Shown here: positions 1-64,000 of the stretch, piece by piece
Position numbering within the stretch: the stretch's first letter is position 1
Layout: each line of letters starts with the position of its first letter
Source: Actinoplanes sp. L3-i22
GTDB lineage: Bacteria > Actinomycetota > Actinomycetes > Mycobacteriales > Micromonosporaceae
Length of the DNA: 64,000 nucleotides
NCBI RefSeq assembly: GCF_019704555.1
Contig: NZ_AP024745.1
Span: forward strand, 3,976,501-4,040,500
Direction: 5' to 3'
The notes under the pieces: model-generated
Database searches by the model: none
Seen by the model: the letters and a program-made list of their open reading frames with translations, nothing else
Told to the model about the DNA's origin: nothing
Position numbers and translations under genes: made by a program

Positions 1-1438
1 GGCCGGCGGGGGCCGGACTGACCGGGATGTTCGGGGTACGGCGGCGTCGGAGCGTGGTGAGGATCAGGTCGAGGGCCAGGAACGCCAGCAGCGGGATGCC
101 GAACAGCGGCAGGAACCAGCCGACCGCGAAGAGCACCGGCAGGCCGACCGCGATCGACCAGGCCGGAAGGCCGGTCCAGTTGCCGCCGGCCGGTGCGGCG
201 CCGGCCAGGGCGCGGCGGTCGGTGCGGGTGGGGCGGCGCTGCCACCACATCCGGTAGCCCCAGATGATCACGCAGATCAGGCCCAGGGCCAGCGCGGCGA
301 GCAGGATCTGGTTGGGCAGGCCGAACAGCTGGCCCATGTGGGCGTAGATGCCCCACTGGGTCAGCTTGGCCAGCAGCGGCCAGTCCGCGAAGTCGATCCG
401 CTCGACGATCTTCCCGGTCGAGTCGACGGCGACCGCGTCCCGGCCGACCGGCCAGAGGCTGTCGTTGCCGGTGACGCTCCAGGCCGTGCCCGCGTCGGCC
501 GGGACGGCGATCGACACCGCGCCGGTCAGCCCGGCGTCGCGGGCGGACTGGTAGACCGTGGTGATCGCGCCCGGGTCGACCGCGGCGGCCTCGGCGGCGC
601 CGCCCATGGTCATGCCGTCGTGGTGCCCGCCGGAGGTGGCCGCGGCCGTGCCGGTCAGCGACGTGGAGACGGCCGGGCGGCTGGCGTCGAACGAGTCGAT
701 GATCGCGTCGAAGTTCGCGCCGGCGTGGTTCGACCAGGTCAGCCCGGTCGCGGAGAGGAACAGCAGGCCGACCGCGATCCACAGGCCGGTCGCCGCGTGC
801 CAGCCCCGGGTGCGGCGGACGCCCTTGCGGGCGGCCAGGTCCGGGACGAGCATGCGCCGCCTGGCCGTGGCGTGCCGGCGCCACCACAGGAGCACGCCGC
901 CGAGCGCGAGGACCCACAGCCAACTCGCGGCCAGCTCGGAGTAGAGCGCGCCGGTCTCGCCGAGGTGAAGGTTGGCGTGCAGGTTGTCCAGCCACTCGTT
1001 GAGCGGGGTCGCGGTCCACCAGGTGGTCAGCTCGCCGGTGACCTTGCCGGTGTACGGGTCGACATACACCGTCCGCTGGTGGTCGGCGTCCAGCGCCGGG
1101 TCGGAGAAGTCGACCTGGGTGGTGACGGAGCGGTCTCCCGGTCGTACCGTCAGCAATTGTCCCCCGGGATGAGCGGCCCGGGCCGCGGCAACCTGATCGG
1201 CCAGCGGCAAGGCCGCGGCCCCGGGGTTCTCGACCGTCAACTCGGTGCTGTAGATAATTTTCTCCAGCTGCGGAGTGAACGCGTAGAGCATCCCGGTGGT
1301 GGCCGCGACCAGTAGGAACGGCGCGACCAGCAGGCCGGCGTAGAAGTGCAGGCGCAGCAGCAGACCGCCGAACGCGGACGGCGTGCGCGCGAGTCGCGGC
1401 AGCGGGGTGGGGGTGCTGAGCTCGGGGTGCACGGCCAT
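1..1438 (-). CDS. PepSY-associated transmembrane protein (3' end beyond left edge)
   Basis: Reading the minus strand from the ATG at 1438 gives an open frame of 479 codons that leaves the window without a stop, so the C-terminus is missing. The N-terminus (MAVHPELSTP) is followed by a hydrophobic segment (FYAGLLVAPFLLVAATTG), a PepSY-like region (YVDPYTGKVTGEL), a second membrane segment near the WLWVLALGGVLLWWRR stretch, a second extracytoplasmic region and further membrane helices. This is the layout of the PepSY_TM family, whose members include iron-regulated membrane proteins such as PiuB. A short His/Met-rich stretch (SGGHHDGMTMGG) lies in the second external region and could bind metal. 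A role in metal or ferric-siderophore handling is inferred from the family and from the nearby siderophore genes; no iron box was seen upstream. Confidence 0.8.
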   Translation of the reverse strand, partial: MAVHPELSTPTPLPRLARTPSAFGGLLLRLHFYAGLLVAPFLLVAATTGMLYAFTPQLEKIIYSTELTVENPGAAALPLADQVAAARAAHPGGQLLTVRPGDRSVTTQVDFSDPALDADHQRTVYVDPYTGKVTGELTTWWTATPLNEWLDNLHANLHLGETGALYSELAASWLWVLALGGVLLWWRRHATARRRMLVPDLAARKGVRRTRGWHAATGLWIAVGLLFLSATGLTWSNHAGANFDAIIDSFDASRPAVSTSLTGTAAATSGGHHDGMTMGGAAEAAAVDPGAITTVYQSARDAGLTGAVSIAVPADAGTAWSVTGNDSLWPVGRDAVAVDSTGKIVERIDFADWPLLAKLTQWGIYAHMGQLFGLPNQILLAALALGLICVIIWGYRMWWQRRPTRTDRRALAGAAPAGGNWTGLPAWSIAVGLPVLFAVGWFLPLFGIPLLAFLALDLILTTLRRRRTPNIPVSPAPAG

Positions 1439-1649
1439 CGGCTGTCCTCGTCGAGGTGTCGGCGGCGCGGTGGGTGCGCCGGCATCCGGGGTTGCAGTCG
1501 ACGCGCCGGGATTCCGGTCGGAGCGTCGCCCGGATAGTCGCCGGAAGCGTCCCGCTGGTTCCCAGCGACTTTTCAGCCGGCGATGGGTGACGTACGGCAC
1601 GAGGTGAGAAGCGCCCCTGGGCATCGTTGGACGGATTGTGGGAACTCAC

Positions 1650-2087
1650 ATGGTCATGACGGGGTGGGCGATGCGACGGCCGCCGGTTTTCGACGAGGAA
1701 CTCGCCCGGTGGACCATCGCCGGCGCGCCCGAGCTGCAGTTTCTGCGAGCGGAGCTGCAGCGGGCGGCGATGAGCCGGTCGGCGACCGCGGCCGACGGGG
1801 AGGACCTGGCGGAACGGTTGCAGATCGTCGCGACCGAGCTGGCCGGGAACGCGCTGCGGCACGGCCGGCCGCCGACCGTGGTGGTGCTGCACCGCTCGAA
1901 CGGAAAGCTGGTCATCGATGTCCTGGACGGCGACGCCGAGTCCGGCCCGGCGGTGGCCGACCGGCGTGCGGCGGGCGCCGGCGGGCTCGGGCTGCTGCTC
2001 AGCGAGCGCCTGGCCGAGCAGGTCGGCTGGTACCCGACCGGGGACGGCAAGCTGGTCTGGGCGTCGTTCGCGCTCCCGGCCCGCTGA
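1650..2087 (+). CDS. RsbW-like ATP-binding regulatory protein
   Basis: A short protein of about 145 residues with the fold signature of the GHKL/HATPase_c_2 family used by actinobacterial anti-sigma factors. The N-box reads ELAGNALRHG and is followed by a G1-type DGD motif and a glycine-rich GAGGLGLLLSERL lid. Such proteins phosphorylate or bind anti-sigma antagonists, or act as stand-alone regulators; no sigma factor or antagonist gene is next to it, so the partner is unknown. The start is uncertain: GTG 1638, ATG 1650 and ATG 1656 are all in frame. I chose 1650 because a GTGGGA stretch precedes it at suitable spacing. Confidence 0.8.
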   Translation: MVMTGWAMRRPPVFDEELARWTIAGAPELQFLRAELQRAAMSRSATAADGEDLAERLQIVATELAGNALRHGRPPTVVVLHRSNGKLVIDVLDGDAESGPAVADRRAAGAGGLGLLLSERLAEQVGWYPTGDGKLVWASFALPAR

Positions 2088-2089
2088 GA

Positions 2090-2104
2090 TGTACTGCTGG
2101 TACA
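2090..2104. promoter_or_regulatory. palindrome upstream of alcohol dehydrogenase, candidate operator
   Basis: TGTAC, five bases, then GTACA form a perfect inverted repeat about 75 bp before the dehydrogenase start. A second palindrome, TCACCGGTGA, lies at 2109-2118, and CCCGCT/AGCGGG pair across 2125-2138. The symmetry is seen directly; that a repressor or activator binds here is inference. Confidence 0.3.
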
Positions 2105-2180
2105 CCCATCACCGGTGACTTCTTCCCGCTGGAGCGGGTAGGTGTGATGGAGCAGTATTCATCCGTTCTGGGAGGGCATC

Positions 2181-3224
2181 ATTCTCACCGTCAACGCGAT
2201 CGCCGCGATCTCCGCCACCGAGCCGCTCGTGCGCACCACGATCCAGCGGCGCGACCTCGGGGCGCGCGACGTTCTCATCGAGATTCGCTACGCCGGGATC
2301 TGCCACTCCGACATCCACACGGTGCGCGAGGAGTGGGGCAAGGTCCAGTACCCGCTGACCGTCGGGCACGAGATCGTCGGCGTCGTCGCCGAGGTCGGTG
2401 CCGAGGTCACCCGGCACGCGGTCGGGGACCGGGTCGGCGTCGGCTGCATGGTCAACTCGTGCCGGGAGTGCGACAACTGCAAGGCCGGGCTGGAGCAGTA
2501 CTGCAGCGGCGGGAACGTCGGCACGTACTCGAGCAAGGACCGGGACGGCACGATCACGCAGGGTGGTTACTCGACGCACGTCGTGGTCGACGAGGACTTC
2601 GTGCTGCGGGTTCCGGAGGCCATTCCGTACGAGGCGGCGGCGCCGCTGCTGTGTGCGGGGATCACCACGTACTCGCCGCTCGCCCACTGGAACGCCGGGC
2701 CCGGCAAGAAGGTGGCCGTCGTCGGCATGGGCGGTCTCGGTCACATGGCCGTCAAGATCGCGGCCGCGATGGGCGCCGAGGTGACCGTGCTCTCGCAGAC
2801 CCTCGGCAAGAAGGACGACGGGCTCGGGTTCGGGGCCGCGCACTACTACGCGACCAGCGACGACGCCACGTTCACGACGCTGAAGAACAGCTTCGACCTG
2901 ATCATCAACACCGTCAGCGCGCCCATCGACATGCGGTCCTACCTGGGGCTTCTCCGGCTCGACGGCACGCTCGTCAGCGTCGGCGCGCCGCCGGAGCCGC
3001 TGGCCGTGCCGGTCTTCGCGCTGTTCGGGCAGCGGCGTTCGTTCGCCGGGTCGAGCATCGGCGGGATCGCCGAGACCCAGGAGATGCTGGACTTCTGCGC
3101 GGAGCACAACGTCGCGCCGGAGGTCGAGGTGATCAGTGCGGAATCGGTCAACGAGGCGTATGAGCGGGTGCTCAAGTCGGACGTGCGGTACCGCTTCGTG
3201 ATCGACGTGGACACCCTGCGCTGA
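2181..3224 (+). CDS. zinc-dependent alcohol dehydrogenase, AdhA/YahK type
   Basis: A medium-chain, zinc-dependent NAD(P) alcohol dehydrogenase of the cinnamyl-alcohol/AdhA group. Visible motifs are the catalytic-zinc residues (GICHSDIH and GHE), the structural-zinc cysteines ([16 protein letters not shown]), and the Rossmann motif GMGGLGHMA. The first ATG/GTG in frame is GTG 2229, which would drop the conserved N-terminal strand. The frame is open upstream as [16 protein letters not shown], matching how the family usually begins (MLTVNA...). An ATT at 2181 sits four bases after the GGGAGGG at 2170-2176, so I take ATT 2181 as the probable start, giving 347 residues. It stands alone; the substrate is unknown and no link to the siderophore genes is evident. 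Confidence 0.85.
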
Positions 3225-3324
3225 TCCCGCGCGCGCCGGCTCTTTGCCACGGTGGCGGCGGTCGCTTGCGCTGATCCGCTGGTCACGGTGGCTTGCCAGG
3301 CGGCGTCCGCGGCCGCTTGCGGTT

Positions 3325-3351
3325 GCGGCCGCCGCTTTTTGCGGCGGCCGC
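3325..3351. terminator. strong hairpin between convergent genes
   Basis: An 11-bp perfect inverted repeat (GCGGCCGCCGC / GCGGCGGCCGC) with a TTTTT loop lies between the convergent dehydrogenase and importer genes. It likely acts as a bidirectional terminator. There is no T-run after the stem, which is common in high-GC actinomycetes. Confidence 0.6.
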
Positions 3352-3402
3352 TTGCGATTGCTTCGGAGGTACGTCGTGGGCCCGGTCCGCTCGCGGCGCA
3401 GC

Positions 3403-3527
3403 GCCCCGGCTGGTGCTCAGGGCTGCTTCGGCGCGCGCGAAGCGCTCTCAGTGCCAGCCGGGCTGAATGAGCTGGTGTTCAGGGCTGTTTCGGCGTGGTT
3501 GAGGCGCCACTGACGACCAGCCGGGGC
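3403..3527. repeat. inverted and direct repeats in the intergenic region
   Basis: A 12-bp inverted repeat (GCCCCGGCTGGT at 3403-3414, ACCAGCCGGGGC at 3516-3527) brackets two imperfect direct repeats of about 26 bp at 3410-3435 and 3472-3497 (CTGGTG[C/T]TCAGGGCTG...). The region is non-coding. It may be a second terminator or a small repeat element; function is unknown. Confidence 0.45.
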
Positions 3528-3529
3528 AG

Positions 3530-4342
3530 TCAGCTCGGTTTGGGGAGCGGGACGACCAGCGGGGTGCCGGTGGCGGGGTCCGGGACGACCATCGCGGACA
3601 GGCCGAAGACCTCGGCGAGCAGGTCGACGGTGAAGACCTCGGCGGGCGGGCCCTGGGCGACGATCCGGCCGGCGTGCATCGCGATCACGTGCTCGGCGTA
3701 GCGGGCGGCCAGGTTCAGGTCGTGCAGGACCATCACGATCGTCCGGTCGCGCTCGCGGTGCAGGCGCCCGACCAGGTCCAGCACGTCGATCTGGTGGGCC
3801 AGGTCCAGGAACGTCGTCGGTTCGTCGAGCAGCAGCACGTCGGTGCCCTGGGCCAGGGCCATCGAGATCCAGGCGCGCTGACGCTGGCCGCCGGAGAGCG
3901 CCTCGACCGGGCGGTCCGCGAAGTCGCGCATGTCGGTCCAGGCGAGCGCCTCGGTGACGATCTCCTGGTCGGCCGGGGACCACTGCCGGAACCAGGTCTG
4001 GTGCGGGTGCCGGCCGCGCATCACCAGGTCGGCGACGGTGAGCCCGTCCGGCGCCACCGGGGACTGGGGGAGCATGCCGACGATCCGGGCCACCTCGCGG
4101 GTGGGCACCCGGTCGATCCGCCGGCCGTCGAGCAGGACCTCGCCGGCGAACGGCTTGAGCAGCCGGCCGAGCGCACGCAGCAGGGTCGACTTGCCGCAGC
4201 CGTTCGGGCCGACGACGGCGGTCACCGCGCGATCCGGGATGTCCAGGTCGAGGCCGTCCACCACGATGTCGTCGCCGTAGCCGAGCCGCAGCCCGCGCGC
4301 CTGCAGCCGGCTCGTGCGGGTGACGGTGCGCAAGCCGGTCAT
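3530..4342 (-). CDS. ferric-siderophore ABC importer, ATPase subunit
   Basis: A 270-residue FecE/FepC-type ATPase. Walker A is GPNGCGKST, the signature is [10 protein letters not shown], Walker B is [12 protein letters not shown], and the H-loop is VLHDLNLA. It would energise import of ferric siderophore through the two adjacent FecCD permeases. The ATG at 4342 overlaps the stop of the upstream permease gene (ATGA), indicating translational coupling. This start removes a long N-terminal extension that the frame would otherwise allow. As last gene of the minus-strand importer operon it should be controlled by the iron box at 6470-6488. Confidence 0.93.
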
Positions 4343-5403
4343 GTCGTCCTCCGATTGGTGCGGATCAACAGCCAGAGCAGGTAGGGCGCGCCGACGATCG
4401 CGGTGACCAGGCCGACCGGCAGTTCGCGCGACGGCAGGACGGTGCGGGCCACCAGGTCGGCCGCGGAGACGAGCAGGGCGCCGAGGATCGCGGAGACGAC
4501 CAGGGGCGGGCGGGAGCCGCCGCACAGGCGCAGCGCGATCTGCGGGACGACGAACGCGACGAACTCGATCGGCCCGGCGGCGGCGACCGCTGCGGCGGCC
4601 AGCGCGACGGCGGTGAGCACCACTGCCAACTGCGCCAACTGCAGACGTACGCCGAGGGACCGCGCCACGTCGTCGCCGAACTGCAGCGCCTGCAACGTGA
4701 AGGCGGTGGCGACCGCCAGCGGCAGCAGCACTGTGAGCGCGAGGGCGAGCGGCCGGACCTGCACCCAGTCGGCGCCGGCGACCGAGCCGTTGAGCCACAC
4801 GGTGGCCCGGGCGGCGTCGACGATCTCGGCGCGGATCAGGAACCAGGAGACGCCGCCGCTGACCACCTCGCCGACGCCGATGCCGATCAGTACCAGGCGG
4901 TAGCCGTCCACGCCGCGCCGCCAGGCCAGCAGGTACACGGCGGCGGCCGTGACCAGGCCGCCGGCCAGCGCGGCCAGCGGCACCCCGGTGGCCGCGGATC
5001 CGCCGAGCACGATCAGCGCGACCGCGCCGAGCGAGGCGCCGTTGGTGACGCCGAGCACGTCCGGGCTGGCGAGCGGGTTGCGGGCGAACGTCTGGGTCAG
5101 CGCGCCGGAGACGGCCAGGGCCGCGCCGACCATCAGCGCCACCAGGATGCGCGGCAGCCGCAGGTCGAGGATCACCAGTTGCTGCGCCGCGGTGCCCCCG
5201 CCGAGCAGGGTGCCGACCACGTCGCCGGGCGCGATCGTGAAGCTGCCGTGCCCGATGCTGACCACCGTGACCGCGATCGTGGCGGCGATCCCGGCCAGCC
5301 CGACGGCCACGCCGCGCGGCGACAGGGTCCCGCCGAAGCGCCCGGCGCTGAGCACTCTGCGCCCGGCCGGCCGCACCGGGGTGGTCGGGGTAAGAAGGGT
5401 CAC
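4339..5403 (-). CDS. FecCD-family ferric-siderophore permease (second subunit)
   Basis: A 354-residue polytopic permease of the FecCD/BtuC family with about ten hydrophobic helices. Family hallmarks visible are [28 protein letters not shown] text ([17 protein letters not shown]) and the C-terminal [12 protein letters not shown](I)ALRL segment. It forms the membrane channel with the neighbouring permease. Its ATG at 5403 overlaps the previous gene's stop by four bases and its own stop overlaps the ATPase start, so all three are coupled in one operon. Confidence 0.93.
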
Positions 5404-6434
5404 AGCTTGACCGTCCCGGCTCGGCGGCGGACCAGGGCGATGAAGAACGGCGCGCCGACCGCGGCCAGCACGATGCCGGTCTGCAGTTCGGCGGGTCGCA
5501 GCACGACCCGGCCGACGGTGTCCGCGGCCAGCAGCAGGACCGCGCCGGTCAGCGCCGAGCAGGGGATCAGCCAGCGATGATCGGGACCGGTCATCGAGCG
5601 GGCCACGTGCGGCACGATCAGGCCCAGGAAGATGATCGGCCCGCAGGCCGCGGTCGCCGCCCCGGCCAGCAGCACGATCGCGGTCACGCCGATCACCCGG
5701 GCCGACAGGATCCGCTGGCCGAGGGCCCGGGCGACGTCGTCGCCGAGGCCGAGCGCGTTCAGCGCGGGCGCGTTGACCAGCGCGAGCACCAGCCCGGCCA
5801 GGATGAACGGCGCGACCTGGGCGGCCACCCGGGCGTCCCGGCCGGAGAGCGAGCCGACCACCCAGAACCGGAAGACGTTCAGGCTGGCGTCGTCGCTGAG
5901 CAGCAGGGCCTGGGTGAACGAGCTGAGCAGGGCGCTCATCGCGAGCCCGGCCAGTGCGAGGGTGACCGGGGTCGGCCCGCCGCGCCCGCCGGTCGCGACC
6001 GCGAAGACGGCGAGGCTGGCCAGCAGCGCGCCGGCGAACGCGAACCAGATGTAGCCGCTGAGCCCGCCGACGCCGAGCTGGATGCCGATCACCACGCAGA
6101 ACGACGCGCCGGCCGAGATGCCGAGCAGGCCGGGGTCGGCGAGCGGGTTGCGGGTGTGGCCCTGCATCAGGGCGCCGGCCGCGCCGAGCGCGAGTCCGGC
6201 CAGGACGCCGAGGACGGTCCGGGGCAGCCGGAGTTCGCGGACGATCGCGGTGGCCTGGGCGGCCGGGTCCGGGTCGGTCAGGGCGTGCCAGATCTCGGCC
6301 GGGCTCAGGGTCTGCGCGCCGATCGACAGGCTCAGCACGACCGCCATCGCGACCGCCGCGACCAGGCCGATCAGCGTCCGGCCAGGACGGTGCGCGACCG
6401 GTGCCGGGCGGCCGGCCCGGAGAGTGGTCACCAT
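5400..6434 (-). CDS. FecCD-family ferric-siderophore permease (first subunit)
   Basis: A 344-residue permease of the same family as its neighbour, with the conserved [32 protein letters not shown] and [15 protein letters not shown] segments and multiple membrane helices. It is the first gene of the importer operon, starting at ATG 6434. An iron box at 6470-6488 lies about 35 bp upstream, so transcription is expected to rise under iron starvation. Together with the lipoprotein encoded divergently at 6567 it makes a complete binding protein-permease-ATPase uptake route. Confidence 0.93.
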
Positions 6435-6469
6435 CTATTTTCCTTCTCGCCCATTGCCGAAATCCTATG

Positions 6470-6488
6470 GAAGGTTAGCCTTACCGAA
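6470..6488 (-). promoter_or_regulatory. iron box (DmdR/IdeR type) for importer operon
   Basis: GAAGGTTAGCCTTACCGAA matches the actinobacterial IdeR/DmdR consensus (TTAGGTTAGSCTAACCTAA) at 15 of 19 positions by my alignment. It sits in the promoter region of the minus-strand importer. Iron-bound DmdR/IdeR would repress from here; this is inference from the motif. Confidence 0.7.
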
Positions 6489-6525
6489 ACAAGGACCCCG
6501 TATTGCCTCCGTAGCGGAGCGTCGC

Positions 6526-6544
6526 TTAGCTTAGCCTCACCTAA
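6526..6544 (+). promoter_or_regulatory. iron box (DmdR/IdeR type) for siderophore-binding protein
   Basis: TTAGCTTAGCCTCACCTAA matches the IdeR/DmdR consensus at about 17 of 19 positions, counting either C or G as allowed at the centre. It ends 22 bp before the ATG of the lipoprotein gene. Paired with the box at 6470-6488 it gives both divergent transcripts iron control. Confidence 0.8.
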
Positions 6545-6566
6545 CTTCGCGATCGAGAGGTCCCAC

Positions 6567-7589
6567 ATGTCCTTCCCCATCCCCGTTTCCCGCCGCACCT
6601 TCGCGGCCGGACTCGCTGTCGCGGCCGGGCTCGCCCTGCTCAGCGGCTGCGGCGGCGACGACGGTGACGACGCGGCGGCGCCGGCCTCCTCGACCGCCGC
6701 GGCCGCGAGCTTCCCGGTCACGCTGACGCACAAGCTGGGCACGGCCGAGGTCAAGGCCGCCCCGCAGCGGGTCGTCGCGCTGTCCGACGCCGACCTGGAC
6801 GCGCTGCTGCTGCTCGGCGTGCAGCCGGTCGGCGTGGCCGAGTCCTCCGGCGAGGGTGGCGTCACCGACTGGGCCCGGCCGCTGCTGACCGGCAAGCCGA
6901 CCGTGCTGACCGCGGGCGACACCGGCTTCGACGTGGAGAAGATCGCCGCGCTGGCGCCGGACCTGATCCTGGCCGGCGGCGACTACTACATCGCCGACGA
7001 GTACGCCAAGCTCAGCAAGCTCGCCCCGACCACCGCGTACGAGACCACCGGCGCGTTCGAGGACCCGTGGCAGACCACGCTGCGCCAGGTCGGCAAGGCG
7101 GTCGGCCAGGGCGCGAAGGCCGAGCAGGTGGTCACCGACGTCGAGGCCAAGGTGGCCAAGGCCAAGACCGATCACCCGGAGCTGACCGGTAGGGAGTTCA
7201 CCCTCAGCCAGATGTGGGAGGCCGGCTCGATCGGCGTGCTGCGCTCCGACAAGGACGCCGGCGTGAAGATGCTCAACGACTTCGGGATGAAGCTGGCGCC
7301 GGCGGTGGCCGCGCTCAAGGGCGACGAGTTCGCCGTGCAGCTGAGCCTGGAGAAGGTCAGCGTGCTGGACTCGAACGTGACGCTGGTCTACTACGCCGAC
7401 CCGGCGCTGCAGCCCGGCCTGGAGGGCAACAGCCTGTTCAAGGGCCTGGCCTCGGTCCAGCGTGGCTCGTACAAGGCGCTGACCGGTACGCAGTTCTCGG
7501 CGCTGCGCTCGCCGACGGCGCTGTCGGTGCAGTACCTCATCGACAACGTCCTGCCGGTGATCTCGGACGCGGCCAAGAAGGCCGCCTGA
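6567..7589 (+). CDS. ferric-siderophore substrate-binding lipoprotein
   Basis: A 340-residue FepB/FhuD-type periplasmic-binding protein. The N-terminus carries a twin-arginine-like motif (SRRTFAAG), a hydrophobic stretch and a lipobox LLSGC with the acylated cysteine at residue 28, so a Tat-exported lipoprotein is likely. The mature part shows the TroA/helical-backbone pattern (PQRVVALSDADLDALLLLG, ALAPDLILAGG). ATG 6567 was chosen over the much longer open frame because it gives the signal peptide and has GAGAGG upstream. It would bind the ferric siderophore outside the membrane and hand it to the divergently encoded permeases. The acetyltransferase gene abuts its stop. Confidence 0.93.
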   Translation: MSFPIPVSRRTFAAGLAVAAGLALLSGCGGDDGDDAAAPASSTAAAASFPVTLTHKLGTAEVKAAPQRVVALSDADLDALLLLGVQPVGVAESSGEGGVTDWARPLLTGKPTVLTAGDTGFDVEKIAALAPDLILAGGDYYIADEYAKLSKLAPTTAYETTGAFEDPWQTTLRQVGKAVGQGAKAEQVVTDVEAKVAKAKTDHPELTGREFTLSQMWEAGSIGVLRSDKDAGVKMLNDFGMKLAPAVAALKGDEFAVQLSLEKVSVLDSNVTLVYYADPALQPGLEGNSLFKGLASVQRGSYKALTGTQFSALRSPTALSVQYLIDNVLPVISDAAKKAA

Positions 7590-8213
7590 GTGTCGGCCCG
7601 CGAGGTGACCGACGGTCTCGCCGCGGCGGTTGTCGCGGCGGGGCCGCCGCCCCTGCCGGTGCTCGCGGCGCCCTGGTCGATCCGGGTGCTGGAGGCCAAG
7701 GGGGACGATCCGGAGCTGGTCAGCCGCTGGATGAACGAGCCGCACGTGGAGCTGTTCTGGGAGCAGGCGTGGCCGCCGCAGCGCTGGGCGGACGCGATCG
7801 CCGGGCAGCTGGCCGGGGAGTGCTCCCGGCCGTGCCTGGTGTCCTACCGGGACGAGCCGCTGGCGTACGTGGAGATCTACCGCACACCCCGGGACGTCGT
7901 CGGCCTGCGCTACGACGCGGATCCGTACGACCTGGGTATCCATCTCGCGATCGGCGACCGCGGCCGGACCGGGCGGGGCCTGGGCCGGGCGATGGTCCGG
8001 GCGGTCGCGGACGGGCTGGCCATCGCGGACCCGCGGGTGCGCCGGGTGCTGGCCGATCCGGACGAGCGGCACGCGATGGCGCGCCACATGTTCGCCGGCG
8101 CCGGATTCCGGCTGCTGGGCGTTCGTGATCTTGGTCATAAACGCGCTGCCCTCTATTTCTATGAGATTTCAGGAAATGACCCCGAGCGCGCCTTTACCGA
8201 CTCGTGGGAATAA
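7590..8213 (+). CDS. IucB/RhbD-type siderophore N-acyltransferase (GNAT)
   Basis: A 207-residue GNAT acyltransferase of the siderophore group that acylates N-hydroxylated lysine or ornithine. Group hallmarks are WMNEPHVELFWEQAWP, a substrate-side LAYVEIY segment, and the acyl-CoA loop region GRTGRGLGRAMV. The GTG start follows the lipoprotein TGA with no gap, so the two are co-transcribed. With the N-hydroxylase at 46499 it would make an N-acyl (probably acetyl) hydroxamate side chain; the acyl group and amino acid cannot be read from the sequence. The last codons lie inside an AT-richer stretch that carries the promoter of the NRPS operon, and its stop overlaps the iron box. Confidence 0.87.
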   Translation: MSAREVTDGLAAAVVAAGPPPLPVLAAPWSIRVLEAKGDDPELVSRWMNEPHVELFWEQAWPPQRWADAIAGQLAGECSRPCLVSYRDEPLAYVEIYRTPRDVVGLRYDADPYDLGIHLAIGDRGRTGRGLGRAMVRAVADGLAIADPRVRRVLADPDERHAMARHMFAGAGFRLLGVRDLGHKRAALYFYEISGNDPERAFTDSWE

Positions 8214-8229
8214 GGTAAGCCTTACCTAA
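8211..8229 (+). promoter_or_regulatory. iron box controlling the NRPS operon
   Basis: TAAGGTAAGCCTTACCTAA matches the IdeR/DmdR consensus at 16 of 19 positions and contains a perfect 7-bp palindrome around a central C. It overlaps the TAA stop of the acetyltransferase and lies 36 bp before the aryl carrier start. A TTTACC at 8193-8198 with a 17-bp spacing to TAAGCC could be the promoter; that part is tentative. Confidence 0.8.
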
Positions 8230-8265
8230 CTAACTAATCGGACCACTACCGAAGGACCCCCGCAG

Positions 8266-8499
8266 ATGACCGCACCCCTGAGCCTCGAACGTCTGCGCAG
8301 CGACGTCGCCGAGGTGCTGGCCGAGGAGCCGGGCAGTTTCGCCGACGACGAGAACCTGATCGATCTCGGTCTCGACTCGATCCGGTTGATGAGCCTCGCC
8401 ACCCGCTGGCGGGAAGCCGGATACCAGGCCGGATACCTCGACCTGGCCAAGGAGCCGACGGTCACCGCGTGGTGGAACCTGCTGGAGGGGAAGCGTTGA
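8266..8499 (+). CDS. stand-alone aryl carrier protein
   Basis: A 77-residue carrier protein with the phosphopantetheine attachment motif LGLDSIRLM (Ser38). The text DDENLIDLGLDSIRLM and the C-terminal TAWWNLL resemble the aryl carrier domain of EntB/DhbB, but here it is free rather than fused to an isochorismatase. GAAGGA precedes the ATG at suitable distance. As first gene of the NRPS operon it should accept the DHB adenylate made by the ligase at 44968 and present it to the halogenase encoded next and to the first C domain of NRPS1. Confidence 0.9.
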   Translation: MTAPLSLERLRSDVAEVLAEEPGSFADDENLIDLGLDSIRLMSLATRWREAGYQAGYLDLAKEPTVTAWWNLLEGKR

Positions 8500-9989
8500 G
8501 CCCGATCATCGAAAGCGCCGACGTCGTCGTCATCGGCGGCGGCCCGGGTGGGTCCACCACCGCCACGCTGCTCGCCAAGCGCGGGCACCGGGTCGTGCTG
8601 CTGGAGAAGGAGACCTTCCCCCGCTACCAGATCGGCGAGTCGCTGCTGCCGTCCACGGTGCACGGCATCGGCCGGATCCTGGGCGTGACCGAGGAGCTGG
8701 AGAAGGCGTCCTTCATGGTCAAGCGGGGCGGCAGCTTCCGCTGGGGCACCAACCCGGTGCCGTGGAACTTCCTGTTCGCGGTGGCCCCCGAGCTGTCCGG
8801 CCCGACCTCGTACGCCTACCAGGTCGAGCGGATGAAGTTCGACGACATCCTGCTGCGCAACGCGGCGAAGAACGGCGTCGACGTACGGGAGAACAGCCCG
8901 GTCACCGAGGTCGTCAGCGACGACGAGCGGGTCCGCGGGGTGCGCTACACCGGCCCGGACGGCGTCGAGCACGAGATCCGCGCGACGTTCGTGGTGGACG
9001 CCTCCGGCAACCGCAGCCGGGTCCACCAGAACGTCGGCGGCGAGCGGCTCTACTCCGACTTCTTCCAGAACATCGCGCTGTTCGGCTACTTCGAGGGCGG
9101 CAAGCGGCTGCCCGCGCCGGACAGCGGCAACATCCTCTGCGCCGCCTTCGACGAGGGCTGGATGTGGTACATCCCGCTCTCCGACACGCTGACCAGCGTC
9201 GGCGCGGTGATCAGCCGGGAGCACGCGGCCAAGCTGCAGGGCGACCAGGAGCAGGCGCTGCTCGGCTTCGTCGACCGCTGCGAGATCGTCAAGGGCTTCC
9301 TGTCCGAGGCGACCCGGGTCACCGAGGGCACCTACGGCGAGATCCGCACCCGCAAGGACTACTCGTACACCAACTCGACGTTCCACCGGCCCGGCATGGT
9401 GCTGGTCGGCGACGCGGCCTGCTTCATCGACCCGGTCTTCTCCACCGGCGTGCACCTGGCCACCTACGCCGGTCTGCTCGCCGCCCGGTCGATCAACAGC
9501 GTGCTGGCCGGCGACGTCACCGAGGAGCGCGCGTTCGGCGAGTTCGAGGGCCGCTACCGCCGCGAGTACCGGGTCTTCTACGAGTTCCTCTCGGCGTTCT
9601 ACGACATGCAGAGCAACGAGGAGTCGTACTTCTGGAAGGCCCGCAAGGTCACCAACTTCAACGCCACCGACCTGGAGGCGTTCGTCAGCCTGGTCGGCGG
9701 CGTGCACTCCGGTGAGCAGGCCTTCACCAACGCCGACCAGCTGGTCGGCGACTTCCGGGAGTCGTCCGGCGCGCTCGCCGACGCGGTCGAGCGCACCGGA
9801 AGCATGGAGACCGAGACCGGCGACAAGATGCACCACCTCTTCGGTACGCCGGTGGTCCAGGAAGTGATGACCGAGATGAACAACGTGCAGGTGCGCGGCG
9901 TGCTCGGGGAAGCCGCGCGGGAGCTGCCGCTGCTGGCCGACGGCCTGGTCCCGTCCGCCGACGGCCTGGCCTGGAGGGAGACCGCGTGA
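8496..9989 (+). CDS. FAD-dependent halogenase, carrier-bound phenol type
   Basis: A 497-residue flavin-dependent halogenase. It has the dinucleotide fold ([11 protein letters not shown], residues 10-20), the catalytic-lysine region (FMVKRGG, Lys76), the halogenase tryptophan motif (GWMWYIPL, residues 221-228) and [18 protein letters not shown] (305-322). These match the CmlS/PltA side of the family, which acts on carrier-bound or phenolic substrates using FADH2, O2 and chloride. The TTG start at 8496 overlaps the carrier protein stop (TTGA) and follows GGAGGGG by five bases, removing the nine extra N-terminal codons of the open frame. Coupling to the aryl carrier gene suggests it chlorinates the carrier-bound DHB; chlorocatechelin-type siderophores are the closest precedent I know. 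A flavin reductase is not encoded nearby except possibly the flavoprotein at 41715. Confidence 0.88.
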
Positions 9990-10207
9990 CGACCAACCCG
10001 TTCGAGGACGAGGACGGCCGGTACCTGGTGCTGGTCAACGACGAGCGCCAGCACTCGCTCTGGCCGGCGTTCGCCGACGTGCCGGCCGGCTGGACGGTCG
10101 CGTTCGGCGAGGACAGCCGGGCCGCCTGCTTCGATTACGTCGAGAAGAACTGGACCGACATGCGGCCCGCGTCGCTCGTCGCCCAGATGGACGCCGCAGC
10201 CGGCTGA
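9986..10207 (+). CDS. MbtH-like protein
   Basis: A 73-residue MbtH-family protein with the complete conserved core: [30 protein letters not shown] and the three tryptophans, ending NWTDMRP. These proteins bind NRPS adenylation domains and are needed for their solubility or activity. The GTG start overlaps the halogenase stop (GTGA). Position directly before the first NRPS gene fits that role for some or all of the seven A domains. Confidence 0.97.
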
Positions 10208-10227
10208 TCGCCGCCGCTCCACCCGTG

Positions 10228-10257
10228 GACCGCCGCGCCTTGCCGGGCGCGGCGGTC
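10228..10257 (+). other. strong hairpin between mbtH-like gene and NRPS1
   Basis: A perfect 12-bp inverted repeat (GACCGCCGCGCC / GGCGCGGCGGTC) with a six-base TTGCCG loop fills the only sizeable gap (79 bp) inside the operon. There is no T-run. It could be an attenuating terminator, an RNA-stability element or a processing site that sets different expression of the small upstream genes and the giant NRPS genes. Confidence 0.5.
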
Positions 10258-10286
10258 ACCACCCTGCACAAGTACGGAGTACGCCA

Positions 10287-37587
<27,301 letters not shown>

Positions 37588-37591
<4 letters not shown>

Positions 37592-39213
37592 CCCGCGGTG
37601 AGCTGCTGAGCTGGGCGGCCCGGCAGTCCCGGGCCGGATTGCTCGCGTCGTGGATCGGCGGGCTCGGCTACCAGGGTGGGCTGCTCGCCCTGCCGTGGGC
37701 GATGGGCCACGGCGTCGACGCGGTCCGCACCGGCGACCGGCCGGCCCTGCTGCTGTGGGCCGGCGCCACCCTGGCCGTCTCGGTCGCGCTGACCGGCGCC
37801 GAGTGGGCGATGCGCTGGTGGTCGACGCTCGCCGGGGTCCGCACCGGCAACGCGCTGCTGCTGCGCCTGGCCGGGCGGGTGCTCGGCTGGGACGCCGCGA
37901 CCGCGCACCGGTTCAGCTCCGGTGACCTGGTGGTCCGCGGCACCCGCGACGCCGAGCAGGTCACCGTCTGGCTGTCCACGGTGCCGTCGCTGGCCAGCGG
38001 AGTGCTCGGGATGATCACCGTGCTGGTCCTGATCGCCACGCTGGACCCGCTGCTCGCGGTGATCGGGCTGGCCGCGCTGCCGCTGCTGGTGCTGGTCAAC
38101 CTCTGGTACCCGCGCCGCTACGAGCGGGCCAACGAGCAGCTCTCCGCCGCGCACGGCGCCCGCGCCGATGCCGTCGAGGACCTGCTCTCGGCCAGCACCG
38201 CGGTCCGTGGCCTGGGCGGCGAGGCGGTGCTGATCGAGCGGCACCACGCGGCCAGCCGGACCGTCCGGGACCGCACCCTGGCGGTGGCCCGGGTCGCGGC
38301 CGGCTGGTCGGCGCACGCCCCGTTCGTCCCCTGGCTGGCGACCGCGGCCGGGGTCGCCGTCGGTGGTCTCGCGGTGCTCGACGGGCGGCTCTCGGTCGGC
38401 GGCCTGACCGTCTTCGCCGGCTGGATGGCGCTGCTCGGCCGGCAGGTGATGATGCTGACGCTGCGGTTCAGCCAGTTCGGCGACGCGTGGACGGCGGCCG
38501 GCCGGATCGCCGAGGTCCTCGAAGCGTCCCCGGAGCTGGTCGCCCCGGCGGATCCGAAGCCGGTGCCCGAGGGGTCGTTGCGGACCGCCGGGATCACCGT
38601 GCGCGACGGCTTCGCGCTGCCGGACCTCGCCGTCGCGCCCGGCGAGTTCGTCGCGGTGATGGGGCCGGTCGGCAGCGGCAAGTCCACGCTGCTGCGGCTG
38701 CTCGCCCGGCTCGCCGACCCGGCCACCGGCGCGGTCACGCTCGGCGGGACCGACCTGCGCGAACTGGACCTGGACCAGCTGCGCGGCGCGGTCACCCTGG
38801 TCGGGCAGCGGCCGCTGCTGCTGTCCGGGACGATCGCCGACAACCTGCGGCTGGGCCGGCCCGGGGTCACCGACGAGCGGATCCGCGAGGCCTGCCGGCA
38901 CGCCGCGATCCTCGCGCACGTCGAGTCGCTGCCCGCCGGGTTCGGCACCGAGCTCGGCGAACGCGGCGCGGGCGTCTCCGGTGGCCAGGCGCAGCGGCTC
39001 GCGCTCGCCCGCGGCCTGCTGCGCGACGCCCGGGTGCTGCTGCTCGACGACGTGACCTCGGCCGTCGACGCCGGCACCGAGCAACGCATCCTCGACGGCC
39101 TCCGTGCGCAGGGGTGCACGGTCGTCTTCGCCACCTCGCGCCCGGCGGTCGCCGCGCGCGCCGACCGGGTCATCCACCTGGGCGTGCACGACGGGGAGCT
39201 GGTCCATGGCTGA
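37588..39213 (+). CDS. ABC transporter half-subunit with degenerate nucleotide site
   Basis: A 541-residue membrane-plus-ATPase half-transporter of exporter fold. Hydrophobic helices occupy roughly residues 20-290 and the nucleotide domain follows: Walker [10 protein letters not shown], signature [14 protein letters not shown], Walker [13 protein letters not shown]. The catalytic glutamate after Walker B is Asp, and the H-loop histidine is absent (VFATSRPA), so its own ATP site is probably non-hydrolytic. GTG 37588 overlaps the NRPS2 stop (GTGA). It pairs with the next gene. Partners of this fold export peptides or, as in YbtPQ and IrtAB, import ferric siderophores; sequence alone does not settle the direction here. 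Confidence 0.9.
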
Positions 39214-40918
39214 CGTACGGATGCTGACCGAGGAGCCCGACCAGCGGCACGTGCTGCGCCGGTTCTGGCCGCACCTGCGCCGGCACCGGGCCGCGATGGC
39301 CGGTGCGGTCGCGGTGAATCTGCTGGCCACCCTGGCGCTGACGCTGGTGCCGGTGGCCGTCGGCCGGGCGGTCGACGCGGTGCTGGACAAAAACCGGCAA
39401 GGGCTTATCGCGTACGCCGCAATGGTCTTGATCCTGGTTGTCGCCCGCACGGTCCTGCTGCGGTGGTCGGAGCTGCTGCTGACCCGGGCCGGCGAGCGGG
39501 TCGTGCACGACCTGCGCGACCTGGTGGTGGAGCGGCTCGGCGGGACACCGTTGCGGTTCCTGGAGGCGCATCGCGGCGGTGACCTGCTGCAACGGGCGAC
39601 CGTCGAGATCGCCGAGCTGGCCACCTTCGTCCGCGGGCAGCTGCCCGACCTGATCTCGCTCGCCGGGTACGTGGTGTTCGCCACGGTCGTCCTGCTCACC
39701 TCGTCCTGGCAGCTGTTCCTGCTGCTGGTGCTGGTGTTCGCGCCGCCGATGTGGCTGTTGGCCCGGATCGTGCGGCGGGCCGCCGAGCGCGCCTACCCGG
39801 CCGAGGCCGCGGCCCGCTCGACGCTGACCGCGACGTTCTCGGAGAGCCTGCTGGCCCGGGAGCAGCTGCAGATCGACGGGGCGACCGGGACGTGGCTGGC
39901 CCGGCTGCGCGGGGACACCGAGGGGTACTACCGGCGGGCCCGGGCCGCGCAGGGGGCGGCGACCTGGATCGACGCCACCTGGGTGGTGCAGGGGTTCACC
40001 AGCGCGGCGCTGCTGGTCGCCGGTGGGATCCTCGCCGCGAACGGGCACGTCACGGTCGGTGTGGTGGTCACGTTCGTGCTGGCCAGCCGGGATCTGTTCA
40101 GTTCGGTCGACGATCTGACCCTGGTGGTCGGGGAGCTGCTGGAGACCCGGGTCGGGCTCGCGCGCCTGCTGGATCTGCTGGAGGCGACCCGGCCGGTTTC
40201 CACGCTGATCAAGGCTGATAAATCGGATGCACGCGGTCTGTCGGCCGACCGGGTCACCTACAGCTACGCCGCCGGGGAACCGGTCCTGCACGGCGTCACC
40301 GTCCACTTCGCGCCCGGCGAGCACGTCGGCCTGGCCGGCGAGACCGGCTCCGGCAAGACCACCCTGGCCAAGCTGCTCTGCGGCCTCTACCTGCCGGACT
40401 CCGGCACGGTCCGGCTCGGCGGCGTCGACCTGGCCGACCTGGACGCGGCCGACCTGCGCCAACGCCTGGTCCTGATCCCGCAGCAGGTGCACATGATCGC
40501 CGGCACGCTCGCCGACAACCTGGCCCTGACCCCGGGCGGCAAGACCCACGACGACTTCGCCGCGGCCGCCGGCGCGCTGGGGCTGGCCGGCTGGATCGAC
40601 GCGCTGCCGGCCGGCTTCGACACCGACCTGGGCCGGCGCGGCGAGCGCTTCTCGGCCGGGGAACGGCAGCTGGTCGGCCTGATCCGGGCCGCGATGACCG
40701 ACCCCGAGGTGCTGATCCTCGACGAGGCCACCGCCGACCTCGACCCGGGCACCGCCGAGCGGATCGAGCAGGCCCTGGCCCGGCTCCGGGACGGCCGCAC
40801 GGTCCTGGTCATCGCCCACCGCCCCGCCACCATCGCCCGCCTGCCCCGGGTGGTGCGACTGCACGCCGGTCGCCTGGCAACTCCCGGCCCGGAGAAAGAC
40901 GAGGAACCATGCCCCTGA
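39206..40918 (+). CDS. ABC transporter half-subunit with intact nucleotide site
   Basis: A 570-residue exporter-fold half-transporter. The membrane part is followed by Walker A GETGSGKTT, the signature-like FSAGERQLVGLIRA, Walker B VLILDEATADLD with the catalytic glutamate, and an H-loop histidine (VIAHRPAT). It therefore complements the degenerate subunit encoded just upstream, the usual asymmetry of heterodimers. ATG 39206 overlaps the upstream gene by eight bases and removes 34 spurious upstream codons. Substrate is likely the siderophore or its iron complex, from context. Confidence 0.92.
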   Translation: MADVRMLTEEPDQRHVLRRFWPHLRRHRAAMAGAVAVNLLATLALTLVPVAVGRAVDAVLDKNRQGLIAYAAMVLILVVARTVLLRWSELLLTRAGERVVHDLRDLVVERLGGTPLRFLEAHRGGDLLQRATVEIAELATFVRGQLPDLISLAGYVVFATVVLLTSSWQLFLLLVLVFAPPMWLLARIVRRAAERAYPAEAAARSTLTATFSESLLAREQLQIDGATGTWLARLRGDTEGYYRRARAAQGAATWIDATWVVQGFTSAALLVAGGILAANGHVTVGVVVTFVLASRDLFSSVDDLTLVVGELLETRVGLARLLDLLEATRPVSTLIKADKSDARGLSADRVTYSYAAGEPVLHGVTVHFAPGEHVGLAGETGSGKTTLAKLLCGLYLPDSGTVRLGGVDLADLDAADLRQRLVLIPQQVHMIAGTLADNLALTPGGKTHDDFAAAAGALGLAGWIDALPAGFDTDLGRRGERFSAGERQLVGLIRAAMTDPEVLILDEATADLDPGTAERIEQALARLRDGRTVLVIAHRPATIARLPRVVRLHAGRLATPGPEKDEEPCP

Positions 40919-41718
40919 TCGATATCGGCGGGGTCCGCCTGAACTACGACGAACGTGGCGCCGGCCCGGCGGTGCTGTTGCTGGCCGGCACCGGCGCCCG
41001 CGGCCGCACCTGGCACCTGCACCAGGTCCCGGCCCTGGTCAAGGCCGGTTTCCGGGTGGTCACGTTCGACACCCGGGGGATCGCGCCGTCGGACACCCCG
41101 CCGGTGGTGACCATGCCGGACCTGGTCGCGGACGCGGCCGGGCTGATCGAGCGGCTCGGACTCGGGCCGTGCCGGGTGGCCGGCTCGTCGATGGGCGCGC
41201 GGGTCGCCGCCGAGCTGTGCCTGCGCCGGCCCGAGCTGGTCGACCGGGCGGTGCTGATGGCGACGTTCGGCAGGCCGAGCGCGTTCCTGAGCGCGCTGAC
41301 CGCGGGGGAGCGGGCGCTGCGCGAGAGCGGGGCGAAGCTGCCGGAGGAGTACCTGGGCGCGGTGCGGGCGATGCTCAACCTGTCGCCGCGGACGCTCGCC
41401 GACGACCGGGTCGCGCAGGACTGGCTGGACATCTTCCGGCTGCCGGTGCCGGGGGAGCCGGACGGCGAGGCCAGCCGGCTGGAGGCCGAGTCGGAAGTGG
41501 ACCGGTTCACGGCGTACGCCGAAATCTCTGTTCCTTGTCTTGTCCTCGGCTTCGCCGACGACCTGATCGCCCCCGCCCGCGGTAATCGCGCCGTCGCGGC
41601 GGCCATCCCCGGTGCCCGGTACGCGGAGATCCCCGACGCCGGTCACTACGGCTATCTGGAGCAGCCCGAGCCGGTCAACGCCGAGCTCATCCGGTTCCTG
41701 ACAGAGGAGAAATCATGA
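40909..41718 (+). CDS. alpha/beta hydrolase, candidate release thioesterase or esterase
   Basis: A 269-residue alpha/beta hydrolase with nucleophile elbow GSSMG (Ser94), a downstream acid in GFADDLIAP and the histidine in DAGHYGYLEQPE. Oxyanion-region text is LAGTGARGRTW. It overlaps both neighbours by a few bases, so it is coupled inside the siderophore operon. NRPS2 has no thioesterase domain, so this enzyme is the best local candidate to free the peptide, like the free esterase proposed for coelichelin. Alternative roles are a proofreading type II thioesterase or hydrolysis of the ferric siderophore after uptake. Confidence 0.85.
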   Translation: MPLIDIGGVRLNYDERGAGPAVLLLAGTGARGRTWHLHQVPALVKAGFRVVTFDTRGIAPSDTPPVVTMPDLVADAAGLIERLGLGPCRVAGSSMGARVAAELCLRRPELVDRAVLMATFGRPSAFLSALTAGERALRESGAKLPEEYLGAVRAMLNLSPRTLADDRVAQDWLDIFRLPVPGEPDGEASRLEAESEVDRFTAYAEISVPCLVLGFADDLIAPARGNRAVAAAIPGARYAEIPDAGHYGYLEQPEPVNAELIRFLTEEKS

Positions 41719-42506
41719 TCACCGCCCGCGAGGTCGAACTGGTCTGGCACGACCTGACCCCCAGGCTGCTCGAGGTGGTCCGCACCGAGGCGGTCAGCCC
41801 GCGCATGCTGCGCGTCACCCTCGGCGGCGAGCAGCTCGACGGGTTCCGCTACGGCGCGCCGGACGACCACGTCAAGGTGTTCTTCCCGGAGCCGGGCGCC
41901 GAGCTGCCGGTGATGCCGACGCTCGGCGAGGACGGCCTGGAGCCGCCGCCGCCCGGCTCGCCGCTGCCGACGTTCCGCGACTACACGATCCGCTACCTGC
42001 GGCCCGAGCAGCGCGAACTCGACATCGACTTCGCGCTGCACGGGCACGGCCCGGGCGGGTCCTGGGCGGCGAAGGCGCAGCCCGGCGACCGGGTCGGCAT
42101 CCTCGGGCCGCGCGGCTCGACGGTGGTCCCGCTGACCTTCGACTGGTACCTGCTCGGCGCCGACGAGACCGCGCTGCCGGCCCTGGGCGCCTGGCTGGAG
42201 CAGCTGCCGGCCGGCGCGACCGTGCTCGCCTTCGCCGAGGTCGCCGACGCCGCCGAGCAGCAGCCGCTGGCCCGGCCGGCGACCTGGCTGCACCGCGACC
42301 GCGGGCAGTCCCTGCAGGCGGCGATCCTCGCGGCCGAGCTGCCCACCGGCGACGGCTACGTCTGGGTCGCCGGCGAGGCCACCGGGCTCAAGCCGATCCG
42401 CCGGCACATCCGGTCGCGGGGCCTGAACCGGGACTGGACCGAGATCGACGGCTACTGGAAGCGCGGCGTCGTGAACCTGGACCACCACGAGGACGAGAAT
42501 GAGTGA
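41715..42506 (+). CDS. siderophore-interacting FAD protein (ferric-siderophore reductase)
   Basis: A 263-residue protein of the SIP/ViuB family. The FAD-binding motif is RDYTIRYL, followed by HGHGPGGSWA, an NAD(P)H-domain with LLGADETALPAL, and the C-terminal WVAGEA...YWKRG. Such proteins reduce ferric siderophores in the cytoplasm to release iron. ATG 41715 overlaps the hydrolase stop and its end overlaps the antiporter start, so it is fully within the operon. Its position after the two ABC half-transporters recalls IrtAB, where this domain is fused to one transporter subunit. Confidence 0.93.
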   Translation: MITAREVELVWHDLTPRLLEVVRTEAVSPRMLRVTLGGEQLDGFRYGAPDDHVKVFFPEPGAELPVMPTLGEDGLEPPPPGSPLPTFRDYTIRYLRPEQRELDIDFALHGHGPGGSWAAKAQPGDRVGILGPRGSTVVPLTFDWYLLGADETALPALGAWLEQLPAGATVLAFAEVADAAEQQPLARPATWLHRDRGQSLQAAILAAELPTGDGYVWVAGEATGLKPIRRHIRSRGLNRDWTEIDGYWKRGVVNLDHHEDENE

Positions 42507-43806
42507 GTCACTGCCCGGCCTGGACCCGCACGTGCTGCTGGTCTTCCTGCTGCAGGTGTCGCTGCTGCTGCTGATCGCGTTCGCGCTGGGCCGGCTCGCG
42601 GTCCGGATCGGGCTGCCCGCGCTGGTCGGTGAGCTGCTCACCGGGGTCCTGCTCGGGCCCTCGCTGCTCGGCGCGCTGACCCCGGAGCTGTTCTCCTGGG
42701 TGCTGCCGAACGACGCGGACCAGTTGCACCTGGTCGACGCGGTCGGCCAGATCGGCGTGCTGCTGCTGGTCGGCGTCACCGGCATCCAGCTCGACGGGCG
42801 GATGCTGCGCAAACGCGGCTCGACCGGGCTCAAGGTCAGCCTCGCCGGGCTGCTGCTGCCGCTCGCGCTCGGCATCGGCGCCGGCTTCCTGGTGCCCGCC
42901 GCGCTGCTCGCCGACGGCAGCGACCGCGGCGTGTTCGCGCTGTTCCTGGGCGTCGCGATGTGCGTCACGGCGATCCCGGTGATCGCCAAGATCCTGGCCG
43001 ACATGGGTCTGCTGCACCGCGACATCGGCCAGCTGACCCTGGCGGCCGGCACGGTCGACGACGCCGTCGGCTGGTTCCTGCTGTCGGTGGTCTCGGCCGC
43101 GGCCACCACCGGGGTACGCGCCGGCACCGTCTCGATGTCGGTGCTGTACCTGGTCCTGTTCGTCGCCGCCGCGTTCCTGCTCGGCCGCCCGGCCGTGCGC
43201 TGGGTGATGCGGCGCGTGCACGGCGGCCCGCGGGTCACCGTCGCCGTGGTGGTGATGCTGCTCGGCGCGGCCGTGACGCAGTCGATGAGGATGGAGGCGA
43301 TGTTCGGCGCCTTCATCGCCGGCATCCTGATCGGCCAGGCCCGCGACGACGAGGGCATCCTCTGGCGGGACCTCACGCCGCTGCGCACCGTGGTGCTCAG
43401 CGTGCTCGCGCCGATCTTCATGGCCACCGCCGGCCTACGGATGGACCTGACCGCGCTGGCCGACCCGAAGGTGCTGCTCGCCGGGTTCGCCCTGCTGCTG
43501 GTGGCGATCGTCGGCAAGTTCGCCGGGGCGTACCTCGGCGCCCGGGCCAGCCGCCTCTCGCACTGGGAGGGGATCGCGCTCGGCGCCGGGATGAACGCGC
43601 GCGGCGTCGTCGAGGTGGTGGTCGCCACCACCGGCCTGCGGCTGGGCGTGCTGACCATCGCGACGTACACGATCGTGGTGCTGATCGCCGTGGTCACCTC
43701 GGTGATGGGCCCGCCGATCCTGCGCCTGGCCATGTCCCGGATCGAACCGACCCCCGACGAGCGGGACCGTGAGCTCGTGCTGGCCGGAACGGCGGTGCGC
43801 CGATGA
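42499..43806 (+). CDS. CPA2-type cation/proton antiporter
   Basis: A 435-residue polytopic protein of the monovalent cation/proton antiporter-2 family with about twelve hydrophobic segments. It shows an N-terminal GLPALVGELLTGVLLGPSLL segment, the paired acidic core TVDDAVGWFLLS, and a late GMNARGVVEVVVA segment. It is translationally coupled on both sides within the siderophore operon. Antiporters of this kind are not standard siderophore genes; a function in product efflux, in ion balance during export, or simply in iron-starvation physiology is inference. Confidence 0.88.
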   Translation: MSESLPGLDPHVLLVFLLQVSLLLLIAFALGRLAVRIGLPALVGELLTGVLLGPSLLGALTPELFSWVLPNDADQLHLVDAVGQIGVLLLVGVTGIQLDGRMLRKRGSTGLKVSLAGLLLPLALGIGAGFLVPAALLADGSDRGVFALFLGVAMCVTAIPVIAKILADMGLLHRDIGQLTLAAGTVDDAVGWFLLSVVSAAATTGVRAGTVSMSVLYLVLFVAAAFLLGRPAVRWVMRRVHGGPRVTVAVVVMLLGAAVTQSMRMEAMFGAFIAGILIGQARDDEGILWRDLTPLRTVVLSVLAPIFMATAGLRMDLTALADPKVLLAGFALLLVAIVGKFAGAYLGARASRLSHWEGIALGAGMNARGVVEVVVATTGLRLGVLTIATYTIVVLIAVVTSVMGPPILRLAMSRIEPTPDERDRELVLAGTAVRR

Positions 43807-44978
43807 CCGCCGTCTCCACCGCCACCACCGGCGCCGAGCTGCTCGCCGGCTACCAGCCCGGGGAGTCCTCGCTGTTCGCGTCGCCGCGGGGCACGCTGCT
43901 CGCCGAGGGCACCTGGTTCGCGGTGCCGCCGTCCGGCCGTCCGGACGGCCACGCCGACCTGGCCCGCCGGGTCGAGGCGGTGCTCGGCGTGGCCGAGGCG
44001 GCCGGGCACGAGGTGCGGACCGTGGTCGGCGCCGTGCCGTTCGCCCCGGGCGCCGACGCCCGCCTGATCGTTCCGCAGCGGCTGCGCCGCGGTGGCGCCC
44101 CGGTGGCCGCTGATCATCGGCGGTCGGCGCTCGGCATCGCCGGGCTGCGGCCGGTGCCGACGCCGGAGGGCTACCGCGCGTCGGTGGCCCGGGCGGTCGC
44201 CGAGATCCGGGCCGGGCAGTACACCAAGGTCGTGCTGGCCCGTTCGCTGCACGCCGAGGTGACCGGTTTCGATCCGGCGCCGGTGGTCCGCGCGCTGGCC
44301 GGCCGGGACCCGGGCGGCTACACCTTCGCCGTCGACCTGGGCGCTGGGCGCACGCTCTTCGGGGCCAGTCCGGAGCTGCTGGTGGCCCGGCACGGGCGGA
44401 CCGTGACCGCCAATCCGCTGGCCGGTTCGGCGGCCCGCAGCGCGGACCCGGCCGAGGACCGGCGCCGGGCCGCGGCGCTGCTCGCCTCGGCCAAGGACCG
44501 CCACGAGCACGCCGTGGTCAGCGAGCAGGTGGCCTCGGTGCTGCGCACCTACTGCACGGACCTGGACGTGCCGGCCGAGCCGTCGCTGGTCGCGACGGCC
44601 ACCATGTGGCACCTGTCCACGCTGGTCACCGGGGAGATCGCCGACCCGGCGGTCTCCGCGCTGGAACTGGCGACCGCGCTGCACCCGACGCCGGCGGTCT
44701 GCGGCACGCCGACCCCGGCCGCGCGCGCCGCGATCGGCCGGCTGGAGGAGTTCGACCGGGGCTTCTACACCGGGATGGTCGGCTGGGTGGACGCGTCCGG
44801 CGACGGCGAGTGGGCGGTCACCATCCGCTGCGCGACCGCCTCGCCCGAGGGCCTGGACATCTACGCGGGCGCCGGCGTGGTCGGCGACTCGGATCCGCGG
44901 GCCGAGCTCGCCGAGACCACCGCCAAGCTCGGCACCATGCTCACCGCGCTGGGAGTGGAGAACGCCGATGTGGCCTGA
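43803..44978 (+). CDS. isochorismate synthase (DhbC/EntC type)
   Basis: A 391-residue chorismate-utilising enzyme. Motifs include [57 protein letters not shown] and the metal-binding [16 protein letters not shown]. It converts chorismate to isochorismate, the first step of 2,3-dihydroxybenzoate (DHB) synthesis. It overlaps the antiporter stop (ATGA) and the DHB ligase start. No isochorismatase or 2,3-dihydro-DHB dehydrogenase is in the window, so the next two steps must be encoded elsewhere. A salicylate synthase is less likely because the adjacent ligase has DHB-type pocket residues. Confidence 0.93.
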
Positions 44979-46479
44979 CGACTTCGCCGAGCGCTACCGC
45001 AAGCTCGGCTACTGGACCGGCCAGACGCTCTTCGAGCTGCTGTCCGATTCTGACCGGATCGCCGTGGGCGCGCTCACCTATCGGCAGCTCCGGGCGAGAT
45101 CTCTGCGGCTTGCCGCCGGGTTCCATCAATGGGGGGTACGGCCGGGAGACCGTGTCGTGGTCCAACTGCCGAACGTCACCGAGTACTTCGAGGTGATCTT
45201 CGCGCTGTTCCGGCTCGGCGCCCTGCCGGTCTTCGCCCTCCCGGCCCACCGCAGCTCGGAGATCGGCTACTTCTGTTCGCACACCTCCGCGGTCGCGTTC
45301 ATCACCGAGCACGCCGAGCTGGCCGCCGCGGCCGGTGACGCCAAGGTGATCCTGATCGGCGAGCTGGCCGGCATCGACGGCGACCCGGCCACCCTGCCGC
45401 CCGGCCCGCAGCCCTCGGACCTGGCATTCCTGCAGCTCTCCGGCGGCAGCACCGGCCTGCCGAAGCTGATCCCGCGCACCCACGACGACTACCTCTACAG
45501 CGTCCGGGAGAGCGCCACCATCTGCGGCCTGACCGAGGACAGCGTCTACCTGGCGGTGCTGCCGGTCGCGCACAACTTCACCATGTCCTCGCCGGGCGTG
45601 CTCGGCGTCTTCCACGCCGGCGGCCGGGTCGTGCTGTCGCCCCGGCCGGACCCGGCGACGGTGTTCCCGCTGATCGAGCGGGAGCGGGTCACGATCACCG
45701 CGGTCGTGCCGCCGCTGGCGCACCTGTGGCTGGAGGGCAGTTCGCTGGCGTCCGATCTGTCCAGCCTGGAAGTGCTGCAGGTGGGCGGCGCCAAACTCGC
45801 CGACACCGTCGCCGAGCGGGTGCGGCCGGTGCTCGGCTGCCAGTTGCAGCAGGTCTTCGGGATGGCCGAGGGCCTGGTCAACTACACCCGGCTGGACGAC
45901 CCGGACGAGATCGTGCTGCACACCCAGGGGCGGCCGATCTCGCCCGACGACGAGGTGCTGATCGTCGACGACGACGATCGGCCCGTGCCGGACGGGACCG
46001 TGGGGCATCTGCTGACCCGGGGTCCGTACACCATCCGGGGTTACTGGCACGCGGAAGAGCACAACAAGACCGCGTTCACCGAGGACGGCTTCTACCGCAC
46101 CGGCGATCTGGTGCGCCGGGTCGACGGCGGCTACCTGGTCGTCGAGGGCCGGGCCAAGGACCAGATCAACCGTGGCGGCGAGAAGATCGCCGCCGAGGAG
46201 GTGGAGAACCACCTGCTCACCCACCCGGCGGTGCACGACGTCGCGGTCGTCGCGGTGCCCGATGTGTACCTCGGCGAGCGCACCTGCGCGTTCGTCGTGC
46301 CCAGGACCGGGGCGACCGCCCCGAAGCTTGCCGAGGTCCGCGCCTACCTGCGCGACCGCGGCCTGGCCGAGTACAAGATCCCGGACCGGGTCCGGGTGCT
46401 CGACACGTTTCCCGTCACCGGCGTCGGCAAGGTCAGCCGGCGCGAGCTGCGCGCGGCGTTGCGTGCCAGTGCCCGCTGA
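44968..46479 (+). CDS. 2,3-dihydroxybenzoate-AMP ligase (DhbE/EntE type)
   Basis: A 503-residue aryl-AMP ligase. The core P-loop is [18 protein letters not shown], the substrate motif is [10 protein letters not shown], the [14 protein letters not shown] block is intact, and the catalytic lysine lies in [12 protein letters not shown]. In DhbE the residues matching the Asn and Ser of HNxxxSSPG and the Val of GLVNYTR select DHB, whereas salicylate enzymes tend to have Cys and Leu there; this protein has the DHB set. It would adenylate DHB and load the free aryl carrier encoded at 8266. It starts inside the isochorismate synthase gene. Confidence 0.94.
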
Positions 46480-46498
46480 GTCAATGGAGGCCACCACC

Positions 46499-47797
46499 AT
46501 GCAGGACAACGACGTGTACGACCTGGTCGGCATCGGCTTCGGACCCTCGAACCTGGCCCTGGCCATCGCGATCGAGGAACACAACAACGGCTGCCCGCCC
46601 GCCGAGCGGCTGCGCGCGGTCTTCCTGGAGAAGCAGGACGACTTCGGCTGGCACCGCGGGATGCTCTTCGAGGACGCGACCATGCAGGTCTCGTTCCTCA
46701 AGGACCTGGTCACCATGCGCAACCCGAACAGCGACTACAGCTTCGTGTCGTACCTGCACGCCAACGGGCGGCTGGCCGACTTCATCAACTACAAGAGCAT
46801 GTATCCGCTGCGGGTGGAGTTCCACGACTACCTGTACTGGGCGGCGAGCCGGGTCAAGGACAGCGTGCACTACGGCCACACCGTCACCGACGTCGTTCCG
46901 GTGCGGGGCGGCGCTCTGCTCGATGTGACGGCGGGCGCGCGGACGTTCCGTACCCGCAATGTCTCGGTCGCCGTCGGCCTGGAGTCGAGTCTGCCGCCGG
47001 GAGTGGCATCGGCCGAACGCGTCTGGCACAACCTGGACATCCTGCACCGGGCGGCCGCGTTCGAGGTGGCCGAGCCGCGGCGCTTCGTGGTGGTCGGTGC
47101 CGGGCAGAGCGCCGCCGAGTCGGTGTCGTTCCTGCACGAGCGCTACCCGAGCGCCGAGGTCTGCGCGGTCTTCTTCCGCTACGGCTACAGCCCGGCCGAC
47201 GACAGCAACTTCGCCAACGGGATCTTCGACCCGGAGGCCGTCGACCTGTACTTCGACGCGCCCGCCGACGTCAAGCGGATGCTCTTCGACTACCACCGCA
47301 ACACCAACTACTCGGTGGTCGACGGCGACCTGATCGAGGACCTGTACCGGCGCGCCTACCGGGAGAAGGTGCTCGGCCGGACCCGGCTGCGGATGCTCAA
47401 CGCGTCCCGGATCGCCGACCTGACCGCCGTCCCGGACGGGATCACCGTGGTCGTCGAGCACCTGCCGACCGGCGAGCGCACGCCGCTGGACGCGGACGCG
47501 ATCGTGTTCGCCACCGGCTACCGGCCGGTCGACGTCACCCGGATGCTCGGCGCGGCCGGCGAGCACTGCCTGCGCGACGAGCAGAACCTGCTGCGGGTCA
47601 CCCGGGACTACCGGATGGTGACCGATGATGATCTGCGGGCGGGCATCTACCTGCAGGGTGGGACCGAGCACGTGCACGGGATAACGTCCACGCTGCTCTC
47701 CGCCGTCGCGGTCCGCTCCGGCGAGATCGTGGCCTCGCTCGCCGCCTCGCCCCGCGATGTCGCGGACCGTCCGCTGGCCCTGATCGGGGACCGCTGA
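46499..47797 (+). CDS. L-ornithine/L-lysine N-hydroxylase (SidA/IucD family)
   Basis: A 432-residue flavin N-hydroxylating monooxygenase. FAD motif GIGFGPSNLALA, the MQVSFLKDLVTMRNP block, NADPH motif VVGAGQSAAE, the substrate-side DDSNFANGIFDPE and C-terminal FATGY are all present. It hydroxylates the side-chain amine of ornithine or lysine to supply hydroxamate ligands; ornithine is more usual in actinomycetes but cannot be proved here. ATG 46499 has GGAGG eight bases upstream and was preferred to the in-frame ATG 46484. It closes the long operon. Confidence 0.93.
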   Translation: MQDNDVYDLVGIGFGPSNLALAIAIEEHNNGCPPAERLRAVFLEKQDDFGWHRGMLFEDATMQVSFLKDLVTMRNPNSDYSFVSYLHANGRLADFINYKSMYPLRVEFHDYLYWAASRVKDSVHYGHTVTDVVPVRGGALLDVTAGARTFRTRNVSVAVGLESSLPPGVASAERVWHNLDILHRAAAFEVAEPRRFVVVGAGQSAAESVSFLHERYPSAEVCAVFFRYGYSPADDSNFANGIFDPEAVDLYFDAPADVKRMLFDYHRNTNYSVVDGDLIEDLYRRAYREKVLGRTRLRMLNASRIADLTAVPDGITVVVEHLPTGERTPLDADAIVFATGYRPVDVTRMLGAAGEHCLRDEQNLLRVTRDYRMVTDDDLRAGIYLQGGTEHVHGITSTLLSAVAVRSGEIVASLAASPRDVADRPLALIGDR

Positions 47798-47817
47798 CCT
47801 GGAAGTATTGTCGGCCG

Positions 47818-48678
47818 ATGGGTAACGGCCGGATGCTTGCCAAAAATCAGAAATGCCGGATTTTTACGTACGACGTGGGCACCGGTGCCGTGGCGCCGGT
47901 GCACACCGGCGCGGACGTGCTGTTCGAGGCGCCGAACTGGACCCGGGACGGCGAGCTGATCGTCAACGGCGACGGGCTGCTGTGGCGGCTCACCTCGGGC
48001 GGGCCGATTCTGATCCCGCTCGAGGGGGTGCCCGACCTGAACAACGACCACGTGCTCGGGCCGGGGGACTCGATCTTCCTGTCCGCGAACGACGGGCACC
48101 TCTACGAGGCGTCGCTGCGCGGGGGCGCCGCGCGGCGGATCACGCACGAGGATCGGATGCACTTCCTGCACGGGGTCAGCCCGGACGGGACGACGCTTGC
48201 GTACGTGGGGATCGAGAATCAGCGCTGGGACGCCGGGAACCTGTGGACGATCGGGGCCGCGGGCGGGCCGTCGACCCGGCTCACCTTCGACGGCGGGCCC
48301 GACGACGGCCCGGAGTACACGCCGGACGGTGCGTGGATCTACTTCAACACCGAGCGGTTCTCGGCCAACGCGCAGATCGCCCGGATCCGCCCCGACGGGA
48401 CCGGGCTTGAGCAGCTCACCTTCGACGAGCGGGTGAACTGGTTCCCGCACTTCTCGCCGGACGGCAGCCGTGCCGTGTACCTGAGCTACCCGCCCGGGAC
48501 CCAGGGGCATCCGGCCGACCGGCCCGTCGAGTTGCGGCTGGTGACCGGTGGGGACTGGGGGTCGGCGCGGACCGTGGTGTCACTGGCCGGTGGTCAGGGG
48601 ACGATCAACGTCAACAGTTGGTCGCCCGATTCGCGCAGTTTCGCGTACGTCGACTATCCGTTCCTCTCGCTGTCGTAG
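47818..48678 (+). CDS. WD40-like (PD40/TolB-type) beta-propeller protein
   Basis: A 286-residue protein made of repeated blades with the PD40 signature, for example HGVSPDGTTLAYVG, EYTPDGAWIYFNT, HFSPDGSRAVYLS and NSWSPDSRSFAYVD. No signal peptide is apparent, so it is probably cytoplasmic. It starts 20 bp after the N-hydroxylase and could still be on the same transcript, but proteins of this kind are common outside siderophore clusters. ATG 47833 is an in-frame alternative start. Ligand and function are unknown. Confidence 0.8.
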   Translation: MGNGRMLAKNQKCRIFTYDVGTGAVAPVHTGADVLFEAPNWTRDGELIVNGDGLLWRLTSGGPILIPLEGVPDLNNDHVLGPGDSIFLSANDGHLYEASLRGGAARRITHEDRMHFLHGVSPDGTTLAYVGIENQRWDAGNLWTIGAAGGPSTRLTFDGGPDDGPEYTPDGAWIYFNTERFSANAQIARIRPDGTGLEQLTFDERVNWFPHFSPDGSRAVYLSYPPGTQGHPADRPVELRLVTGGDWGSARTVVSLAGGQGTINVNSWSPDSRSFAYVDYPFLSLS

Positions 48679-48748
48679 CGACCGGCGCGGTGGGCAATCC
48701 TGGTTGTCCAGGGTTGTCGAGTTCTTCGAGGTTCTTCGGGGGGCGCAC

Positions 48749-49012
48749 GTGGAAATCACCGGCATCTTCACCGCGATCATCATCGGCCTGGTCGTCGGCG
48801 CGCTCGGGCGCCTCGTCGTGCCCGGCAAGCAGGCCATCCCGATCTGGCTGACCATCGTCATCGGCATCGTGGCCGCGCTGATCGGCACGTTCATCGCGGC
48901 CGCCATCAACGTCGACGACACCAAGGGCATCGACTGGATCGAGCTCTTCCTGCAGATCGGCCTCGCCGCCATCGGGGTCGCCCTCGCGGCGGGCGCCCGC
49001 GCCCGCCGCTGA
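48749..49012 (+). CDS. YeaQ/YmgE-family small membrane protein
   Basis: An 87-residue protein with three hydrophobic helices and the family pattern GLVVGALGRLVVPGKQ. The GTG at 48749 starts exactly at the family's usual N-terminus (MEITGI), so the longer open frame upstream is not used. The family is often called transglycosylase-associated, but its biochemical function is not established. Confidence 0.9.
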   Translation: MEITGIFTAIIIGLVVGALGRLVVPGKQAIPIWLTIVIGIVAALIGTFIAAAINVDDTKGIDWIELFLQIGLAAIGVALAAGARARR

Positions 49013-49050
49013 CTCCCGCCGTCGCTGCTTGCTCTTGCCGTCGCGCGCCT

Positions 49051-49085
49051 GATCAGTCGCATGATCGTTGATCATGCGACTGATC
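49051..49085. terminator. perfect 16-bp inverted repeat between two genes
   Basis: GATCAGTCGCATGATC and GATCATGCGACTGATC flank a three-base GTT loop. It lies between the YeaQ-like and PASTA genes. It could be a terminator (no T-run) or an operator for the gene at 49126; the symmetry itself is exact. Confidence 0.6.
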
Positions 49086-49125
49086 GGACTCGGTGCGGCG
49101 TGGGCCGCAGGAGGCGGACAACAGC

Positions 49126-50169
49126 GTGACGCGGTCAACGGACGACGACGCCCAGATCGAACAGCAGGAGCCGGCCCCTTCGCCTTCGCCGGCCCCTTCG
49201 CCTTCGGCAGTCCCTTCGCCTTCGGCAGTCCCTTCGCCTTCGGCAGAACCGGCGCCGGAGGCTCGCCGGAACCGGCTGGCCGATCGGGTGCGGCGGTTGC
49301 TCAAGCACGTGGAGGGCCAGGTCAGCTCGGACGGCATCGCCGTGACCGGGCTCGGCAAGGTCGGGGTGGCCGTGGTCCTGGTCTTCCTGGTCGGCGTCGG
49401 CGGCTACTGGGTCTTTCAGCAGCTGCAGAAGTCGCAGGTGCCGCCGCTGGTCGGGGTGTCCCGGGCCGAGGCGGAGAAGCAGCTCACACGGGCCCACCTG
49501 GTGCTGGGCGGATTCCGTGAGGAGGAATCCGGCGAGCCGAAGGGCACCGTGCTGCGCACCGAACCGGGCATCGGCAGCAACCTGGCGTACGGCACCGGGG
49601 TGACGCTGGTGCTGGCCAAGCCCGTCGAGCAGCCGGCCCCGCAGATCGGCATCGCGCAGCTCAAGGCGGGGACGGCCGGACTGCCTCAGCTCCCCGGCCG
49701 CGGCGCCGGCCCGCACGTCGACGTCCGGGTGATCCCGGCGCCCGCCGGCCCGGTGAGCCGCCGGACTCTCCCGCCGGCCACCCGGCCGATCGGCACGTCA
49801 CCGCCGGAGTCGTCGCAGCCGCCGGTCCCGCCGGTGCCGGAGGTGTGGCTCGACGAGGGATCGGCCGAAACGGCTCCGGAGTCGCCCGACTGCCAGTCCG
49901 GGCTGCTGACCGTCGTCACCCAGCGGGTCTCGATGAGTGGGCCCGGCGCGCTGACCTTCCAATGGGTCGGCTCGGACGGCACGACGACCCCGGCCGAGAC
50001 CCGCGAGATCGGCGCCGCCTCGACCACGGTCGTCCGCGGCGAATGGCGGCGCACCGGCCTGCCCGGCGACACGCTGACCGGCTGGCGGCGACTGGCGATC
50101 CTGAGCCCGAAGCAGCTGACCGGCGACCCGCTCACCGACGACCACGTGTGCCCCCAGCCGGCGACCTGA
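49126..50169 (+). CDS. single-pass membrane protein with one PASTA domain
   Basis: A 347-residue protein: a cytoplasmic Pro/Ser/Ala-rich N-terminus (about residues 13-45), a membrane helix (GVAVVLVFLVGVGGYWVF), one PASTA domain (VPPLVGVSRAEAEKQL...PGIGSNLAYGTGVTLVL), a proline-rich spacer, and a C-terminal extracytoplasmic domain with two cysteines that could form a disulfide. PASTA domains bind peptidoglycan fragments, but there is no kinase domain here. GTG 49126 has AGGAGG at 49109-49114; GTG 49093 is an alternative. An 18-bp tandem repeat encodes part of the N-terminus. Role in cell-envelope sensing is inference. Confidence 0.82.
   Translation: MTRSTDDDAQIEQQEPAPSPSPAPSPSAVPSPSAVPSPSAEPAPEARRNRLADRVRRLLKHVEGQVSSDGIAVTGLGKVGVAVVLVFLVGVGGYWVFQQLQKSQVPPLVGVSRAEAEKQLTRAHLVLGGFREEESGEPKGTVLRTEPGIGSNLAYGTGVTLVLAKPVEQPAPQIGIAQLKAGTAGLPQLPGRGAGPHVDVRVIPAPAGPVSRRTLPPATRPIGTSPPESSQPPVPPVPEVWLDEGSAETAPESPDCQSGLLTVVTQRVSMSGPGALTFQWVGSDGTTTPAETREIGAASTTVVRGEWRRTGLPGDTLTGWRRLAILSPKQLTGDPLTDDHVCPQPAT
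49194..49247 (+). repeat. 18-bp tandem repeat in PASTA gene
   Basis: Three units of CCCTTCGCCTTCGGCAGT encode PSPSAV in the disordered N-terminal region. The third copy differs only at its last base. Confidence 0.9.
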
Positions 50170-50179
50170 TCGGGTCGGG

Positions 50180-51220
50180 TCAGCGGGTGGGGTCGATCAT
50201 GGTCATGCCGGCGACCGTGGCGCGGTCGAAGGTGGGCAGCAGCGCCGCCGCCTCGTCGAGGCCGACGGTGCGCTCGATCAGCCGCTGCGGCTGCAGCGAG
50301 CCGTCCGCGATCAGGGCCATCATCGCCGGATAGTCGGCCGCCGCCATGCCGTGACTGCCCAGCACGTCCAGCTCCCACCCGATCACCCGGGCCATCGGCA
50401 CCCGCGGGTGCCCGCCGACCGGCGGCAGCAGGCCGATCTGCACGTGCCGGCCGCGCCGGCGCAGGCTCAGGATCGCGTCCGAGCAGGTCTGCTCGCTGCC
50501 GACCGCGTCGACCGCGACGTGCGAGCCCCCGCCGGTGAGCCCGGCGACCGCGGCCGGGATGTCCGAGCCGTCGGCGAGCACCACCCGTTCCGCACCGAGC
50601 GCGGAGGCGACGGCGAGCGCCTCCGGATTCCGGTCCACCGCGATCACCCGGCCACCCAGCGCCCGGGCGATCATCACGGCGCTCAGCCCGACCCCGCCGG
50701 CGCCGACCACGGTCACCCACTCACCCTCGACGACCCGGGCCCGGCCGGCGAGCGCCCGGAACGCGGTCGCGAACCGGCACCCGAGCGCGGCCGCGGTCGC
50801 GAAGTCCACCCGCTCGGGCAGCGCGACCAGATTGGTGTCGGCGGCGTGCAGCACGACCAGCTCCGCGAACGACCCCCAGTGGGTGAACCCGGGCTGCTGC
50901 TGATCCGGACAGACCTGGCCCTGCCCGGACCGGCACCACTCACACCGCCCGCACGCGCACACGAACGGCACGGTCACCCGGTCACCGGCCGCCCACCGGG
51001 TCACCCCGGCGCCCACCTCGGCCACCACGCCGGCCAGCTCATGCCCCGGCACGTGCGGGAACACGATCTCGTCGTCGTGCCCGGCCCAGCCGTGCCAGTC
51101 GCTGCGGCAGAGCCCGGTCGCCATCACCCGCACCACCACCGCGCCGGGCGGGGCGACCGGATCGGCCACCTTCCGGACCTCGGGCTGGGCTCGGACGGCA
51201 TCGAGGACCACGGCACGCAT
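50180..51220 (-). CDS. zinc-dependent alcohol dehydrogenase family protein
   Basis: A 346-residue medium-chain dehydrogenase. Catalytic zinc residues are in GLCRSDWHGW and PGHE, structural cysteines in CACGRCEWCRSGQGQVC, and the cofactor motif is GAGGVGLSAV. Substrate is unknown. It converges on the PASTA gene with a 10-bp gap and diverges from the enoyl-CoA hydratase with 38 bp between starts, so the two divergent genes may share control. It is distinct from the AdhA-type enzyme at 2181. Confidence 0.9.
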   Translation of the reverse strand: MRAVVLDAVRAQPEVRKVADPVAPPGAVVVRVMATGLCRSDWHGWAGHDDEIVFPHVPGHELAGVVAEVGAGVTRWAAGDRVTVPFVCACGRCEWCRSGQGQVCPDQQQPGFTHWGSFAELVVLHAADTNLVALPERVDFATAAALGCRFATAFRALAGRARVVEGEWVTVVGAGGVGLSAVMIARALGGRVIAVDRNPEALAVASALGAERVVLADGSDIPAAVAGLTGGGSHVAVDAVGSEQTCSDAILSLRRRGRHVQIGLLPPVGGHPRVPMARVIGWELDVLGSHGMAAADYPAMMALIADGSLQPQRLIERTVGLDEAAALLPTFDRATVAGMTMIDPTR

Positions 51221-51258
51221 CCCGTCATCCTGTCAGGCCGGGGCGGTACGGTGCGCAG

Positions 51259-52029
51259 ATGTCCGACGTCGTGATCGTCGAGCACGGATCGGTGACCGAG
51301 ATCCGGCTCAACCGGGTCGCCGCCCGCAACGCGCTCTCCACCGGGCTGGCCGAGCGGCTCGCGGCGGAGGCCGCGGCGGTGGGGGAGTCCGGGGCTCGCG
51401 CGGTGGTGCTCAGCTCGGCGGCGCCCGGCGCGTTCTGTGTCGGCGCCGACCTGAAAGAGCGGGACGGTCTGGACGATGCCGGCTTCCTGGCCCAGCGGGT
51501 GGTGTTCCGGCGGCTCTTCGCGAGCATCCTGCACCTGTGCGTTCCGGTGGTGGCGGCGGTGCACGGTTACGCGCTCGGCGGTGGGTACGAGCTGGCGCTG
51601 TCCTGCGATCTGATCGTCGCGGACGAGACCGCCGTGGTCGGGCTGCCCGAGGTGCGGGTCGGCATCGTGCCCGGTGGTGGCGGCACCCAGCTGTTGCCGC
51701 GCCGCGTCGGGCAGGGGATCGCCACCGATCTGATCCTGACCGGCCGGCATGTTCGGGCGGCCGAGGCGGAGCGGTTGCGTCTGGTCGACCGGGTGGTCCC
51801 GGCCGGTTCCGCGACCTCGGCGGCCCTTGAGCTGGCCGCTCAGATCGCCGGGAACTCGCCGGTGGCGGTCACGAACGCGCGCACGGCGATTCGCCGGGGT
51901 CTCGACGTCGACCTGTCGTCGGGCCTGGAGATCGAGGATGCGGCGTGGCGTTCGGCGGTGCTCTCCAACGATCGGCGCGAGGGCGTCCGCGCCTTCGTCG
52001 AACGCCGCCCACCGGTCTGGCCGACCTGA
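51259..52029 (+). CDS. enoyl-CoA hydratase/isomerase family protein
   Basis: A 256-residue crotonase-fold protein. The oxyanion and active-site segments are GAFCVGADLKER and AAVHGYALGGGYELALSCDLIVA, followed by GLPEVRVGIVPGGGGTQLLPR with the usual catalytic glutamate. It probably acts in fatty-acid or amino-acid CoA-ester breakdown. It is divergent from the dehydrogenase at 50180. Confidence 0.93.
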   Translation: MSDVVIVEHGSVTEIRLNRVAARNALSTGLAERLAAEAAAVGESGARAVVLSSAAPGAFCVGADLKERDGLDDAGFLAQRVVFRRLFASILHLCVPVVAAVHGYALGGGYELALSCDLIVADETAVVGLPEVRVGIVPGGGGTQLLPRRVGQGIATDLILTGRHVRAAEAERLRLVDRVVPAGSATSAALELAAQIAGNSPVAVTNARTAIRRGLDVDLSSGLEIEDAAWRSAVLSNDRREGVRAFVERRPPVWPT

Positions 52030-52112
52030 CCCTGCTGACCTGACCTGACCGCCTGCCGGCCTGGCCGAGCTGACCGGCCGTGCGGGGCCGGTCTGCGGTG
52101 ATCGGCCCGCGT

Positions 52113-52139
52113 CTTTGTTGCCTTTGTTGCCTTTGTTGC
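52113..52139. repeat. three 9-bp tandem repeats
   Basis: CTTTGTTGC occurs three times head to tail in the gap after the enoyl-CoA hydratase gene. The preceding 60 bp also hold several CTGACC repeats. No function is apparent. Confidence 0.8.
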
Positions 52140-52185
52140 CGACCCGGCGGGCGTGGGTCTACCGCCGTACCGAAATGATTTGCTC

Positions 52186-52530
52186 TTAAATGGTCTTGGG
52201 TGTTGCCGAACGACGCAGAGTGACTGCCGCCGCGACCACCGGGATCATGCAGACCGCCTGGGCGATCGTGTACCAGATCGGGCATACGCCGGGGATCAGA
52301 TCGACCCCGACGATCGCGATCGGCATGATGACCGTCACCGTGCGGACCCGATCGACCGCTCCCGCCCTGGTCATCACATACAGCGTGACGGCGACGGCCG
52401 GCAGGAGGAACCCGCGAACCCACATGAACGTGTTGACGGTGTGACCACTCGCGGCCATCGCGATCACCGCCCCGAGGGCGAAGACACTGAGCGCGGCGAA
52501 TTCCTTGAAGTACTGCTTGGCGTTGTTCAT
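52186..52530 (-). CDS. hypothetical small membrane protein
   Basis: A 114-residue protein with four likely membrane segments (FAALSVFALGAVIAMA, MWVRGFLLPAVAVTLYVM, VTVIMPIAIVGVDLI, IAQAVCMIPVVAAAV) and short polar ends. I do not recognise a family. It stands alone at the left edge of a stretch with low gene density. Confidence 0.7.
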   Translation of the reverse strand: MNNAKQYFKEFAALSVFALGAVIAMAASGHTVNTFMWVRGFLLPAVAVTLYVMTRAGAVDRVRTVTVIMPIAIVGVDLIPGVCPIWYTIAQAVCMIPVVAAAVTLRRSATPKTI

Positions 52531-52843
52531 GCCGATAACGCTACGGAGCGTGAAGCCTCTCCAGAATCCGTCTGGCCGCCCGTCCGGGTGGGCCTGGACC
52601 CACTCCCGCCCCGGACCAGGATCAGGTCTGTTGGGCCCGTCTTACGACGCAGTCCCGGTCGGCGCTGAGCGAGCCGATGGCCGCAACAGCGTTGTGCGGC
52701 ATGCGCCACGAGCACGGAGAACTTCGCGGCCGACGGTCAGGCCATCGCAACTGCTCGACGGCCAGCAGAGCTGCCAACGCAATCATCTGCCGATGAGCGG
52801 ATGCCGCTCGGAGGCCGGCAGGCGGGTGAAGGTGGCCCTGCGC
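52531..52843. other. 313-bp gap, no gene seen
   Basis: Short open frames occur on both strands but none has convincing codon bias, a ribosome binding site or recognisable motifs. No clear repeat or terminator was found. Confidence 0.5.
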
Positions 52844-53245
52844 TCACACCTGGGGCCGACGCACATGAGATGACAATCGCGCCCCGGGAGCGAGGTCGTC
52901 TCGCCAATAGCGATAGACGAGGCCCATCACGACCTCGGCTGTTTCTGCCGCGATGAGACAGGGGAGAAGGCCCTCCCACTCCAACGACTCGACGTCGAAG
53001 GCCACGATCACCGGTGGTTCCTCGCCGACATAGCGACGCACCAACGTGCGTTCGGCCAGAGTAGGTTGCCGGAATTGAGGGTCAGAGAACTGCGTCGGAC
53101 ATGCCAGGTAAGCGACGTCGGTGAAGATGACCTCGAGGCCGTGGTGATATGTCAGGTCGTTGTCGGCGGCCAGCAGTAGTCGCGAGCCGTCGAAATCATG
53201 AATATCCCAGTCCCACGTGGACGCACCCTCGGGAAGATCAAGCAC
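52844..53245 (-). CDS. hypothetical protein
   Basis: A 133-residue acidic soluble protein (WDWDIHDFDGSRLLLAADND, a central FTDVAYLACPTQF, C-terminal LVYRYWRDDLAPG). It has no signal peptide or membrane segment. I do not recognise the family; the composition resembles orphan immunity-like or DUF proteins often found in actinomycete accessory regions, but that is only an impression. The start is a GTG and is uncertain. Confidence 0.6.
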   Translation of the reverse strand: MLDLPEGASTWDWDIHDFDGSRLLLAADNDLTYHHGLEVIFTDVAYLACPTQFSDPQFRQPTLAERTLVRRYVGEEPPVIVAFDVESLEWEGLLPCLIAAETAEVVMGLVYRYWRDDLAPGARLSSHVRRPQV

Positions 53246-53380
53246 GCCATGATTGTCGCATCGACGATCATGGCGCCACGCCGAGGGAACGTCCGGATCT
53301 GCCGCGGAGCGGGCGCTGCTGAGGGCACCAGTCGACCCAGGCGGTCGGACCGTGCCGGCGAGTTGGTTGTACAGGTGCTT

Positions 53381-54127
53381 TCACTCGCAGACGCAGAGTT
53401 GAAGCGGCGAATCCCTGGCAAATGGCCGACGCGTCCAGTCGCCGAAGCGCTCGACGAGCCGAAGGCCGCCGAGCGAGACGAGCAGCGGCAACTCCTGCGG
53501 GAAGATGCTCCTGATCTCAATCGATGCGACCACGAAATCAGGCTCGGCGTCGGTCGAGAGGTACCACGTTCCGCGGGTCACTTGCGCGGACGCATCGTAG
53601 ATCTCGGCGACATCGACGCTGACATTGCCACGGTCAGGATCCACGAACGACAGCGACTCCCGGGTGCGCCGCACGCCATCGGCGTCTGCAAGGAGGCACA
53701 CGCTCGGGTTGAATACATCAAGGACGAACCGTGCTCCGGGCGCCAGGTGTCGTCGAATCGACCGGAAGCAGCTCGCCAGATCCTCAGTTTCATGCAGATG
53801 CAGCAGGGAATTGGCCGCGATGAACACGAAGTCGAAGGTGCGGCCGAGATCGAAGGCCCGCATGTCGCCCTGCACCCATTCCACTGTTACACCGCGCTCT
53901 TCCGCTTTACGCTGAGCCTCAGCCAGCATCTCCGCCGAGAAATCCAGGCCGACACACGAACGCCCGTCGGACGCGATGGGGATCAGCTTGTGCCCCGTGC
54001 CGCACCCGAGTTCCAACACGCTCCCGCCCTGCCGGAGGGCCTCGGCGCGGTAGAAGTCGACTGCGGGCCCGCCGCCCGGAAACATCAAGTCGTACAGCCT
54101 CGCCTGCGAGTAGAACGCTTCGCTCAT
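53381..54127 (-). CDS. class I SAM-dependent methyltransferase
   Basis: A 248-residue methyltransferase. Motif I is VLELGCGTGHKLIPIA, the acidic end of strand 2 is VGLDFS, motif II is FVFIAANSLLHL, and a QGDMRAFDLG segment precedes it. The N-terminal ARLYDLMFP is typical of small-molecule methyltransferases of this class. Substrate is unknown, and it has no operon partner. Confidence 0.9.
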   Translation of the reverse strand: MSEAFYSQARLYDLMFPGGGPAVDFYRAEALRQGGSVLELGCGTGHKLIPIASDGRSCVGLDFSAEMLAEAQRKAEERGVTVEWVQGDMRAFDLGRTFDFVFIAANSLLHLHETEDLASCFRSIRRHLAPGARFVLDVFNPSVCLLADADGVRRTRESLSFVDPDRGNVSVDVAEIYDASAQVTRGTWYLSTDAEPDFVVASIEIRSIFPQELPLLVSLGGLRLVERFGDWTRRPFARDSPLQLCVCE

Positions 54128-54629
54128 CCAGCGCCCGTCCTTTCCGACGATGTTCCTGCCAGCACACGATGATTGCTTGGCTCATCCTGGCTGACACCAA
54201 TGTTTTGGCACCATCGGTTAACGGTGAACGGCTCCCACAAGCAATCCCGGGTGACGCCGCGGCGCATCCGCTCGTGCCGCGGTGAGTGGCGCTGCGTTTG
54301 CCCTGCCTGGGTGCTATGTAGGAGTGAGCAGGGTTTGGTGAGTCGGTCGGGCGTCGGCCAGCGCGTTGGCGGCGGCGTCGTGAACACGTTGCGGCGGCTC
54401 GCGGGGGCTGGTAGTTTCCGAGCGAGCCCCGTATGGGCCTACGCATGGAGGTAGTGGCTTTCCAGCCCCTCACAGGACCGGCATCTGTCGGCACCTGATC
54501 GCAGACGTTGACTCCTGATCCACAGGTGAAGTCTGCGTTTGCCACCGCGTACGGCTTGCGGGGTTTCTTTGTGCCTGTCCCGGGCTGGGAGTCGTCCTCC
54601 ATCCGACCACACATGAGGATGGGAATCGC
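54128..54629. other. 502-bp gap, no gene assigned
   Basis: Frames are open on both strands (for example 54173-54454 plus and 54124-54387 minus) but lack start signals and family motifs. The GC content looks lower than in neighbours. It may hold a decayed gene or regulatory sequence for the reductase at 54630; I cannot support either. Confidence 0.4.
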
Positions 54630-55076
54630 ATGACGGAAACGTACGGTAATTTCGATGTCAATGAATTTCAGCGGCGCATCATCGAGGAGTTTCGCGAGAA
54701 CGGCGGCAAGGTCGGCGGAATGTTCCAGGACGCCACGCTGGCGCTGCTGACGACCATCGGCGCGCGGACGGGTGAGCAGCGCACCGTGCCGCTCGGCTAT
54801 CTGGAGATCGACGGGAAATCGATCGTTGTGGCCTCGGCCATGGGCGCTCCGAAGAATCCGGGCTGGTACCACAACATCCGGCACGACCCGGCGGTGACCG
54901 TCGAATTCGGAACGGACAGGTACCGCGCGATGGCGGCAATTCCGGACGGCGACGAGTACGAGAAGCTGTGGGGCAAGGTGGTGGAGCAGGCACCCGGCTA
55001 CGGTGACTACCAGGCTCGGACGACCCGCCGGATCCCGGTCGTGGTGTTGCACCGACTCGACCCCGACCACTCGTGA
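54630..55076 (+). CDS. deazaflavin (F420)-dependent nitroreductase family protein
   Basis: A 148-residue protein of the Ddn/FDOR family, recognised by LLTTIGARTGEQRTVPLGYLE, a NPGWYHNIRHDPAVTVE block and a C-terminal TTRRIPVVVL strand. Family members use reduced cofactor F420 to reduce various substrates, and F420 is common in actinomycetes. The substrate here is unknown. Confidence 0.92.
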   Translation: MTETYGNFDVNEFQRRIIEEFRENGGKVGGMFQDATLALLTTIGARTGEQRTVPLGYLEIDGKSIVVASAMGAPKNPGWYHNIRHDPAVTVEFGTDRYRAMAAIPDGDEYEKLWGKVVEQAPGYGDYQARTTRRIPVVVLHRLDPDHS

Positions 55077-55239
55077 TCCCGATGCCCTGAAACGGGCCGA
55101 GGGGCCGCGATCTGCGCAACATTCTCGCCTTACGTGATCCCAGCGGCCGACTGGAGGGATGCTCGATATGGCCGTCCGGTTGTCCGCTGTGGAGATCCTC
55201 GACCAAGCCTGGCCGGGCCGCGGTCGATAGACAGCGCTT

Positions 55240-55896
55240 CTACCACTGGTCGGTGGGTGCGTCGCGTTCGACGAGCGAGGCGAACCGCTCCTCTTCCTCG
55301 GCGCTCTTGACGCGGAACCCGGGTATCCCACGCTCACTTTCCCAGCTCAGATCACGGGCAAGGCCCGTCAGCGATGCCGCCACCCGTTCCCCGGACAGCC
55401 GAGCCCTGTCCCGCAGGGCGATCCAGTGATCCACCCCATCGTGGGAGCGGGCGATGTCCATGACATCTTCGCCCTGTAGCCGCATCTCCTGCTTCTGGAA
55501 GTGGTTCTCCTCAAAATTCACTGAAGTGGACTCGCCGCAAACGGAATCAATATTTGACCACACATTGGAGGTTGTGAAGGTGATTCCAGGCGCGTTCAGG
55601 GGGTGCGGCGGTTCGTCACCGCCAACCATCAGTGCGATCTCGATGGATGCGCTCTGATAATACTTGATCAGCGCGACGTCATCGCCGAAGAAGAAACTCC
55701 TGGAACGAATCAGAAGCTTGCGATCATCAGGGCTCCTGCGCGATCGTTCGAACAACCCGTCAAGATAGCGATCGAGTGGTTCCCGATACTCGAAATCACC
55801 AAGTGTGCCTACTCTTGCCAGGCGCACGGAGCAGAGAGCTCCATACATTTGGAGCCCCAGCGGACTACGAATTTCTTCGAGCTCTGGCAATTTCAT
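55240..55896 (-). CDS. hypothetical protein
   Basis: A protein of 218 residues from ATG 55896 (ATG 55911 is an in-frame alternative); the open frame continues further upstream but that part has shadow-like composition. It begins MKLPELEEIRSPLG and contains several acidic and aromatic patches (SRSFFFGDDVALIKYYQSAS, LNAPGITFTTSNVWSN). No membrane segment or known motif was found. GC and codon use look less biased than in the siderophore operon, suggesting an acquired accessory gene. Confidence 0.55.
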   Translation of the reverse strand: MKLPELEEIRSPLGLQMYGALCSVRLARVGTLGDFEYREPLDRYLDGLFERSRRSPDDRKLLIRSRSFFFGDDVALIKYYQSASIEIALMVGGDEPPHPLNAPGITFTTSNVWSNIDSVCGESTSVNFEENHFQKQEMRLQGEDVMDIARSHDGVDHWIALRDRARLSGERVAASLTGLARDLSWESERGIPGFRVKSAEEEERFASLVERDAPTDQW

Positions 55897-56075
55897 CGCG
55901 GTTCCCACCATAGCTGCCGAAACATCCAGCCGGCCGGGGCAACGAACATAATGATCTACCGCCGACAATGCTCGCGGATGGCGACCTTCTTGTGGCGCAG
56001 CCCGGCGGCCACCGCCGTGCACGAGCGGCCCGGTCTGCTGTGGCGTGATCCCCGCCCCCGGGTCGTCAAGAGCAC

Positions 56076-56555
56076 TCAGGCGACCACCCGTAGGAAAATC
56101 GCGTCGCCGGCAGCCGCTGCGGCGGCGAAGAGGTCCGCGACCTCTTGAACGTCCCGCCCGACGCCCTCCACGACGTCGTCGTGCAGTTCCGGCTGGTGGA
56201 ACTCCGCTGCGAGCGCGCCCCGAAAACGTTCGGCCCACTCCTCAAGAGGAGAATCAACGAGCAAACCCGATATTTCCCGTACGTCGTCAGCCCCGATAAT
56301 CGACGTCATGAGGTCCTCGTCCCACCTGGACGGCCACACGAGCCTCGCCGCCGGATGGTCGGGTGCCGCGATCTGCACCAGCGCCGGAATCATCTCGCCG
56401 AAGTCCTCCGATCCGACAAGCAGCCCGGCCTCGACCGCTTCGGAATAGCCGTCCTCGGCGAAATGAGGCGCGAGCGCCCGAACCTCCGCCATCGACCCGG
56501 GCGCCACGAACCCGTCCCCGCTGACCCGCCGCCAGAAAACATCCACACCCGCCAT
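56076..56555 (-). CDS. hypothetical protein
   Basis: A 159-residue acidic protein from ATG 56555 (MAGVDVFWRRVSGDG...), rich in Ala, Glu and Asp, with YSEAVEAGLLVGSEDFGEM and a C-terminal alanine run. No family recognised. A longer form starting at TTG 56783 is possible in the same frame. Confidence 0.55.
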   Translation of the reverse strand: MAGVDVFWRRVSGDGFVAPGSMAEVRALAPHFAEDGYSEAVEAGLLVGSEDFGEMIPALVQIAAPDHPAARLVWPSRWDEDLMTSIIGADDVREISGLLVDSPLEEWAERFRGALAAEFHQPELHDDVVEGVGRDVQEVADLFAAAAAAGDAIFLRVVA

Positions 56556-56880
56556 GAACAGGCAATCTATCCACCCTCGGCCGCGAAAGCGTCCAGACCG
56601 TCTGCTGCCGACCCGTTCGGCGTACCGGGCGGCCGTGGCGACCGGTTCCGCAGCGTCGTGCGGCTGGAAGGCGTCACCGACAGCCGGCAACAGTTCCGCC
56701 CGGGGCAGTGCGGAGTCCGGCTGAGCGGCGGCTACGAGAAGCTCCGGCCAGGACAGCGCCGGCCCCTGGAACCCTTTCTCCAACGCGGCGAGCGTGATGA
56801 CCGAGTCGGAGCCGGAGAAGAGGGCATGCCTGGAAGCCGAGGAAAACGGCGATGCGTGACGATCAGCAGTCGCGTTAGGG
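56556..56880 (-). pseudogene. possible coding remnant upstream of the 159-residue gene
   Basis: The same minus-strand frame stays open upstream to beyond 56880 and reads protein-like (SGSDSVITLAALEKGFQG, ALSWPELLVAAAQPDSALP) but has no ATG or GTG. It may be a decayed fusion partner, the true N-terminal part from TTG 56783, or chance. Confidence 0.3.
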
Positions 56881-56887
56881 TCTCCGG

Positions 56888-57211
56888 ATGATGGGTCTCC
56901 CCGGTGCCACGAAACAGTCCTTCGCGGGCCTCGACTTGCGACACCGGAGCTTCGAACAGCACTTCTTCAAGCTCTGCGACTTCCGAGGAGCCGACCTCCG
57001 AGGCGCTTCCCTGAGGGGTGCACGGTTCGCCGGATGCGACCTCCGGAACGCTGATCTGCGCGACACGGACCTGTCCTACGCGGAGTTCAGCAGCGTTCGC
57101 ACCCACGATCCTTCGTATGGCCGTACCGACGTCACGGGCGCGTTGTGGCAAGGAGCGAACCTACGAGGAGTCGATGCCGAGGATGTCATCGGATGGCCGG
57201 ACCAGCCGTGA
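56888..57211 (+). CDS. pentapeptide-repeat protein
   Basis: A 107-residue protein built mainly of A(D/N)LRx-type pentapeptides (CDFRGADLRGASLRGARFAG, CDLRNADLRDTDLSYAEF), predicting a short right-handed quadrilateral beta-helix. Some members mimic DNA and protect gyrase, but many have no known function. It overlaps no gene and converges on the TPR gene. Confidence 0.85.
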   Translation: MMGLPGATKQSFAGLDLRHRSFEQHFFKLCDFRGADLRGASLRGARFAGCDLRNADLRDTDLSYAEFSSVRTHDPSYGRTDVTGALWQGANLRGVDAEDVIGWPDQP

Positions 57212-57247
57212 GGTAAGGGCGCTGGATCGTCGGCCGGGATCGCCCGG

Positions 57248-60200
57248 TCAGGTGCGGGTGGCGTGCAGGTCGGGGACCGTCGGCAGGGTCTGTCTCGTCT
57301 CCTCCATGGCGGCCAGCGTCCGCGCGATCCGCCGACTCTTGGCCAGGTGCGGATACTGCCGCTGAGCGTGCCGCAAATCCGCCGCCGCGATCGTCAGCAG
57401 CCCCCGATGCCGGAGTGGATCGTTGTCGCCCACCGGAGTGAGCCGCGCGTAGAGCCTCGTCCCGTGATCCACCCGCCGATCGCTGACCTGGATCAGCGCC
57501 AGGTCGAAGTGCGCCCCACCGGTCCGTTGTTGCAGGCTGATCGCTTCATAGAGGGTCTGTGCCGCCGCGTCCAGGTTCCCGAGCCGGTACTGACACCAGC
57601 CGGCCAGGCTCAGGTCGTGCTTGCTCCGGAAGCTCAGCGCCTCGTCGAGCGACCGCTGGTAGAGCCCCTCGGCCTCCGAACCCGGCGGCCGTCCGAGCGA
57701 GAGCACGTTGGCCAGGTTCTTGCGATACCACCGGGTGTCCTTGTTCCGCACCGCCTCCCGCAGGGCGGCTTCGGCGCCGTCGAGGTCCGGCGGGTCGAGG
57801 TGGTACAGGCACCACCCCAGCACGTTCCACGTGTCCGCGTGTTCCGGGTGCTCGTCGAGCAGCCGCCGGGACAGCCGGATCGCCGGCTCGAAGGTCCCGG
57901 TGTCGGCCAGCGTCCAGATCAGCGTCCCCATCACCCACGGGTTGCGGGGCGCCTCGCTCGTCGCGTGGTCGAGCATCCGGAACGCGTCCCGGTACCGGTC
58001 GAGCGAGACGTACGTCTGAGCCAGCCGGGTGGTCGTCGCCGCGTCCCGCGGATAGGCCTCCCGCGCCTGCTCGAAGACGTTCGCGGCGCCCTTGTGGTCG
58101 CCGGCGCTCTGCAGCAGCAGCCCGAGCGTGGCCAGTGCGCCGTAGTGGTTCGGCGCCTCGCCCAGCACCTGCTGGCTGCCTTTGATCGCCGCGGTGGTGT
58201 TGCCGAGCAGCCGGTGCGCCTCCGCCTTGAGCGCCTCCGCGTCCGGCGTGCCGGCCGGGCCGAGCACGTCCAGCGCGGCCTGGTAGGCCCCGTTGTCGAT
58301 CTCGAGCTGGCCCCGGGCGATCACGATGTCGACGTTCTGCGGATCGGTGGTTGCCAGCTCGGCCAGTGCCGCGCGGGCGTCGTCGGGCCGGCTCCGGCCG
58401 ATCAGCTGGGCGTTCAGCAACCGGGCCCGGAGGTCGTCGGGGTCTTGTTCGAGCACCGTCGCGATGTTCGCCGCGGCCTCGTCCGGCTTTCCGGCGAGCA
58501 GCAGGGCGGCGGCGAGTTCGTTGCGGGCGTCGTGGCCGGGGGCGTGCCGGCGGATCGCCTGCCGGGCGTAGCCGATGGCGGCCGACGCGTCGCCGACGGT
58601 GCGGGCCACGACGGCCTGCCGGATCAGGATGTCGGACCGCTTGGGGTCCAGCTCGGCGGCTTCCCGCAGCGTTCGCGCGGCGTCGGTGAACCGGCCGACG
58701 GCGCTCTCCACGCCGGCGCGCAGCAGCAGTGAGTCCGGTGTGGTCGTGACGTCCGGGGCGGACAGCGCCTCGAGCGCCTCGTCGTTGCGGCCCTGGCGGG
58801 TCAGGATCCGGGCGAGCCGGATCACGTCCCGGGCCTCGGATCCGGACTCGATCAGCAGGTCCCGGGCTTCCTCCTCGGCCTCGGCGAGGTCGTCGCCGGC
58901 GGCCACGCAGATGTCCACCCAGAGCCGGCGCGCCTCGCGGTGCTGGGGCTCGCGCGAGCGCACCTCGGCCAGCGCGGCCCGGGCGCCGTCGAGGTCGCCG
59001 CCGGCGAACAGGATCTGGGCGCGCAGCCACCACGGCTCGGCCCATTCGGGGGCCAGTTCGGTGCAGCGGTCGACGGCCCGGAGCGCGTCGGCGCGGCGTT
59101 TGTCGGTGGGGGTGCCCTTGAACAGCGCCGTCGCGACGAGCAGGTGGGCCATCGCGTTCGCCGGATGCCGGCGGGCCACCGACCGGGCCTTGGTCAGCGC
59201 CGTCCGGGTCTCGCCGCGCGCGGTCATCAGCTCGACCTCGAGCGCCTGCAGGTACAGGTCGTCCGGCCACGCCGTCAGGCCCTGCTCGACCACCGCCCGG
59301 GCCTCGTCCGGGCGGCCGGACACCAGCAGGGTGTCCGCGTACTCGAACCAGTCCCCGGCCTGTGACCGCGGGCTGGCGTGCAGTCGTTCGTACTGGTCGA
59401 TCGCCTCGTCGACCAGGCCCAGCTGCTGGGCCGTCGCGGCGTGCAGGCGCAGCACGTCGGGCTGGCTGCGGGCGTCCAGCGGAACGGCCCGGAGCACGGT
59501 GAGCGCGCCCGCGGGGTCGCCGGCGTCGCGCAGGGCGGACGCTTCCAGCACGGCGGCGGGCCAGGCGCCCGGGTCGAGGTCGCGCGCCTGCCGGGCCAGC
59601 CGGGCCGCCTCGTCGACCTCGCTCTGGGCCAGTCGCGTCTCCCCGGCCCGCAGCAGCACGTCGACGTCGTCCGGCGCCGCGGCCAGGGCGGCTTGCAGGT
59701 CGGCGGAGGCGTGGGCCGAGTCACCGGCGACGGCGTACGCCATCGCCCGCCGCACCAGGAGCCGGGCGTTGCCGGGATCGTTCAGCAGCGCGAGGTCGAA
59801 CGCCTCGACGGCCTCCTGATGACGGCCCAGCAGCACCAGGGCTTCCGCGCGCACACCGGCGGCCACGCCCGGTTGCTCCCGGTCGGCCTGTTCCAGGGCG
59901 GGCAGCGCCTGGCCGGGCCGGCCCGCGGCGAGCAGCAGCCGGGCCGCGTCGATCATCAGGGGCAACGCCGCCGGATCGCGCTGGGCCCGCAGCACTTCGG
60001 CGCGCAGCAGGCAGAGTTCCGGATCGGCCGGCAACGCGAGCAAGGCGGATCGGATGATTGCCGCGGCTTCCGGCACGCGGTCGGCCGCGATCAAAGCCCG
60101 GGCCAGGGTACGGGCGTGTTCCGGCGCCCCGGCGTCCGCCGTCACGGCGGCCAGCAGGTGCGGCAGAGCCTCCGTCAGGCGCCCCTGACCGGCCAGCGCG

Positions 60201-60589
60201 ATCCCGAAGTCGCCCCGGTCGCGTGCCGACATGGTGGTCGCCGGCTCCCCCTCGAAGATCGCGACCGCCTGGCCGAACAGGTCGGCCGCCCGCGCGTCCT
60301 GTCCCCGGTGCCGGGCGGTCTCGCCGCGCAGCGTCAGGATGACCGCTTCGACGACCCGCCCCGTCCCGGCCGGTGCCGGAGCGTCCGCGGACCCGGCGGG
60401 CTCGGTGATCCGCTGCGCGGCGGCGGTCAGCAGGGTGTCGCAGCCGGCCAGGTTGTCCAGCCGCAGTTCGGTCCGGGCCCGTTCGACCACCGCCCGCAGC
60501 ATCAGGTCCGGTACGAGATCACGCATGGGGGAGAAGCCGGCGGAGGCGCGGAGCCACTGCAGCGCCAGCGGAACTTCGATCAGACCCAT
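57248..60589 (-). CDS. giant TPR-repeat protein
   Basis: A 1113-residue protein made almost entirely of tetratricopeptide-like helical pairs from about residue 120 to 1060; clear examples are WNVLGWCLYHLDPPDLDGAE and LAGWCQYRLGNLDAAAQTLY. The N-terminal 60 residues (MGLIEVPLALQWLRASAGFS) look different and may be a membrane- or partner-interacting segment. ATG 60589 overlaps the upstream gene's stop by 10 bp and has AGGAGG upstream, so the two are coupled. It is the last gene of the minus-strand set and probably a scaffold; no catalytic domain is visible. Confidence 0.88.
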   Translation of the reverse strand: MGLIEVPLALQWLRASAGFSPMRDLVPDLMLRAVVERARTELRLDNLAGCDTLLTAAAQRITEPAGSADAPAPAGTGRVVEAVILTLRGETARHRGQDARAADLFGQAVAIFEGEPATTMSARDRGDFGIALAGQGRLTEALPHLLAAVTADAGAPEHARTLARALIAADRVPEAAAIIRSALLALPADPELCLLRAEVLRAQRDPAALPLMIDAARLLLAAGRPGQALPALEQADREQPGVAAGVRAEALVLLGRHQEAVEAFDLALLNDPGNARLLVRRAMAYAVAGDSAHASADLQAALAAAPDDVDVLLRAGETRLAQSEVDEAARLARQARDLDPGAWPAAVLEASALRDAGDPAGALTVLRAVPLDARSQPDVLRLHAATAQQLGLVDEAIDQYERLHASPRSQAGDWFEYADTLLVSGRPDEARAVVEQGLTAWPDDLYLQALEVELMTARGETRTALTKARSVARRHPANAMAHLLVATALFKGTPTDKRRADALRAVDRCTELAPEWAEPWWLRAQILFAGGDLDGARAALAEVRSREPQHREARRLWVDICVAAGDDLAEAEEEARDLLIESGSEARDVIRLARILTRQGRNDEALEALSAPDVTTTPDSLLLRAGVESAVGRFTDAARTLREAAELDPKRSDILIRQAVVARTVGDASAAIGYARQAIRRHAPGHDARNELAAALLLAGKPDEAAANIATVLEQDPDDLRARLLNAQLIGRSRPDDARAALAELATTDPQNVDIVIARGQLEIDNGAYQAALDVLGPAGTPDAEALKAEAHRLLGNTTAAIKGSQQVLGEAPNHYGALATLGLLLQSAGDHKGAANVFEQAREAYPRDAATTTRLAQTYVSLDRYRDAFRMLDHATSEAPRNPWVMGTLIWTLADTGTFEPAIRLSRRLLDEHPEHADTWNVLGWCLYHLDPPDLDGAEAALREAVRNKDTRWYRKNLANVLSLGRPPGSEAEGLYQRSLDEALSFRSKHDLSLAGWCQYRLGNLDAAAQTLYEAISLQQRTGGAHFDLALIQVSDRRVDHGTRLYARLTPVGDNDPLRHRGLLTIAAADLRHAQRQYPHLAKSRRIARTLAAMEETRQTLPTVPDLHATRT

Positions 60590-62070
60590 GTCCGGCCGTC
60601 CTCCTGGGGATCGCGGCCCACCTGGATCGGCGGGCCGAACGGGATCTTCGACGCCGAGTCCTTCGCCCGGGTGTGGATCACCTGCGCTTTCTCCGGATCG
60701 TTGAGCCGGGCGATCCACATCGCGCTCATCAGATCGCGCAGCTGCATCGGGTCCACCGGCTTCTCCTCGTCCGTCAGCTCGGCGGCCGCGTCGTGCAGCA
60801 TCGCGATCGTGTCGAGCGGATAGCCGACCGTGCGCATGGTCTTGACCCGGACCAGGTCCTTGCCGAAGCGATCGACGACCTCCTGGTCACCGGGTTCCAG
60901 CGGGCGCTCCTCCCCGCCGGCCGCGGCACGGGCCAGGTGCCATGCGGCCTCCACCCGGTCGGCCGCCTGCTCCAGCCGCGCCCGCTGCGGGGTGTCCCGC
61001 TCGGCGGACCACGCCCGCAGCTGTCGCAGCAACAGGGCGGCGCGCTGGACGTCCGAGGGCCGGTCGTCGGGCTTGGCCTCGGTGACCGGTTCGGCCATCG
61101 GGTCGAATTCCAGGAACACCGTGGCGTACAGATAGCTCGGGCCCAGCGCGTGCAGCGCGTAGAGGTCGGCGCAGAGCAACCGCTGACCGGGCGTCAGCGT
61201 GACCTTCTGCGGCTGCCAGACGCTCGCGACCGCCTTGCCGGCGCGCCGGCCGACCAGGGGCAGCGCCCACAGACTCCACTGCGGATACCCCAGCGGCAGG
61301 TGCCGGCGCCCGAGCGAGCTCATCAGCGCCAGCGGGGATCGGCGTGGATCCTCCCGGTGGCGCAGCGGCACCGGGCCCATCAGGTGCCCGACCAGTGCCT
61401 CGTACGCGGCCATCAGCGTGGCGTCGAGGTCGAATCGGACCAGCGCGGGATGGGCGGACATGCCGTCGGTGTCCACCGGCAGCCCGCGCACCGCCATGCC
61501 GGCCAGCAGTTCCAGGTAGCGGCTCAGCAGTTCGTGACCGCGGCGCGGCATCTCGGCCCGGTACCGCTGCCACGGCTCGTCGGACTCACCCAGGTCGCTC
61601 AGCAGCTCCTGGTAGTCCTCCTTGGCATCGGTCAACGCCTGGACCGGCAACGCCGCCACCGACCAGCGCCGGACGTCCTGGAACGAGTCGTACACGCCGA
61701 GTCGTTCCTCGCTGAGCTTCTTGAGTTCGGCGTCGGCGTCGCGCAGGTGCCGCCGGACCTCTTCCACCCGGGAGATCCGGTCGTTCTCCGGGGCGGCGTC
61801 GTAGCGGGGCGCGGGCAGGCCCGGCCGGGGCAGGCCGGTGCGGGGCCGCGCCGGCCGGCCGAGCAGCCCGTCGAGTCGCCGGCGGATCACCGCGATGTGC
61901 ACGGCGAGGTCGTTCTCCGCGCCGGCCAGGCGCCCGTCCTCGGACAGGAAGCCCTCCACGTCGGTGAGCCGCCGGTTCTGCTCGGCCATCGCGCTGATCA
62001 CGCTGGTGACCTCCTCCAGCGCCTGGTTCAGCACGTCGAGCCGGGTCTGCAGGATCAGGTCGGCGGGCAT
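60580..62070 (-). CDS. uncharacterised protein of the TPR-zincin gene set
   Basis: A 496-residue, mostly helical protein. Residues 1-75 and 105-135 have coiled-coil-like patterns (LDVLNQALEEVTSVISAMAE, EEVRRHLRDADAELKKLSEE) with a Pro/Arg-rich linker between. The rest is a mixed domain with WSLWALPLVGRRAG near the middle. I recognise no family, active-site motif or signal peptide. It sits 25 bp after the zincin gene and overlaps the TPR gene, so it is co-expressed with both. Confidence 0.8.
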   Translation of the reverse strand: MPADLILQTRLDVLNQALEEVTSVISAMAEQNRRLTDVEGFLSEDGRLAGAENDLAVHIAVIRRRLDGLLGRPARPRTGLPRPGLPAPRYDAAPENDRISRVEEVRRHLRDADAELKKLSEERLGVYDSFQDVRRWSVAALPVQALTDAKEDYQELLSDLGESDEPWQRYRAEMPRRGHELLSRYLELLAGMAVRGLPVDTDGMSAHPALVRFDLDATLMAAYEALVGHLMGPVPLRHREDPRRSPLALMSSLGRRHLPLGYPQWSLWALPLVGRRAGKAVASVWQPQKVTLTPGQRLLCADLYALHALGPSYLYATVFLEFDPMAEPVTEAKPDDRPSDVQRAALLLRQLRAWSAERDTPQRARLEQAADRVEAAWHLARAAAGGEERPLEPGDQEVVDRFGKDLVRVKTMRTVGYPLDTIAMLHDAAAELTDEEKPVDPMQLRDLMSAMWIARLNDPEKAQVIHTRAKDSASKIPFGPPIQVGRDPQEDGRTWV

Positions 62071-62095
62071 GGCGGGTCTCCTTCCCGGCTGCGGA

Positions 62096-63238
62096 TCAGA
62101 TCAGGGCGCGCGCCCAGGTCTCCAGGTGCTCGGGGGCCGGGCGTGCGCCGGTGGCGTCCAGCCGGGACAGCCAGGCCACGGTGAGCACGTCACGGATCTG
62201 ATAGCCGGTCTCGGTGTCCGGCTTGCCGCCCGCGGCGAGGGCCTGGTCCAGCTGCCGGAGTACGGCGTTGCGCCACTCGTAGCGCAGCGGCTGGGCCCGC
62301 CGCCCCAGCAGGCCGAGGGTGCCGGTCACCTGGAGCCGGACGGTGGACTCCTGAGCGGTGGACAGCTTGGCGGACGCCGAGACGTGCTCGCGCAGGGCGT
62401 TCCACGCCGAGGTCAGCTGCTCGTGGGCCATCCGGTAGCGCCCCTCGGCCGGTTCCCGCACGGTGAGCTGGTGCAGCGTCTCCAGCACGACGGCCGCCCG
62501 GACCGCGTCCGGCGGGTGGGTCCCGGCCGGCCCGCCCGTCGCGTCGGAGACCGGATCCAGCCGGTGCAGGATCATGGTGCACGGGTACGCGGGCCCGGTC
62601 GCGTAGGTGGCGAAGATGTCACAGAACAGCTCCTCGGCCTGCTGGGCGGAGTAGCCCGGCCAGGTCCCGAGCGCCTCCGCGCCCAGCGGCCGGGCGGTGT
62701 TGGTCACCGGGTCGTAGAGGTCGAACTGCATGGTCAGCACGTGACCGAACTCGTGGGCCATCACCGGCAGGTCCCACACCCCGTGGTCGGGCACCCGCCG
62801 GCGGATGACGTACGCGGCCCGGTGCAGGAACTCCACGTCGCCCGGCACGGTCGGCCGGGCCAGGCCGTTGTCGAGCCGGCCGGCCAGCTCGGCGATCAGT
62901 CGATCCGCCTCGGTGCAGGCGCCGTCGTCGAGTCCCCAGCTGCGGGCCAGGGTCCCGGTGGCCAGCGCGAACGCCTCGTCGACCACCCGGGTGGTGGCTT
63001 CGGTCCGGGCGGCCGCCTCTTCCAGCCGGGCGGTGTTCACCCCGTAGCGGCGGGCCCGGCCGGCCAGCGCGTCCAGCTCGCCGTCGGCCTGCCCGATCGT
63101 GGTCATGATCTGCGGGTGCACGGCCCGGCCGAGGTCGGGCAGCTGCGCGAGCAGGCCGTCCATCGCCTGCCGGGCCCGTCGCAGCCGGTAGCGCTCACGC
63201 TCGATGCGCGCCAGCAGGACCTCGGTGTCGGTGGGCAT
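62096..63238 (-). CDS. HEXXH zincin-like protein
   Basis: A 380-residue protein with a helical N-terminal half (residues 1-120, coiled-coil-like) and a metallopeptidase signature MAHEFGHVLTM (His162, Glu163, His166). About 37 residues later EELFCDIF gives an ExxxD pattern (Glu203) typical of the third zinc ligand in gluzincins. No signal peptide, so it would act in the cytoplasm or at the membrane face. It could process a partner of the same gene set; substrate and activity are unknown. Confidence 0.82.
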   Translation of the reverse strand: MPTDTEVLLARIERERYRLRRARQAMDGLLAQLPDLGRAVHPQIMTTIGQADGELDALAGRARRYGVNTARLEEAAARTEATTRVVDEAFALATGTLARSWGLDDGACTEADRLIAELAGRLDNGLARPTVPGDVEFLHRAAYVIRRRVPDHGVWDLPVMAHEFGHVLTMQFDLYDPVTNTARPLGAEALGTWPGYSAQQAEELFCDIFATYATGPAYPCTMILHRLDPVSDATGGPAGTHPPDAVRAAVVLETLHQLTVREPAEGRYRMAHEQLTSAWNALREHVSASAKLSTAQESTVRLQVTGTLGLLGRRAQPLRYEWRNAVLRQLDQALAAGGKPDTETGYQIRDVLTVAWLSRLDATGARPAPEHLETWARALI

Positions 63239-63240
63239 GG

Positions 63241-64000
63241 CTAACCGCCGAGCGCCGGGGTGCCGGTGGCGTGGGCGACGACCAGGCGTACCCCCGGCAC
63301 CCGCTCGAACGGGACGCCGGTGTCCAGATAGTCGCGCCCGATCCAGACGGTGATGCCGAGCGCCGTCACCATGCCGCCCCCACCGGCGGCGAGGATCCAC
63401 GGTGCGATCGGCGGGAACGCCGCGGCCACCGGGGCGATCACCCGGCCCAGCGCCCGCACGATCCGGGCGAGGGCGTCGACGATCCGGCCGTGCCGCTGGT
63501 CCAGGTCCTTCAACCGGTCGGCGCCCTCGCGCAGCGAGCTGTCCAGGTCGGCGCGGAAGCGGGCCGCCTCGACCGCCCCGGCGATCCGGGCCTCCAGCTC
63601 GCCGACCGCCAGCACGCGCCGGGACAGCTGCTCGGCGATCGTGTCGGCGTGCCCGTCCCACCACTTGCGGGCCCAGCCGCTCACCTGGTCACGCAGGTTG
63701 TCCGGGACCAGCTGGGCCAGCGCCCGCAGCGCCCGCATGACGGCCCGCATCCCGGCGCGGGCCAGGGCGGCAATCTGGTCGCCGGTGTGCAGCAGGGCCT
63801 CGGCGGTGCTCAGCGCCGCGCCGAACAGTGGCTCGACCTGCGACACCGGAATGGTGGCCAGCCCGGCGACGGTGTCGGTGCCGACCGCCGCGGTACGCCG
63901 CACGACGCCGCCGACCGTGGCCGGCAGGTCGGTGAAGAACTCCAGCGGATCGGCGGTGGCGCCGCCGAACAGGTTGGTGACCGCGGACGAGCCGGCCTCC
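63241..64000 (-). CDS. helical, probably membrane-associated protein (5' end beyond right edge)
   Basis: The frame is open from the right edge to the TAG at 63241 and encodes at least 253 residues. The text is strongly helical (ALLHTGDQIAALARAGMRAV, ELEARIAGAVEAARFRADLD) with one likely membrane helix (IAPWILAAGGGGMVTALGITVWIG) near the C-terminus. It ends two bases before the zincin start and belongs to the same operon. The family is not recognised. An in-frame start at 63903 exists but the frame continues upstream with coding character, so the gene is taken as partial. Confidence 0.75.
   Translation of the reverse strand, partial: EAGSSAVTNLFGGATADPLEFFTDLPATVGGVVRRTAAVGTDTVAGLATIPVSQVEPLFGAALSTAEALLHTGDQIAALARAGMRAVMRALRALAQLVPDNLRDQVSGWARKWWDGHADTIAEQLSRRVLAVGELEARIAGAVEAARFRADLDSSLREGADRLKDLDQRHGRIVDALARIVRALGRVIAPVAAAFPPIAPWILAAGGGGMVTALGITVWIGRDYLDTGVPFERVPGVRLVVAHATGTPALGG

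Follow-up and report, generated by a model that had tools for sequence, protein, structure and literature searches.

Which siderophore does this Actinoplanes locus specify, and does the locus hold all that is needed to make it? The DNA analysed was a 64,000-nt window from Actinoplanes sp. L3-i22, in which an operon at 8211-47797 encodes a free aryl carrier, a halogenase, an MbtH protein, seven NRPS modules, exporters, a DHB ligase, an isochorismate synthase and an ornithine N-hydroxylase. The first-pass annotation had proposed a new halogenated catecholate/hydroxamate heptapeptide siderophore, and profile and motif searches confirmed genes and domains at the positions it gave. As the whole explanation we favour, with considerable confidence, an Actinoplanes orthologue of the chlorodactyloferrin (daf) cluster whose DHB is completed by a remote entA-entB pair.

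Gene content and iron boxes

The features are given below; percentages are identities to the Dactylosporangium fulvum cluster, and box scores are matches to the DtxR/IdeR consensus as we take it to be.

3530..4342, minus: ABC ATPase (FepC-like, dafT homologue; putative start codon); ABC_tran PF00005, 246 aa at 87%
4339..5403, minus: FecCD-type siderophore permease; PF01032 282 bits, 80%
5400..6434, minus: FecCD-type siderophore permease; PF01032 312 bits, 76%
6470..6544, unstranded: two DtxR/IdeR-type iron boxes in the divergent promoter region; 15/19 at 6470, 17/19 at 6526 (assumed consensus)
6567..7589, plus: siderophore-binding protein (FepB-like); PF01497, 73%
7590..8213, plus: IucB-type N-acetyltransferase (dafJ homologue); PF13523 133 bits, 76%
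8211..8229, unstranded: iron box upstream of the biosynthetic operon; 16/19 (assumed consensus)
8266..8499, plus: free aryl carrier protein (ArCP); PF00550, 95%
8496..9989, plus: FAD-dependent halogenase (dafH homologue), putatively chlorinating DHB, by homology; PF04820 244 bits, 87%
9986..10207, plus: MbtH-like protein; PF03621
10287..25124, plus: NRPS1 (dafA homologue), predicted modules 1 Gly, 2 D-Arg, 3 Orn, 4 D-(N-OH,N-Ac)Orn; 70%
25121..37591, plus: NRPS2 (dafB homologue), predicted modules 5 D-Orn, 6 D-Ser, 7 N-OH-Orn, without a thioesterase domain; 67% over residues 4-2943
37588..39213, plus: ABC exporter half; PF00664 and PF00005
39206..40918, plus: ABC exporter half; PF00664 and PF00005
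40909..41718, plus: alpha/beta hydrolase (dafK homologue), putative cyclising release of OH-Orn, by homology; PF00561, 72%
41715..42506, plus: siderophore-interacting flavoprotein (SIP), iron release by family; PF08021, PF04954
42499..43806, plus: putative Na+/H+ exchanger-like membrane protein; PF00999, present in 10/11 clusters examined
43803..44978, plus: isochorismate synthase; TIGR00543 269 bits, above cut-off
44968..46479, plus: 2,3-DHB-AMP ligase; TIGR02275 698 bits, just below the 723.55 cut-off
46484..47797, plus: ornithine N5-monooxygenase (dafL homologue); PF13434 348 bits, 81%

The first-pass annotation had overlooked that the divergently transcribed uptake genes (about 3530-6434) form part of the conserved unit, as does the binding protein (6567). 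Likewise overlooked was that the operon carries isochorismate synthase and DHB ligase but neither an isochorismatase gene (entB) nor one for 2,3-dihydro-DHB dehydrogenase (entA). The best solved chain for the halogenase was 3e1t, named 'Halogenase' (E 4.4e-170).

The operon box at 8211, TAAGGTAAGCCTTACCTAA, matched the assumed consensus at 16/19 positions. Three boxes of at least 15/19 were found in the window, versus none in 200 first-order Markov simulations. Iron control is thus predicted only; the D. fulvum boxes score 15, 19 and 18/19 against the window's weaker 15, 17 and 16/19 on the same assumed consensus. Since the D. fulvum cluster is described as not iron-regulated (PMC10683483) despite its 19/19 and 18/19 boxes, a box is no proof of such control.

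Collinearity with the chlorodactyloferrin cluster

The first-pass annotation knew of no such module order together with a halogenase. The chlorodactyloferrin cluster of D. fulvum has that same order, and its product is backed by knockout and NMR (PMC10683483). A characterised cluster of this design, which the first-pass annotation had itself named as refuting its claim, thus exists, and its DNA (CP073720) was compared with the window. Gene order was identical from the uptake genes through the ornithine hydroxylase, gene by gene. Shared were seven modules with matching epimerases, the aryl carrier, the halogenase and dafK-type release, with ornithine hydroxylase, acetyltransferase, dafK-type hydrolase, exporters and importer in the same order. 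In both, a putative DHB halogenase adjoins the aryl carrier, the window genes being 87% and 95% identical to their counterparts. The siderophore class and scaffold pattern put forward at first pass stood; the novelty did not. The difference lies in DHB supply: all four DHB genes (dafC-F) are present in D. fulvum, whereas the window operon lacks entA and entB. The two downstream window genes compared (47818 and 49093) had no tblastn match within 60 kb around the D. fulvum cluster.

The daf halogenase was found at 85% identity or more in 11/354 genomes of the family, and a dafK homologue (the release hydrolase) at 71% or more in those same 11, the next best reaching 60%; this survey scored the best 7 halogenase and best 4 dafK candidates per genome. 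Likely producers are 8/67 same-genus genomes and three further family members, widening the range of likely chlorodactyloferrin producers. The compound reportedly couples to pyridine-bearing antibiotics, which makes a wider choice of producers useful.

NRPS modules and the predicted product

Core motifs resolved NRPS1 into C-A-T / C-A-T-E / C-A-T / C-A-T-E and NRPS2 into C-A-T-E / C-A-T-E / C-A-T, with C motifs of the form HHxxxDE in modules 2 and 4. In NRPS1+NRPS2, Pfam gave 7+5 stretches for condensation, 5+4 for AMP-binding and 4+3 for PP-binding; motif counts were 6+5 (C), 4+3 (A) and 4+3 (carrier), leaving out one stray carrier-like motif (28940) and one stray C-like motif (17349). Because the C and A motif counts were lower than the Pfam counts, the surplus stretches were taken as split domains. 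No thioesterase family was among the Pfam matches of either NRPS. The chlorodactyloferrin cluster likewise has its A-domain modules divided 4+3 between two NRPSs, with epimerases in modules 2, 4, 5 and 6, and all seven daf clusters whose NRPS architecture was parsed (7/11) had the same domain layout.

A-domain pockets were read at what we take to be the GrsA positions, with a presumed terminal K in each code. Each module's code agrees with that of its D. fulvum counterpart to within two residues, and the predicted substrates (Gly, Arg, Orn, modified Orn, Orn, Ser and OH-Orn) are those of the D. fulvum product. Could the product nevertheless be a new, different chlorinated heptapeptide, as first proposed? 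NRPS identity to D. fulvum is just 67-70%, and the pockets differ by two residues in module 2 and by one each in modules 4 and 5. However, those of modules 1, 3, 6 and 7 are identical, the altered residues are I/V swaps or are found again in other daf clusters, and the order of modules and genes, the epimerases and the tailoring genes are all as in D. fulvum; we consider a different product very improbable. By alignment, the A. deccanensis module 4 code is DVAAVGAVNK.

Modules 3 and 5 of the window have nearly the same A-domain core: identity is 90.6% across 1508 nt, with a longest exact run of 239 nt. D. fulvum and A. cyaneus have long exact runs as well (212 and 185, respectively). A changed product through this near-copying was considered and rejected: in chlorodactyloferrin Orn is the residue loaded by each of the two, and the pocket pair recurs in D. 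sucinum, so no new residue is expected from them.

Even less credible is a halogenase that is idle or acts on another substrate, leaving non-chlorinated dactyloferrin as the product. That compound is a minor natural product of D. fulvum (PMC10683483), but the halogenase shares 87% identity with its D. fulvum counterpart and is found in all 11 daf-type genomes. From gene content, gene order and homology we infer that the product is very probably the chlorodactyloferrin of D. fulvum, predicted to be 4-Cl-DHB-Gly-D-Arg-Orn-D-(AcOH)Orn-D-Orn-D-Ser-cyclo(OH)Orn. On the published D. fulvum values, its [M+H]+ would be 1001.459 with one chlorine, against 967.496 for the non-chlorinated form (PMC10683483). 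Since this product is very probably known, no discovery campaign is needed.

A probable split DHB supply

In the daf cluster gene survey, from which tblastn matches below 45% identity were dropped, entA and entB were absent from two of the 11 clusters, those of Actinoplanes sp. L3-i22 and A. cyaneus; in the other nine, entA precedes isochorismate synthase and entB follows the ligase. We still class the window cluster, and likewise that of A. cyaneus, as an orthologous daf variant, half of whose DHB genes lie outside it.

An entA-entB pair lies 6.3 Mb from the operon in the same genome, with an iron box of 18/19 at 10323537 (assumed consensus). In relatives, entA-isochorismate synthase-ligase-entB stands next to the same neighbours. 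The genome holds one DHB-type isochorismate synthase; four others reach 32-35%, and TIGR03494 identifies the one at 7.29 Mb as a salicylate synthase. There is a single close entB, at 71%, the next reaching 34%. The orphan entA scores 335.9, above the cut-off of 300 for DHB dehydrogenase.

Trees, built without a broken entB remnant and with a Streptosporangium row for isochorismate synthase only, placed the orphan EntB in the second-locus group (100/99) and the window's isochorismate synthase in the daf group (100/99). Weighing against the favoured explanation, the two EntA groups were separated with 88/92 only. The window ligase, too, fell near the split (daf 97/97), and a 92/91 fork parts window and A. 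cyaneus from the other nine daf ligases together with the second-locus ones. Recombination inside the ligase was rejected, sliding identity showing no breakpoint. Also unfavourable is that two of the second-locus-type EntBs (G039, G078) are only 76-77% identical to the orphan, and so no closer than the nearest daf EntB at 77%.

Across relatives the second locus is graded: it may hold a DHB operon accompanied by an aryl carrier and NRPS, a DHB operon with no NRPS in the stretch read, just entA-entB, or just a broken entB. We think it probable that one chromosome carried two homologous DHB operons of four genes each (entA-entC-entE-entB) and that their losses were mirror images of each other. 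The daf operon would have kept isochorismate synthase and ligase, the inner pair, and the second locus dehydrogenase and isochorismatase, the outer pair; each is iron-boxed, and one siderophore would now depend on two unlinked loci.

Alternatively, an operon deprived of its own entA and entB may be crippled and make little or no DHB, the remote pair serving something else or decaying. In this genome a repeat expansion, absent in A. cyaneus, parts the old start of the remote entA from the core of the gene and leaves the two in different frames. The gene must therefore restart at an internal GTG/ATG; this speaks against its function. A third same-genus genome (G051), without the daf halogenase, has only the broken entB at its second locus, with no iron box in the 20 kb read. 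Against decay, the remote pair retains its 18/19 box and stop-free cores, with dN/dS versus A. cyaneus of 0.14 (entA) and 0.26 (entB); four daf genes are equally constrained (0.20-0.27), and A. cyaneus keeps the same arrangement. We therefore regard a crippled operon as unlikely, and from the trees and the pattern of gene presence and absence we infer supply in trans. More distant isochorismatases and SDRs are encoded in the genome and could replace the remote pair.

Proposed pathway

With DHB supplied in trans, the halogenase would chlorinate DHB and the ligase would load the product on the free aryl carrier. Chain assembly by NRPS1 and NRPS2 would bring in Gly, D-Arg, Orn, D-(N-hydroxy-N-acetyl)Orn, D-Orn, D-Ser and N-hydroxy-Orn. 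Release of the chain as cyclo-hydroxyornithine would fall to the alpha/beta hydrolase. Fe(III) would be bound by one catecholate and two hydroxamates, with export by the ABC exporters, uptake by the FepBCDG-type importer and iron release by the SIP. Having only isochorismate synthase and ligase, the operon alone could presumably not complete DHB; isochorismatase and dehydrogenase would come from the iron-boxed entA-entB pair 6.3 Mb off, the likely remainder of a second DHB operon after loss of its own isochorismate synthase and ligase.

Relation to other systems

Building blocks from more than one gene cluster, with separate clusters cooperating, are reportedly used for rhodochelin, erythrochelin and qinichelins. 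Compared by description, the present case differs in that two homologous DHB operons have seemingly lost complementary halves. Split DHB supply as such has precedents; the complementary DHB-gene loss appears to be new, and the mirror-image pattern was not found among the literature matches listed. Chlorocatechelins A and B have a mirubactin-type scaffold, much smaller than the chlorodactyloferrin type, and are set apart by description. They are similar in being chlorinated, mirubactin-related catechol siderophores with DHB and hydroxamate groups (PMC9609785). Kineochelins and megalochelin were set aside, the passages found with 'halogenase' concerning other clusters.

If true, the complementary loss would be a concise example from nature of how two redundant operons become one split pathway. 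It also counsels caution in predicting products from single clusters, as this operon read alone is without half of the DHB pathway.

A halogenated siderophore cluster of the chlorodactyloferrin type

Domain, profile and motif searches recovered in the window (G000:C1:3976501-4040500) all the operon genes and domains named in the first-pass annotation. The conserved unit extends beyond that operon to include uptake genes, a binding protein and an acetyltransferase:

About 3530-6434, opposite to the operon: divergent FecCD/ATPase uptake genes
6567-8213: binding protein and acetyltransferase
8211-47797: biosynthetic operon, 39.6 kb

Iron boxes, scored against a DtxR/IdeR-type consensus, lie at 6470, 6526 and 8211. 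They are the sole matches of at least 15/19 across the 64 kb window, and 200 Markov-1 simulations gave none at 15/19 or better.

The same module order with a halogenase was found in the chlorodactyloferrin (daf) cluster of Dactylosporangium fulvum (CP073720). According to Caradec et al. 2023 (PMC10683483), whose main text does not contain the word 'Actinoplanes', its product comprises 4-Cl-2,3-DHB, Gly, Arg, Orn, N-OH-N-Ac-Orn, Orn, Ser and cyclo-N-OH-Orn; DafA carries four modules and DafB three, with four epimerases, alongside DafH (halogenase), DafJ, DafK and DafL. D-Arg and D-Ser were measured there, and the remaining D positions were deduced from the epimerases. Comparison with D. fulvum DNA (stretches L029 and L032-L034) revealed counterparts, in the same order, of the 17 genes that the unit spans from the ATPase to the hydroxylase (DafL homologue). 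Identities were 95% for the aryl carrier (ArCP), 87% for the halogenase, 81% for the hydroxylase, 70% for NRPS1 (DafA homologue) and 67% over residues 4-2943 for NRPS2 (DafB homologue). NRPS domain order, parsed by core motifs, was identical among 7 daf clusters, and the window's adenylation pockets differ from those of D. fulvum at two residues in module 2 and at one each in modules 4 and 5.

Adenylation-domain pockets of the window, from core motifs
Module 1: DILQLGLIWK
Module 2: DVSDVGAITK
Module 3: DTWDAGLVDK
Module 4: DVAAIGAVNK
Module 5: DTWDAGLVDK
Module 6: DVWHISLVDK
Module 7: DAWEGGFVDK

Since gene order and domain order match D. fulvum daf and the pockets nearly do, the predicted scaffold is that of chlorodactyloferrin. 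The first-pass scaffold thus fits, its pattern matching this product, and its claim to novelty falls because D. fulvum has the same gene and module order. The observation was correct; the product family is already known, and the cluster is a further member with one interesting twist.

The A-domain cores of modules 3 (18784-20284) and 5 (26472-27971) share 90.6% identity across 1508 nt, including an exact run of 239 nt (Actinoplanes cyaneus, of the same genus as our genome, 84.6% and 185 nt; D. fulvum, 82.2% and 212 nt), a pattern suggestive of gene conversion between these ornithine modules. In D. fulvum, DtxR/IdeR-type boxes (19/19 and 18/19 at 12346 and 14024 of L032) occupy the two promoters that are boxed in the window, yet the cluster is described as not iron-regulated in the main text of PMC10683483.

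entA and entB are missing from the cluster and have remote counterparts

In 9 of 11 daf clusters, entA (2,3-dihydro-DHB dehydrogenase) separates the exchanger gene from isochorismate synthase (ICS), and entB (isochorismatase) separates the 2,3-DHB-AMP ligase from the hydroxylase. Both are absent from the clusters of the window and of A. cyaneus, the other two compared, and the window junctions at these sites are tight. The exchanger itself, an Na+/H+ exchanger-like gene at 42499-43806 within the siderophore operon, is matched in 10 of the 11 clusters. The exception, G160:C1:3803001-3863000 (L132-L134), from a 6.7 Mb genome that belongs to a different genus within the family, is one of the nine bearing entA and entB.

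The 12.01 Mb, single-contig genome holds a single DHB-type ICS, that of the window; four others stand at 32-35%, and NCBIfam classes the one at 7.29 Mb as a salicylate synthase. At L066 (G000:C1:7275001-7295000), another siderophore-like locus combines a salicylate synthase with an aryl-AMP ligase (55%) and a homologue of ornithine hydroxylase (63%). The genome's closest entA and entB lie together at C1:10323926-10325306, each 71% identical to D. fulvum (next-best matches, 45% for entA and 34% for entB), with an iron box (18/19) at 10323537. The 60 kb read around the pair showed no NRPS motif run. Pair and box recur in A. cyaneus.

Origin of the remote pair

The pair's neighbourhood, here called the second locus, recurs in relatives. 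In G053, lipoprotein, SIP, MFS, PMT-like and NTPase-like genes stand in the same order and lead to an aryl carrier gene, the entA-ICS-ligase-entB set and an NRPS of one module. G052, G042 and G085 carry entA-ICS-ligase-entB amid the same neighbours. Here the DHB genes and PMT-like gene, joined in two of these genomes by the NTPase-like gene, are inverted relative to SIP and MFS, and the stretches read (60, 40 and 20 kb, respectively) showed no NRPS motif run. G051 retains a broken entB only, beside the same neighbours and with no box in the 20 kb read. G039 and G078 have an aryl carrier, the four DHB genes and an NRPS of one module; within the stretches read (20 and 18 kb), the flanks did not match the second locus, so theirs may be a different one.

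Compared with the orphan EntB, the proteins of A. cyaneus, G042, G052, G085 and G053 show 84-90% identity, those of G039 and G078 76-77%, and the six same-genus daf-cluster EntBs 72-77%. Trees place the orphan in the second-locus group (EntB 100/99, EntA 88/92), the window ICS within the daf group (100/99) and the window ligase on the daf side (97/97), near the split; no recombination breakpoint was seen in this ligase.

DHB-type ICS (E<=1e-80) occurs in 14 of 67 same-genus genomes, the same 14 that have entB at E<=1e-90 (23 match at the looser 1e-50). Six hold daf genes only, six the second type only, and two, our genome and A. cyaneus, are split. Both complete operons were found together in none of the 14, so the ancestral stage with both was not seen among the 67. 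The simplest reading of these distributions is that both DHB operons would have come together in an ancestor and then suffered complementary loss. By title and abstract start, the matches listed in a literature search that left subscription journals mostly uncovered included no report of such mirror-image loss, nor of a daf-type cluster in Actinoplanes. Besides PMC10683483, one paper in that collection contains the name chlorodactyloferrin. Judging by paper titles, rhodochelin, erythrochelin and the qinichelins reportedly require several gene clusters.

Constraint on the proposed split pathway

Between our genome and A. cyaneus, dN/dS is 0.14 for entA and 0.26 for entB of the remote pair, and 0.20 for ICS, 0.23 for ligase and 0.27 for both halogenase and hydroxylase in the window. 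These ratios indicate that both halves of the proposed split DHB pathway are still under selection. Despite this, a repeat expansion of 60-bp and 39-bp units (L061 8576-8925, G000:C1:10323576-10323925) between the iron box and the entA core would count against remote entA working: it parts the old start (10323576) from the core, now in a different frame. A TGA closes the leader frame; its overlap with an in-frame GTG at 10323860 (GTGA) might allow coupled translation. The A. cyaneus entA is uninterrupted.

From sequence comparison, we regard the whole explanation, a daf orthologue with split DHB supply, as probable. Our confidence was lowered from very high to high because the neighbours are inverted in three relatives and the EntBs of G039 and G078 are no closer in identity than daf copies are; these two points touch the split pathway and not orthology with daf.

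Distribution of the halogenase

The family survey scored the best 7 halogenase and best 4 dafK-homologue candidates per genome. On that basis, daf-type halogenase (E<=1e-240) was present in 11 of 354 Micromonosporaceae genomes, and a dafK homologue of at least 71% in the same 11 (next best 60%). No daf cluster lacking the halogenase was found among the 354, by a test that a strongly diverged cluster would escape. Within the genus, 17 of 67 genomes, ours included, had a halogenase at E<=1e-150: 8 of daf type (at least 85%) and 9 with 57-63% homologues only. A scan of named genomes, restricted by the peptide patterns it used, found 27 loci with a halogenase, 9 being of daf type. The other 18 (L013-L028, L030, L031) are 52-76% identical to the window's. 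Seven, including the Streptomyces loci and Rhodococcus rhodnii, had no aryl carrier match in the fetched stretch; eleven did, from Streptosporangium, Gordonia, Nocardia, Amycolatopsis, Actinomadura, Tsukamurella and the myxobacterium Hyalangium. These non-daf loci could possibly specify further chlorinated catechol siderophores.
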